A stretch of 49,873 nucleotides of DNA from a virus: positions 1 to 49,873 of the IMG/VR virus record IMGVR_UViG_3300045977_000222; one strand, given 5' to 3'. A program made the position numbers and the translations under genes. Positions 1 to 49,873 of the stretch are shown here, one piece after another; position 1 is the stretch's first letter, and every line of letters begins with the position of its first letter. The notes under the pieces were generated by a model. That model did not search any database. It saw only the letters and a list, made by a program, of their open reading frames with translations, and was not told the origin of the DNA.

Positions 1-1
1 C

Positions 2-121
2 GCCTCGCGGCGGGACTGCTGGTGCCAGCCCCGGCTGATTCGCGAGGCGGGCGCGGCGGTCGTGGTGGTGCATCAGAGCGCCGACGGGCGCGAGCTGGTC
101 GAGCAGCACGGAGTGCAGTGA
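2..121 (+). CDS. 3' end of a truncated hypothetical protein
   Basis: An open frame enters from the left window edge and stops at TGA 119-121. Its last residues include a hydrophobic run (GAAVVVVHQS) followed by DGRELVEQ. The stop overlaps the next ATG by one base, the same coupling used along the next 3 kb, which supports it as a real gene. No family is recognised from the fragment. Confidence 0.55.
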   Translation, partial: ASRRDCWCQPRLIREAGAAVVVVHQSADGRELVEQHGVQ

Positions 122-432
122 TGATCCGCCACGTCTACGTTGGTGGCTGCTACGGTGACGACGGCCCGCCGGAGGTCGTCGCTGAGTCCGTTGAAGCGGC
201 GATGCAGTCCCTCATGAAGGGCTACCTCCCGGCTGACCAATACGAATACGACGGCGGCGAACAGGTGCGCTGGGTCTGTCAGTTTGTGGACGGGTGGATC
301 TTTCGCTGCACCGCCACCATCGGCACCTCTCAGCTCTACGTCGAACGGTTTGACGTGCTGGGCGAAAGCCCCGATCCGGATCCGGATCCGAAGGTGCCGG
401 CAAAGGCTGGGAAAAAGGCCGATGTCGCATAA
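121..432 (+). CDS. Hypothetical phage protein, 103 aa, with DP repeat tail
   Basis: The start is ATG 121 (MIRHVYVGGCYG), coupled to the preceding stop and preceded by a GGAG-like site at 111-114. An upstream in-frame ATG at 22 would add a low-complexity Gly/Arg leader and is disfavoured. The body is a mixed acidic/aromatic small domain. The C-terminus carries a PDPDPDP stretch encoded by tandem GATCCG hexamers near 374-391, followed by a lysine-rich end. No known family is recognised. It is the second gene of an overlapping run of small genes. Confidence 0.65.
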   Translation: MIRHVYVGGCYGDDGPPEVVAESVEAAMQSLMKGYLPADQYEYDGGEQVRWVCQFVDGWIFRCTATIGTSQLYVERFDVLGESPDPDPDPKVPAKAGKKADVA

Positions 433-598
433 GCGGGCTTCCGTGAACCCGGCGAAGCCAGCCAAGACGGTCGAGGTGCGGCTCGCCGATCTCGAGGCGC
501 TCGAGGCGCGCGGCCTGATCGTCTTTGAGCACGACGAGGAGGGGCGCCTGCGCCTGCGCCTCCGCGAGCCTGCGCGAGGAAAGGAGTCCATCGAATGA
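422..598 (+). CDS. Hypothetical phage protein, 58 aa, charged
   Basis: It starts at ATG 422 (MSHKRASVNPAKPAK), inside the end of the previous gene, with an 11-nt overlap. The chain is mostly helix-forming and charged, with a repeated ADLEALEARGL segment and an acid/arginine-rich end. An AAGG motif lies just upstream of the start. Function is unknown. Confidence 0.6.
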   Translation: MSHKRASVNPAKPAKTVEVRLADLEALEARGLIVFEHDEEGRLRLRLREPARGKESIE

Positions 599-777
599 CG
601 ACGAGCGTGCATCCCGTCCTAGTCGCGTGCGTGCGTCCGGTCCTGACCTTCGGCTTCGTCACGCTGCCGCAGTGGTGGTGCTGGTGGCGCCACCGCCCGC
701 CGACGCCGCAGGTCGTGTCCCCGCGGTGGCGCGCTCAGCGGCTCTACGAGGACGGCCTGCGGGGCGACCACCCGTGA
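595..777 (+). CDS. Hypothetical Trp-rich small protein, 60 aa
   Basis: The start is the ATG of an ATGA overlap (595-598), preceded by an AGGAAAGGAG ribosome-binding site. The protein has a hydrophobic N-terminal third and a Trp cluster (PQWWCWWRHRP), then an arginine-rich tail. The PQW motif recurs in the gene at 1019-1228, so the two may be distant paralogues. The hydrophobic part is too short for a confident membrane call. Confidence 0.55.
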   Translation: MTTSVHPVLVACVRPVLTFGFVTLPQWWCWWRHRPPTPQVVSPRWRAQRLYEDGLRGDHP

Positions 778-1022
778 TCATCGCGGTGGCCGGCGAATTC
801 CTTGAGTGCTGCTGGGAGGACGACACCTTCGTCGGCATCGATCTGCATGGCCGTGTCCGCCTGCGTATCAGTTGGACCGGCTGGGGGGCGCTGACGCGGA
901 TCCAGCGGCTCACCCTGGTGTGGGACCTCTGCGCCGTCCTGGTCTTTCCCAGTTACTGGCACGCGAACGCCACGCGGCGGCTCGATGAGCCGCGTCCGCT
1001 GCCGGCGGAGCCAGGCGCATGA
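774..1022 (+). CDS. Hypothetical phage protein, 82 aa
   Basis: A GTG start at 774 forms a GTGA overlap with the previous stop. The longer open frame upstream of 774 reads through other genes and is not supported. The protein begins MIIAVAGEFLECCWEDD and looks like a compact beta-rich domain (LHGRVRLRISW) followed by a hydrophobic segment (LVWDLCAVLVFPSYW). No family is recognised. Confidence 0.55.
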   Translation: MIIAVAGEFLECCWEDDTFVGIDLHGRVRLRISWTGWGALTRIQRLTLVWDLCAVLVFPSYWHANATRRLDEPRPLPAEPGA

Positions 1023-1228
1023 CGGGGTTCGTGCTGCTGAAGCCGCCGCAGTGGTTCCTGCTGGTGGACTGGACCTGGGCGACCGCCGCCGACCTGCTGC
1101 GCTTTCGCTGGCCGGCGGTGGCGGTGTTCGCGTCCTACGCGCGCGCGGATCGGGCGCGTCGCACCTATGGGCGTCGGGCCTGGCGGGCGATGACGATCCT
1201 GCCGATCACGGGAGGGAACCATGGCTGA
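1019..1228 (+). CDS. Hypothetical small hydrophobic protein, 69 aa
   Basis: The ATG at 1019 overlaps the preceding TGA. The N-terminal half is hydrophobic and Trp-rich (PPQWFLLVDWTW, then RWPAVAVFASY), possibly one membrane-associated segment. The C-terminal half is basic (RARRTYGRRAWR). It shares the PQW pattern with the 60-aa gene at 595. Function is unknown; a membrane role is only a guess from hydrophobicity. Confidence 0.55.
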   Translation: MTGFVLLKPPQWFLLVDWTWATAADLLRFRWPAVAVFASYARADRARRTYGRRAWRAMTILPITGGNHG

Positions 1229-1439
1229 TGCCCCGGAGGACGATTCTCGCTCCCTGGCGGAGGCGCTCGAGGCCATCGAGGTCGTCGACGACGTCGACGT
1301 CGCCCGCTGCGAGGGCACGATCCATGTCTGGTCGTCGTTCTTCGCGCCGGGCGATGCCTGCGCCTGCGGGCGCTTCGCGCTCAGCCAGGGCGAGGACGGC
1401 CGGCTGCGCACGGTCGAGAGGACGACTCTCGATGCCTGA
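1221..1439 (+). CDS. Hypothetical acidic phage protein, 72 aa
   Basis: It starts at ATG 1221 after a GGAGGG ribosome-binding site at 1211-1216 and overlaps the previous gene by 8 nt. The N-terminal half is acidic. The C-terminal half has a CACGRF motif and a tidy strand-turn pattern (FALSQGEDGRLRTVE). A single Cys-x-Cys pair is not enough for a zinc-site call. No known family. Confidence 0.6.
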   Translation: MADAPEDDSRSLAEALEAIEVVDDVDVARCEGTIHVWSSFFAPGDACACGRFALSQGEDGRLRTVERTTLDA

Positions 1440-1674
1440 CCATCTGGCGCCGACGCCGGGGTCGATCGCCGCGCGCACGGCGCCGCCCGTGAGCGTCTTC
1501 TGTGCGTGCGGGGCGCAGTGGCACGGCGCGATCGTGGCGCGCGCGAAGGACACCATCGCCGCGCACCGGGCCCGCGCGAACGCGCATCATCCGGTCTGCT
1601 GGCTGGTGCCGCACCGGGTGTTCAAGCGGCGGTTTATCTGTCTCTGTCCGGACTGCAAGCGGGCACGGGGATGA
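1432..1674 (+). CDS. Hypothetical Cys-rich phage protein, 80 aa
   Basis: ATG 1432 lies 8 nt inside the previous gene. The protein carries CACG near residue 25, several histidines in the middle (AHHPVCW) and CLCPDCKR at the end, so it could bind zinc through its cysteines. The end is strongly basic. The stop is coupled to the next start by an ATGA overlap. Family and role are unknown. Confidence 0.6.
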   Translation: MPDHLAPTPGSIAARTAPPVSVFCACGAQWHGAIVARAKDTIAAHRARANAHHPVCWLVPHRVFKRRFICLCPDCKRARG

Positions 1675-1925
1675 CACTCACGATCACGCGCACCGACATC
1701 ATCGAGGTCGAGCCGGTGCCCGGCACGCCGCTCGCGGAGGCGAGTGCCGCCGCGCAGCTCGCCGCCTTCCGCGCTGCCTTCACGAAAACGATCTTCGATG
1801 ACCATTCGGGCCTGGCGCTCGAAACGTCAGACGGCGAGTGGGCATACCAGTATGTCGACCACGTCAGCGTGCAAGTGGGCTTTGTGCCGGCGGACCCGCC
1901 GCCGAGAAATGGCGAGGAACCATGA
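1671..1925 (+). CDS. Hypothetical phage protein, 84 aa
   Basis: The ATG at 1671 overlaps the previous TGA. The sequence MTLTITRTDIIEVEPVPG suggests beta strands, followed by an alanine-rich helix and an aromatic tail (WAYQYVDHVSVQVGF). No motif of a known enzyme or DNA-binding fold is visible. It is coupled to the next gene by ATGA. Confidence 0.6.
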   Translation: MTLTITRTDIIEVEPVPGTPLAEASAAAQLAAFRAAFTKTIFDDHSGLALETSDGEWAYQYVDHVSVQVGFVPADPPPRNGEEP

Positions 1926-2719
1926 GTTTGGCCTGCGACATCAGACCCACCGGCTCGCTCGAGATTGGCGCGCAGCGCGTCGACCGGATCGGGTTCTACA
2001 ACGCGGAGGGCATGTTCATTGGATCGCTCTGCCTCGGCGGGCCGAAGGGCGACGTGCTCTTCGTCGACGGCGTCGAGGTCAGCATCTGCCAGGAGGGCGA
2101 CCCGCCGCAGCTGCGGCTCGCCACGCGCGACCAGCAGGGCGTGCAGATGGGCGGCGTCGTGCAGGGCTGCGCGCTGCGCCTCGGCGAGGACGTGCATGAG
2201 AACCTGGCGCAGGTCCAGATCGGCGGCAAGGCCGATGACGCCCCACCCGGCACGTATCAGGGGTCGCTGCTCGTCAAGGTCCGCACGAACATGGGGCCGG
2301 ACGAGGACGGCATGCAGACCGGCCTCGCCATCACGCCGGCCTACGAAGGCCGCATCTGGGGCGGCCTGCCGAACAGCCCGGGGAACCTCGGCAAGCATGC
2401 GAACGCCGGCGACGATGGGCCTTACATCTGCCCCGGGCACGGCGGCACGGCGCCGACGCCAGGTCCGGAGCAAGTCGACACGCTGTGGGCGCCGGACGGC
2501 TCGGCCTTCACCCAACAGCAGGGGCCGCCCGACTTCAACTTCGTTACCTACACGACGTCGGTCCCGTTCTCGAAGGCGCCTGAGCATGTGGTCGCGATCT
2601 TCGATGCCGTGAGCACGGTCGCGCGGCTCACCGCCGCTGAGGCGACGCTGCGCGACTACGACGCGCGGCTCGACCGGCTCGAGCGCAAGCACCGCCCGCC
2701 AGGGAAGCGGACGCGGTGA
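1922..2719 (+). CDS. Hypothetical phage protein, 265 aa, beta-rich
   Basis: This is the largest gene of the first run, with an ATG at 1922 in an ATGA overlap. The first 120 residues read as repeated short strands and turns (IGFYNAEGMFIGSLCLGG). The middle is Gly/Pro-rich, and the last 40 residues form a probable helix (VARLTAAEATLRDYDARLDR) with a basic tail. The pattern is compatible with a minor structural protein with a C-terminal coiled coil, but this is inference from composition only. The GTGA at its end starts the next mini-gene. Confidence 0.7.
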   Translation: MSLACDIRPTGSLEIGAQRVDRIGFYNAEGMFIGSLCLGGPKGDVLFVDGVEVSICQEGDPPQLRLATRDQQGVQMGGVVQGCALRLGEDVHENLAQVQIGGKADDAPPGTYQGSLLVKVRTNMGPDEDGMQTGLAITPAYEGRIWGGLPNSPGNLGKHANAGDDGPYICPGHGGTAPTPGPEQVDTLWAPDGSAFTQQQGPPDFNFVTYTTSVPFSKAPEHVVAIFDAVSTVARLTAAEATLRDYDARLDRLERKHRPPGKRTR

Positions 2720-2799
2720 GCCAGGTGGCGGAAGTCGCTGCGTGGATTGTCGCCGTCACCGTGACGCTGGTGTTGATCTGGCTGGGGGACCGGCGGTGA
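2716..2799 (+). CDS. 27-aa single-pass membrane mini-protein
   Basis: A GTG start at 2716 is coupled by GTGA to the preceding stop, and its own stop overlaps the next ATG (TGATG at 2797-2801). The peptide is about 20 hydrophobic residues (AAWIVAVTVTLVLIWLG) capped by DRR, a clear single transmembrane segment with a positive C-terminal end. It could be a holin-like or membrane-signalling peptide. Its size gives no homology information. Confidence 0.5.
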   Translation: MSQVAEVAAWIVAVTVTLVLIWLGDRR

Positions 2800-3077
2800 T
2801 GACGTGGCAGACGGCGGCGCCGCGCGCGCGCGTCTGCGGGTTCTGCAGTCCGCCGCGGGTGATTCCGATCGGGGAACGCTACCTCGAGATCGGGACGCGG
2901 CCGGCCTCAATCCGCTGTCTCGACTGCGCAACGACGCGCTGGGGCCTCGAGCCACCCGCCGAGCTCGCGCGGCCGGAGGACACGAGCGGCAACGAGGCGT
3001 CGGACGCCCCGCCACGGGAACGCCCGTGGCTCGACTGGATGCCGCGCGACTGGAAGCAACGCGCGGCGGGGGAATGA
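2799..3077 (+). CDS. Small zinc-ribbon-like protein, 92 aa
   Basis: ATG 2799 overlaps the previous TGA. Two CxxC pairs (CGFC and CLDC) about 26 residues apart suggest a zinc ribbon in the first half. The second half is acidic and disordered, with a Trp-rich end (RPWLDWMPRDWKQR). It may bind nucleic acid, but this rests only on the cysteine pattern. Confidence 0.6.
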   Translation: MTWQTAAPRARVCGFCSPPRVIPIGERYLEIGTRPASIRCLDCATTRWGLEPPAELARPEDTSGNEASDAPPRERPWLDWMPRDWKQRAAGE

Positions 3078-3081
3078 TGCG

Positions 3082-3597
3082 ATGACCCGCAGGCCGCGCG
3101 TGGTTCGCCCGACACCGGACACTTACGCCGTGGTGGTGCGGCGGCTACGTTTCGATGAGGTGGCAGCCTTGCAGGCGTTGGTTAACCGTCGTCGTGCGGA
3201 CATTCCGCCAGCTCTCTATGAAGCGGTGATTAAGGCGTGCGGATGTGCCATCGCGTTGCATGACCGGCGCGAAGAGGCAACCCAGCGAACAAAGGCATTA
3301 CAGGCGAGGCAGGAAGAGGGCCGCCGACTGGCGTCGACCATCATCGAGGCGTGGAGGGATGGCCAGTCCGTTGGGCAGATTGCGAAGGCCTTGGGTCTAA
3401 GGACAGGCGCGGTGCAGTACCAAGTGGATCGTGATCGCAGACGGCGATTGTCCAACGCATTGCAGGCGAAATATGGCGACGCGAGCGTCTCGGGCGAGCA
3501 ATTCAGGCAACTGAAAGCGGAATGCAGGAACCGGAGGGCGTATGCCGTTGAAGAGTGGCCGCTCGGAGAAAGTGATTCGCCAGAACATCCGCACTGA
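3082..3597 (+). CDS. HTH-containing phage protein, 171 aa
   Basis: Starts at ATG 3082, preceded by a GGGGGAATGATG-type purine site. Residues about 95-120 (GQSVGQIAKALGLRTGAVQY) read as a helix-turn-helix of the resolvase or sigma-like type. A basic helix (DRDRRRRLSNAL) follows. The middle is a long, probably coiled-coil helix. The gene uses more A/T-ending codons than its neighbours (GTT, CGT, ATT, TTG), which suggests recent acquisition. It is probably a DNA-binding regulator; its target is unknown. Confidence 0.7.
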   Translation: MTRRPRVVRPTPDTYAVVVRRLRFDEVAALQALVNRRRADIPPALYEAVIKACGCAIALHDRREEATQRTKALQARQEEGRRLASTIIEAWRDGQSVGQIAKALGLRTGAVQYQVDRDRRRRLSNALQAKYGDASVSGEQFRQLKAECRNRRAYAVEEWPLGESDSPEHPH

Positions 3598-3676
3598 GGT
3601 CGCGCACGGGAAGCCGCACAAACAGGCGGTGGCGATCGCGCTGCGGAAGGCGGGCGTGCCGAAGAAGAGCCGGTAA
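3542..3676 (+). CDS. DUF6496-like small phage protein, 44 aa
   Basis: Starts at ATG 3542 within the end of the HTH gene in another frame and stops at TAA 3674-3676, preceded by an AGGAACCGGAGG site. The sequence MPLKSGRSEKVIRQNIRTEV followed by GKPHKQAVAIALRKAG matches the consensus I know for DUF6496: a short basic N-terminus, a conserved N-x(4)-E helix and KQAVAIAL. Such proteins are common in phages and their function is unknown. The overlap with the upstream gene is 56 nt. Confidence 0.75.
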   Translation: MPLKSGRSEKVIRQNIRTEVAHGKPHKQAVAIALRKAGVPKKSR

Positions 3677-3678
3677 AC

Positions 3679-3987
3679 ATGCCCGCTCGCCGGGCGTCTA
3701 CAGTAGACGAAAATAGACCCGCGCGTCGACGCGCCAGCGAGGTGCCGAAACCGTCGTGCCCCTGGTGCGGCGGCACCCGCAGCGCGGTCTTTCGCTCGGC
3801 CTATGCCCCGTTCGGGGACGGCTACCTGCGCCGGCGGCAGTGCCGTGACTGCGGCCACGAATTCCCGACCATCGAGATCCTTGACGCGGAGCGGTTCGAA
3901 CGGCAGCTGACGCTGGCTGGCCTGACGCTCCGCGACCTGGGCCTGACCCGCACGGCGCTGGGACGGGCGAGGTCCTTTCCGCAGTAG
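3679..3987 (+). CDS. NrdR-like zinc-ribbon protein, 102 aa
   Basis: ATG 3679 follows the previous stop directly. Residues 27-70 hold CPWCGG and RRRQCRDCGHEFPTIE, the zinc-ribbon signature of NrdR N-termini (CPxC...RRRxCxxCxxxFxTxE), but there is no ATP-cone domain. The remainder is a short helical tail (RFERQLTLAGLTLRDLG). It is probably a small DNA-binding regulator. A paralogue with the same ribbon and the same EILDAERF/LTLAGLTLRD tail lies on the minus strand at 34086-34373. Confidence 0.75.
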   Translation: MPARRASTVDENRPARRRASEVPKPSCPWCGGTRSAVFRSAYAPFGDGYLRRRQCRDCGHEFPTIEILDAERFERQLTLAGLTLRDLGLTRTALGRARSFPQ

Positions 3988-4053
3988 CGTCCCGCTAACT
4001 CGCCGCATTAGTACCAGCACCGCCCATTAGGGCGTGCGCACGATCAGGCCCGC

Positions 4054-4347
4054 GTGGCCGCAGGCAAGAAAACAGGCGGCCGCACTAAGGGCACCCCGAA
4101 CAAGCGGACAGAGCAGGTCCGGACGTTTCTCGATCGCGTGTTCGAGCAGGCGTTCAGGTCCAAGGCGCTTGAGAAGAAGCTGGTCAAGAAGATCATCGCG
4201 CTCGAGTTGGACCCGCGGCTGCTGACGCTGCTGCTGCACTACTACGCGGGCCGCCCGGCGGTGGCGGTCGACCACACGGTCGAGGGCACCTTGACGCTGG
4301 CGCAAATCATCGCGGGCGAGGTGCCGGCGACCGAGCCCGAGGAGTAA
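4054..4347 (+). CDS. Basic phage protein with GGR-KGTPNK motif, upstream of terminase
   Basis: A GTG start at 4054 is the only reasonable start. The N-terminus KKTGGRTKGTPNKRTEQ is a basic motif common in phage proteins encoded just upstream of large terminases. The rest is helical and ends in an acidic tail. It could be a terminase accessory or divergent small subunit, but a more classical TerS lies at 33483. The 66 nt upstream (3988-4053) hold no gene and no clear promoter. Confidence 0.6.
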   Translation: MAAGKKTGGRTKGTPNKRTEQVRTFLDRVFEQAFRSKALEKKLVKKIIALELDPRLLTLLLHYYAGRPAVAVDHTVEGTLTLAQIIAGEVPATEPEE

Positions 4348-4351
4348 GCCG

Positions 4352-5143
4352 ATGCCGCTCACCGCGAAGGACAACGGCCCCGAGCTCAAGCCGGGGGACT
4401 ACGTGAAGATGGAGTGGGTCATCTCGCGGGTCTTCCTCGACCAGGACGTGGTCATGGTGATCCGCCCTGGTACCGGGGGCCGGTCAGCCGCCTCGCCCCA
4501 GGTGGTGACGGTGCGGATTGGTACCGGGAAGACCTCGCTCAAACTCCTGCCGACCGGGGCGCCGCTCGCGCCCGGCACGCGCTGCCTGCTGCTCTGGCGG
4601 ATCGCGCAGGTCTATCCCTCCACCGGGACAGTGCTGGTGGCGCGGACGGGCATCGGCGGCAGCATCGACATCCCGGCGGCCATTACCTGTACCGCCGGCG
4701 CGCTGGCGGCGGAGCTCGAATATGTCCCACCCGAGGACGTGAAGGCGCCGCTCCTGCTGACGCGCTCGGACGTGCCGTATGGCCTCGAGCGGGCCGTCGA
4801 CCGGGAGGCCGCGACCGACGACATGCTGCCCTACACCTTTGAGTGGGGCGACTACGACTGGAGCGCGACCGTGGACCCGCCGCCGGTCCTGGTGGCCCTC
4901 GAGCCCGATCGCGTCCTGGCGGGGAGCCCCAATTTCACCCTCCGTGCGATCGGGGAGGCCTTCACGGTCGCCTCGACCATTCTCTGGGACGGGGTCGCGC
5001 TCGCCACCACGTTCGTGTCGCCGACCGAGCTCACCGCACCCATCAACATGGGACCCATCGGGGCTGACAGTATTGCGGTCACGGTGCGCAACGGGGACGG
5101 CGCCCAGAGTGCCCCGCTCACGTTCCTCGTCACGCCGCCCTGA
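4352..5143 (+). CDS. IPT/TIG-domain virion-associated protein, 263 aa
   Basis: ATG 4352 lies 4 nt after the preceding stop. Residues 1-125 form a beta-rich region with repeated strands (VVMVIRPGTGG, VVTVRIGTGK, TVLVARTGIGG). From about residue 178 (PPPVLVALEPDRVLAG to APLTFLV) the sequence fits an IPT/TIG immunoglobulin-like fold, often found on phage surface or tail proteins. It is placed directly before terL. A role as a decoration or adhesion protein is inferred. Confidence 0.65.
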   Translation: MPLTAKDNGPELKPGDYVKMEWVISRVFLDQDVVMVIRPGTGGRSAASPQVVTVRIGTGKTSLKLLPTGAPLAPGTRCLLLWRIAQVYPSTGTVLVARTGIGGSIDIPAAITCTAGALAAELEYVPPEDVKAPLLLTRSDVPYGLERAVDREAATDDMLPYTFEWGDYDWSATVDPPPVLVALEPDRVLAGSPNFTLRAIGEAFTVASTILWDGVALATTFVSPTELTAPINMGPIGADSIAVTVRNGDGAQSAPLTFLVTPP

Positions 5144-5145
5144 CG

Positions 5146-6726
5146 ATGTGGGCAGTCCTGACGATGTGGGTCGGCCTGCTCGTCGTGGCAGGGCTCAGCG
5201 TGTTTGAGGCCGAACGCGCGGCCGCCGCGCGCCTGGCGTCGTGGCGCGAGCTGCCCTACGGCGCCTGCCGGTTCGTGCAGGACCAGTTCGGGGCGACGCC
5301 CGACCCGTGGCAGGAGCGGCTCCTCGTCGCCTTCGCCGACCCGACCATCCAGCGCATTTCGCTCCAGGCCTGCGCCGGCCCCGGCAAGACCTGCGGCGAG
5401 GCGTGGTGCGGCTGGTATTTCCTGGCGACCCAGGTGTCGCGGGACGGGGACGGGTTCGAACACCCGAAGGGGTTCGCGACCTCGATCACCGAGGTCAACC
5501 TGCGCGACAACCTCTGGGCCGAATTCGCCAAGTGGCAGGCGCGCTCCGACTACCTGCGCCAGGCGTTCACCTGGACGAAGGAACGCATCTTCCAGAACGA
5601 CTTCCAGGCGACGTGGTTCCTGGTCGCGCGCACCTGGCCGAAGACGGGCACGGCGGACGAGCAGGGCCGCACGTTCTCGGGGCTCCACGGCAAGAACGTC
5701 CTCGTCCTGGTGGATGAGTCGGGCGCGATTCCGCCGACGGTCCTCCGCGCCGGCGAGCAGGCGCTCCCGAACACGCGGTTCGGGAAGATCCTGCAGGGCG
5801 GGAACCCCATCTCCTACGAAGGGATGCTCCACGAGGCGGCCGTCCGGCTCCGGCACCTGTGGCATGTGATCCGGGTGAGCGGGGATCCGGACGATCCCGA
5901 GGCCTGGGTGAATGCGCCGCGGGTGGCGGTGGCGCTGCCGGGGCAGCAGACGCCGGCTGAATGGGCCCGCGAGCAGATCCAGACCTACGGCCGCGAGAAC
6001 CCGTGGGTCAAGGCCTACATCCTCGGCAAGTTCCCCGAGAAGAGCATCAACACGCTGCTGACGCTGGAGGAGGTCGAGGCGGCGATGGCGCGCGAGCTCG
6101 CCCCGCAGCAATACCAGGGCGGGCAGAAGCGGCTCGGGATCGACGTCGCGCGGTTCGGCGACGACCGGACCGTCATCTTCGCGCGGCAGGGATTGAACGC
6201 GCGGGTGAAATCCTCGCCCGTCGTCATGCGGGGCGCCCCGACGACCGACATCGCCGCCCGCGTCCTGATGGCGAAGGCGCGCTGGCAGTCCGAGGTGGAG
6301 CTGATTGACGACACGGGCCACTGGGGGCACGGCGTCCTCGACCAGCTGCGGGCGACCGGCGTGCCGGCGCTCGGCATCGTCTTCCACGCCCAGGCGATCA
6401 ATCCCCGCTACCGGAACCGGCGGGCCGAGATGTGGCTCGAGATGGCCGAAGCGGTCAAGGGCGGCGTGGCGCTCCCGGCGCATGTCCCCGAGCTCGTCGC
6501 CGAGCTGACCACCCCGACCTACACCTTCGTCGGCGGCGCATTCGCGCTCGAGGAGAAGGACCAGGTCAAAAAGCGCCTCGGGCGCTCGCCGGACATCGCG
6601 GATGCCCTGGCGCTGACCTTCGCGATCCCTGACCAGCCGAACGAAGTGCTCGCGCGTCTGGCACAGGGCTCCATGGGCAAGGCCGACACCGACTACGACC
6701 CGTTCCGTCCAGGAGCGTCGTCGTGA
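5146..6726 (+). CDS. terL: Terminase large subunit
   Basis: This is the packaging motor, an ATPase plus headful/cos nuclease acting at the portal. Residues 75-82 are the Walker A (ACAGPGKT) and residues 186-192 the Walker B with catalytic Glu (LVLVDES). The C-terminal RNase H-like nuclease begins at GIDVARFGDD (Asp333 region). The length of 526 aa is normal. The N-terminus from ATG 5146 is oddly hydrophobic (MWAVLTMWVGLLVVAGLSVF) and lacks a good ribosome-binding site, so a start at GTG 5200 or later is plausible. The C-terminal ADTDYDP motif recurs out of frame at 34033-34053. Confidence 0.92.
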   Translation: MWAVLTMWVGLLVVAGLSVFEAERAAAARLASWRELPYGACRFVQDQFGATPDPWQERLLVAFADPTIQRISLQACAGPGKTCGEAWCGWYFLATQVSRDGDGFEHPKGFATSITEVNLRDNLWAEFAKWQARSDYLRQAFTWTKERIFQNDFQATWFLVARTWPKTGTADEQGRTFSGLHGKNVLVLVDESGAIPPTVLRAGEQALPNTRFGKILQGGNPISYEGMLHEAAVRLRHLWHVIRVSGDPDDPEAWVNAPRVAVALPGQQTPAEWAREQIQTYGRENPWVKAYILGKFPEKSINTLLTLEEVEAAMARELAPQQYQGGQKRLGIDVARFGDDRTVIFARQGLNARVKSSPVVMRGAPTTDIAARVLMAKARWQSEVELIDDTGHWGHGVLDQLRATGVPALGIVFHAQAINPRYRNRRAEMWLEMAEAVKGGVALPAHVPELVAELTTPTYTFVGGAFALEEKDQVKKRLGRSPDIADALALTFAIPDQPNEVLARLAQGSMGKADTDYDPFRPGASS

Positions 6727-7097
6727 GAGTGGCGCGCGGGCGGACTGACGCGGAGCTCGGGCAGGCCCTGTTTGGGCCGCCGGGAGATCTGGGCCTACTT
6801 GAGGCGGGGAACATCGATCTCCGCAAGCAGCCGCGCGTGAAGAACCCGGACGGCACGACGAGCACCGTGCGCTCGATGAGCATCAACGAGGACGGTATCG
6901 AGATTCTCATCCCGACCGTCGAACACGCCGGCAAAGGGCTGCTGAGCGACGAGGACGCCATCAAGCAGTGGCACCGCACGGGGAAGCATCTGGGCAAGTT
7001 CAAGACGCCCGAGGCGGCGACGGCGTACGCGAAACAACTGCACGAGGCGTATGCGCGCGGCGAGTACGACACGCCGGCGAAGGGATCAGGCCGATGA
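6723..7097 (+). CDS. Conserved phage protein, 124 aa (GNIDL / RVKNPDGT type)
   Basis: A GTG start is coupled to the terL stop (GTGA at 6723-6726). Residues 29-115 (GNIDLRKQPRVKNPDGTTST to KFKTPEAATAYAKQLHEAY) resemble a domain I recognise from many phage virion operons, sometimes fused to large virion proteins. It combines a beta-rich RVKNPDG...VLIPTV core with a C-terminal helix. Function is unknown; the position next to terL fits a virion or assembly role. Confidence 0.75.
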   Translation: MRVARGRTDAELGQALFGPPGDLGLLEAGNIDLRKQPRVKNPDGTTSTVRSMSINEDGIEILIPTVEHAGKGLLSDEDAIKQWHRTGKHLGKFKTPEAATAYAKQLHEAYARGEYDTPAKGSGR

Positions 7098-7540
7098 CGG
7101 TGCGCCCGGCGACCGAGGCCGATGTGCCGGTGCTGATCGAGATGGGCTGTCGGTTCATTGCGTCGAGCCGGTATGCAGGCCTGATGGCCGCGGTGCCGGC
7201 GCAGCAGGCGCAGGTCACGGCGACGCTGCTGGCGCAGGGCGGCTGCTGGGTGCTCGAGGGACCCGAGGGCGTGGTCGGGATGCTTGGGCTGGTGCTCGCG
7301 CCGCTCCCGATGACCGGTGAACTGGCGGCCCTGGAGTGCATGTGGTGGGTCGAGCCCGGCTGGCGGCACGGCGCGTCCGCGCTGCAGATGTGGGAGGAGG
7401 GCGAGGCGTGGGCGCGGAACCAGGGCGCGACGTGCATCCAGATGATTCAACCGGTCGGGCAGGAGGCGCTCGGGGTGCTGTATCGGCGCCGCGGGTATGT
7501 CGCGGTGGAGACGACGTGGCAGAAGCCGCTGGCCGCCTGA
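7094..7540 (+). CDS. GNAT-family N-acetyltransferase, 148 aa
   Basis: The ATG is in an ATGA overlap with the previous gene. The sequence MTVRPATEADVPVLIEMG is the usual GNAT opening (beta1-alpha1). VVGMLGLVL and LECMWWVEPGWRHGASALQM correspond to strands 3-4 and an altered acetyl-CoA loop: the canonical Q/RxxGxG/A is degenerate here (WRHGAS). The C-terminal GVLYRRRGYVAVETTW is the typical family end. It lies inside the morphogenesis operon; its substrate is unknown. Confidence 0.8.
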   Translation: MTVRPATEADVPVLIEMGCRFIASSRYAGLMAAVPAQQAQVTATLLAQGGCWVLEGPEGVVGMLGLVLAPLPMTGELAALECMWWVEPGWRHGASALQMWEEGEAWARNQGATCIQMIQPVGQEALGVLYRRRGYVAVETTWQKPLAA

Positions 7541-7558
7541 CGCGGAGGAGTGAGGACC

Positions 7559-7801
7559 ATGGGCATGAACACGATGGCGGCGGTCGCTGGGGCCATGAAG
7601 GGCGCGACCACGCCGGTCACCGGCGGCAGGCCTGGCACCGTGGCCGATCAACTCAAGAAGCGGAAGAAGCAGCTCCAGGGCGCGGCGACGGCGGGCGCGG
7701 GCGACCTGTCGACCACGGGGCTACTCAGTGGCGGTGTGGCCGGGACGCACCTGGTCGGGCCGGCGATGCGCGCCGCGGGGCGCGGGTTCTTCGGGTACTG
7801 A
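7559..7801 (+). CDS. Hypothetical virion-operon protein, 80 aa
   Basis: ATG 7559 is chosen because GGAGGAG at 7544-7550 is 8 nt upstream; an in-frame GTG at 7550 overlaps that site. The protein is Gly/Ala-rich, with a basic central helix (DQLKKRKKQLQGAA) and a glycine-rich end (SGGVAGTHLVGPAMRAAGRG). Such small proteins are common between terL and portal genes. No function is assignable. Confidence 0.65.
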   Translation: MGMNTMAAVAGAMKGATTPVTGGRPGTVADQLKKRKKQLQGAATAGAGDLSTTGLLSGGVAGTHLVGPAMRAAGRGFFGY

Positions 7802-7805
7802 GCCG

Positions 7806-8051
7806 ATGCCGTCCTCGCAAGGTCGTCGTGTCGCGCCGCCGCGAGACGTGCTGGTGCTCGACCGACGCGGGCATGTCAGTCCGGCGTGGTCGCGCTACTT
7901 CGCGCAGCCGGCCATCGGGGTCGAGGGCGAGGGGGACGGCGGCGCCGGGGCGGACGGCTACTGGTCACCCATCACCGACGGCGTGACGCCGATCCCTGAG
8001 CTGCTCTACGACAGCAACGGCGATGTCGTCATGGGATTTGTGACGCCCTGA
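7806..8051 (+). CDS. Hypothetical virion-operon protein, 81 aa
   Basis: ATG 7806 lies 4 nt after the previous stop. The protein begins with a basic stretch and DVLVLDRRGHVSPAWSRYF, a pattern often seen at the start of small phage tail or fibre-associated proteins. A glycine-rich linker and a YDSNGDVVMGFV end follow. Its TGA overlaps the next ATG (8049-8053), so it is translated with the fibre-like gene. Confidence 0.65.
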   Translation: MPSSQGRRVAPPRDVLVLDRRGHVSPAWSRYFAQPAIGVEGEGDGGAGADGYWSPITDGVTPIPELLYDSNGDVVMGFVTP

Positions 8052-9007
8052 TGCCGACGGTCCCTGACATTCATCGTCGCGGCACGCGCGCCGCCCAAGG
8101 GGCAGCGACGTCGCTCACCATCGGCACGCTCTGGTTCGTCACCGATGAGGGCGTCACCGAGCGGTGGACGGGCACCGTCTGGGAGAGCTGGAGCGGCGTC
8201 GCCGCGCACGCCGCCTCGCACGCGAGCGGGGGCAGTGACCCGGTCACGATCGCCGAGAGTCAGGTCACCGGCCTGACGGCGGCGCTCGCCGCGAAGGTCG
8301 CCACCACTGACCCGCGTCTGAGTGACGCGCGCACGCCGACCGCGCACGCCCCGACGCACAAGAGTGGCGGTAGCGATCCGATCAAGCTCGACGAGCTGGC
8401 CGCGCCCACCGATGTCACGACGCTCAACGCCACGGCCAGCGCGCATGGCCTGCTGCCGAAGCTCTCCGGCGTGGCGACCGATGTCTTCAAGGGCGATGGC
8501 ACCTTCAGCGCGCCGGCCGGTGGAGCGCCGAGCGCGCATCACGGCTCGCATGAGACGGGCGGGGCCGATGCGATCGTGGCGCTCGATGCCGGCGTGCTGA
8601 CGACCGGCACGATCGCCGCCGCGCGCCTGCCCCCGCGTCTCGGCACGATCGGGCTTGTCATCGACGGCGGCGGCAGCGTCATCACGACCGGCGTGAAGGG
8701 CTTCCTGCGTGTCCCGTTCGCCTGCACGATTCTCGCGGCAACCCTGCTCTCGACGGATGCGGCGGCCACGGCCGGCTCGATCGTCATCGACATTTGGAAG
8801 GACACCTACGCGAACTACCCGCCCACGGTCGCGGACACGATTACCGCCAGCGCCAAGCCGACGCTCGCCAGTGCGAACAAGAGCGAGGACACGACGCTCA
8901 CCGGCTGGACGACCGCCGTGGCGGCCGGCGACGTGCTCGGCTTCACCGTCGACAGCATCGCCACGCTGACGCGCGTGGCGCTGTCGCTCACCGTCCAGGC
9001 GAGCTGA
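8051..9007 (+). CDS. Tail-fibre-like protein with His/Gly-rich repeats, 318 aa
   Basis: Three related repeats, HASGGSDPVTI, HKSGGSDPIKL and HETGGADAIVAL (nt about 8218-8250, 8356-8392, 8542-8588), are separated by linker strands. The segment DPRLSDARTPTAHAPTH and the GDGTFSAP element are typical of phage tail-fibre shafts. The C-terminal 110 residues (TIGLVIDGGGSVITTGVKGF onward) form a beta-sandwich-like head. The likely role is a host-contact or capsid-surface fibre. It is coupled to the upstream gene by TGATG. Confidence 0.75.
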   Translation: MPTVPDIHRRGTRAAQGAATSLTIGTLWFVTDEGVTERWTGTVWESWSGVAAHAASHASGGSDPVTIAESQVTGLTAALAAKVATTDPRLSDARTPTAHAPTHKSGGSDPIKLDELAAPTDVTTLNATASAHGLLPKLSGVATDVFKGDGTFSAPAGGAPSAHHGSHETGGADAIVALDAGVLTTGTIAAARLPPRLGTIGLVIDGGGSVITTGVKGFLRVPFACTILAATLLSTDAAATAGSIVIDIWKDTYANYPPTVADTITASAKPTLASANKSEDTTLTGWTTAVAAGDVLGFTVDSIATLTRVALSLTVQAS

Positions 9008-9010
9008 CCC

Positions 9011-10123
9011 ATGGCGCTGCAGTCGATCCCCGGCGGCGTCTGGATTCCGGAGGGCTTTACGGTCGGCGTGACGCCCGCGCTCGTCGCGACGGGCAACCTG
9101 AATGCGGCAGCGCACAAGACGGCCATGGTCGTCACCATTCCGAAGGCGGGGGCCGTCCGGAAAGTGATCTGGCGGACGGCGACGGTCTCGACGGGCGCCA
9201 CGGTCGATGTGCGTCTGGAAACACTGGATGCGGCGGGCCTGCCGAGTGGCACGCTCTGGGGGGCGTCGACCAACGGCGCGCAAGTGGTCCTGGCGGCCGA
9301 CGACAACACCACCTTCGCCACCGCGTTGACGGCCGACGCCACCGTCGCGCGGGGGGATGTGCTCGTGGTCGTCATTGCGAATAATGCCGGGGCGCCGGGG
9401 AACTTCTTCGTCGCGGCGGCGAGCATCAATAGCAGCATTGCCGGGGCCGCCGCGGAGCGGCATGCGTTCCAGTACCAGTTCACCACGGCGTGGGCGGTCG
9501 ACGGCGGCATCGGGACGTGTGTGGCGCTGGAGTATAGCGACGGCTCGTATGCGCCCTTGGTGGGCGCACGGCCGCCCGGACTGGTCACGGCCACGAGCCT
9601 CTCGACGAGTACGTCGCCCGATGTCTTTGGCCTGCGGTTCCGGCTCCCGGTGGCGGCCAGCGTGGGCGGGGCGTGGGTGGCGATCGATGTGGACGGCCCC
9701 TGCGACGTGCGGCTGGTGTCGACCGCCTACAATCAAGCCGCCGCGACCGGCATCCTCACCAGTCTGACCGTCACCCGGGCGCGCAGCGCGACCACCGGCG
9801 GGGCCTACCGGGTCGTCTTTCCCAGTGCCGTGACGCTCACGGCGAACACCGATTACCGCCTCGTGGTCGAACCGACGACGACCACCGCGATTGCCGCGTA
9901 CGACACGACCATGCAGTCGCTCGCGCAACTCGATGCCTGGCCCGGCGGGCGCGACTGGCATCTGACCACGGCGAAAGATCCGACGAGCGATGCGAGTTGG
10001 ACCAACTACAACAGCGGGACGTTCCGGCGGCCGTTCATGGGGTTACTGCTCGAGGGCCTGGATGACGGGGCGGGCGTTGGCGGCGGCGAACACGCGCACG
10101 CCTTTATCGGAGGCCTCGCCTGA
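9011..10123 (+). CDS. Putative virion surface / fibre-associated beta protein, 370 aa
   Basis: ATG 9011 lies 3 nt after the preceding stop. Two similar beta-sandwich modules follow each other: residues about 20-165 (GNLNAAAHKTAMVVTIPKAG ... ARGDVLVVVIANN) and about 185-320 (SPDVFGLRFRLPVAASVGG ... TANTDYRLVVEPT). A His-containing tail (GGGEHAHAFIGG) follows. The layout suggests a secreted-type jelly-roll structural protein. No enzyme motif is seen. It is coupled to the portal gene by a shared base (TGATG). Confidence 0.65.
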   Translation: MALQSIPGGVWIPEGFTVGVTPALVATGNLNAAAHKTAMVVTIPKAGAVRKVIWRTATVSTGATVDVRLETLDAAGLPSGTLWGASTNGAQVVLAADDNTTFATALTADATVARGDVLVVVIANNAGAPGNFFVAAASINSSIAGAAAERHAFQYQFTTAWAVDGGIGTCVALEYSDGSYAPLVGARPPGLVTATSLSTSTSPDVFGLRFRLPVAASVGGAWVAIDVDGPCDVRLVSTAYNQAAATGILTSLTVTRARSATTGGAYRVVFPSAVTLTANTDYRLVVEPTTTTAIAAYDTTMQSLAQLDAWPGGRDWHLTTAKDPTSDASWTNYNSGTFRRPFMGLLLEGLDDGAGVGGGEHAHAFIGGLA

Positions 10124-11919
10124 TGCCACCCGCCCTCGCGCTCGCGCCGCGTGACACGGTCGCCTCGGGCCTCACCAAGCGCCAACGCTATGAGCAGACC
10201 AAGCAGGCGCTGCTGACGGAGCGGTCGAGCTTCGACAGCCACTGGCGCGAGCTCGGCGACTACTTCATGCCGCGGCGCACGCGGTTCGTGGTGACCGACC
10301 GCAACAAGGGCGACCGGCGCTCGCAGAAGATCATCGACTCGACGCCGCGCTTCGCGGCGCGCACCCTCTCGTCCGGGCTCCATGCCGGGCTCACGTCGCC
10401 GGCGCGGCCGTGGCTCAAGCTCGAGACCCCCGACCAGGACCTGAACACCTACGGACCGGTCAAGGAGTGGTTGCACACCGTCACGCAGCGCATGCTGGCG
10501 CTCTTCCAGAAGAGCAACCTCTACAACGTGTTGCCGATGGCCTATCTCGACATGGGCATCTTCGGCACGGCCGCCTTCGCCGGCTTCGAGGACCGCGAGG
10601 CGGCGCTGCGCTTCTATTCGTATCCGGTCGGCAGCTACGTGGTCGGCCTCGATGACCGGCTGATGCCGCAGACCTTCATTCGCGAGTATCAGCTCTCGGT
10701 CGCCCAGACGGTCGAAGCGTTCGCGGTGCGCGACCCGGCGCGGCGCGACATCGACTGGTCGATGGTGTCGGTGTCGGTCAAGAACCTCTGGGACACCGGC
10801 AACTACACGGCGCCGGTGGACATCACCTGGGTGGTCACGCGGAACCTTGAGGAGTATCGCCCCGGGGCGCTCGACGCGCGCTTCCGCTTCCCTTACCGGT
10901 CGTGTCACTACGAGAGCGGGCGCACGGACGCCGATTTCGGGAACGCCTACGGCCTGCTGCGCGAAAGTGGCTTCCGCGTGTTCCCGGTGTTCGTGCCGCG
11001 CTGGGACGTGACCGGCGAGGACACCTACGGGACCGATTCGCCCGGCATGACGACGCTCGGCGACGCCAAGCAGCTGCAGCTCATGCAGCAGCACAAGGCC
11101 AAGGCGATTGCCAAAGCGATCGATCCGCCACTCAAGGGGCCGCACGAACTGAAGACCGCGAAGGTGTCCCTCATCCCCGGCGGCGTCACCTACGTCGAGG
11201 ACCCGCGCACCGGCGGCAGCAGCGCCGGCCTCTCACCCATTCACGAAGTGCGGCTCGAGGGCCTGGGGTTCCTGATTCAGGACATGGCCGAGACGCGCGA
11301 GCGCGTGTCGCGCGGCTTCTTCGAGGACCTCTTTCTCATGCTGGCGCTCTCGCCCTACGGCCAGCGCGGCGGCACGCCGATCACGGCGCGCGAGGTCGAG
11401 GAGCGGCACGAAGAGAAGCTGCTGGCGCTCGGCCCGGTGCTCGAGCGGCTCAACGACGAACTGCTCGACCCGCTGGTCGATCGCACGTTCTACATCATGC
11501 TCGACCACGGGCTGATTCCGCCGCCGCCCGACGAGATGATCGGCGTCGACCTGCGCGTGGAATACATCTCGATCCTCTCGCAGGCGCAGAAGCTGGTCGG
11601 CGTGAGCGGCCATGACCGGTTCCTGCAAGCCTCGATGCTGCTGCAGCAGGCCTACCCCGAGGTGCGGCACAAGGTCAACGCGTTCAGGGCCGTCGACGAC
11701 TACGCGCAGATGCTCGGGGTCGACCCGCACATCGTGCGCGAGGACGAGGAAGCGCAGGCGCTGTGGGATGCCGAGCAGCAGGCCGCTGCGCAGGCGGCGC
11801 AGGCCGAGCAGGCGAAGACCATGGCGCAGAGTGCGCAGGCGCTCGGGCAGACGCCGGTGCAGGGCGGCACCAGCACCGCGCTCGATGAGATGGCGGCGGC
11901 GATGTCGCCGGTCGCGTAA
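10123..11919 (+). CDS. Portal / head-to-tail connecting protein, 598 aa
   Basis: This is the dodecameric portal at the packaging vertex. The family is the Bbp13/epsilon15-like head-to-tail connecting proteins. The N-terminus YEQTKQALLTERSSFDSHWRE is followed by LGDYFMPRRTRF and SGLHAGLTSPARPWLKL, the strongest family motifs. The stem region is helical, and the C-terminus is a Gln/Ala-rich barrel-like helix (AEQQAAAQAAQAEQAKTMAQ). Length is normal. It precedes the Bbp19-like protein, scaffold and capsid genes in the expected order. Confidence 0.9.
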   Translation: MPPALALAPRDTVASGLTKRQRYEQTKQALLTERSSFDSHWRELGDYFMPRRTRFVVTDRNKGDRRSQKIIDSTPRFAARTLSSGLHAGLTSPARPWLKLETPDQDLNTYGPVKEWLHTVTQRMLALFQKSNLYNVLPMAYLDMGIFGTAAFAGFEDREAALRFYSYPVGSYVVGLDDRLMPQTFIREYQLSVAQTVEAFAVRDPARRDIDWSMVSVSVKNLWDTGNYTAPVDITWVVTRNLEEYRPGALDARFRFPYRSCHYESGRTDADFGNAYGLLRESGFRVFPVFVPRWDVTGEDTYGTDSPGMTTLGDAKQLQLMQQHKAKAIAKAIDPPLKGPHELKTAKVSLIPGGVTYVEDPRTGGSSAGLSPIHEVRLEGLGFLIQDMAETRERVSRGFFEDLFLMLALSPYGQRGGTPITAREVEERHEEKLLALGPVLERLNDELLDPLVDRTFYIMLDHGLIPPPPDEMIGVDLRVEYISILSQAQKLVGVSGHDRFLQASMLLQQAYPEVRHKVNAFRAVDDYAQMLGVDPHIVREDEEAQALWDAEQQAAAQAAQAEQAKTMAQSAQALGQTPVQGGTSTALDEMAAAMSPVA

Positions 11920-11932
11920 CGAGGAGGATGCC

Positions 11933-12133
11933 ATGGCGCTCGTGAAGTTGATCCGATTGAACGAGGCGTTCAACGAGAACGGCGAAATCCACGTCAACCC
12001 ACTGCAACTCGTGGCGGTCATCGGCGAGGACACGGCGCCGAATGTGCGCGTGGTGACCACCGGCGGGTCGTTCGACGTCGCGCAGCCGCAGGGCGAAGGC
12101 ACGACCTCGGTGCGCGCGCAGCTGAGCGCCTAA
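11933..12133 (+). CDS. Hypothetical small virion protein, 66 aa
   Basis: ATG 11933 has a strong GAGGAGG site at 11921-11927. The sequence MALVKLIRLNEAFNENGEIHVNP with LVAVIGEDTAPNVRVVTTGG looks like a compact all-beta domain. It lies between the portal and the Bbp19-like gene, a common site for a small connector or decoration protein. No family is confidently recognised. Confidence 0.7.
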   Translation: MALVKLIRLNEAFNENGEIHVNPLQLVAVIGEDTAPNVRVVTTGGSFDVAQPQGEGTTSVRAQLSA

Positions 12134-12139
12134 GTCGGC

Positions 12140-12541
12140 GTGGAGGAGTTCACCTACAACGCCAACGACCCAGAGCAGGTTGCTTGGGTGCAGGGTCGGC
12201 AGCGCGAGCGCGAGCTCCGGCTGCAGGCGTTGTGGAAGTGGGTGCTCGACCATCCGATGGGGCGCGAGTTTCTGATGGAAGTGCTGTTCCTCGAGACGGG
12301 GCCGTTCAACGCGGTCGTGAACACGCCGCCGGAGCAGACCTACGGGCAGGTCGCGCTGCACAACCTCGGGCGCAGTTGGTTGACCGAGTACGTGTGGCGC
12401 TTCCGCGACAAGTACACGCAGATGGTGGCCGAGGCGCTGACGCGGGCGGACCTCGATCGCAAGTCGCGCGAGGCCAAACAGCTCGAGTGGGCGCAGCGGA
12501 AAAACCGCGAGGCGATGGGTAACGAAGGAGTGCAGGAATGA
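12140..12541 (+). CDS. Bbp19-like phage protein, 133 aa
   Basis: A GTG start at 12140 (MEEFTYNANDPEQVAWVQGR). The pattern of a charged N-terminal helix, LWKWVLDHPMGREFLMEVLF, ETGPFNA, then TYGQVALHNLGRSWLTEYVWRFRDKYTQMV matches the Bbp19 family that accompanies epsilon15/BPP-1-type portals. The usual signature is a terminal-hydrolysis-like GR..L..LLEETG helix followed by a second helix ending in Y..M. Function in assembly is unknown. It overlaps the scaffold start by ATGA. Confidence 0.75.
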   Translation: MEEFTYNANDPEQVAWVQGRQRERELRLQALWKWVLDHPMGREFLMEVLFLETGPFNAVVNTPPEQTYGQVALHNLGRSWLTEYVWRFRDKYTQMVAEALTRADLDRKSREAKQLEWAQRKNREAMGNEGVQE

Positions 12542-13242
12542 GTGACCAGGCAGCGACCCCGAGCGGCAACGCCGGAGCGGGGCAGGCGGCCAGTGCGCAG
12601 CAGGGCGCAGGAAGCGCGACGGGACAGTCAGCACCCCAAAGCGGCCAAGGCCAGACGACCGGCCAGGGGCAACAGGGGGACGGCTCGGGGACCGCGCAGC
12701 AGACCGGGACCACCACCGCGACAGCCGCGGCGACGACCACCACGGCCGACGCCCCGCCGACCGCGACGGTGCCGGAGCGATACGAGTTACGCCTGCCGGA
12801 GCAGAGCCTGCTCGACCAGTCTGACATCGACGTCGTCGCGAACCTCGCGAAGACGAAGGGCTGGACGAACGAGCAGGCTCAGGCGGCGCTGACCGAGATG
12901 CACACCACGCTCTCGGAGCAGGCGACGCGCTTCCGTGCCGAGCTCGACGCGGACCCCGAGGTCGGCGGCGCCCATCTCGAGCAAGCGCAGATGTTCGCAC
13001 TGCGCGCGCTCGATCGCTTCTTCCCCGCCAGCGAGGAGGACGGCAAGGCGTTCCGCCACGTCATGAACAAGAGCGGGTGGGGCAACAACAGGTTGCTTGT
13101 GAAATTCCTCTCCCGCATTGGCAAGGCGATGAGCGAGGACCAGCCAGGCAGCGGGGCGACCGGTCGCGTCTTCACCCAGAGCACGCGGTCCCAGGCGGAC
13201 CGGCTGTTCGGGGACGCGAGCGGCATTCGCCCGCCCACCTGA
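12538..13242 (+). CDS. Putative head scaffolding protein, 234 aa
   Basis: The ATG is in an ATGA overlap. Residues 1-85 are a Gln/Gly/Ala/Thr-rich disordered region, followed by PERYELRLPEQSLLDQSDID and a long helical segment (ANLAKTKGWTNEQAQAALTEM). The rest is helical with an acidic/basic mix. This N-terminal disorder plus PE.YEL..PEG-like element, directly upstream of the capsid gene, is the pattern of podoviral scaffolds. Identification rests on position and composition. Confidence 0.75.
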   Translation: MSDQAATPSGNAGAGQAASAQQGAGSATGQSAPQSGQGQTTGQGQQGDGSGTAQQTGTTTATAAATTTTADAPPTATVPERYELRLPEQSLLDQSDIDVVANLAKTKGWTNEQAQAALTEMHTTLSEQATRFRAELDADPEVGGAHLEQAQMFALRALDRFFPASEEDGKAFRHVMNKSGWGNNRLLVKFLSRIGKAMSEDQPGSGATGRVFTQSTRSQADRLFGDASGIRPPT

Positions 13243-13274
13243 CGCGGCGCGCGCGTCGCCGGGAGTGAAGGCCC

Positions 13275-14276
13275 ATGGCCCTACTGGCGGCACAGAACCC
13301 GACGTTGCTGGACCTGGCCCAGGTGCTCGGTCCGGACGACAAGGTGGCGACGATTATCGAGATTCTCAACCAGACGAACGAGATTCTCGACGACATGGTG
13401 ACGATCGAAGGGAACCTCCTGACGGGTCACCAGACGACGGTGCGGACCGGCATCCCCGCGCCGACGTGGAGAAAGCTCTATGGCGGCGTGCAGCCGACCA
13501 AGAGCACGTCGGTGAAGATCACCGACGCGTGCGGCATGCTCGAGAACTATGCCGAGGTCGACAAGGCGCTGGCGGATCTGAACGGCAACACGGCGGCGTT
13601 CCGGCTCTCGGAGAACCGGCCGATCCTCGAGGGGTTCAACCAGGAGGTGGCGCAGAGCCTCTTCTACGCGAACGAGGACAACGAGCCCGAGGCGTTCACC
13701 GGGCTCGCGCCGCGGTTCAACACGACGGTCGCGGTCGAGAACGCGCAGAACATCATCAAGGCGGGCGGCGCTGGCAGCGATAACACCAGCGTCTGGCTCG
13801 TCGTCTGGGGCGAGAACACGGTCCATGCGATCTACCCGAAGGGGAGCCGCGGCGGGTTCTACATGGAGGACAAGGGCCAGCAGACGATCGAGAACGTCGA
13901 CGGCAGCGGCGGCCGGATGGAAGCCTACCGGACGCACTACCGCTGGGACATCGGCCTCTCGGTGCGCGACTGGCGCTACGTCGTCCGCATCGCCAACATC
14001 GACCTGTCGGACCTGACGAAGACCGGCTCGACCGGCGCGGACCTGATCGACCTGATGACGCAGGCGCTCGAGCTGGTGCAGTCGCTCAACATGGGCAAGC
14101 CGGCGTTCTACGCGAACCGGACCGTGAAGAGCTTCCTGCGGCGGCAGATCGTGAACAAGGTGGCCGGCTCCACGCTGCAGATGGAGCAAGTGGCCGGCAA
14201 GCACGTACTCACGTTCGACGGCGTGCCGGTGCGGCGGTGCGATGCGCTCGTCAACAACGAGGCCCTCGTCCCGTAA
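13275..14276 (+). CDS. Major capsid protein (epsilon15 gp7-like), 333 aa
   Basis: This is the shell-forming HK97-fold capsid subunit. ATG 13275 has a GAAGG site upstream. The start LLAAQNPTLLDLAQVLGPDD, the element TTVRTGIPAPTWRKLYGGVQ and the end FDGVPVRRCDALVNNEALV match the long-known pattern of epsilon15/BPP-1-type capsids (P-domain and E-loop order, final DxxPIRxxDAl.xxE). Length is close to the 335-aa epsilon15 gp7. It follows the scaffold and precedes the cement protein. Confidence 0.9.
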   Translation: MALLAAQNPTLLDLAQVLGPDDKVATIIEILNQTNEILDDMVTIEGNLLTGHQTTVRTGIPAPTWRKLYGGVQPTKSTSVKITDACGMLENYAEVDKALADLNGNTAAFRLSENRPILEGFNQEVAQSLFYANEDNEPEAFTGLAPRFNTTVAVENAQNIIKAGGAGSDNTSVWLVVWGENTVHAIYPKGSRGGFYMEDKGQQTIENVDGSGGRMEAYRTHYRWDIGLSVRDWRYVVRIANIDLSDLTKTGSTGADLIDLMTQALELVQSLNMGKPAFYANRTVKSFLRRQIVNKVAGSTLQMEQVAGKHVLTFDGVPVRRCDALVNNEALVP

Positions 14277-14300
14277 GGGCCGCAGGAAAGGAGCAGACCC

Positions 14301-14744
14301 ATGATTCTTGACGAGCGATGCGAATTCGCCGATGCCCTGGCGCTGGGCCTCTCGACCGGGCGCGCCAATCTCGGCGACCAGATCCCCCTCACGGTGGCGC
14401 GCAATGTCGGGTCCCCGCCGCGCCCGCTCTACTTCGTCGTCCAGGTGACCACCGCGATCACCGGGCCGACCAGCGTGGCGTTTGAACTGGTGAGCGATAC
14501 CAGCAACCCGCCGCTGACCGATGGCACGGCGACGGTGCATGTCGCCTCGCGGTCGGTGCCGGTGGCGTCGCTGACGGCCGGCACGGTGGTGTGCTGCATC
14601 CCCCTGCCGGGGGAGCCGCCCGCCTACGAGACGATCCTCGGCGTGCAGCAGAACGTCACCGGGTCGGCGGTCGGTGCCGGCGCGGTCAATGCGTTCCTGA
14701 CGCACGACCCGAAGCAGTGGAAGGCGTACCCGGACGCCATCTAG
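14301..14744 (+). CDS. Capsid cement protein (Bbp16-like), 147 aa
   Basis: ATG 14301 follows GGAAAGGAG. The sequence MILDERCEFADALALGLSTG, PLYFVVQVTTAITGPTSV and the FLTHDPKQWKAYPDAI end fit the Bbp16-type decoration protein that follows the capsid gene in BPP-1-like phages. A jelly-roll cement protein is expected here. It is followed by a strong hairpin that may mark the end of the capsid transcript. Confidence 0.8.
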   Translation: MILDERCEFADALALGLSTGRANLGDQIPLTVARNVGSPPRPLYFVVQVTTAITGPTSVAFELVSDTSNPPLTDGTATVHVASRSVPVASLTAGTVVCCIPLPGEPPAYETILGVQQNVTGSAVGAGAVNAFLTHDPKQWKAYPDAI

Positions 14745-14765
14745 TCAACCCGAGTGAAGCCGGAC

Positions 14766-14793
14766 GGGTCCAACTTGCATCCAAGTTGGATCC
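14766..14793 (+). terminator. Hairpin after the capsid/cement genes
   Basis: A 12-bp stem (GGGTCCAACTTG, 14766-14777, pairing with 14782-14793, one G-U) closes on a 4-nt loop CATC. It sits between the cement gene and the next start. There is no U-tract, so it may be a weak or Rho-independent-like pause, or an RNA-processing or stability element that sets capsid mRNA levels. Confidence 0.5.
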
Positions 14794-14815
14794 GCTCCCC
14801 GGCGGAGACACGTTC

Positions 14816-15085
14816 ATGACCGACCAGTCCCTGCGCGTGCGCGCAACGAAGATGGTGTTCTACGGCGGGATGCGCATCCGCCCCGGGGTCACCTTCACGC
14901 TGACGGACCCGGCCCACTTCTCGGCGTCCTCGATGGCGCGCGTGCCGCCGGAGACGCCGGACACCTTGGCGGCGGCCGTTGAGGCCTCGCCGAAACAGCG
15001 GGGCGAGGGGGGCGTCACGCTCAAGCAGAAGCGGGCCCATGTGAAGACCGCACCGGGGGTCATCGATCCGGACCCCGGCATCTGA
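14816..15085 (+). CDS. Hypothetical virion protein, 89 aa
   Basis: The start ATG 14816 (MTDQSLRVRATKMVFYGG) has GGCGGAGA upstream at 14801-14808. The longer open frame further upstream crosses the hairpin and is not used. The first half is a small beta domain (VRATKMVFYGGMRIRPGVTF); the second half is basic and unstructured. Small proteins with 'RVRATKMGFYGGxRxRPGxxF' are common between capsid and tail genes of such phages. Function unknown. Confidence 0.7.
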   Translation: MTDQSLRVRATKMVFYGGMRIRPGVTFTLTDPAHFSASSMARVPPETPDTLAAAVEASPKQRGEGGVTLKQKRAHVKTAPGVIDPDPGI

Positions 15086-15109
15086 CACGACCCGTAGAGC
15101 AGGCGCGCG

Positions 15110-18100
15110 ATGGCGAAGACGCAGATTCTCGAATACACGGTCTGGCTACGGGATGCCGCGCTCGTGGCGAGCCTCCAGGCCGAGATCGCCGACGGCCCGC
15201 CCGGCCCGGTGCTCTCGGAGGTGCTCGGTCCGACGCGACTGATTAAGCTCCCGCTCGGCGGCTACGGCTGCTCGACCGCGCCCTACTACGCGGGCATCGA
15301 GTTCGACATCGCGGCCGGCGGCGACGGGGTGCCGGGCTTGCCGCAGATTGAGAGTGGGCAGGCCACGCCGGCCACGGGGCTCGGCTACATCACCTCGCCG
15401 TGGTTCACGCCGGATAACGGCTTCCCGCGCACGCTCTACACGTTCAAAATTTCCGAAGGCTGGTGGATCTTCGGCCGCGAGACGACGTTCTACTGGGCGG
15501 GCCAGGTGGCGCTCGCGCCCGGGTCGGTGGTCATCATCGGCACGCCGGGCGAAGACATCCCCGGTGCCTCAGGCGGGTTCTCGCGGCGCTACTGGCTCCA
15601 CGGCGCCGAGTTCCCGATCGCCGGCGACCAGGCCGGGACCGGTGGGGTGCCGACGCTGACGAAACACTCGCCCGCCGCGTCGCGCACCGGCGATGGGCTC
15701 GGGCAGCGCAACATCAGCACGGCGGCGTATCTCGGCGGGTATGACGAATACCTCCTGAGCGGCCTGCGCCCCGCCGTGACCGACTGCCAGGACCTCTGGC
15801 AGCGGTTCTACATTCGGCCGCTCCGGTTCGGCTCGAGCACCGTGCGCTTCTGGCAGACGACGGAAACCAACGGGGGCAAGGGCTTCTCGATCGGCCTCAC
15901 GGCGACGGGGCAATTCGCGCTCTTCCACGACCCCGACGCGAATATGAGTGTGCCCGCGGTGCTCATCCAAACGTTCGGCCAGGCCGTGCTCCACCAGTGG
16001 ACGCGCCTCGACTGTCTGCTGCATTGCACCGGGCTCAAGAACGTCTCGATTGACGTGCGGATCAACGGCGTGCCGCTCGCCACGGGAGCGTATCTCGCCC
16101 CGTTCAATGACGCGACGCGGCACTGGACCACGGCGCGGCTCGGCTGGGGGGTCCACGCCCTCGGCCCGGCGGGCATCGCCACGAGCGATCATGAGTTCGA
16201 CCTGGACGACTGGATCGGTGCCGCGGTGCCCCTGGCCCAGTCGGCCAATGTCCCGGCGTGGTCGAGCGCCACGCCCTACGCGGTGGGCGCGGTCGTGCGC
16301 CATGGCGGCCTGACGTATGTCGCGACCGCGGCCTCGACGAACCAGCCGCCCGGCGGCGCGAGCAATGCGTACTGGGCCCTGGTCGGCGATTCGTCCGATC
16401 TGGCGCAAGGCTCGCACCTGGTGCGCGTGGCCCCCGATGCCTTCGGCGCCGGCCATGATCCCGCGTGGGTCGGCGACCTGCGTACGTTGCAGCACCGCCT
16501 GCACGGGTACGGCACGCCCCCGGCGCCGCTGACCTGCGCGACGGCCAACGCACGCCTCGAGGTCACGCTGCCGATGGCGACCGTGATCGATAGTATCCCC
16601 ACCAGCCTGGGGTGGATCGCCCTCCGGGTGGTCGTCCTGTCGCAGCGAGGTACCACGGATGGCACGCTCGGCTATCAAATCGGTGCCGCCGCGGCCGTCG
16701 ATACGCCGATCGTGGAAAGCACCCTCGCCGCGCACACCTACGAGGCGATCACCGGGACGATTCTCGGGGCGGCGCCGCTCACCGGCGAGAGCCTGACGCT
16801 CCGCTACACGAAGGGGAACGACAGCGGGGCGGGCGCGTGCGCCCTGCTCGGGGCGGTCGTCGAGCTCGTCGGGGCGTTCGGGCCGGAAGACGGCCAGCCG
16901 ACGGCCGGGGCGCTCACGTTCCCGCGGGATGCCGTCACGCATCTGAATCAACATCCGTGGTCGCCGTGGGCGCGCGATGTCATCCCGCTCGGGCCGGTGC
17001 TGATTGTGGGGGGCACCTATGTCGGCACGGGCACCGGCCTCGACTTGCCGTTCAAGCTGCCACCGGCGTGGCTCCTGATTCGGGAAGCCGCCGCCACCAA
17101 CCACGTCATCCGCTGGTGGCCCTCCATGCTCGGCTCGCATTACGACGGCGAGGGCTCGTTTGTGATCGGGCACGGCTCGCGGCTCCTGCATCATGAGCGC
17201 GACTACAGCTTCGTGCCCGCGGGGCCCACGGCCGATCAGCAGATGTCGTTTCGGGTCCGCCTCGGCGGGGGGTCCGGGGCGAGCAGCGGCTCCATTAACA
17301 CCAGCGGCGTGACCTATCAGTATTGCGCGCTGCTCGATCCCGCGGGCCGGTTCTCGCGGGCCTTCGCCACCATGCTGCGCGAGGCGGGCAGCACCAGCGT
17401 GCTGGGGGTGCCGCGCAGTTGGCCGCTCGATGACCCGGCCTTTCTGGCTGAGGTGGCGGTGGCCTACACCGAGTCCATCGCCGTGGGCGCGGCCCCGGAG
17501 TGCCTCTGGAAGACGCCCGCCCACGCGGTCGATGCGGCGCAAGTGATCGATGCCGCGGTGCTCCCGGATGCGCTGACGTTTGGCACCGGCGAGCTCACGC
17601 TCCGTGCCGGGCTCGTGCCTGACGCCGACTCCGCGGAAAACCTGGCGATGCTCCTGTTCCGGCGCAACGACGGCAACCTCGACGCGAACGGCAAGGTGCT
17701 GTTCACGGGCACCTATGTCGGGGACGGGGCGGCGAGCCGCACCATCACGTTCGGGGCGACGGGGCGCCGACCGCTCTACGCGATGGTCGGCGCCACGACC
17801 GCGAGCACTGCCTATCATCGCGACCCAAGTCATGTGGGCACCAACAGCAGTCAGGCCCTCGGCGCCGCCTCGGGGGGTGTCGCGACGGCCATTACCGGCG
17901 GGGGGCCGGACAGCTTCACCGTGGGGACCAGCCTGAACGCCAACGGCGTCACCTACGGGTATTGGGGCCTCTACGGCGGCACCGAGGCGTGCGAGAACGG
18001 CTGGAGCTGCAACGGCGAGCATGTGCCGGTGCCGAGTGATTCGCCCAAGCCGCCGCCGTGGGATGAGCCGGTTCCTGACCCCGAACCGGAAGAGCCCGAG

Positions 18101-18883
18101 GAACCCGAGGAGCCTGAGGAACCGGGGGAACCGGGCGACGACCCGACCGACCCCGGCGGGCCCGGTAGCGACATTGAGGCGGATTGCGTCAATGCCTCGA
18201 CCCGGATCGTGAACCTCGCCCTCGCCGAGATTGGCATCACGAAGGTGATCGTCAGCCTCGGCGTCAACGAGGACGGCGACTGGATCGACACGTCCCAGGA
18301 AGCCTACACGGCGCGCCTCATCTACCGGACGCTCGTCGACACCGTGCTGCGCGACTACCCGTGGTCGTTCGCCACCGAATACGCGACGCTCGTCCTGGTC
18401 GGCGGCACGCCCACCGAGAAGGTCAACCCCGACTGGCGCTACAGTTATCGGCTCCCGTCTGACTGTCTCCGCGTGCGGCGGGTGTGCGACCCGGCGCTGG
18501 CGCGGCAGTACACCGACACCCCGGTCCCCTTCGATGTGCGCGCGGACCTGTCGGTCAATGCCGCCGGCCAGCTGCTCGGGCGGTCCGACCTGCTGCTCTG
18601 CAACGAGCCGGAGACCTATCTGCAGGCGGGCGACCCGCTCATCGTCGAATACACCCGGCGCGTGCGGTGCCCGGCGCGCTCGGGCGATGCGCAGTTCCGC
18701 GAGTGCCTGGTGCATCGGCTCGCCGCCGGCCTGGCGAAAGGGCTGGCGCGCGACAGCAAGGATGCGGACCGGTGTCTCCGCAACTACGAAGTGCGCCTGC
18801 CGAAGGCGAAGACGCAGCACGCCAACGACGAGGAGCCGCAGCAACCGACCGACGGGTTACCGGACTGGATCAAGGGCCGGTAG
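15110..18883 (+). CDS. Giant adhesin-like protein fused to a tail adaptor, 1257 aa
   Basis: Domains in order: residues 1-200, a beta-rich region; about 205-372, a LamG/jelly-roll-like lectin fold; about 380-428, a CBM5/12-like carbohydrate module (WSSATPYAVGAVVRHGGLTY). Next come two related modules starting with GTYVG (about 627-745 and 862-960), the second ending GVTYGYWGLYGG. Residues about 975-1022 are a Pro/Glu linker (EEPEEPEEPEEPGEPG). From about 1027 (RIVNLALAEIGITKVI ... LRDYPWSFATEY ... YSYRLPSDCLRVRRV) it reads as a T7 gp11/podoviral tail adaptor. The adaptor ring joins portal and nozzle, so the fusion would display sugar-binding domains at the tail collar. Adaptors are normally about 200 aa and unfused. 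Confidence 0.75.
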   Translation: MAKTQILEYTVWLRDAALVASLQAEIADGPPGPVLSEVLGPTRLIKLPLGGYGCSTAPYYAGIEFDIAAGGDGVPGLPQIESGQATPATGLGYITSPWFTPDNGFPRTLYTFKISEGWWIFGRETTFYWAGQVALAPGSVVIIGTPGEDIPGASGGFSRRYWLHGAEFPIAGDQAGTGGVPTLTKHSPAASRTGDGLGQRNISTAAYLGGYDEYLLSGLRPAVTDCQDLWQRFYIRPLRFGSSTVRFWQTTETNGGKGFSIGLTATGQFALFHDPDANMSVPAVLIQTFGQAVLHQWTRLDCLLHCTGLKNVSIDVRINGVPLATGAYLAPFNDATRHWTTARLGWGVHALGPAGIATSDHEFDLDDWIGAAVPLAQSANVPAWSSATPYAVGAVVRHGGLTYVATAASTNQPPGGASNAYWALVGDSSDLAQGSHLVRVAPDAFGAGHDPAWVGDLRTLQHRLHGYGTPPAPLTCATANARLEVTLPMATVIDSIPTSLGWIALRVVVLSQRGTTDGTLGYQIGAAAAVDTPIVESTLAAHTYEAITGTILGAAPLTGESLTLRYTKGNDSGAGACALLGAVVELVGAFGPEDGQPTAGALTFPRDAVTHLNQHPWSPWARDVIPLGPVLIVGGTYVGTGTGLDLPFKLPPAWLLIREAAATNHVIRWWPSMLGSHYDGEGSFVIGHGSRLLHHERDYSFVPAGPTADQQMSFRVRLGGGSGASSGSINTSGVTYQYCALLDPAGRFSRAFATMLREAGSTSVLGVPRSWPLDDPAFLAEVAVAYTESIAVGAAPECLWKTPAHAVDAAQVIDAAVLPDALTFGTGELTLRAGLVPDADSAENLAMLLFRRNDGNLDANGKVLFTGTYVGDGAASRTITFGATGRRPLYAMVGATTASTAYHRDPSHVGTNSSQALGAASGGVATAITGGGPDSFTVGTSLNANGVTYGYWGLYGGTEACENGWSCNGEHVPVPSDSPKPPPWDEPVPDPEPEEPEEPEEPEEPGEPGDDPTDPGGPGSDIEADCVNASTRIVNLALAEIGITKVIVSLGVNEDGDWIDTSQEAYTARLIYRTLVDTVLRDYPWSFATEYATLVLVGGTPTEKVNPDWRYSYRLPSDCLRVRRVCDPALARQYTDTPVPFDVRADLSVNAAGQLLGRSDLLLCNEPETYLQAGDPLIVEYTRRVRCPARSGDAQFRECLVHRLAAGLAKGLARDSKDADRCLRNYEVRLPKAKTQHANDEEPQQPTDGLPDWIKGR

Positions 18884-20920
18884 ATGGGCGAGCCCGTCAT
18901 CCAGCGCGCGTTCGCGCACGGGGAGCTCGACCCGGGGCTCTCCGCGCGCGGCGACCTCACGGCCTACGCGCAAGGGCTGCGGACCTGCCGGAATTTCATC
19001 GTGCGGCGGTCAGGCGGCGTGCAGTCCCGGCCGGGCCTCGAGCACATCGCCACCACGAAGCTCCCAACCCAGACGTCGTGGCTCTTCGCGTTCATTTTCG
19101 CTGGGGCCGACGATAGCTACGTGGTCGAGGCGGGCGACTTCTACTTCCGCTTTCATCACCGGCTGCGCGGCATGGTGCTCGAACTCACCACCCCGTACCC
19201 GAAACATGCGCTCTTCCCGCCCGACCCGCTGTGCTGGGCGCAGTCCGAAGGGGTGGTGTCGCTCACCCACTTGAACTACCCACCGCAGGAGCTGACCTAC
19301 GGCGGGCCGGACACCTTCACGCTGGCGCCGGTCGTGATTAGCCCCGGCATCGATGCGCCGAACGTCCATACGGCGACGGCGGGGGCGGCCGGCACGCTCA
19401 CCCTACACTACAAGGTCACGGCGGTGAAGGTGAACACCTACGAGGAGTCACTGCCCTCGGCCGCCTCGGGCGAGCTGCCGGCGACGAAAATGGGCACGCC
19501 GGAGGCGCCCAACGTCATCGAGTGGGACACGGTGCCAGGCGCGGTCGAATACAAGGTCTACCGCGATGACGGGGCGAACAAGACGTTTGGCTACATCGGC
19601 ACCGCCACCGGCCAGGACACCGACCACTTCAACGACATCGGCCTGGCCCCGGACTATGCGTTCACGCCGCCGCAGCCGCGCGTCGGGCTCTTCGCCGCGC
19701 CGCTCGCGTATCCGGCGGTGACCGCCATGCACCAGCAGCGGCGCGTCTACGTCGGCACCCATCTCCGGCGCGACATCGCGCACGCGTCGCGGACGGGGCT
19801 CCCGTCGAACTTCACCTTCCGCAGCCCGATGCAAGACGATGACGCCGTCACCTGGCGCACGGTGTCGCGCGACTACCAGGTCGTGCGTCACATTCTCAGC
19901 CTCGGGCCGCTCATTCTCCTCAGCGACCGCGGCGAGTGGGTCATCCGCGGCGACAGTGACGGCGGGCTCACGCCGACCACCATCTACCCGGAGCAGCAGG
20001 GCTACGTCGGGGCCGGCTACGCGACGCCGGTCATCTACGGCGAGCGCGTGCTGTTCGTGCAGGCGCGCGACACGGTGGTGCGGGAGTTCACGTTCAACCG
20101 GGACGTCGAAGGGCTGAGCGGGCGCGACCTGACGCGCGAGGCGGCGCACCTCTTCCGCGGGCACCGCATCGTCTCGATGGCGTTTGCGCTCGTGCCGGAC
20201 GCGATTCTCTGGTGCGTGCGCGACGACGGCGTGCTACTCGGCCTGACGTATATTCCCGACGAAGATGTGCTCGCGTGGCATCGCCACGATACCGAGGATG
20301 GCTTGTTCGAGTCGGTGGTCGTCGTCCCCGAGCCGGAGGAGGATGCCGTCTACGTGATCGTGAACCGGGACGGCACGCGCACGCTCGAACGGCTCGGGGT
20401 CCGCGATGACCTCGAGGTCGCCGCGACGCTCGACCAGATGGTGCGCATCCGCACCGCCCCGATCCGCACGGTGACGACGGGCCTCGCGCATCTCGCCGGC
20501 CAGGCGGTGCGCGTGGTGGCGGACGGGCAGGCCCTCCGGAGCCATGTCACCGTCGACGGCCAGCTCACGCTCCCCACGCCGGCCGCGGTCATCGATGTCG
20601 GGCTCCCGATCACGGCGGACCTCGAGACGCTCGAGCTCGACGTCGCGGGCGCGGACGTGCGCGACCGGCGCAAGAAGGTGACGAGCCTCGCGATCCTCGT
20701 CGAGGCCAGCCGGCAGAACTTCTTCGCCGGCCCGGACGTGGATCATCTGCGGCCGGTGCGCGCGGCGCAGTGGCAGGATGCGGACGCCCCATTCACCGGG
20801 CGGGTCGAGCTCGTGCCGACCGGCACCTTCAATGACGAAGGCCGCGTGTTCCTGCGGCATACCGCGCCGACCACACTGACCGTGCTGGGCCTGCTCCCGA
20901 ACGTCGACGTCGGAGGGTAA
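18884..20920 (+). CDS. Tail nozzle protein with FN3-like insertion, 678 aa
   Basis: ATG 18884 abuts the preceding TAG. The N-terminus IQRAFAHGELDPGLSARGDL then YAQGLRTCRNFIVRRSGGVQ is the diagnostic opening of podoviral nozzle/tail-tubular B or tail-stabilisation proteins. A fibronectin-III-like segment (about 171-265: HYKVTAVKVNTYEESLPSA ... AVEYKVYRDDGA) is inserted before the beta-propeller part (GEWVIRGDSDGGLTPTTI, GRDLTREAAHLFRG). It forms the DNA-conducting tube below the adaptor encoded just upstream. Confidence 0.85.
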   Translation: MGEPVIQRAFAHGELDPGLSARGDLTAYAQGLRTCRNFIVRRSGGVQSRPGLEHIATTKLPTQTSWLFAFIFAGADDSYVVEAGDFYFRFHHRLRGMVLELTTPYPKHALFPPDPLCWAQSEGVVSLTHLNYPPQELTYGGPDTFTLAPVVISPGIDAPNVHTATAGAAGTLTLHYKVTAVKVNTYEESLPSAASGELPATKMGTPEAPNVIEWDTVPGAVEYKVYRDDGANKTFGYIGTATGQDTDHFNDIGLAPDYAFTPPQPRVGLFAAPLAYPAVTAMHQQRRVYVGTHLRRDIAHASRTGLPSNFTFRSPMQDDDAVTWRTVSRDYQVVRHILSLGPLILLSDRGEWVIRGDSDGGLTPTTIYPEQQGYVGAGYATPVIYGERVLFVQARDTVVREFTFNRDVEGLSGRDLTREAAHLFRGHRIVSMAFALVPDAILWCVRDDGVLLGLTYIPDEDVLAWHRHDTEDGLFESVVVVPEPEEDAVYVIVNRDGTRTLERLGVRDDLEVAATLDQMVRIRTAPIRTVTTGLAHLAGQAVRVVADGQALRSHVTVDGQLTLPTPAAVIDVGLPITADLETLELDVAGADVRDRRKKVTSLAILVEASRQNFFAGPDVDHLRPVRAAQWQDADAPFTGRVELVPTGTFNDEGRVFLRHTAPTTLTVLGLLPNVDVGG

Positions 20921-20924
20921 CGCC

Positions 20925-21488
20925 ATGGCTGCACTCACCGCCCTCGCGATCGGGCTCGCCGTCGGCGGCACGGCCCTCCGCGCCGTGGCCCAGACCAAGG
21001 CGGCCAAAGAGCAGCAGCGCGTCGCCGAGTATCAGGCGAAGCAGGCGGAGTTCAACGCCGAACAGGCGCTTGAGCAGGCGACCGATGTCAGCCGCCGCGG
21101 CGAGGAAACCGCCAGCGCGCATCGCCGCGAGGTGCGCCGGCTCATCGGCCGGCAGGTCGCCGGCTACGGGGCGCAAGGCATCGATGTCTCGCTCGGCACC
21201 GCGCGCGAGCTGCCGCAGCAGGCCGAGGCGCTGCTGCAGAGTGACCTCGATCGGCTCAAGCGCAACGCCGAACGCGAGGCGCTCGGGTTCAAGAGCGAAG
21301 CCGCGAACCTGCGCGAGGAAGCGAAGTTCCTGCGCAAGGGCGGGCAGTATGCGCGGTCAGCGGGGCGCTGGAACGTCGCCAGCACGATCCTCGGGGGCGG
21401 CGCGGACACCGCCTTGATGGCGCACCGGTTCTATGGGAACAGGAAAGCGCCGGGGACGCCGGCACCGGGATCAGGAGGGTATGAGTAG
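20925..21488 (+). CDS. Internal virion (ejection) protein, 187 aa
   Basis: ATG 20925 has GGAGGG at 20911-20916. An N-terminal hydrophobic Ala/Gly segment (ALAIGLAVGGTALRAVAQ) is followed by a long charged coiled coil (KEQQRVAEYQAKQAEFNAEQ) with the GAQGIDVSLGTA motif common to T7 gp14-like and epsilon15 internal proteins. Such proteins leave the virion with the DNA to form part of a channel through the envelope. It is the first of three internal proteins in a row. Confidence 0.75.
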   Translation: MAALTALAIGLAVGGTALRAVAQTKAAKEQQRVAEYQAKQAEFNAEQALEQATDVSRRGEETASAHRREVRRLIGRQVAGYGAQGIDVSLGTARELPQQAEALLQSDLDRLKRNAEREALGFKSEAANLREEAKFLRKGGQYARSAGRWNVASTILGGGADTALMAHRFYGNRKAPGTPAPGSGGYE

Positions 21489-23453
21489 ATGCCTCGCGTC
21501 GAAGCCTACGGCGGCGACCAGGTCCGCACCGCGCCGCTCCCCCGGATGCGCCGCACGGCGACGCCGCCGGTGCCGACCGCCGATGTCTTCGGCGGACAGG
21601 TCGGGCAGACCCTCACGCAGGCGGGGACAGTGCTCGGCCAGATTGCGGAGGAGCAGCAGAAGCGCGCGAACGAGCACTTCGCCACCACCGTCGATACGCA
21701 GCTGAACCAGCTCTATCAGGTCCAGGGGCTGGGCACTGACCGTGGCCCCTCCGGCACCCGGGGGCTGCTGACGATGACCGGCATGGAGCCGCAGGAGAAG
21801 TTCGAAGACAACCTCAAGGACTACGACGCGCAGACGGCGGAGATTCTCAAGCAGGCGAAGAACCCCGAGCAGCGCCTGATCGGCGAGCGGATGGTCAACC
21901 AGGCGCGCGCCCGCTACGTCGACAGCGCGATGCGGCACGCCAGCGCCGAGTATGCGCAGGCGGAAACCGGGCAGAAGCAGGCGCAGCTGAAAAGCACGAT
22001 CAACCTGGCTGGGGCCGCCGCCGGCACGCCTGGCGGGCAGGAAGTGATCGACGAGAAGCTCCTGCGGATCGAAGAAATCATCTGGTATTCGGGCGACAAA
22101 CTGGGGCTGCACACTGACGACGAGAAACGGGTCGCGATGGCCGAGGCGCAGTCGGCGGTGCATGTGCTCGCCGTCGAGAAGCTCCTCTCGAGCGACAAGG
22201 TGCCGCAGGCGCAGGCCTACTTCGACCGCGTCATGGCGCCGTCGCCCGGGTATCCGCAAGGGGAGATTCTCGAGAACCAGGCGAAGGACCTGCGCACGAA
22301 GCTCGATGTCAACACGACCGATGCCTGGGGGTTGATGTCTGCCCAGGAGGCTTGGAAGGAATTCAAGGGCCCGAAACCCGGCGACCCCAATGCGCCCGTG
22401 CGCATCGCGGAGATGATCGACTACGTCACCACGAAGGCGGGCACCGATACCAAGAAGCGGAACGCCGCCGTGGCCTATCTGCGGGACATGGAAAGCGCGG
22501 TTGAGGGGCAGCGCGCCAATCAAGAAGAGGCGAACAAGGGCACGCTCTACAACATGTTTCAGCAGAAGATCCCGCTCGTCACCCTGCGGGAGACGCCGGC
22601 GTGGAAGAACGCCTCGGAGGGCTTGCAGGGCGAGATCCGGAACCTCTACGACCAACGGGCCCGGCAAGAGCTCGCTGACCAGCGCGCCGCCGAATCTGCC
22701 GCACGCGAGCGGGAGGGCGACGATGTCCGCGCCTACCGCCTTGACCAGGACCGCCGTGCAATCCGCGGCAATGCCACCTACGAGCGGCTATCGACGGATC
22801 CCGCCATGCTCGCCAACATGTCTCCTAGCGCGCTGCAGGCGGAACTCGCCGCCAACCCGGTGAGCGACGCACAACGCCAGAGGCTGCTTGAGCTTCAGCA
22901 GTCCATCCAGGCCAGCGTCGAGAACCTGACCGCCGCCAACACCGACAACGACATGTTCAAGCAGGAGGCCTACCGCGCCGGCGAAAACTACGTCTACAAC
23001 ACCAACCCGAACGAAACCCAGCGCGCCCGGCTCGGGAATTTGCGCAGCCGCGTCGATGCCGCCATCGCGCAGGAGGAAGTGGCTGTCAGCCGGGGGAAGG
23101 GCCACAAGGTGCGGCTCAGCGTCGAGGCGCAACGGCAGGTCATGCGACGGGTGTTGGCCGAGACAGTCATGGTGGACCGCGGCTACTGGTATGGCGGCAC
23201 GGTCGAGATGGCGCGTGCGCTGGTCGTGAATGCGGAGGACCGGGCCAACGTGCGGATGCCGCTCGCGAAGATCCCGCCGGACGAGGTCACCAAGGCGGTC
23301 AACATCATCCGTTCGAACCGGCCGTCGCTCCAACGGAAAGACGACGCCGCGATCATCAGGGAGTACCAGCGCATCATCGAGCGGGCCTACGGCGCCTACA
23401 TCACGGACCAGGGGGACGAAGAGGTTATGAAGCGCCTGCAGGAGAACCCGTAG
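21489..23453 (+). CDS. Internal virion (ejection) protein, 654 aa
   Basis: ATG 21489 directly follows the previous TAG. The protein is almost entirely helical. The N-terminus QVGQTLTQAGTVLGQIAEEQ and FATTVDTQLNQLY, and the repeated long helices, match large ejection proteins of T7 gp15/epsilon15 type. No enzymatic motif is visible. It is expected to be stored in the capsid core and ejected to form a trans-envelope conduit with its neighbours. Confidence 0.7.
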   Translation: MPRVEAYGGDQVRTAPLPRMRRTATPPVPTADVFGGQVGQTLTQAGTVLGQIAEEQQKRANEHFATTVDTQLNQLYQVQGLGTDRGPSGTRGLLTMTGMEPQEKFEDNLKDYDAQTAEILKQAKNPEQRLIGERMVNQARARYVDSAMRHASAEYAQAETGQKQAQLKSTINLAGAAAGTPGGQEVIDEKLLRIEEIIWYSGDKLGLHTDDEKRVAMAEAQSAVHVLAVEKLLSSDKVPQAQAYFDRVMAPSPGYPQGEILENQAKDLRTKLDVNTTDAWGLMSAQEAWKEFKGPKPGDPNAPVRIAEMIDYVTTKAGTDTKKRNAAVAYLRDMESAVEGQRANQEEANKGTLYNMFQQKIPLVTLRETPAWKNASEGLQGEIRNLYDQRARQELADQRAAESAAREREGDDVRAYRLDQDRRAIRGNATYERLSTDPAMLANMSPSALQAELAANPVSDAQRQRLLELQQSIQASVENLTAANTDNDMFKQEAYRAGENYVYNTNPNETQRARLGNLRSRVDAAIAQEEVAVSRGKGHKVRLSVEAQRQVMRRVLAETVMVDRGYWYGGTVEMARALVVNAEDRANVRMPLAKIPPDEVTKAVNIIRSNRPSLQRKDDAAIIREYQRIIERAYGAYITDQGDEEVMKRLQENP

Positions 23454-23455
23454 GG

Positions 23456-26400
23456 GTGGCGCAGCAGTCGTCGATCTTCGGCCCGGTCTTCCCAACGGAA
23501 GCCGAGCCGCCCGCCCCGGCGCCGAGCGCGCCCGGCGGACCCCTGCAGCTGCCGCCGTCGTCCATCTTCGGCGGTCCGGCCACCGATGAGCAGCTCGCGC
23601 AGCGCGTCGGCGAGGCGCGCACCGCGAGCCCCGACACCGCCGCCCGCATCTGGACCCTGCAGCAGAAGACCGGCCTGCCCGGGCCGGTCATTGCCGACCA
23701 TCTCGACGAGATCGAGCGCGAGGTCGCGCAGCGCAACTTCGATGCGGCGAAGTTCCGGCGGGAGAGCCCGCACCTCGCGGCGTGGCTGCAGGAGGACGAG
23801 CAGCAGGCGGCCATCGCCAACGATGACCTCGCCAACCTGGGCCTGCTCGAGTGGCTGGTCACGGCCCCGCAGCGGGCCTTCGCGCGCGGCCAGGCGCAGG
23901 TCGAACTGTCCCAGCTGCGGACTCGGATGCTGTTCGGGACGCCGCTCACGGCGGCGGAGCACCGGCGGCTGGCCGAGCTCAAGACCGCCATGGGGGCCGG
24001 CGGGGAGCTCGGCGTTGGCGATGCCTGGTTCCGAAAAGCCGTGACTGGAACATCCGAACTGCTGCCGATCCTGTGGGGCGGCACGCTCAAGGGCGCGGAA
24101 CGCGCCGCGATCGCCGGACCGACAGCAGGCACGATGGCGGCGATAGGGGCGCCGCTCACCGGACCGGCCACGATCTTCACCGTGCCAGCCATGACGGGGG
24201 GTGGCGTGGCGGCCGGGTTCCTGGCCGGCGGCGTGGAATTCGGGTTCCAGCTCGAGGCGGGCCTCGCCTACGACGAATTCCTCGACGTCAAGGATGAGCT
24301 CGGCCACACGATTGACCCCGAGGTCGCCCGCGTCGCCGCGATCGGGGTGGGCGTCGTCAATTCGGCCCTTGAGGCCTACGGCCTCGGCAAGCTCGCGGCT
24401 TTGCTCCCGGGTGGTAAGCAAGTCGTCGCGGCGTTCGCCCGCCCCGCCGTCAAGGCGGCACTCCGGTCCCCGACCGTCCGTGCCGCCTTGGCGAAGGCGG
24501 CGAAAGCCTACACCGGCAACCTGACGCTCGAGACGGCCGTTGAGCTAGTGCAGGAACTGTCCACGATTCTCGGGGGCGAAGCCGCGAAGGCCGCGAGCGG
24601 CGTGGAAGGGGCCACTGGGGAGGAGGTCGCCGGTCGGCTCAGCGAGACCGCCGTGCAGTCCGCGTTGTCGTTCACGCTGCTCTCGGCCGTGGGCCCGGCC
24701 GCCGGGGTCCGCGGCGACCTGCGGGCGGCCCGCCAGGCCGAGCACAACCAGACGTTCTTTACCGCCTTGGGCGAAGGCGTCGCGCAGTCGAAGACGGCCG
24801 GCCGCAGTCCGGACGCGGTGCAGTCGTTCCTCGCCAAGGCCACCAAGGACGGGCCGCTCGCCGACGTCTACGCGCCCGTCGAGAGCTGGACGACGTACTG
24901 GCAGTCCCAGAACCTCGACCCGGCCGAGATGGCGACGGAGGTCACGGGCGATAGCGAGGCCTACGCGCGCGCCGTGCGGGAAGGCACCGACCTGGTGATT
25001 CCGACCGCCCGGTATGCGGCGAAGCTCGCCGGCACCGAGCACAACGCCTTCTTCGCCCAGGAACTGCGCACCGATCCCAACGCGCCCAACTTCCGCGAGG
25101 CCAAAGCGATCCGCGCGGCCGTCGAGGCGCGCATGAAAGCCGCCGCGGCGGAAGCGGAGCAGACGCCGGACGCCTCAGCGGCACGCCAGGCGTTACTCAC
25201 CCAGCTCGAGGCGAAAGGCCTCGCGCCGGACGAGGCGGCCCGCGTGGCTGACCTGCACGGATCCATCGTCGGGGCGATCGGGGAGCGCGCCGGGCGGCCC
25301 GAGGCGGAGCTCGTCGCGGACTATCCGATTGCCGTCACCCGCCCGGGGTTCGAAGGGTTCGAAACGACCGAGCCGATGGGGGGCATTCCCCCCAGCACCG
25401 CCCCGGCCACTGAAACACCGGAGCAACGCGGCGCCCGCCGCGCCGGCCACTACGCGGCGCTGACGCGGTCGATTGTGCGCGACGCCGTTGCCCAGGACCC
25501 CAACGTCGACGTCGAGGCGCTGCAAGACCAGATTGCCTTCCGGCTCGCCATGCACGAAGCCGGGCAGGAGTCGCTGGCCGCGAGCGGCGAGGATCCCGGC
25601 AACCTGCTACGGGCGGTTGCCGCCGAAGGTGGGCTCTGGTGGGATCCGCGAACGGAAGGCGAACGCGGCGAAGTCGAGGACCTGATGGCGCGCGGGGTGG
25701 ATTCCCGGCAGCGCGCCTCGGTGCTCGATCCGAGAACGGGCAAACGGCGGGTGGTCGGGGCGCAAACGTGGCGGGGCGTCGCCGGGGTGTTCAAGGAGGG
25801 CGGCAAGTCGCCGGACGCCATGCTCGAGGCCTTGCGCCAGGACCCGCGGTTCGAACATCTCACCGATTTCCACGACCTGTTCGATGCCTTGGGGCGTGCG
25901 CTGTCCGAGCGCGCCGTGCAGGTCGATCCCAACCGGTTCCCAGGCACTGAGGACCTGGCGTCGCAGCTCGGCATCCGGCTGGGCGAGCGATGGTGGGAGC
26001 AGACCGGGCGCCGACGCACCGCAACGGCGGAGGATGTGGCCGCCGGCGAGGCGGGTGAGGTCGGTGATGCCGTCGAGACCGGCGAGGGCGATACGTCGTT
26101 CGACTTCTCGCAGGGAGCAGTCGAAGACCCGGCCTTGGTCGCCGCACGGGCGGCACGGGAGGAAGCACGGGCCAAGGTCGATCAGGTTGTCGAGGCGATT
26201 GACCGCGACACGCGGGCCAGTCACGTCGGGCAAATGTGGGGCGGGCCGGCGCCGCAGGCGGCCTCGTTGGGCGAGCTGGAAGGCAACGAGGCCTATCGGA
26301 CGGCGCGAGACGCCTACAAGTCGGCGGACGCCAGAGTGCAGCGGCTCGAGCGTGAGGCTCGGCGCGCCGCGCGTAGGCCGAGGCCGGCCGCCGCGGCGGC

Positions 26401-29400
26401 ACCGGACGCGGCGACCACGGCGCGGGCGACCGAGATCCGCGAGGCCATCCGGAGCGCGCCGCCGTCGGCGGACACCGAGCTCGCGCAGAGCCCCGGCCCG
26501 AAACGCGCGATTCCACAAGCGGCCATCGATGCGCTCGAGACGATTCGTAAACATGGGTTCGATGTCGAGCTGTACGACGACGAGGAGCGCGTGTGGCTCC
26601 TGTCGGATGCGACCCCCTCTGACCGTGGCCGGGGGTTCGGCAGGCAACGGGAACGTCGACCGCCGGCCGCGGCGGTCAAGGCGCTTGCGGTCATCAATAC
26701 GCTGCCAGAGCAGGACGTGATCCGGCTGATCACTGGTGATACCGCCGGGGAAACAGAACTCGCGCAGGGGCCCGCCGATGCGGCGCTGGCCGTCGAGGAC
26801 GTCGCGGCGCTTGATGCGATGGTGCCGAAGGTGGCCGAGGCGGGCCAGTTCCCACGCCGGCGCGACCTCAAGCTCCGGATGCAGGAGTTGGTGCAGCAGG
26901 CGGCCAAGGACGCCGGCATCACGCTCGATGCCTCGACGCCGGAGGGCCAGGCGTATCTCACCAGCATTGCGCTCCGCGACGTGCTGACGGCGCTTGAGGC
27001 CAACAGCAACGCCGTCGGCTGGTATGACGAGAAGACCCGGCAGGCGCTCGCGGTGGCGGCGCTCATCTATCCCGAGCTGAACACCGACGAGAACGCGCGC
27101 TTCGCGTTCACCTATGCGCTGGCGGTCTTCTCCAACGGCGTGGCGGTCGAGAAGAACTTCCAACTCGCGGACGACGCCTACGCCAAGTATCGGCGCACCG
27201 GGAAGATGCCCACGAACACCGGCATCGGCACGGCGAAGAAGCAGATGCGGGTCGCGACGGAACTGTTCAACGAGAAGGTCGCGCAGTGGGGTCTGCCGAC
27301 GTTCCGGCAGTTCATGGTGAGTCAGTTCACGGTCAGCGAACTGCGGCGCCTCGGCCTCGATGCGTCCGGCGAAGCGGCTGAGACGGAGGTGCGTGGCGCG
27401 GCGGTGATCGGGCCGAAGGTCGGTAACGGCTTCTTCAGCAACCTCAATGGGTTCTTCGATGCGCTCACGATGGACCGCTGGCTGCTCCGCACCTGGGGCC
27501 GGTGGACTGGGCAGCTGTTCTACGACACCACGGTGCTGGTGCCGGCGGGGCGGACCCGATTAGAAGCGGCGCTAGCGCGGATGCTCGCGCAGGCCCCCGC
27601 GCAGGCGCGCGTCTTCAGTGACATCGTGGACATGGACCTGGCGGCGATCACGACGGACGAGCAGTTCGACACGCTTGCCCAGGACATCCGCAAGGCGAGT
27701 GAAAAGCCGGCACTGCGGGACCGGATGTCGGCGACCGCCATCGGCGATGAGGTCCGGCGGGCGGGCAACAACCTGGGCGCCCATCTCGATGGGCAAAAGG
27801 AAACGCCCGAGAATCCCGTCGAACGTGCCCAGATCCGTGCGGTCTTTTCGGAGGTCCTCGCGCAGCTGCATCAGGTCGGTTATGCTGGAATGACCATCGC
27901 GGATCTGCAGGCGCTCCTCTGGTATGCAGAGCGGCGCTTGTACGATGCCGGCACCTCCGAAGAGGACGTGTCGGCCGGATACGAAGACCTGGAGGCCCCC
28001 GATTATGCCAACGCGGCGAGCAACCTCGCGCGCTCCAAAGGAATCAGCGACGCGGCCATCAATGGCGCAGTGGCTGGCGAAACCGCGCGACGCGGTCAAC
28101 CCGCTCAGCGCCCAGGAACTGGCGGACGAGGACCTGGTGCAGCGCAAGCCGCGCAGCATGGCGCAGGGACAGCAGGACAAGCAGCTCGTCGAGGATTTAC
28201 TCCAGCGGAACGCGAGGCCTTCCTCGCCCGCTACGCCAAACCTCCCCACCGACGCGCCGTCCACCTAACCCCGACGCTCGAGCGCGAAGCTCGGGCGACC
28301 CTCGAATACGCGCAAGGGCGCAAGGGCACCCGCGGCCAGCGCGGCTTTATCAAGTTCGCCGGCGGCCGTGGGCCGCGCCGCTTCGAGATCGGGCTCCTCA
28401 AGACTGCCGACCCCTCAACGCTCCTCCACGAGCTCGGGCACTTCTACCTCGAGGTGCTCGGCGACCTAGCCGATGGGCTGGCGGCGCAGGACCCGGCGAC
28501 CCTCAGCGACACGCAGCAGCGACTGGTTGCGGACTACCAGGCCTTCCTGCAGTTCCTCGGCGTCGAGAGCCGCGACGCCATCACGACCGAGCACCACGAA
28601 AAGTTCGCGCGCGCGTTCGAAGCCTACCTCTACGAAGGCAAGGCACCATCGGTCGAGTTGCGCTCCGCGTTCGCGTCCTTCGCCGCCTGGCTGACCCGGG
28701 TGTATCGCTCGATCCGGGCGCTCGACGTCGAGTTGAGCCCAGAGGTGCGCCAGTTGTTCGACCGGCTGGCGGCGACGGACGAGGCGATTGCGGCGGCCCA
28801 GAGCGAGGCGGAGGTCTCGCCGCTCTTCACCGATGCCGAGTCGGCCGGCATGACCGAGCTCGAATTCGCGGCCTACCAGGACGAGGTGCGCGAGGCGCAC
28901 GACCGCGAGCATGAGATCGTCCGGACGAAGGTCCTGGCGGACCTGAAACGCGCCGACCAGGCGTGGTGGACGAAAGCCAAGGACGCGATGACCGCCACGG
29001 TCACGGCGGAACTGCAGCAGGACCCGGTCTACCGGGCGATGAGCGTCATGCGGACCGGCGCCTATCCGGACGGCACACCGTTCGTTGAAGGCGAAGACCC
29101 GCCCGTGCCGATCAAGCTCTCGCGCGCGTCCCTCGTCGCGCACTACGGCAAGGACATCCTCGCCCGCCTGCCGCGGCCGTATCTCTACGCGAAAGACTCC
29201 GGCATCACGGCCGATGCCGCGGCCGAGAACTTCTGGTTCTCGAGCGGGGACGAGCTGCTCAAGGCCATCATCGAGGCGGTGCCGTTTGGTGAGATGGTCG
29301 CCCGCGAAGTCGATCGCCGGATGACGGCGGAATACGGCGACATCTTCACCGATGGCCGGCTTGAGGCCGAAGCGGCGGCGATTGTCCAAGGTGGCGAGCA

Positions 29401-32137
29401 CCGGCAGCGGATCGTGCAGGCCGAGCTCAAGGCGCTGACCAAGGGGCTGGCGCGGTCGACCATTCCGTCGGCCGCCGTGCTGAACGAAGCAGCGCGGCGC
29501 CAAGTAGCGGCGACGAAGATCCGCGACCTGCGCCCGGGCCTGCATCTGCAGGCGGCACGCCGGGCCTCCAAGCAGGCGTTCGAACTGATGGCGACCGGGC
29601 AGGACCGCGCCGGCGCGGTGCGGGCGAAGTTGCAGGAGCTCATCAACCTGGCGCTCTACCGCGAAGCGCGCGACACCCTCGAGCGCGTCGAGTCGATGCG
29701 CCGGACGATGCGCGGCTACCGGTCGACCACCGCGCGCCAGCGGTTCGGCAAAGCCGGGGCCGACTACCTCACCCAGATCGATGCCCTGCTCGACCGCTAC
29801 GAGCTGGCGCGCGTCACGCAGAAGGAGCTGGCGGGGCGCGTCACACTGGCGGCGTTCGTCGACGCGCAGCAGAAGGCAGACATCCCGATCGAGATCCCGC
29901 AGACCCTGCTCAATGAGGCCCGCCGCATCAACTACCTCGACGTCCCAGTCGGCGAGTTCACCGACGTGTATGACGCGGTCGAGCACCTCGCGAGACTCTC
30001 GCGGCTCAAGAACGAGCTCCTGAAGGCGGCCAAGCGGCGCACGTTCGAAGAGGCGCGCGACACCCTGGTCGGCTCCATCCTGCTCCACAACGACAAGCAG
30101 CCCACGAAGGTGGAGTTCCGGCCGGAGGACGAGCGGCGGGATTTCATCAACGACACGTTCGCTTCGCACACCAAGCTCGCCATCCACGCCCGGGCGCTCG
30201 ACGGGTTCGAGGACGGCGGCGAGATGTGGGAGCAGATCATCCGCCCCATCAACGAGGCGGGCGACGCCGAAGCGGTGATGCGCGAGGACGCCATCACGCG
30301 GATGGCGGCCCTCTTCAAGCAGGCCTATCCGGGGCTCGAGCTCGGGCGACTCAACCGGAAACTCTTCATCAAGGAGATCGGCACCAGCCTCTCAAAAGAG
30401 GGGCGTCTGCTGGTGGCGCTCAACTGGGGCAACGAGGACAACCGGCAGCGGCTCCTCAACGATCCGAAGCGCCAGTGGAATGCGGCCCAGATCCAAGCCA
30501 TTCTCGAAACGCTCGACCGCCGCGACTGGGAATTCGTGCAGGGCGTGTGGGACTACGTCGACTCGTTCTGGCCGGCGATCGAAGCCAAGCAGAAGCGGGT
30601 CGTCGGGCTGGCACCGGAGAAGGTCGTCGCGACGCCGGTCGATACGAAGTTCGGGCAGTTCCGGGGCGGGTATTTCCCGATCAACTACGACGGCCGGCTG
30701 GTCGCGCGCGCCGGTGTGCTGAAGGAAACCGGCGAGGCGACGCTGAAGACCTTCGCGGCCTACGTGTCCGCGACGACGCGCCGGGGCCATACGCAGGCGC
30801 GCATCGACAACGTCAAGATGGCGGTGCGGCTCGACTTCTCGGTGCTCTTCAACCACGTCGACCAGGTCATTCACGACCTCACGCACCACGAAATGCTGAT
30901 CGACGTAAACCGCCTGCTCGAGGACCGCGACGTGCAGGCGGCGATCGTCGACACGCGCGGACACCAGGTGTATCGCCAGTTTGTCAATGGCCTCGAGGAC
31001 ATCGCCATGGGCGCGGCTCCAGCGAAAAACTGGGGAGAGCGCGCGGCTAATTTCGCTCGCGGCGGCACACAGGTCGCCCTGCTCGGCCTCAACTTCTGGA
31101 CGGCGCTGCAGCAGCCGCTCGGGCTCTTCAACGGCATGTTTCAAGTCGGGCCCAAGTGGGTCATCCGCGGGATGAAACGCTGGCTCCGCGATGCGGCGAC
31201 GATGCAGTCCACGCTCCAGTGGATCCACACCAAGTCGGCGTTCATGAAAGATCGCGCGACCGGCGGCGCCACGCAGGACCTGCAGGATCTGCGGGCGACG
31301 TTGTCACGCCCGAATAGTTACTTCGATGTCCTGGTGCGAACCGCCACGAAAGACAAAGTCACGCAGCAGAACATTCTCAATTCGTTTCTCTGGCACATTA
31401 CCCAGGCGCAGAAGATCGCGGACGTGCCGACGTGGATCGGGGCGTACGAGAAGCACATGGCGCAGGGGGATCAGACGCTGTCGGTGGAGGCGCTCGAGGC
31501 GCGTGCGGTCGCGCTCGCCGACCAGGCCGTGCGCGATGCGCAGGGGAGCGGGCGCATCAGCGATCTGGCGCAGGTCCAGCGCGGAGGACCGATCTTCAAG
31601 TTGTTCATGACGTTCTACAGCTACGGGAACGTGCTCTTTAATCAGACGGTCGAGGCCTACGGCCGGACTGAACCGTCGCTGAAGCGGCCGGGCAACGCGG
31701 CGGCGTTCATCGGGCACCTCTCGTTGCTCTACGCCTTCCCGGCGCTGGGATTGGTGGTGATGTCGCGCGCGCTCGGCCGCTCGGGCGGCGAGGACGACGA
31801 CGAGCCGGTCGTCGTCGAGTTCGGGAAAGAGATGCTCTCGGCGGCGCTCAACACGATGATCGTGGTCCGCGAGTTCGGCGGCCTGCTGCAGGAGGGCGTC
31901 CGCGGGTATGCCGGGCCAGCGGGCACCCGGATCTTTCAACAGGGCTACGCGCTCGTCCGCCAGATCGAGCAGGGCGAGGTCGATGAGGGCCTCGTCGGGG
32001 CGGCGACCAACGTTGCCGGCATCATCTTCCGGTTCCCGGCTACCCAGGTGCAACGCACCGTCGAGGGGTTCATGGCGCTGCAGGAAGGGCGGACCCGCAA
32101 CCCGGCGGCGCTCTTGGTTGGCCCGCCGCGCGACTGA
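23456..32137 (+). CDS. Giant polyvalent ejection protein with HELGH zincin motif, 2893 aa
   Basis: GTG 23456 lies 2 nt after the previous stop. Residues 1-130: a Pro-rich start then RVGEARTASPDTAARIWTLQ. About 216-265: a Gly/Ala-rich hydrophobic stretch that could enter membranes. 642-1643: a unique central part including a globular segment at about 1131-1355. 1645-1662: LLKTADPSTLLHELGHF, a zinc-metallopeptidase HExxH (His1658, Glu1659, His1662). 1700-2700: long conserved helical regions. The end is amphipathic with an acidic EDDDE loop near 2778. This is the class of phage large polyvalent proteins delivered with DNA. Residues 1644-2769 are encoded by a segment repeated in the gene at 42809. 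Confidence 0.85.
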   Translation: MAQQSSIFGPVFPTEAEPPAPAPSAPGGPLQLPPSSIFGGPATDEQLAQRVGEARTASPDTAARIWTLQQKTGLPGPVIADHLDEIEREVAQRNFDAAKFRRESPHLAAWLQEDEQQAAIANDDLANLGLLEWLVTAPQRAFARGQAQVELSQLRTRMLFGTPLTAAEHRRLAELKTAMGAGGELGVGDAWFRKAVTGTSELLPILWGGTLKGAERAAIAGPTAGTMAAIGAPLTGPATIFTVPAMTGGGVAAGFLAGGVEFGFQLEAGLAYDEFLDVKDELGHTIDPEVARVAAIGVGVVNSALEAYGLGKLAALLPGGKQVVAAFARPAVKAALRSPTVRAALAKAAKAYTGNLTLETAVELVQELSTILGGEAAKAASGVEGATGEEVAGRLSETAVQSALSFTLLSAVGPAAGVRGDLRAARQAEHNQTFFTALGEGVAQSKTAGRSPDAVQSFLAKATKDGPLADVYAPVESWTTYWQSQNLDPAEMATEVTGDSEAYARAVREGTDLVIPTARYAAKLAGTEHNAFFAQELRTDPNAPNFREAKAIRAAVEARMKAAAAEAEQTPDASAARQALLTQLEAKGLAPDEAARVADLHGSIVGAIGERAGRPEAELVADYPIAVTRPGFEGFETTEPMGGIPPSTAPATETPEQRGARRAGHYAALTRSIVRDAVAQDPNVDVEALQDQIAFRLAMHEAGQESLAASGEDPGNLLRAVAAEGGLWWDPRTEGERGEVEDLMARGVDSRQRASVLDPRTGKRRVVGAQTWRGVAGVFKEGGKSPDAMLEALRQDPRFEHLTDFHDLFDALGRALSERAVQVDPNRFPGTEDLASQLGIRLGERWWEQTGRRRTATAEDVAAGEAGEVGDAVETGEGDTSFDFSQGAVEDPALVAARAAREEARAKVDQVVEAIDRDTRASHVGQMWGGPAPQAASLGELEGNEAYRTARDAYKSADARVQRLEREARRAARRPRPAAAAAPDAATTARATEIREAIRSAPPSADTELAQSPGPKRAIPQAAIDALETIRKHGFDVELYDDEERVWLLSDATPSDRGRGFGRQRERRPPAAAVKALAVINTLPEQDVIRLITGDTAGETELAQGPADAALAVEDVAALDAMVPKVAEAGQFPRRRDLKLRMQELVQQAAKDAGITLDASTPEGQAYLTSIALRDVLTALEANSNAVGWYDEKTRQALAVAALIYPELNTDENARFAFTYALAVFSNGVAVEKNFQLADDAYAKYRRTGKMPTNTGIGTAKKQMRVATELFNEKVAQWGLPTFRQFMVSQFTVSELRRLGLDASGEAAETEVRGAAVIGPKVGNGFFSNLNGFFDALTMDRWLLRTWGRWTGQLFYDTTVLVPAGRTRLEAALARMLAQAPAQARVFSDIVDMDLAAITTDEQFDTLAQDIRKASEKPALRDRMSATAIGDEVRRAGNNLGAHLDGQKETPENPVERAQIRAVFSEVLAQLHQVGYAGMTIADLQALLWYAERRLYDAGTSEEDVSAGYEDLEAPDYANAASNLARSKGISDAAINGAVAGETARRGQPAQRPGTGGRGPGAAQAAQHGAGTAGQAARRGFTPAEREAFLARYAKPPHRRAVHLTPTLEREARATLEYAQGRKGTRGQRGFIKFAGGRGPRRFEIGLLKTADPSTLLHELGHFYLEVLGDLADGLAAQDPATLSDTQQRLVADYQAFLQFLGVESRDAITTEHHEKFARAFEAYLYEGKAPSVELRSAFASFAAWLTRVYRSIRALDVELSPEVRQLFDRLAATDEAIAAAQSEAEVSPLFTDAESAGMTELEFAAYQDEVREAHDREHEIVRTKVLADLKRADQAWWTKAKDAMTATVTAELQQDPVYRAMSVMRTGAYPDGTPFVEGEDPPVPIKLSRASLVAHYGKDILARLPRPYLYAKDSGITADAAAENFWFSSGDELLKAIIEAVPFGEMVAREVDRRMTAEYGDIFTDGRLEAEAAAIVQGGEHRQRIVQAELKALTKGLARSTIPSAAVLNEAARRQVAATKIRDLRPGLHLQAARRASKQAFELMATGQDRAGAVRAKLQELINLALYREARDTLERVESMRRTMRGYRSTTARQRFGKAGADYLTQIDALLDRYELARVTQKELAGRVTLAAFVDAQQKADIPIEIPQTLLNEARRINYLDVPVGEFTDVYDAVEHLARLSRLKNELLKAAKRRTFEEARDTLVGSILLHNDKQPTKVEFRPEDERRDFINDTFASHTKLAIHARALDGFEDGGEMWEQIIRPINEAGDAEAVMREDAITRMAALFKQAYPGLELGRLNRKLFIKEIGTSLSKEGRLLVALNWGNEDNRQRLLNDPKRQWNAAQIQAILETLDRRDWEFVQGVWDYVDSFWPAIEAKQKRVVGLAPEKVVATPVDTKFGQFRGGYFPINYDGRLVARAGVLKETGEATLKTFAAYVSATTRRGHTQARIDNVKMAVRLDFSVLFNHVDQVIHDLTHHEMLIDVNRLLEDRDVQAAIVDTRGHQVYRQFVNGLEDIAMGAAPAKNWGERAANFARGGTQVALLGLNFWTALQQPLGLFNGMFQVGPKWVIRGMKRWLRDAATMQSTLQWIHTKSAFMKDRATGGATQDLQDLRATLSRPNSYFDVLVRTATKDKVTQQNILNSFLWHITQAQKIADVPTWIGAYEKHMAQGDQTLSVEALEARAVALADQAVRDAQGSGRISDLAQVQRGGPIFKLFMTFYSYGNVLFNQTVEAYGRTEPSLKRPGNAAAFIGHLSLLYAFPALGLVVMSRALGRSGGEDDDEPVVVEFGKEMLSAALNTMIVVREFGGLLQEGVRGYAGPAGTRIFQQGYALVRQIEQGEVDEGLVGAATNVAGIIFRFPATQVQRTVEGFMALQEGRTRNPAALLVGPPRD
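28386..31764 (+). repeat. 3,379-bp direct repeat, copy 1
   Basis: This segment inside the 2893-aa gene matches 45114-48492 at a constant offset of 16,728. Starting at AGATCGGGC and ending just before the GTCGCGCGC/GTCACGGGC difference, I found no mismatch by eye, and conceptual translations of both strands agree through the segment. The flanks are only about three-quarters similar (left edge of homology and right tail). It encodes the zincin motif and downstream helical domains. Confidence 0.9.
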
Positions 32138-32147
32138 GACTTGGTCA

Positions 32148-32169
32148 AGTGTTCAGTTAACTGAACACT
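32148..32169. promoter_or_regulatory. 22-bp perfect palindrome upstream of 32185
   Basis: AGTGTTCAGTT followed immediately by its exact reverse complement, centred between 32158 and 32159. It sits between the giant gene stop (32137) and the ribosome-binding site (GAAGGAG, 32170-32176) of the next gene. As RNA it could fold into a 9-bp stem with a TTAA loop (terminator, processing site). As DNA it is a classic dimer operator. No U-tract follows. Confidence 0.6.
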
Positions 32170-32184
32170 AGAAGGAGCAACGCC

Positions 32185-32844
32185 ATGGCGATGACACAGG
32201 ACCGCGCGACCGACCGTGATCCCGGCACGATGTCCGTCACCGAGATTGACCGCGAAGTCGCCTCGTTGACGACCGCCCTCGACACCGTGACTGACGTGGC
32301 GACGGCGACGGCGTATGAGCGCCGCCGCGAGGCGCTCGTGCGGGCGCGGGGCCTGGCCGCCGTGCGCGAGCGCGCGCACGCACGGCTACGACAGGCCGAA
32401 GAGGCCCAAGAGGCCCGCGAGGTGTTCGACCGCGTCGCCGCCGAAGTCCCGCCGCTGTTGCGCACGCAGGCGCAGGCCCTCGATGCGTGGGTGCGCGAGG
32501 GCAAGGCGTTGCGCGCGGCCTTGAGGGAGACGGTCTTGCGGTTCGCCGAGGTCCAGGACGTGCTCGTCCCGGCGCCGGTCGGACGCGAGATGCATCTGCC
32601 CCAACTCTTCGAACGGCTCCTCGCGATCGACCAGCCCCTCGAAGAGTGCTTGGCGCGCCAGGGCGTGCTCACGCACATCGTCTTGCCCGCGCTCGCGCGC
32701 GATCCCGCGCTGAGCATCGAGCGCCACGTCGTCTGGCGGGTGGAGAAACTCCTCAACGACATGTGGCCGCGCCTGCCGGCAGCCCCGAGTCCTGACGACG
32801 ACGAGGACGAGGCGGCTGGACAACGGGGAGGGGAGACACGATGA
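32185..32844 (+). CDS. Hypothetical coiled-coil protein, 219 aa
   Basis: ATG 32185 has GAAGGAG 9 nt upstream. Residues 15-110 are a charged, heptad-like helix (TEIDREVASLTTALDTVTDV, RARGLAAVRERAHARLRQAE). The C-terminal part is a helical bundle ending in an acidic tail (PDDDEDEAAG). No enzymatic motif. It may be an internal virion or assembly protein because it follows the giant ejection protein, but this is positional inference. Confidence 0.65.
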   Translation: MAMTQDRATDRDPGTMSVTEIDREVASLTTALDTVTDVATATAYERRREALVRARGLAAVRERAHARLRQAEEAQEAREVFDRVAAEVPPLLRTQAQALDAWVREGKALRAALRETVLRFAEVQDVLVPAPVGREMHLPQLFERLLAIDQPLEECLARQGVLTHIVLPALARDPALSIERHVVWRVEKLLNDMWPRLPAAPSPDDDEDEAAGQRGGETR

Positions 32845-33470
32845 CAGACCCGGTCACGACGCACACCGCCACGACGACGACCGCACCGCAGAAATCGCCC
32901 GCCGAGGTGCTGTTCCCTGACCAGCCCGTGGCGTCGCCAGACCCGGAGCCGGTGGGCGGGCTGCGGGCATGGTCGCCAAACATGAGTGACCTCGACACCT
33001 TCGGGCGCGACCACCCTGCGCCGCGGGAAATGTTCAGCCCGGAAACCGCCCTCGCGCCGACCATGCGGCAGCGCGAAGCCGAGCTGATGGAGGTGCTGGA
33101 CTTGGGCCAGGTCGAGCGGGTCGCGCGGCACCGGGAATTCGTCGCGACGGTGCGGGACAGCGGCCTGGACGCGGCCACGACGGGGATCGGGCTCTACACC
33201 GCGATGACGGATGCGCAGCTCGCGGTCGCGCGCGGCGAAGTTCCCGACGATGCCACCACGGCGGCCGTGTATGCGGACCTCAACCGCCAGCTGCGCGTGG
33301 ATTTCGGCGCCGAGCGGGGCGAACGGATCGCCCGCGCCGTCGGGGCCTTCGTGAAGGCCCATGCGGGGCTCCAGCGCGTGCTGGTCACCCCCGGCATCGA
33401 AACCCGGGCCACGTTCCGCCAGGCGTTCGAACAGATCATCGACCACGTCCGCCGGCAACAGCACCTGTAA
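32841..33470 (+). CDS. Hypothetical phage protein, 209 aa
   Basis: The ATG is in an ATGA overlap with the previous gene. A Thr/Pro-rich disordered N-terminus (about 1-60) is followed by a helical domain (REAELMEVLDLGQVERVARH, LYTAMTDAQLAVARGE) ending in AFEQIIDHVRRQQ. No family is recognised. It is translated with the coiled-coil protein and precedes the small terminase. Confidence 0.65.
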   Translation: MTDPVTTHTATTTTAPQKSPAEVLFPDQPVASPDPEPVGGLRAWSPNMSDLDTFGRDHPAPREMFSPETALAPTMRQREAELMEVLDLGQVERVARHREFVATVRDSGLDAATTGIGLYTAMTDAQLAVARGEVPDDATTAAVYADLNRQLRVDFGAERGERIARAVGAFVKAHAGLQRVLVTPGIETRATFRQAFEQIIDHVRRQQHL

Positions 33471-33482
33471 CGTCGAGGGCGC

Positions 33483-34049
33483 GTGACCGAACGTGAACGG
33501 CGGTTCGTCGAGGCCTACATGGGCGAGGCGGCCGGCAACGGCACCCAGGCGGCGATTGCGGCGGGGTATAGCCCGACGACGGCACGGCAGCAGGCGAGTC
33601 GCTTGTTAACAAAAGATGACATTCGGCGCGCCATCGAGGAGCGCAGCCAAGGCGACGAGTTAACGTGGACGCGCGAACAACGGCAGGCCTTCTGGTCGCG
33701 CATTGCCGGTGATGCGCGCGAGGCGACCCGCGACCGCCTCAAGGCCAGCGAACTGCTGGCGCGGTCCCAGGGTGATTTCATCGAGAAGCGGCTGCTGCAG
33801 CTGGCGGATGGCCGCCATTTGACCTTGGCCGAGTTGATTGCGGGCCCCCTGCACCCGGAACCTCGGCCGGTGCCCGCGGTGGAGACACTCCGGGCGCCCG
33901 CCGTCGATCCTCCGCGGGCGCCAGCTGTGACCGGTCCGCCGCCGGCGCCGACGGCATTCACCGGTCCGTGCGCCAGCCGCCAGCCGTCCCCAGCGGTGGG
34001 GCCAGAGTCCAGCACCCAGCGGCTCCGGACAGGCGGACACCGACTATGA
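33483..34049 (+). CDS. terS: Terminase small subunit (Terminase_2 type)
   Basis: A GTG start at 33483. The opening LTERERRFVEAYM-like, then NGTQAAIAAGYSPTTARQQA and SRLLTKDDIRRAIEER is the signature of Terminase_2 small subunits, including the HTH that binds the packaging site. RDRLKASELLARSQGDFIEK is the usual second part. The last 60 residues are Pro/Ala-rich and unlike the family; a frame change near the end would give the TerL-like ADTDYDP tail instead (see 34030-34071). It lies 27 kb from terL, an unusual separation. Confidence 0.85.
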   Translation: MTERERRFVEAYMGEAAGNGTQAAIAAGYSPTTARQQASRLLTKDDIRRAIEERSQGDELTWTREQRQAFWSRIAGDAREATRDRLKASELLARSQGDFIEKRLLQLADGRHLTLAELIAGPLHPEPRPVPAVETLRAPAVDPPRAPAVTGPPPAPTAFTGPCASRQPSPAVGPESSTQRLRTGGHRL

Positions 34050-34071
34050 CCCGTATAAACAGGTTCCGTAG
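34030..34071 (+). pseudogene. Out-of-frame sequence resembling the terL 3' end
   Basis: In the frame one base after terS this stretch reads QADTDYDPYKQVP then TAG (34069-34071). The end of TerL reads KADTDYDPFRPGASS. About 18 of 20 bases agree over GCxGACACCGACTAxGACCC. It may be the original terS end after a frameshift, or a scrap of a terL copy. Similar codons could also arise if both tails share a short motif. Confidence 0.4.
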
Positions 34072-34085
34072 GGGATACTTGTTTT

Positions 34086-34373
34086 TCAGCCGCGCCGCCG
34101 GCGGCGGTCGAGCTCCTCAGGCGTCCACCCCACATCTCTGAGCGTCAGCCCCGCGAGCGTCACCTGGCGCTGGAACCGTTCCGCATCGAGGATCTCGATA
34201 GTCGGGAATTCCCGGCCGCACTCGGCGCATTGCCGTCGCCGCCGGTAAGTGTCGGTGTGCCGCCCGGCGCCCGCCGACCGAAACACGGTTGAGGTTCCCC
34301 CGCCGCACCAGGGACACGGCGTTTTGGGCACGTCGGTCGCCAGGCGAGGCGGCACGAACGGGTCACGGGACAT
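34086..34373 (-). CDS. NrdR-like zinc-ribbon protein, second copy, 95 aa
   Basis: The minus-strand ATG is at 34373. CPWCGGGTSTVFRSAG ... RRRRQCAECGREFPTIEILD is the same zinc ribbon as the protein at 3679-3987, and the tail (AERFQRQVTLAGLTLRDVG) also matches. It is the last gene of the minus-strand cassette that includes BrnT/BrnA, and its start overlaps the stop of the preceding gene. It is a probable DNA-binding regulator. The duplicate with different neighbours suggests shuffling of a regulatory module. Confidence 0.75.
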   Translation of the reverse strand: MSRDPFVPPRLATDVPKTPCPWCGGGTSTVFRSAGAGRHTDTYRRRRQCAECGREFPTIEILDAERFQRQVTLAGLTLRDVGWTPEELDRRRRRG

Positions 34374-34557
34374 TGGCGGTGATTTTGTCGGTCATGTAGG
34401 TCGTCCACGAGGCGTCAGCGGGCACCAGCGCGCCGCTTTGTTCGACCAAAGGCCGCGCGAGCGCGACCAGCCGATTGCGCACAAAATACGCGACGCGCTG
34501 GGGCCCGACCACATGCTCGAGTTCGCCCAGGCGCGCCAGCCCATCGGGCGCGCTCAT
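34363..34557 (-). CDS. Hypothetical phage protein, at least 64 aa
   Basis: The minus-strand ATG is at 34557, with MSAPDGLARLGELEHVVGPQ and RVAYFVRNRLVALARPLVEQ. The reading frame continues upstream without a start codon (NVAYQNGYKAAASGVN precedes the ATG), and that sequence looks natural. The ATG itself lacks a good ribosome-binding site. The gene may therefore be the 3' part of a frameshifted gene beginning at 34678. Its end overlaps the zinc-ribbon start. Confidence 0.55.
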   Translation of the reverse strand: MSAPDGLARLGELEHVVGPQRVAYFVRNRLVALARPLVEQSGALVPADASWTTYMTDKITANVP

Positions 34558-34603
34558 GTTGACCCCGGACGCCGCGGCCTTATAGCCGTTCTGGTAGGCG
34601 ACG

Positions 34604-34678
34604 TTAGGCCGCTGCCAACGCCACCGCGGCCTCTTCGGCGGCGGTCACCGCCGCGATCATGTCGCTCTCTGCGCTCAT
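34604..34678 (-). CDS. 24-aa Ala/Glu-rich ORF, likely 5' part of a frameshifted gene
   Basis: The minus-strand ATG at 34678 is preceded by a strong GGAGG site. It encodes MSAESDMIAAVTAAEEAAVA and ends at TAA 34604-34606 after ALAAA. One base later the +1 frame continues as NVAYQNGYKAAASGVNMSAP into the 34363-34557 gene. A single missing or extra base, or a programmed shift, would join them into a protein of about 105 aa. Confidence 0.4.
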   Translation of the reverse strand: MSAESDMIAAVTAAEEAAVALAAA

Positions 34679-34774
34679 GTGCGTCCTCCATCTGGTGGCT
34701 TTGTGCGGTCTTTCACAATTAGCCCCGAAGGTAACACGCCTCACTGAAATCGGATGCCAGTGAGCGCAAGCGGG

Positions 34775-34993
34775 TCAGCCCTTTCGCTGCAGCGCGAGGA
34801 TGCCATCGACGATCCGCCGCGTCGCGGCCGGCAGGCGCTCGAGCCACTCGGTCATCCCCGTGGTGACGAGTTGCGATTGGGACTGCTGGAGCACGCGAGC
34901 GGCCACGCGCAGGCGGCGCGCGAGTGGGTCAGGCAGGCGGACGCTCACTTGTCGCGGTGAAGTGCGCCGTTTCGCGGTGAGGTTCTTCGTCAT
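34775..34993 (-). CDS. Ribbon-helix-helix DNA-binding protein, 72 aa
   Basis: The minus-strand ATG at 34993 overlaps the stop of the antitoxin gene (ATGA, 34990-34993). A basic N-terminus leads into RQVSVRLPDPLARRLRVAAR, the beta-strand plus helix of an RHH (CopG/Arc) fold. A second helix (QQSQSQLVTTGMTEWLERLP) follows. It is co-transcribed with brnT/brnA as a third member. It may add repression of the cassette or act on phage promoters. Confidence 0.7.
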   Translation of the reverse strand: MTKNLTAKRRTSPRQVSVRLPDPLARRLRVAARVLQQSQSQLVTTGMTEWLERLPAATRRIVDGILALQRKG

Positions 34994-35256
34994 TCCTTGG
35001 CCGGACGCAGGGCGTCTGCGATCCGCACCTTGATAAAGGCCTGCCGGTTGATGCCGAGCCGCCGCGCCGCGTCGTCGATTTGAGCCAGGAGGTCCACCGG
35101 AAAATCGACGTTGACGCGCTGCACCTTCTTGCCGGGCCGCTGCGCCGTCGAGAGGTCCAGATCGGGCGTCATGTCGTGATCGCCCGAATCGAAGCGCGCA
35201 TCGAACTCGGCAGCCGTCGTCGTCGGCCGCCGCCTAAACGCGATCTTCTTCTTCAT
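34990..35256 (-). CDS. brnA: RHH antitoxin paired with BrnT, 88 aa
   Basis: The start at ATG 35256 (MKKKIAFRRRPTTTAAEFDA) is preferred over a longer frame with a low-complexity leader. The C-terminal half KKVQRVNVDFPVDLLAQIDD AARRLG ... IKVRIADALR is a CopG/BrnA-type ribbon-helix-helix that would bind both DNA and the toxin. Its start lies 23 nt inside the toxin gene, the normal toxin-first order of brnTA. It is expected to repress its own operon at the inverted repeat 35513-35531. Confidence 0.8.
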   Translation of the reverse strand: MKKKIAFRRRPTTTAAEFDARFDSGDHDMTPDLDLSTAQRPGKKVQRVNVDFPVDLLAQIDDAARRLGINRQAFIKVRIADALRPAKE

Positions 35257-35512
35257 AGCGGGCCGCTTCTTCTTTCCGGGCGCGGCGGACGGAGATGAGG
35301 CGGATCGTCGTGTGCGCATGTCGGTAGGTCACCACGGCAGACCAGAGCGTCTGCCCGATACGGCCTGTAATCAGTGAACGCGGCTCGTCCATCGGACGGG
35401 CCGCCACCTCAATCCGGCGTGGGTCGTCCCAGAGCGCCTGCGCCGCCGCGAAGTCGATGCCGTGACGGGCTTGGTTCGTCAGGGATTTTCGCGGGTCCCA
35501 CTCGAAGCGCAC
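35234..35512 (-). CDS. brnT: BrnT-family RNase toxin, 92 aa
   Basis: The minus-strand GTG start at 35512 gives VRFEWDPRKSLTNQARHGID, the family opening. DFAAAQALWDDPRRIEV and then IRLISVRRARKEEAARYEEE complete the RelE/BrnT fold; the ISxRxA and RxxY ends are typical. Longer frames upstream run through the promoter and operator and are unlikely. It cleaves mRNA when free of its antitoxin. In a prophage it could support lysogen maintenance or defence. Confidence 0.85.
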   Translation of the reverse strand: MRFEWDPRKSLTNQARHGIDFAAAQALWDDPRRIEVAARPMDEPRSLITGRIGQTLWSAVVTYRHAHTTIRLISVRRARKEEAARYEEEDRV

Positions 35513-35531
35513 AGGTATACCGAGTATACCT
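35513..35531. promoter_or_regulatory. Inverted-repeat operator of the brnTA cassette
   Basis: AGGTATAC and GTATACCT form a perfect 8-bp inverted repeat with spacer CGA immediately upstream of brnT. An extra half-site GGTATAC lies at 35548-35554. A minus-strand -10-like TATACT (35523-35528) lies inside the repeat, so a bound RHH antitoxin would block transcription. Confidence 0.65.
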
Positions 35532-35581
35532 CTGTAAGGGTCTATTTGGTATACTGTCGGGGTTAGCAAACAGAAGAAGTC

Positions 35582-35689
35582 GGCCCCCCGACGTGTGTGA
35601 CCACGTCGAAGGGCCTCACCGTCAACCTGCGATAACCAGGCTGGCCGGCTGAACATCATTATTAACCGGGGACTTTGTGACCCCGGTTA
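35582..35689. other. Structured intergenic region with two strong hairpins
   Basis: Hairpin A: GGCCC (35582-35586) and CGACGTG (35589-35595) pair with CACGTCG (35602-35608) and GGGCC (35611-35615) around a TGTGAC loop. Hairpin B: TAACCGGGG (35663-35671) pairs with CCCCGGTTA (35681-35689) around a 9-nt loop; GC-rich flanks (CTGGCCGGCTG, CAGCCCGCCGGCC) could extend it. The region separates divergent operons and holds no ORF. It could be a small RNA, a 5' leader or a bidirectional terminator. Confidence 0.45.
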
Positions 35690-35743
35690 CATCCCAGCCC
35701 GCCGGCCGAGCGGCGCGTGGAGCACGCGCCAGGAGGCCACACC

Positions 35744-36013
35744 GTGCGTCAACACGTCATCGTCGAACTCCGCAAGATCCAGGCGCAGGTCGCGGAGCTG
35801 CTTAAGCTCCTCGAGCAACGGCCCGCCGCACAAGGAGCGTTGACAATGTCAACGCTGCGCACGGCCACGGCACGCCGCCGCGGGCCGGCACGTCGGGCAC
35901 CGGCAGCACCGTCCGGCGGCATCGAGTTCCAGGTGGCGTGCGCGAGCTGCGCACCCTACTGCGCGTTCCCGAATTGCCCCTGCACCTGTCACCGCGCGGC
36001 GAAGCGGGCATGA
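35744..36013 (+). CDS. Hypothetical phage protein with Cys-rich tail, 89 aa
   Basis: GTG 35744 has AGGAGG at 35731-35736. Residues 1-32 form a helix (VRQHVIVELRKIQAQVAELL), the middle is basic, and the end has CASCAPYCAFPNCPCTCH, a probable metal-binding cluster. An in-frame ATG at 35846 has its own AAGGAG site, so a 55-aa shorter form is possible. It is coupled by ATGA to the exonuclease and may be a recombination partner; no family is known. Confidence 0.6.
   Translation: MRQHVIVELRKIQAQVAELLKLLEQRPAAQGALTMSTLRTATARRRGPARRAPAAPSGGIEFQVACASCAPYCAFPNCPCTCHRAAKRA
35836..35856. promoter_or_regulatory. Inverted repeat overlapping an internal start
   Basis: AGCGTTGAC and GTCAACGCT are perfect 9-bp inverted repeats with spacer AAT. 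The repeat contains the ATG at 35846 and a -35-like TTGACA (35840-35845), and AAGGAG lies just before it (35832-35837). As RNA it would hide the internal start; as DNA it could be an operator. Confidence 0.45.
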
Positions 36014-36732
36014 AGATCGTCAACGTCGAGCAACGATCGGGCGCGTGGTTTCTCGCCCGCGCCGGTCGCCTCACCGGCTCGCGGGCCCAGTGCGTCCTGA
36101 TGCGCGGACGCGGGAACGAGGAGTCGCTCGGCCGCGCGAACTACCGCCGGCAGCTCGTCCTCGAGCGGCTGACCGGGATCCCGCAGGAGGATCGGTTCTC
36201 GTCGGCCGCCATGCGGCGCGCGACGGCGATCGAACCGCGGGCGCGTGCGCTCTATGCGGAGCGGACTCGGCAAGTCGTCCACACGTCCGGGTTCCTGGTG
36301 CATGACGAGCTGGAGGCGGGAACCTCGCCGGACGGGCACGTCGGCGCCTACGAGGGCGTCGTCGAGTTGAAGTCGCTCCGGAGCTTGACGCATCTCGGCT
36401 ACCTGGCCGACCGGCGGCTCCCGGCGCAGTATCGCTCGCAGGTCCGACACCACCTGTGGATCACCGGCGCGGCGTGGTGCGATTTCGTCCTCTACGATGA
36501 TCGGCTGCCGGGCCAGCTGCAGATCGTCCGGCACCGGTTCACGCGGGAGGAGCTCGACATCCCCGGCTACGAGATCGCGGCGGTGCGGTTTCTCGAGGAG
36601 GTGCGCCAGCAGACGGCGCGCGTGCGCGCTCAGGTGCGGTCTGCATCAACGCGCGATGTCATGGTGTGCCTGGTTGCGCTCGAGGGCGAGGCGCTCAATG
36701 CGCGGCTCGCGCCGGTGCGCCACCAAGGCTAG
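36010..36732 (+). CDS. YqaJ/lambda-type recombination exonuclease, 240 aa
   Basis: Start ATG 36010 in an ATGA overlap. The opening VNVEQRSGAWFLARAGRLTGS is the YqaJ-family signature. Asp108, Glu119 and Lys121 (in SPDGHV ... VVELKS) form the PD-(D/E)xK centre. QYRSQVRHHLWITGAAWCDFV is the conserved final motif. The family degrades one strand of double-stranded DNA ends for single-strand annealing. A partner SSAP was not recognised; the flanking genes are candidates. Confidence 0.85.
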   Translation: MKIVNVEQRSGAWFLARAGRLTGSRAQCVLMRGRGNEESLGRANYRRQLVLERLTGIPQEDRFSSAAMRRATAIEPRARALYAERTRQVVHTSGFLVHDELEAGTSPDGHVGAYEGVVELKSLRSLTHLGYLADRRLPAQYRSQVRHHLWITGAAWCDFVLYDDRLPGQLQIVRHRFTREELDIPGYEIAAVRFLEEVRQQTARVRAQVRSASTRDVMVCLVALEGEALNARLAPVRHQG

Positions 36733-36835
36733 ACTTACCCTTCACCGCCCGCCGCCTAGCTCCGGCGTCATGACCCGGAGTGCGCCCGTGGGTTCCCCGC
36801 CCACGGCAGGCGGCCGGCGGATCGCTGGGGGGGCG

Positions 36836-37609
36836 ATGCAGTATCCCGTTGGATTTCCACCGGAGTGGGTGCGGGCGCTGGACGTGGCGCGCACGAAGGC
36901 CGGCATCAAGCTCCGGCAGACGCTCGCCGCGCTGCCTGCGCGGTCCTCGCTGCGGTCGTTCTCTCGACACGATCCCGCATGGGACGACGGCTGGCGCCCC
37001 CGCGCGCGCGCCGCGCAGGCCTACGTCGAAGATGTGGTCGCGGCGCTGGGTCATCACGCCGGCGAGCCGGGCCAACCGTATGACTGGCCTCTCTCCGAGC
37101 TCCTGGACGCGGTCGATGAGTTTGTTGCCCGCCAGCTGATCCCGACCGCCTTCGAACTGGCGGAGTTCAGTGCCGCCGACGAGTGGGATCTAGAGGAGCT
37201 TCGGGAGCGGCTCCTCGAGCGCATCCACCAGGGGTCCGTCTGGCAACACTTCCTGACCGCGTTCCAGACGGTGGCCGACCACATCGATCACGGAGGGGTG
37301 CTGGAACCCGTCGAACCCAGGGCCCCGTCGTCAGCGAAGCGCCCGGCCGACGTGCCGCCGCCGTTGACGCTGGCAACGACCGTCGCGAATGACCCGGAAA
37401 TCGATCGTCGATTGAAGATGCTGGAGGACTACAAGACCGCGGCTGGCAAGACCAGCATTCGGGCCATTTGCCGGGCCGCCGAGGTGGCCTCAGGAGAGTT
37501 TTACAAGTGGAAGAACGGGACGCTGCAGAGGCAGTCCGTAACCGCCAAGAAGCTTGAGCAGTTCCTCGTCGCCAAGAAGGCACCCCCAAAGCGGCCGCCC
37601 CGCGCGTAG
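36836..37609 (+). CDS. Hypothetical phage protein with C-terminal HTH-like region, 257 aa
   Basis: The likely start is ATG 36836 (MQYPVGFPPEWVRALDVART); an in-frame ATG at 36770 would add 22 low-complexity residues. The N-terminal 190 residues are helical and acidic. The C-terminus (KTSIRAICRAAEVASGEFYK WKNGTLQRQS) reads as a helix-turn-helix followed by a basic tail. It follows the exonuclease and precedes the putative switch region, so it may be a regulator. No family is recognised. Confidence 0.6.
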   Translation: MQYPVGFPPEWVRALDVARTKAGIKLRQTLAALPARSSLRSFSRHDPAWDDGWRPRARAAQAYVEDVVAALGHHAGEPGQPYDWPLSELLDAVDEFVARQLIPTAFELAEFSAADEWDLEELRERLLERIHQGSVWQHFLTAFQTVADHIDHGGVLEPVEPRAPSSAKRPADVPPPLTLATTVANDPEIDRRLKMLEDYKTAAGKTSIRAICRAAEVASGEFYKWKNGTLQRQSVTAKKLEQFLVAKKAPPKRPPRA

Positions 37610-37860
37610 TCGCGCGCTCGCCAGCCCCAGCCGCGGTGCCGCCGTAGCTGCACCTACCCGCGCAGCCGAAGTCTCGATCGCTCTCCACCGCATTTTCTTC
37701 TTGCGCTTTCGTGCGCTTTCTAGCGGGTTCGCCGCGAGTTCTGGCTTGATTTTCTTGCGCACGGTGGAGGCACACTCCGGACCGCGTTTTGTGCCGGCCG
37801 TTAAGTAATTTGGAAGGTTGACCCGGTTGCTGTGGGGGCAACCGGGCAACGAACACGAAG
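37610..37860. promoter_or_regulatory. 251-bp gene-free switch-like region with hairpin
   Basis: No convincing gene is seen. A T-rich stretch (37690-37760) with repeated GCGCTTTC/TTGCGC units is unusual in this GC-rich genome. CCCGGTTGC (37822-37830) and GCAACCGGG (37838-37846) form a perfect 9-bp inverted repeat with a 7-nt loop just before the replication genes. It could be an operator, attenuator or terminator. The AT-rich TTAAGTAATTTGG (37801-37813) is a candidate promoter element. Confidence 0.5.
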
Positions 37861-38304
37861 GTGAGAGATGCTGTGAAGGGCGGCAGTGTAGCACGGTCCG
37901 ATTTCCACAACCCCCCGCTCGCCGCGCCTCAGCAGCCGGCGCTCTTCGACATCCATCCGCAGCCTCGACCAGTGCGCCCATCGTCGTTAGCACCTTCAAG
38001 CCGAGGAATTATTGCGGGCGTCCCGCAACAAGCAGCAGCGTCGCGACGATCAGGACTCGCCGTATCCCGAGCGCGCATGGGCGGCCAAACCCAGCGCGTG
38101 CTGGCACTGCTTGCGACAGCTGGCCCGCTCACCGATCACGCGCTCGCTGACGAGCTCAAGGTGCCACTGGCCTCGGTCAACGCCGTGCGCAACGCGCTGC
38201 TGAAACGCGGGCTGGTGCGTGCGTGCGACCAGGTGGCTGGAGTCGCCGGCGCGAGGCGGACACGATGGACCCTCACTGGAGCCCAGGCGGGTTCACGCCG
38301 ATGA
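37861..38304 (+). CDS. Winged-helix DNA-binding protein, up to 147 aa
   Basis: The open frame begins with GTG 37861; GTG 37873 is an equally plausible start given the GAAGG at 37856-37860. Residues about 1-70 are Pro/Ala-rich. Residues 74-140 (TQRVLALLATAGPLTDHALA, VPLASVNAVRNALLKRGLVR, then a TRWTLT wing) are a clear winged helix-turn-helix. It overlaps the replication initiator by ATGA. Such proteins often act as accessory replication or regulatory factors. Confidence 0.7.
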   Translation: MRDAVKGGSVARSDFHNPPLAAPQQPALFDIHPQPRPVRPSSLAPSSRGIIAGVPQQAAASRRSGLAVSRARMGGQTQRVLALLATAGPLTDHALADELKVPLASVNAVRNALLKRGLVRACDQVAGVAGARRTRWTLTGAQAGSRR

Positions 38305-39242
38305 GCGACTCGGGCTGGTATCGACGGCTCTACGGGCGGCTGTGGCGACATCCAGGCTTCTTCCCCCTGTCGCCTGACGAAAAGCTCATCGCGCTCTACG
38401 TCCTCACGGGCCCGCAGACGAATCGCATCGGCCTCTTCCGCTTCTCGATTGAGATCGCCGTGGTCGATCTCCGGCTCTCCCAGCTGGTGCTGCGCCGAGC
38501 GATCGCGAGGATCTGCGAGCGGTTCGAGTGGGGGTTCGATGTCGAGAACTGCGTGATCTACGTCCCGTCCTGGTGGGCGTGGAACCCGCCGGCCAACCCC
38601 AACGTGCTGAAGGGTAGCCTCAAGGATCTCGACGCCATCCCGCCGTGCGAGCTCCGCGAGCGATTCCTGCGCCACCTCGAAACCCTTCCCGAAACCCTTC
38701 GGCAAACCGTTCCCGAAACGGTTGTCGAAACCGTTCCCCGAACCGTTCCCCGAACCGTTTCGGCAAACCCTTCCCGAAACGGTTCCGCCTCAGTAACAGA
38801 AGCAGGAACAGGAACAGCAACAGCACCAGCAACGGGAACAACAGACGCCGCGCCCGGCGAGGAACGCCGGGCCTCCCCCGTCCCGACTCGAACAGCGTTC
38901 GACCACTACCAGACGCTGTTTCTCAGCCGCTACGCCGCGAAGCCTGAATACGGATCGGATTCGAACAGCCGCAACAAACACGCGGGCGCCATGGCGAGGC
39001 TGCTCAGGAAGCACGGGATCGACGAAGTGATCCGCCGTCTCGATGCCTACTTCGATGCGCCGGATCCGTTCCTCCAGCAGTCGGGGCACAGCCTCGGCTT
39101 GTTCTTCTCAAGCGATGTGCAAACCAAGCTCGTCGCGCACCTGAGCGGCCGCCGCGGTGGGACCGCCGTCTCGACCAAGACCCAACTGAGCCTCGCGGCG
39201 CGCGACCGAGTCCTGGCGCGCATCCAGGAGGGCGGGTCATGA
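38301..39242 (+). CDS. Replication initiator (phage O-like), 313 aa, containing iterons
   Basis: Start ATG 38301 in an ATGA overlap. The N-terminal 120 residues (GWYRRLYGRLWRHPGFFPLS PDEKLIALYVL ... VYVPSWWAWNP-like) form the winged-helix region of phage replication initiators. Residues about 126-163 are a four-residue periodic linker (ETLP, ETLR, QTVP, ETVV...), encoded by 12-bp DNA repeats. Then comes a Thr/Ala linker and a conserved C-terminal helical domain (FDHYQTLFLSRY ... HSLGLFFSSDV). Lambda O also carries its origin iterons in its coding sequence. The next gene is P-like. Confidence 0.75.
   Translation: MSDSGWYRRLYGRLWRHPGFFPLSPDEKLIALYVLTGPQTNRIGLFRFSIEIAVVDLRLSQLVLRRAIARICERFEWGFDVENCVIYVPSWWAWNPPANPNVLKGSLKDLDAIPPCELRERFLRHLETLPETLRQTVPETVVETVPRTVPRTVSANPSRNGSASVTEAGTGTATAPATGTTDAAPGEERRASPVPTRTAFDHYQTLFLSRYAAKPEYGSDSNSRNKHAGAMARLLRKHGIDEVIRRLDAYFDAPDPFLQQSGHSLGLFFSSDVQTKLVAHLSGRRGGTAVSTKTQLSLAARDRVLARIQEGGS
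38678..38786 (+). repeat. Nine 12-bp iterons, candidate replication origin
   Basis: The core AACC(G/C)TT or its complement-type AACGGTT recurs at 38681, 38693, 38705, 38717, 38729, 38741, 38753, 38766 and 38778. Spacing is 12 bp with one 13-bp step. The consensus unit is roughly CGAAACCGTTCC. AACCGTT followed by AACGGTT gives local dyads. An asymmetric A/C-rich, GC-poor stretch (38791-38846, CAGGAACAGGAACAGC) follows, placed like the AT-rich melting zone beside lambda iterons. Confidence 0.7.
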
Positions 39243-39934
39243 CGCCCGACGAATTCGGTGTGTTCAGTGCGCGGTTGATTGCCGTCCAAGAATTGCTCGA
39301 TGGCCCGGCGCTCAGCGAGAGCCGCCTGGTGCTCTACTTCGAGGCGCTGAGCGACCTGGCGCTTGAGGATGTGCTCAGGGCGCTTGGCACCGCGATGCGG
39401 ACCTCGACGTTTCTGCCCAAGCCGGCCGAGTTGCGGACGCTGGCGGTCGGGGACACCGCCGATGGCGTCGAGGCCAGTTGGCTCCTGTTCCGGAAGGCGA
39501 TGCGTGAGGCGGGCGCCTACGCCTCGCTGGCGACCGTCGATCCGGCGCTCGGCGCCACGATCGAAGCGATGTTCGATGGCTGGCCGCAGGCATGTTCGGC
39601 GGAGTTCTCACCCGAAATGTGGACGGCGAAACGCAAAGAGTTTGAGCGCATCTACCGCGTCGTCGCGCAGCGGGGACTCGTCGGCCCGCGGTATCTCCCC
39701 GGGCTGATCGAGCAGCAGAACGGTGGGCGGGCCGAATGGCGCACCTACACCACGATCGCCGTCATCGGTGCAACGGGGATCGAACGCCTCGAGGGTGTGC
39801 GCGCGGAACAGTATCGGGCGGCACTGCCTGCGAACCCGCCAGAGGGACGACCAGCGGGCTTTATCGACATCGGGACAATCGCGGCAGGCAGCGGCCTCGT
39901 CACCGGAGCATTGAAGAAGGAGGACGCGTCATGA
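39239..39934 (+). CDS. Putative helicase-loader (P-like) protein, 231 aa
   Basis: The ATG is in an ATGA overlap with the initiator. LVLYFEALSDLALEDVLRAL ... MRTSTFLPKPAELRTLAVGD is a pattern common in P-like/DnaI-type phage helicase-loader proteins (small helical domain ending in F.PKPAE.R). The rest is helical with no AAA+ motif visible. Location directly after the O-like gene supports the assignment. A C-terminal Gly-rich tail is probably disordered. Confidence 0.55.
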   Translation: MTPDEFGVFSARLIAVQELLDGPALSESRLVLYFEALSDLALEDVLRALGTAMRTSTFLPKPAELRTLAVGDTADGVEASWLLFRKAMREAGAYASLATVDPALGATIEAMFDGWPQACSAEFSPEMWTAKRKEFERIYRVVAQRGLVGPRYLPGLIEQQNGGRAEWRTYTTIAVIGATGIERLEGVRAEQYRAALPANPPEGRPAGFIDIGTIAAGSGLVTGALKKEDAS

Positions 39935-40425
39935 ACGGAGACCGGTCCATGTCCATCGCCGAATTCGTGACGGCGGAACTCCGGCGCCGCTATCAGGCCG
40001 AGACGGACGCGATCATGGCGGACTGTGACGCACGCGACCTGCCGGTCGAGCAATGGCCCATCATCCAACTGCCCGACCTCCTAGCGGACTACCTCCGCGA
40101 GGTGCCGCAGATCGCCGCGGCGTGGTGTGCGCTCAGTGAGGACGATCGACGGGTGGCGCTCCTCGCCCTCCTGAAGCAACTTCAGGCCGACAGCAAGGCG
40201 GAAGAAGACCGCTACAGGCACCTGACCGATGTCGCGGAAAAACGCGCGAAGCACAATCGTGAGCTCACGGAAGACATCGAGGCCGTGATTCCGGGCGCAT
40301 CGCGGTGGACGCTCAGGGTCCTTTCGGACTACTTCGACGCGCATCCCGACGAAGCCGCCCAAGTCGCGTTGCGCCAGCGAATACGGTCGGCTGCCGGGAT
40401 CGCGCCGCCCGCCCAAGAAATGTAA
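39931..40425 (+). CDS. Hypothetical phage protein, 164 aa
   Basis: The ATG at 39931 overlaps the previous stop and has AAGGAGG at 39917-39923. The chain is helical throughout (IAEFVTAELRRRYQAETDAI, RVALLALLKQLQADSKAEED), acidic at the centre. No catalytic motif is visible. Its place after the initiator/loader pair suggests an accessory replication role, without direct evidence. Confidence 0.6.
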   Translation: MNGDRSMSIAEFVTAELRRRYQAETDAIMADCDARDLPVEQWPIIQLPDLLADYLREVPQIAAAWCALSEDDRRVALLALLKQLQADSKAEEDRYRHLTDVAEKRAKHNRELTEDIEAVIPGASRWTLRVLSDYFDAHPDEAAQVALRQRIRSAAGIAPPAQEM

Positions 40426-40434
40426 GGAGGGTCG

Positions 40435-40704
40435 ATGACTCACCTACTGCACCTACTGACCGATGAAGAGCTCATCGACCTGCTGCATCGACGTTACAGC
40501 TCCAAGGCCGAGGAGCACTTTGTCGAGTGGTGCGCGGAATGGACCGCGAAGGCTTTCGTTCACGAACACCCCGACCTCACGGCCGGCCAGACAGTTGAGG
40601 ACTTGAAGGCTGAAGCGTTGGCAGATCCCACGTTTACTGCGAAGGCCCGCGCGCGGTTTCGATACGAAACATTCGACGCGATGAAGGAGCAAGGCCATGG
40701 GTAA
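40435..40704 (+). CDS. Hypothetical phage protein, 89 aa
   Basis: ATG 40435 has AAGGAGGG at 40424-40431. The sequence MTHLLHLLTDEELIDLLHRR is a Leu-rich helix, then a Trp/Phe-rich segment (VEWCAEWTAKAFVHEHPDL). Codon use is a little less GC-rich than its neighbours. It overlaps the excisionase-like gene by 8 nt. No function is assignable. Confidence 0.6.
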   Translation: MTHLLHLLTDEELIDLLHRRYSSKAEEHFVEWCAEWTAKAFVHEHPDLTAGQTVEDLKAEALADPTFTAKARARFRYETFDAMKEQGHG

Positions 40705-40963
40705 ACCGCAATTGGCGTCAGCGAATCAGGAAACCGCGGAACCAACGCCCTGGCTGACGGTGCCGGAAGGGGCCCGGCGCGCCAAGTGCGGGCCGAAGGT
40801 GATCTACAACGCGGTGCGGCGGCGAAAGTTGCGGGCCGTGCGCGTGGGCAATGCGTTTCGCATCCACGTCGAGTGGCTTGATTGCTGGCTTGAGGCGCAG
40901 GCGACGGTCGTGAACCCCGAGGCCCCCGGCCGGGAGATTCCGTTCGCGGTGCGGCGGTCTTAG
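40697..40963 (+). CDS. Excisionase-family (MerR-like HTH) protein, 88 aa
   Basis: ATG 40697 lies 8 nt inside the preceding gene. WLTVPEGARRAKCGPKVIYN AVRRRKLRAVRVGNAFRI is the helix-turn-helix and wing of excisionase/AlpA-like proteins, and HVEWLDCWLEA is the usual final helix. It would bend attP DNA to favour excision, or regulate int. Proximity to the integrase (240 nt upstream) supports this. Confidence 0.75.
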   Translation: MGKPQLASANQETAEPTPWLTVPEGARRAKCGPKVIYNAVRRRKLRAVRVGNAFRIHVEWLDCWLEAQATVVNPEAPGREIPFAVRRS

Positions 40964-40996
40964 CGTATGTCACTACACCTGTGGTAGCGTAGGCGC

Positions 40997-41206
40997 ATGG
41001 CACATTCCGACTTCACCGACGTGCTCCCCACGGTGGCGGTCACCGCGCCGAAGGTGATGATCACCCTGCGCCTGGACAAGGTCATCATCGACTACTACCG
41101 AAAGACTGGCAAATTGTGGCACTCGAGAATCAACGCGGACCTCAAGTTCATGGTCGAACAGCGCCAAGCCGCGAAGCCCGCCAGCCGCCGGCGGAGAACA
41201 CGATGA
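40997..41206 (+). CDS. BrnA-like RHH protein without adjacent toxin, 69 aa
   Basis: ATG 40997. The segment KVMITLRLDKVIIDYYRKTG KLWHSRINADLK is the classical BrnA antitoxin motif (LRLDxDVLxxFRxxGxGyQxRIN), although no BrnT gene is next to it. The C-terminus is basic. A short inverted repeat (CTAC/GTAG near 40973-40988) precedes it. It is coupled to the integrase by ATGA and may control int or neutralise the BrnT encoded at 35234. Confidence 0.7.
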   Translation: MAHSDFTDVLPTVAVTAPKVMITLRLDKVIIDYYRKTGKLWHSRINADLKFMVEQRQAAKPASRRRRTR

Positions 41207-42555
41207 GCGCCCAGCGCCAGAACCTGCGCAAGCAGTGCCCCTGCCCCGAGACCAAGTGGGCGAAGTGCGCGCATTCGTGGCACGTCGTGGCGCAGCAGCA
41301 GTGGGTCAGCCTCGACCGCTACTGCAAGCGGCGCGGGCTCGACCTGGTGCGGCTGCGCGGCGAGGCCGAGCCGCTCCGCGACCGCATCGTCAAGGAGATC
41401 GAGAGCGGCACCTACGAGGCGAAGCCCAAGGCGGTGACGGCGACGGCCACCGCGGGGACGGAGCCCGAGACCGAGGGTCTGACGTTCGATCAGGCGTGGC
41501 CGCTGTTCATCGAGACGCTCGGGGACATCGAGTCGGTCAAGGACGAGGAAAGCCGGTATCGCACGCTCGCCGCCATCGACGTGCCGGGCGCCGGGCGCCT
41601 CGGGGCGCTGTCGCTCGCGAGCCTCACCGAGACCCATGTCGAAACGGTCTTCGCGCGGGCCACCAAGGGCAAGGCCGAGAGCACGAAGAAGAAGTATCGG
41701 CGCGCCCTGAAGCGACTGTGCCGCTGGGCCGTGCGGAAGAAGCACCTGGCGGTGAACCCGATCACCGAGGAGACCGTGCTACGGGTGGGCAAGGATGTCA
41801 TGCGCACCCGGCGCGTCAAGCCGGACGAGGAAGCGAACCTCCTTGAAGCGGCCGGCGAGGGCCGCAGTGACGCGGCGTGGCGGCTCGTGGCGCTCATCAC
41901 CGCGGCGCTCGACATCTGCGCGCGCATCGGCGAACTGCTCGCCCTCCAGTGGCGCGACATCCTCTGGGACGAGGGCGAGCACGGGCGCGTTCTGGTGCGC
42001 GCCGTCGAGCGGGGCGCGCGGAAGAACCGCAAGAGCCGTCGCGTGCCGCTCACCCCGCGGCTGCTGGTGCTGCTCCGGCGCCTACAGACCCTGCATCCGC
42101 CGGGCAAACCCTGGGCGGGAACGCACTACGTGTTCGGTGACGCCATCGGCGGCCGCGTGAAGAAGATCCGGAAGGCGTGGATGACGTGCGTGCTGCGCGC
42201 CCACAACGTGCTGCCGACCTGGTCGGGCACGAAGATCGATAAGGCCACGCGCGAGGCGTTCGCCGCGATCGACCTGCACTTCCACGACCTGCGGCACGAA
42301 GGGGCGTTGCGATGGTTGGCGAAGGCCTACACGCTGCCGACCATCGCGCAGCTCCTTGGGCACTCGAACATGGACTCGCTGAAGGTCTATCTCGGCATCG
42401 AGCAGGAGGACGCCCTGGACGAAGCCGACCGTCTGAACGCTGCGGAAACACCCGCGGCACCGGCCGCGACGGCTCCGCGCGGTAGTAAACGGGTAGTATT
42501 CGGCCGACGGGGGCGTGTCCTCGCTCATCTCGCGAAAGGAGGCGCTCGACGATAA
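41203..42555 (+). CDS. int: Tyrosine-family integrase, 450 aa
   Basis: Start ATG 41203 in an ATGA overlap. Catalytic residues are visible: Arg241 (CARIGELLAL), His361 and Arg364 (HDLRHE), His387 (LGHSN) and Tyr396 (VYLGI). The N-terminal region contains an arm-binding and core-binding part (LTFDQAWPLFIETLG, STKKKYRRALKRLCRWAVRK). A CPCPE...C cysteine cluster starts the protein. The codons for its tail contain an arm-type repeat (42474-42498). attP lies directly downstream. Confidence 0.9.
   Translation: MSAQRQNLRKQCPCPETKWAKCAHSWHVVAQQQWVSLDRYCKRRGLDLVRLRGEAEPLRDRIVKEIESGTYEAKPKAVTATATAGTEPETEGLTFDQAWPLFIETLGDIESVKDEESRYRTLAAIDVPGAGRLGALSLASLTETHVETVFARATKGKAESTKKKYRRALKRLCRWAVRKKHLAVNPITEETVLRVGKDVMRTRRVKPDEEANLLEAAGEGRSDAAWRLVALITAALDICARIGELLALQWRDILWDEGEHGRVLVRAVERGARKNRKSRRVPLTPRLLVLLRRLQTLHPPGKPWAGTHYVFGDAIGGRVKKIRKAWMTCVLRAHNVLPTWSGTKIDKATREAFAAIDLHFHDLRHEGALRWLAKAYTLPTIAQLLGHSNMDSLKVYLGIEQEDALDEADRLNAAETPAAPAATAPRGSKRVVFGRRGRVLAHLAKGGARR
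42474..42498 (+). repeat. Arm-type direct repeat R1
   Basis: TCCGCGCGGTAGTAAAC then GGGTAGTA, so GGTAGTA occurs twice 10 bp apart. Copy R2 at 42736-42760 differs in one base. R1 lies inside the int 3' end, about 123 bp from the tRNA anticodon loop. It is a likely integrase arm-binding site. Confidence 0.6.
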
Positions 42556-42587
42556 CGTTTTGGGTGACATAGACTTACGACCAGCAC

Positions 42588-42639
42588 GCGCCCGTAGCTC
42601 AGTTGGATAGAGCACCGGCCTTCTAAACTGATTCCGGGC
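42588..42639 (+). tRNA. tRNA-Arg(UCU)-like 5' half; candidate attP core
   Basis: GCGCCCG (42588-42594), a D-arm (GCTC...GAGC, 42597-42611), CCGGC (42613-42617) and the loop CTTCTAA with anticodon TCT (42620-42622) reproduce a bacterial tRNA-Arg 5' half. The 3' anticodon strand and T-arm are absent; ACTGATTCC follows. CGGGCGC at 42633-42639 could pair with the 5' acceptor, hinting at a deletion remnant. It is not a functional tRNA. It lies just downstream of int and between two arm repeats, so it is best read as the attachment-site core. Confidence 0.65.
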
Positions 42640-42735
42640 GCGGCCGTCGTAGGCCTTCCTTCGCCACCCATCCTTTTCCTTAGCAAATCAGCGCAGCACG
42701 AATCCTCGCGCGGACTATCGCGGCGCCGCGTTCTG

Positions 42736-42760
42736 TCCGCGCGGTAGTAAACCGGTAGTA
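42736..42760 (+). repeat. Arm-type direct repeat R2
   Basis: 24 of 25 bases match R1 at 42474-42498, in the same orientation, again with two GGTAGTA units. It lies about 115 bp beyond the tRNA anticodon loop, so R1 and R2 are almost symmetric about the core. Confidence 0.6.
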
Positions 42761-42765
42761 AACCC

Positions 42766-42781
42766 TGTTACTTACGTAACA
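42766..42781. promoter_or_regulatory. Short inverted repeat before the second giant gene
   Basis: TGTTAC and GTAACA are 6-bp inverted repeats with spacer TTAC, 28 nt upstream of ATG 42809. They lie between R2 and the ribosome-binding site TAAGGAG (42795-42801). A regulatory site for the downstream gene is possible; the motif is short. Confidence 0.35.
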
Positions 42782-42808
42782 CCTGTCAGTCGTTAAGGAG
42801 ACGCTCTG

Positions 42809-45800
42809 ATGCCACCGCAGTCCTCCATCTTCGGCCCGGTGTTCCCCACGGAGGAGCAGGCCCCGGCACCGTCCCCAATGGCCCCTGGCGGCTTCCAGTT
42901 CCCGCCCTCGCGCATCTTCGGGCCGCCGGTCGATGACGAACAGCTCGCGCGCCGCGTCGGCGAGGCGCGGACCGCGAGCCCGGATACCGCCGCGCGCATC
43001 TGGGAGCTGCAACGCCGGACCGGTCTGCCGGGGGCGGTGATCGGGGATCATCTCGAGGAGATCGAGCGTGAGGCCGCGTCGCGCGACTTCGACGCGGCGA
43101 AGTTTCGGCGGGAGTCTCCGTATCTCGCGGCCTGGCTGCAGGAGGACGAGCAGCAGGCGGCGATCGCCAACGACGACCTCGCCAACATGGGGCTGCTCGA
43201 GTGGCTGGTGACCGCGCCGGAGCGCGCGTTCAGGCGCAGCCAGGCGCAAGTCGAACTGGCGCAGCTGCGCACCAGGAGTTTGTTCGGGCCGCCCCTCACC
43301 GACTGGGAACACCGGCGGCTCGCGGAGCTCAAGCGCGCGATGGGGGCCGGCGGCGCGCTCGGCGTCGGCGACTCCTGGTTCAGGGGCGCGGTGACGGGCG
43401 CCGCGGAGCAACTGCCGATCCTGTGGGGGAGCACCCTCAAGGGGGCCGAACGTGCCGCCATTGCCGGACCGGCGGCGGGCACGATGGCCGCGATCGCCGC
43501 GCCGCTCACGGGACCGGCCACGCCGTTCACGGTGCCGGCGATGACGGCCGGCGGCGTCGCCGCCGGCGTCCTCGCCGGGGGCGTGGAGTTCGGGTTCCAG
43601 CTCGAGGCGGGCCTCGCCTACGACGAGTTCCTGGAGGTGACGGACGAGCTCGGGCGCACGATTGACCCGGAGGTCGCCCGCGTGGCCGCGATTGCCACAG
43701 GCGCCATCAACGCCGGACTGGAGGCGTGGGGGTTCGAACGCTTCCTGCGCCTGTTCCCCGGCATGAAGTCACTCCTCGGCACGGTGTCGCGTCCCGCCGT
43801 CAAGGAGGCGCTGCGGTCGGCGACGGTGCGCGCCGCCCTCGCGAAGGCTGCGAAGGCCTACACGGGCAACCTGACGCTGGAGACGGCCGTGGAGCTCGCG
43901 CAGGAATTCGGCACCATCCTCAGCGGCGAGGCGGCGAAGGCGGCGAGCGGCGTGGAGGGCGCGAGCGCGGAGGACATTGCCGCGCGCCTCAAGGCCACGG
44001 CCGTGCAATCGGCGCAGTCGTTCACGCTCCTGTCGGCCATCGGGCCGACGCTCGGCGTGCGCAGCGACGTGGTGGCGGCGCGCCAGGCCGAACACAACCA
44101 GACGTTCTTCACCGCGCTGGGTGAAGGCGTCGCGCAATCGAAAACCGCCGCGCGGAATGCGAACGCGGTGCAGAACTTCCTCGCGACGGCCACGAAGGAT
44201 GGGCCGCTCGCGCACGTCTATGCGCCGGTCGATACCTGGACGACCTACTGGCAGTCGAAGAACCTCGATCCGGCGGCGATGGCGACCGAGCTCACCGGCG
44301 ATAGCGAGGCCTACGCGCGGGCCCGGCGCGAGGGGACAGACCTGGTCATTCCGACGGCGCGGTATGCCGCCAAGCTCGCCGGCACCGCGCACAACGCCTT
44401 CTTTGCCCAGGAACTGCGCACCGGTCCGGAGCAGCCGAACTTCCGCGAAGCGAAAGCCATGCGCGCGGCGGTTGAGGCGCGGATGACCGCCGCCGCAGCG
44501 GAGGCGGGGACGACCGCCGCCGCGGCCTCGCCGGCGCGGCAGGCGCTCGTCACCCAGCTCGAGGCGGCAGGCGTGGCGCCGGACGAAGCCGCCCGCGTGG
44601 CTGACCTGCACGGCGCCATCGTCGGGACCATCGGCGCACGGGCCGGGCAGTCCGAGGCGCAGCTGGTTGAGGACTATCCGATCGCCGTCACGCGCCCGGG
44701 GTTCGAAGGGTTCAACGTGACGGCTTTGCCAAAAGAGGAAGCCGTCACGCCGCCCGATGCCGCGACCACGACGCTGGAGCAAGGCGGCGTGGAGGAGGTG
44801 CGGAGCGTTGCTCCGCAGGACGCCGAGACGGCGCTCGCATGGGACTACCTCAAGGCCACCGCGCCGGACGACTTCGCATACGCCAGGGCGACGAACCAGA
44901 TCCCGGTCGTGCCCGTCGATGTGCCACGCGAGGAGGTCGAGGCGGTCGTCGCGGAGTTCCGCGCCACGCGCGCGGCCGATCCTGCGGATTTAAATCCGCA
45001 GGGACCGTCGGGTCCCACGGGGACCGTCGTCGTCCACTACGAGCAGCGCAAGGGCACCGGCGGGAAGCGCGGGTTCATCTCGTTCCCCACCGGTCGCGGC
45101 CCGCGCCGTTTCCAGATCGGGCTCCTCAAGACTGCCGACCCCTCAACGCTCCTCCACGAGCTCGGGCACTTCTACCTCGAGGTGCTCGGCGACCTAGCCG
45201 ATGGGCTGGCGGCGCAGGACCCGGCGACCCTCAGCGACACGCAGCAGCGACTGGTTGCGGACTACCAGGCCTTCCTGCAGTTCCTCGGCGTCGAGAGCCG
45301 CGACGCCATCACGACCGAGCACCACGAAAAGTTCGCGCGCGCGTTCGAAGCCTACCTCTACGAAGGCAAGGCACCATCGGTCGAGTTGCGCTCCGCGTTC
45401 GCGTCCTTCGCCGCCTGGCTGACCCGGGTGTATCGCTCGATCCGGGCGCTCGACGTCGAGTTGAGCCCAGAGGTGCGCCAGTTGTTCGACCGGCTGGCGG
45501 CGACGGACGAGGCGATTGCGGCGGCCCAGAGCGAGGCGGAGGTCTCGCCGCTCTTCACCGATGCCGAGTCGGCCGGCATGACCGAGCTCGAATTCGCGGC
45601 CTACCAGGACGAGGTGCGCGAGGCGCACGACCGCGAGCATGAGATCGTCCGGACGAAGGTCCTGGCGGACCTGAAACGCGCCGACCAGGCGTGGTGGACG
45701 AAAGCCAAGGACGCGATGACCGCCACGGTCACGGCGGAACTGCAGCAGGACCCGGTCTACCGGGCGATGAGCGTCATGCGGACCGGCGCCTATCCGGACG

Positions 45801-48800
45801 GCACACCGTTCGTTGAAGGCGAAGACCCGCCCGTGCCGATCAAGCTCTCGCGCGCGTCCCTCGTCGCGCACTACGGCAAGGACATCCTCGCCCGCCTGCC
45901 GCGGCCGTATCTCTACGCGAAAGACTCCGGCATCACGGCCGATGCCGCGGCCGAGAACTTCTGGTTCTCGAGCGGGGACGAGCTGCTCAAGGCCATCATC
46001 GAGGCGGTGCCGTTTGGTGAGATGGTCGCCCGCGAAGTCGATCGCCGGATGACGGCGGAATACGGCGACATCTTCACCGATGGCCGGCTTGAGGCCGAAG
46101 CGGCGGCGATTGTCCAAGGTGGCGAGCACCGGCAGCGGATCGTGCAGGCCGAGCTCAAGGCGCTGACCAAGGGGCTGGCGCGGTCGACCATTCCGTCGGC
46201 CGCCGTGCTGAACGAAGCAGCGCGGCGCCAAGTAGCGGCGACGAAGATCCGCGACCTGCGCCCGGGCCTGCATCTGCAGGCGGCACGCCGGGCCTCCAAG
46301 CAGGCGTTCGAACTGATGGCGACCGGGCAGGACCGCGCCGGCGCGGTGCGGGCGAAGTTGCAGGAGCTCATCAACCTGGCGCTCTACCGCGAAGCGCGCG
46401 ACACCCTCGAGCGCGTCGAGTCGATGCGCCGGACGATGCGCGGCTACCGGTCGACCACCGCGCGCCAGCGGTTCGGCAAAGCCGGGGCCGACTACCTCAC
46501 CCAGATCGATGCCCTGCTCGACCGCTACGAGCTGGCGCGCGTCACGCAGAAGGAGCTGGCGGGGCGCGTCACACTGGCGGCGTTCGTCGACGCGCAGCAG
46601 AAGGCAGACATCCCGATCGAGATCCCGCAGACCCTGCTCAATGAGGCCCGCCGCATCAACTACCTCGACGTCCCAGTCGGCGAGTTCACCGACGTGTATG
46701 ACGCGGTCGAGCACCTCGCGAGACTCTCGCGGCTCAAGAACGAGCTCCTGAAGGCGGCCAAGCGGCGCACGTTCGAAGAGGCGCGCGACACCCTGGTCGG
46801 CTCCATCCTGCTCCACAACGACAAGCAGCCCACGAAGGTGGAGTTCCGGCCGGAGGACGAGCGGCGGGATTTCATCAACGACACGTTCGCTTCGCACACC
46901 AAGCTCGCCATCCACGCCCGGGCGCTCGACGGGTTCGAGGACGGCGGCGAGATGTGGGAGCAGATCATCCGCCCCATCAACGAGGCGGGCGACGCCGAAG
47001 CGGTGATGCGCGAGGACGCCATCACGCGGATGGCGGCCCTCTTCAAGCAGGCCTATCCGGGGCTCGAGCTCGGGCGACTCAACCGGAAACTCTTCATCAA
47101 GGAGATCGGCACCAGCCTCTCAAAAGAGGGGCGTCTGCTGGTGGCGCTCAACTGGGGCAACGAGGACAACCGGCAGCGGCTCCTCAACGATCCGAAGCGC
47201 CAGTGGAATGCGGCCCAGATCCAAGCCATTCTCGAAACGCTCGACCGCCGCGACTGGGAATTCGTGCAGGGCGTGTGGGACTACGTCGACTCGTTCTGGC
47301 CGGCGATCGAAGCCAAGCAGAAGCGGGTCGTCGGGCTGGCACCGGAGAAGGTCGTCGCGACGCCGGTCGATACGAAGTTCGGGCAGTTCCGGGGCGGGTA
47401 TTTCCCGATCAACTACGACGGCCGGCTGGTCGCGCGCGCCGGTGTGCTGAAGGAAACCGGCGAGGCGACGCTGAAGACCTTCGCGGCCTACGTGTCCGCG
47501 ACGACGCGCCGGGGCCATACGCAGGCGCGCATCGACAACGTCAAGATGGCGGTGCGGCTCGACTTCTCGGTGCTCTTCAACCACGTCGACCAGGTCATTC
47601 ACGACCTCACGCACCACGAAATGCTGATCGACGTAAACCGCCTGCTCGAGGACCGCGACGTGCAGGCGGCGATCGTCGACACGCGCGGACACCAGGTGTA
47701 TCGCCAGTTTGTCAATGGCCTCGAGGACATCGCCATGGGCGCGGCTCCAGCGAAAAACTGGGGAGAGCGCGCGGCTAATTTCGCTCGCGGCGGCACACAG
47801 GTCGCCCTGCTCGGCCTCAACTTCTGGACGGCGCTGCAGCAGCCGCTCGGGCTCTTCAACGGCATGTTTCAAGTCGGGCCCAAGTGGGTCATCCGCGGGA
47901 TGAAACGCTGGCTCCGCGATGCGGCGACGATGCAGTCCACGCTCCAGTGGATCCACACCAAGTCGGCGTTCATGAAAGATCGCGCGACCGGCGGCGCCAC
48001 GCAGGACCTGCAGGATCTGCGGGCGACGTTGTCACGCCCGAATAGTTACTTCGATGTCCTGGTGCGAACCGCCACGAAAGACAAAGTCACGCAGCAGAAC
48101 ATTCTCAATTCGTTTCTCTGGCACATTACCCAGGCGCAGAAGATCGCGGACGTGCCGACGTGGATCGGGGCGTACGAGAAGCACATGGCGCAGGGGGATC
48201 AGACGCTGTCGGTGGAGGCGCTCGAGGCGCGTGCGGTCGCGCTCGCCGACCAGGCCGTGCGCGATGCGCAGGGGAGCGGGCGCATCAGCGATCTGGCGCA
48301 GGTCCAGCGCGGAGGACCGATCTTCAAGTTGTTCATGACGTTCTACAGCTACGGGAACGTGCTCTTTAATCAGACGGTCGAGGCCTACGGCCGGACTGAA
48401 CCGTCGCTGAAGCGGCCGGGCAACGCGGCGGCGTTCATCGGGCACCTCTCGTTGCTCTACGCCTTCCCGGCGCTGGGATTGGTGGTGATGTCACGGGCGC
48501 TCGGGCGCACCGGCGGCGACGAGGACGACGAGTCGTTCATGGTCGAGTTCGGCAAGGAGATGCTGTCGGCCGCCCTGAACACGATGGTCGGGGTGCGCGA
48601 GCTCGGCGGCCTGCTGAACGAAGGCGTGCGCGGCTACGCCGGCCCGGCCGGCACCCGTGTCGTGCAGGCGGCGTATCAGCTCGGCCAGCAGATCAAGCAG
48701 GGCGAAGTCGACGAGGGTCTCGTCGGCGCCGCCACCAACGTCGCCGGCATCATCTTCCGGTTCCCGGCCACCCAGGTGCAGCGCACCGTCGAGGGGTTCA

Positions 48801-48865
48801 TGGCGCTGCAGGAAGGGCGCACCCGTAACCCGGCAGTCCTGTTGATCGGGCCGCCGCGCGACTAA
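42809..48865 (+). CDS. Second giant polyvalent ejection protein with HELGH motif, 2018 aa
   Basis: ATG 42809 has AAGGAG upstream. Residues 1-641 align without large gaps to the 2893-aa protein (roughly 75-80% identical by eye). The two proteins differ after GFEGF. Residues 642-768 are a unique linker where the other has about 1000 residues. Residues 769-1894 appear identical to 1644-2769 of the other, including HELGH (His783, Glu784, His787). The last 124 residues diverge again (GRTGGDEDDE). It is probably ejected with DNA. It lies immediately after attP, away from the morphogenesis operon. Confidence 0.85.
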   Translation: MPPQSSIFGPVFPTEEQAPAPSPMAPGGFQFPPSRIFGPPVDDEQLARRVGEARTASPDTAARIWELQRRTGLPGAVIGDHLEEIEREAASRDFDAAKFRRESPYLAAWLQEDEQQAAIANDDLANMGLLEWLVTAPERAFRRSQAQVELAQLRTRSLFGPPLTDWEHRRLAELKRAMGAGGALGVGDSWFRGAVTGAAEQLPILWGSTLKGAERAAIAGPAAGTMAAIAAPLTGPATPFTVPAMTAGGVAAGVLAGGVEFGFQLEAGLAYDEFLEVTDELGRTIDPEVARVAAIATGAINAGLEAWGFERFLRLFPGMKSLLGTVSRPAVKEALRSATVRAALAKAAKAYTGNLTLETAVELAQEFGTILSGEAAKAASGVEGASAEDIAARLKATAVQSAQSFTLLSAIGPTLGVRSDVVAARQAEHNQTFFTALGEGVAQSKTAARNANAVQNFLATATKDGPLAHVYAPVDTWTTYWQSKNLDPAAMATELTGDSEAYARARREGTDLVIPTARYAAKLAGTAHNAFFAQELRTGPEQPNFREAKAMRAAVEARMTAAAAEAGTTAAAASPARQALVTQLEAAGVAPDEAARVADLHGAIVGTIGARAGQSEAQLVEDYPIAVTRPGFEGFNVTALPKEEAVTPPDAATTTLEQGGVEEVRSVAPQDAETALAWDYLKATAPDDFAYARATNQIPVVPVDVPREEVEAVVAEFRATRAADPADLNPQGPSGPTGTVVVHYEQRKGTGGKRGFISFPTGRGPRRFQIGLLKTADPSTLLHELGHFYLEVLGDLADGLAAQDPATLSDTQQRLVADYQAFLQFLGVESRDAITTEHHEKFARAFEAYLYEGKAPSVELRSAFASFAAWLTRVYRSIRALDVELSPEVRQLFDRLAATDEAIAAAQSEAEVSPLFTDAESAGMTELEFAAYQDEVREAHDREHEIVRTKVLADLKRADQAWWTKAKDAMTATVTAELQQDPVYRAMSVMRTGAYPDGTPFVEGEDPPVPIKLSRASLVAHYGKDILARLPRPYLYAKDSGITADAAAENFWFSSGDELLKAIIEAVPFGEMVAREVDRRMTAEYGDIFTDGRLEAEAAAIVQGGEHRQRIVQAELKALTKGLARSTIPSAAVLNEAARRQVAATKIRDLRPGLHLQAARRASKQAFELMATGQDRAGAVRAKLQELINLALYREARDTLERVESMRRTMRGYRSTTARQRFGKAGADYLTQIDALLDRYELARVTQKELAGRVTLAAFVDAQQKADIPIEIPQTLLNEARRINYLDVPVGEFTDVYDAVEHLARLSRLKNELLKAAKRRTFEEARDTLVGSILLHNDKQPTKVEFRPEDERRDFINDTFASHTKLAIHARALDGFEDGGEMWEQIIRPINEAGDAEAVMREDAITRMAALFKQAYPGLELGRLNRKLFIKEIGTSLSKEGRLLVALNWGNEDNRQRLLNDPKRQWNAAQIQAILETLDRRDWEFVQGVWDYVDSFWPAIEAKQKRVVGLAPEKVVATPVDTKFGQFRGGYFPINYDGRLVARAGVLKETGEATLKTFAAYVSATTRRGHTQARIDNVKMAVRLDFSVLFNHVDQVIHDLTHHEMLIDVNRLLEDRDVQAAIVDTRGHQVYRQFVNGLEDIAMGAAPAKNWGERAANFARGGTQVALLGLNFWTALQQPLGLFNGMFQVGPKWVIRGMKRWLRDAATMQSTLQWIHTKSAFMKDRATGGATQDLQDLRATLSRPNSYFDVLVRTATKDKVTQQNILNSFLWHITQAQKIADVPTWIGAYEKHMAQGDQTLSVEALEARAVALADQAVRDAQGSGRISDLAQVQRGGPIFKLFMTFYSYGNVLFNQTVEAYGRTEPSLKRPGNAAAFIGHLSLLYAFPALGLVVMSRALGRTGGDEDDESFMVEFGKEMLSAALNTMVGVRELGGLLNEGVRGYAGPAGTRVVQAAYQLGQQIKQGEVDEGLVGAATNVAGIIFRFPATQVQRTVEGFMALQEGRTRNPAVLLIGPPRD
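45114..48492 (+). repeat. 3,379-bp direct repeat, copy 2
   Basis: The same orientation and apparently the same bases as 28386-31764, offset +16,728. The left edge follows TTTCC/CTTCG differences; the right edge is the A at 48493 versus G at 31765. The identity is nucleotide-level, since wobble positions and opposite-strand translations also agree. Confidence 0.9.
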
Positions 48866-48880
48866 CAGAAGGAGACACTC

Positions 48881-49009
48881 ATGCTCGACCAGATCCTGCT
48901 CGTGCTCGCCTTCGTGCTCTTTCTCCTGGCGGCGATCAACGTGCCGTCGCCGCGGGTGTCGCTGCTGGCGGCGGGCCTGGCCTGCTGGGTGTTGACGCTG
49001 CTGATCTGA
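48881..49009 (+). CDS. 42-aa two-TM mini-protein
   Basis: ATG 48881 is preceded by AGAAGGAG at 48867-48874. The sequence MLDQILLVLAFVLFLLAAIN, a short PSPR turn and a second hydrophobic stretch (SLLAAGLACWVLTLLI) indicate two transmembrane helices. It follows the second giant gene by 15 nt and could act with it or serve as a holin-like peptide. Its stop abuts the convergent gene with no spacer. Confidence 0.6.
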   Translation: MLDQILLVLAFVLFLLAAINVPSPRVSLLAAGLACWVLTLLI

Positions 49010-49273
49010 TTACGGGAACGGGAGCGGCTCGATCCCGAAGCACTGCAGGCAACAGCGGGGTCGATTCGGATGCGGGCCGGTAAGGTTGTAGGCGATGGGC
49101 GCGCCGCAGCGGATGCACGCATCGCGACCGGCGCCGGGTGGCGGTTGCTGGTTGGGATAGTCCGCGAGCCGCCGGCAGACGACCATCTCCGGCACGCCCG
49201 GCGCAGCGTCCTGTAGCTGCCCGCGCCAGTCGCGGGTGAGGTACTGGCCGCCCTTGGTTTCTTTCCTCGTCAC
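49010..49273 (-). CDS. Hypothetical zinc-ribbon-like protein, 87 aa
   Basis: The minus-strand GTG at 49273 is in a GTGA overlap with the upstream gene. CIRCGAPI ... RCCLQCFGIEP places two CxxC pairs about 20 residues apart near the C-terminus, a likely zinc ribbon. The first half (TRDWRGQLQDAAPGVPEMVV) is a small mixed domain. Its TAA touches the TGA of the convergent mini-protein. Function unknown. Confidence 0.6.
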   Translation of the reverse strand: MTRKETKGGQYLTRDWRGQLQDAAPGVPEMVVCRRLADYPNQQPPPGAGRDACIRCGAPIAYNLTGPHPNRPRCCLQCFGIEPLPFP

Positions 49274-49434
49274 TGGCCTTTCATCGCGTCACAGGCGGCT
49301 GAGAATCCCGAATGACAGCCAGACATTGCCAAGGGCGAGCGCGATGAGCGTGGCGGTGGGGCTGTCACGGGTTCAGGGGCAGCCTTCTTCTCAGGTTTTA
49401 CGAGTCGGCCCTGTGGCGGTGTAGGTATGCTCAT
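49270..49434 (-). CDS. Hypothetical Pro-rich protein, 54 aa
   Basis: The minus-strand ATG at 49434 (MSIPTPPQGRLVKPEKKAAP) is coupled by ATGA to the small upstream ORF. A longer frame from GTG 49605 exists but is arginine-rich and would bypass the coupled starts. The end GFSAACDAMKGQ carries the AAAGG site for the next gene. No family. Confidence 0.45.
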   Translation of the reverse strand: MSIPTPPQGRLVKPEKKAAPEPVTAPPPRSSRSPLAMSGCHSGFSAACDAMKGQ

Positions 49435-49520
49435 ATGCGATACTCTAGCACAATGCCGAAGCGCCTCAAGCAGCCCCAGCCGCCGCCCGAACCGTTGTCT
49501 CCGCCGAAGGGGTTTCGCAC
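49431..49520 (-). CDS. 29-aa Gly-rich mini-ORF
   Basis: The minus-strand GTG at 49520 directly follows the upstream TAG. It encodes a glycine-rich peptide (GGDNGSGGGWGCLRRFGIVL) and ends at a TGA that overlaps the next ATG. The coupling at both ends is the main support. It could be noncoding. Confidence 0.3.
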   Translation of the reverse strand: MRNPFGGDNGSGGGWGCLRRFGIVLEYRI

Positions 49521-49598
49521 CTACATGTGCGGCGATGGGATGCCGACGACCTGCATCATCGCGAGCACTTCCTCGAGGACGAGCAGCTGGCGCGCCAT
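49521..49598 (-). CDS. 25-aa mini-ORF
   Basis: The minus-strand ATG at 49598 lies 4 nt after the TGA of the 88-aa gene, with AAAGG about 9 nt upstream. It encodes ARQLLVLEEVLAMMQVVGIP and a short tail. The helix-like sequence and spacing make it plausible; an overlapping longer frame (from GTG 49605) cannot be excluded. Confidence 0.3.
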   Translation of the reverse strand: MARQLLVLEEVLAMMQVVGIPSPHM

Positions 49599-49601
49599 CG
49601 G

Positions 49602-49868
49602 TCACTGGCCTTTCAAGATGTGGCTGTAGCCGTTGATCATCGTCTGCATCACCTCCTGCAGGTCGGTGAGCGTTTCGCGGGACGGTGGCCCCATAACCTG
49701 CAGGAACAGCTGCCCGTGCTGGCGGAGGATGACGGCGACGAGCTCGCTGTTGGGATCGTCGAGCGCAGCATCCACCTTTTGCCGTACCTGGTCGGGCGAC
49801 ATCGAGAGCGGCTTGCCGTCGAGGTCGAAGGCCATGTCCTCGCGCTTGCGTCGGGCCTCACGTCCCAT
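49602..49868 (-). CDS. Hypothetical phage protein, 88 aa
   Basis: The minus-strand ATG is at 49868, five bases from the window end. An N-terminal basic helix (GREARRKREDMAFDLDGKPL) is followed by SPDQVRQKVDAALDDPNSEL, a strand pair (VAVILRQHGQLFLQVMG) and a final helix. Composition is that of a real soluble small protein. Function is unknown. It heads the minus-strand run at the window edge. Confidence 0.65.
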   Translation of the reverse strand: MGREARRKREDMAFDLDGKPLSMSPDQVRQKVDAALDDPNSELVAVILRQHGQLFLQVMGPPSRETLTDLQEVMQTMINGYSHILKGQ

Positions 49869-49873
49869 GGTTG

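Follow-up and report, generated by a model that had tools for sequence, protein, structure and literature searches.

Two giant genes of one family, one long and one short, lie in a single phage record, which raises the question of why a phage would carry both and whether it truly does. The record is an IMG/VR virus sequence of 49,873 bases with 68% GC, referred to here over its full length as the window. Environmental DNA is the sole source of this bacterial virus.

Two members of the bbp10 family in a Rauchvirus-like phage

Read rightward, the late part of the window contains TerL, a portal-type gene, a protease, the major head protein, tail genes, an internal virion protein, an endolysin-like gene and, directly after the latter, the long giant gene, which we call A (23456..32137, plus strand; 2893 aa, GTG start). 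A 22-bp perfect palindrome (AGTGTTCAGTTAACTGAACACT; 32148..32169) is found directly 3' of A and nowhere else in the window. There follow TerS (Terminase_2; 33483..34049, plus strand), located 28 kb from TerL, a repressor-like gene on the other strand (34990..35319; a weak match to phrog_18157, E 4.7e-4), and then, all on the plus strand, a YqaJ/RecE-like recombination exonuclease (35938..36732; PF09588, E 4.3e-20), a DnaD-like helicase-loader-type gene (38223..39242; phrog_1701, E 4.8e-9), an excisionase/HTH_17 gene (40697..40963) and a tyrosine integrase (41116..42555). Beyond the integrase lie attP, the short giant gene, which we call B (42809..48865, plus strand; 2018 aa, ATG start), a 42-aa membrane-protein-like ORF (48881..49009, plus strand) and small ORFs on the other strand.

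Since the head protein shares 61% identity with its BPP-1 counterpart and A holds the position of bbp10, the window reads as a temperate Rauchvirus-like (BPP-1-like) phage with A in its standard place, in keeping with the initial annotation, which had put A within the morphogenesis operon. The gene order of internal virion protein, transglycosylase and giant gene is the same in BPP-1, although BPP-1 has a single giant copy followed by tail-fibre genes, whereas the window has two, the second of which lies past attP and is read away from it.

Profile matches assign both A and B to the BPP-1 bbp10/phrog_9880 family, B by its sequence and not by its place: A directly follows a transglycosylase-like gene in the late operon, whereas B does not and is instead preceded by int and attP. 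The phrog_9880 profile matches the C-terminal chassis of A and B with 1192.6 and 1178.9 bits, respectively, and LPD22 is found at their N ends with 58.8 and 59.2 bits (curated cut-off 28.6). An HExxH zincin is predicted in both proteins, with the motif HELGH at residues 1658-1662 of A (28427..28441, plus strand) and the same motif in B within the second copy of the repeat described below; H34, E35 and H38 of the zincin are invariant in all eight aligned proteins. With these three features, the proposal that both proteins are of the polyvalent type is upheld. The available part of PMC5512222 describes phage polyvalent proteins with LPD22, a zincin, a multi-module chain and a location near late genes, as in the window, and it is believed that these proteins are packaged and delivered and that the zincin (MPTase) domain divides them into functional parts. 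That part of the text does not describe a phage with two such paralogues whose C-terminal halves are homogenised, and the words "two polyvalent" occur in it 0 times; searches of an open-access library yielded no title or abstract concerned with two such giant genes in one phage. PMC9239159 reports a bbp10 relative of 2,986 aa in a sea-ice phage, and the available part of the BPP-1 head structure paper (PMC3863775) does not contain the name bbp10.

B has the ordinary form of the family and A a loaded form

A and B have the same N-terminal and C-terminal chassis, and their middles differ. By BLASTP, the fronts (A residues 4-659 and B residues 4-660) are 77.7% identical and the ends (A 1615-2893 and B 741-2018) are 97.6% identical, which bears out the earlier statement that the match breaks off near residue 641 (GFEGF). 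Homology restarts at about residue 1615 of A and 741 of B, slightly before a tract of identity; counted up to that tract, the intervening regions are A 642-1643 (1002 aa) and B 642-768 (127 aa), as first annotated. The loaded central slot of A spans residues 642-1624 (983 aa; 25379..28327, plus strand), the short slot of B spans residues 642-749 (108 aa; 44732..45055, plus strand), and the net length difference between the two proteins is 875 aa.

The lengths of relatives indicate which of the two departs from the family. The best 80 of 121 genome loci held 65 complete ORFs with the C-terminal chassis; among the 57 intact relatives that reach 1700 aa (8 shorter ORFs were excluded), the median length was 2092 aa, 29 were no longer than 2100 aa, and one exceeded 2800 aa. 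Of the giants from named phages, Bbp10 of BPP-1 (2052 aa) is close to B in length, and those of SR18 and Carin1 have 2002 and 2854 aa; the C-terminal chassis of Bbp10 and its Rauchvirus relatives is 36-39% identical to that in the window, with the zincin in common. At the 27 loci where both conserved ends matched inside one complete ORF, the slot between them ranged from -9 to 1249 aa with a median of 188 aa, as against 108 aa in B and 983 aa in A. B, with an ordinary slot, thus represents the ordinary form and A a heavily loaded one, which turns around the initial annotation's view that B lacks about 900 residues: A has about 875 extra, and B is of the usual family length. The giants of two other relatives, G002 (IMG/VR 3300045885_000402; 3034 aa) and G004 (3559 aa), are likewise loaded, and the G002 gene is A-like, with a centre 61% identical to that of A. 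We also considered B as a truncated A and rejected this origin, the short form being the usual one and the slot of B not being significantly similar to the payload of A (42 of 1000 shuffles scored equally high; against G002, 311 of 500).

An exact repeat within two diverged genes

A and B contain an exact direct repeat of 3379 bp, designated R, which covers the zincin and the C-terminal chassis (copy 1, 28386..31764; copy 2, 45114..48492; both plus strand). R is a single uninterrupted run of identity whose edges drop abruptly to ~80% DNA identity, and the next longest exact run between A and B outside R is 38 bp. No substitution is found over its 829 synonymous sites, compared with a dS of 0.68 (dN/dS 0.20) upstream of R in residues 1-641 and a dS of 0.57 (dN/dS 0.17) in the tail downstream; at 18% divergence the chance of a run as long as R is ~10^-291. 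These substitution patterns indicate that the fronts are two diverged alleles under purifying selection and that the C-terminal part has a recent history of its own, in which the two halves appear either to have been made identical recently or to be one sequence used twice by the assembler. The initial annotation does not contain the exact tract.

One genome or an assembly composite

Exact direct repeats of 3.4 kb are poorly handled by short-read assembly, and a simple loop in the assembly graph would yield the same contig whether the loop were inserted or separate. The long and short pair with identical C-terminal halves could thus be partly an assembly artefact, and the rarity of such pairs bears on this point. 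A second giant copy was found in none of 43 phage records (three records with two match places contain single genes, two of them cut by record ends), on the same contig in none of 50 bacterial genomes, taken from 77 loci (2 of the 50 had a second giant gene on another contig), and in none of five IMG/VR relatives, two of which are fragments ending inside the gene. Two giant copies in one phage are, by this census, unusual, and phages with only one version, for which the initial annotation had proposed a search, exist. That annotation had also named single-copy relatives and an assembly product as signs against a true pair; the relatives are indeed single-copy, and the repeat could still be an assembly product.

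One repeat period comprises 16,728 bp (28386..45113) and includes R copy 1, the tail of A, the genes from TerS to int, attP and the front of B. If the window were a composite, the phage itself would have one giant gene, made of the front of A, R and the tail of B, with the small membrane-protein gene after it. The front of B, R, the tail of A, TerS, exonuclease, xis, int and attP would belong to a circle of their own, 16,728 bp long, or to a mixed population, and the assembler would have passed into R, around the loop, through R again and out. Several observations are consistent with this arrangement. The single giant gene of G002 has a tail slightly nearer to that of B (100 of 122 residues match, versus 94 of 122 for A), and its downstream neighbour is the ORF found after B and not the sequence found after A; the natural gene may on this basis consist of the front of A, R and the tail of B, with the 16,728 bp inserted. 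The repeat is exact, with a single loop between its copies, and the sister contig G001, which is 100% identical to the window over 27,882 bp and extends 3,479 bp further left, ends 504 bp before R. Finally, neither the integrase nor the DnaD-like gene, used as query, retrieved a relative in scans of IMG/VR. Against this arrangement, the phage of such a composite would be without TerS, integrase and exonuclease unless these lay in an unassembled part, since the segment between the repeats carries the only ones found in the window. G002 has its own exonuclease and integrase, which makes the loop content normal for such phages, and the difference between the tails of A and B relative to G002 is small. 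We regard an assembly composite as rather unlikely.

The loop, by virtue of its sole TerS, integrase and exonuclease, looks like part of the window phage, whereas in four relatives (G003, G004, L022 and L023) a TerS of the window's kind stands directly before TerL. The window is thus probably one genome, a conclusion made less secure by the end of G001 shortly before R and by the integrase and DnaD-like gene scans. A chimera of two linear phages joined at R was rejected, as the continuous sequence from the tail of A to the front of B argues for one loop. The tetranucleotide comparison of the loop with the late region was uninformative, and a motif seen by eye in the extra 3.5 kb of G001 is not enriched in the window.

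Surroundings and possible roles of the second giant gene

The attP region (42478..42763) has arm-type repeats CGGTAGTAAAC at 42480, 42742 and 42753 (three seen versus 0.08 expected), which flank on both sides a core (42588-42626) resembling a tRNA 5' half; no full tRNA was found at the core. Because the arm sites on the two flanks match, the join of int to B is very likely genuine, and B begins just past the attP region, as the initial annotation had it. In G002, int likewise adjoins a tRNA-like attP; the integration site differs, being of tRNA-Glu type (a tRNA-Glu call, with repeats seen by eye), and no giant gene is present there. In a lysogen, B would sit at the prophage edge. B may be a moron, although no sigma-70-type promoter was found upstream of it. 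B could also be a lysogeny-side cargo, expressed from the prophage and acting in the lysogen, for example against superinfection, and not in the virion. The position of B beside attP and its own RBS-like sequence, AAGGAG, agree with this, but the negative promoter search speaks against it, as does the full virion-type C-terminal chassis that B retains, identical to that of A. We consider the role improbable.

The reading that we prefer, and to which we assign about an even chance, is a temperate Rauchvirus-like phage with two diverged, kept alleles in which recent recombination has made the C-terminal halves uniform. The probable source of B would be a sibling phage, which would also have supplied the small membrane-protein gene downstream of B; the same ORF follows the single giant gene of G002. 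Both proteins would be late products that are packaged into the head and leave it by ejection along with the DNA, and the zincin in the common C-terminal half would free the payload by cleavage in the cell. The RecE-like exonuclease pathway of the phage would recombine A with B, keeping the virion-fitting C-terminal half uniform while the fronts and slots remain different. PMC2327257 reports efficient recombination of 22%-diverged genes by lambda Red, which, with a RecE-like exonuclease present here, makes homogenisation by phage recombination plausible. Should virions contain both proteins, a single phage could deliver two versions of the payload, either within one particle or in separate ones. 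The pair would then illustrate polyvalent evolution with fixed ends, an exchangeable middle and a virion-facing end kept uniform by recombination.

The pair could alternatively be real but accidental: recent recombination with a sibling phage would have added a second giant gene without a separate role, which is expected to be lost via the direct repeats. The distance between the fronts (dS 0.68) is one that sibling alleles might show, direct repeats as long as R are unstable, and no examined relative keeps two copies. The low dN/dS nevertheless shows that each allele was kept functional, although the selection behind this may have acted before the two came together in one genome, and we judge an accident to be unlikely.

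Such a repeat further leads one to expect that the entire lysogeny module can be lost or released, by which a phage might give rise to a satellite. The giant genes could even be a built-in splitting device in which direct repeats frame that module, a notion that we consider very improbable. If it were true, one crossover in the 3379-bp tract would give a 16,728-bp circle and an arc, each keeping an open giant gene because the crossover falls inside the identical tract. The circle would be a newborn satellite with int, xis, attP, TerS, the repressor-like gene and a short giant gene that is complete; it could integrate and would bring a small terminase and an ejection-type protein of its own. 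The arc would retain all late genes and a complete long giant gene, followed by the G002-type neighbour. PICI-type satellites have int, xis, repressor, DnaD-like and TerS genes among their genes, as does the 16.7-kb period (with the weak repressor match); unlike them, the period includes a giant virion-type gene. The IMG/VR scans with the integrase and the DnaD-like gene showed no contig with the period as an element of its own lacking late genes, and a scan with TerS gave relatives at 38-60% identity only.

The payload of A

Part of the load of A can be assigned, from its relatives, to a widespread polyvalent-protein module at residues 1119-1614 (26810..28297, plus strand); relatives of this module occur at 34 IMG/VR loci, one of which is the sister contig. 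The wider region A 642-1614 has relatives in 3 of 50,697 phage records and weaker matches on four plasmid records. Besides the window, the two alignments for structure prediction comprised 19 and 16 rows of relatives, drawn from the 34 loci and G002. The first part of the module (A 1119-1387; 26810-27616, plus strand) is tentatively HhH-GPD-like. In HhH-GPD proteins of the Ogg type, the hairpin Lys and the catalytic Asp are 18-19 residues apart. The corresponding payload residues, K203 and D222 (Lys 1321 and Asp 1340 of A), are invariant in all 20 rows with a spacing of 19, as is also the Lys-Asp spacing in the Ogg-HhH protein of locus L167. In a comparison of the A 1119-1387 model (pLDDT 65.6, low confidence) with 105 chains, the best three (VIA-align 2) were 8-oxoguanine glycosylases, with Z 5.0 (rmsd 4.0, 127 aligned), 4.6 (7.9, 145) and 4.4 (5.9, 139), the next row having Z 3.3.

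Other searches gave no match to this fold. Foldseek against the PDB returned no match at E <= 0.001 for either payload model (1119-1614 or 1119-1387), hhalign of the payload against five Ogg-HhH proteins gave a probability of 0.1 with a score below column-shuffled controls, hhalign against seven EndoIII proteins and one MutY gave 0.1-0.2, and Pfam and NCBIfam gave nothing above cut-off on the payload. Against solved-structure sequences, the payload and chassis profiles had no match at E <= 10 and E <= 1, respectively, and the front of B had a single weak row (E 0.16). We keep the glycosylase reading as a lead because the motif prediction, drawn from the invariant payload stretch GPKxGNGFFxNL...LTMDRW, preceded the structure comparison that ranked three glycosylases first; A 1119-1387 may, at somewhat below an even chance, have the HhH-GPD (8-oxoguanine glycosylase) fold. 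A DNA-glycosylase module, if present, would suggest base removal or DNA repair at entry, an activity unnamed in the available part of PMC5512222, where the word "glycosylase" occurs 0 times.

The predicted structure of the whole module, A 1119-1614 (20 rows), has a mean pLDDT of 75.8, and Foldseek matches it to viral proteins annotated as large polyvalent, RelA/SpoT and ART-PolyVal (E down to 2.5e-27).

Giant genes in other genomes

The giant polyvalent protein genes at loci L064 and L065, from two Achromobacter species, differ in the slot, the variable center between their conserved ends, which spans 341 aa in L064 versus 108 aa in L065; this difference is a case of loading between close relatives. 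One 2759-aa giant gene occurs twice (L106 and L107), approximately 45 kb apart, on one 84-kb MAG contig (JAFTWQ010000019.1), a pair that probably represents a single circular phage whose assembly went more than once around. By eye, the center of the single giant gene of the IMG/VR relative G002 (L002:4751-13852) contains acetyltransferase-like and ADP-ribosyltransferase-like stretches, both of which are absent from the long giant gene of the window (A).

Terminase genes and other features of the window

Whereas the small terminase gene (TerS) of relatives lies immediately 5' of the large terminase gene (TerL), TerS of the window (33483-34049) is remote from TerL, at a distance of 28 kb. In both the window and G002, the position preceding TerL is occupied by an ORF that matches TIG weakly. 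A small NrdR-type zinc-ribbon gene is present twice, with about 68% identity between the copies: the first (3679-3987, + strand) precedes TerL, and the second (34086-34373, - strand) adjoins TerS in the opposite orientation.

Between A and the next gene is a single-copy, perfect 22-bp palindrome (32148-32169), possibly an operator. A search for family matches to the 370-aa ORF (36497-37609) that follows the exonuclease gene returned none; judged by its place, this ORF could encode the annealing partner of the exonuclease.

The sister contig G001 extends 3.5 kb past the left end of the window (L006 13584-17062) and carries small ORFs there. On a by-eye reading, the intergenic stretches TATGCGACATG and GATCCGGATC recur in this additional 3.5 kb.
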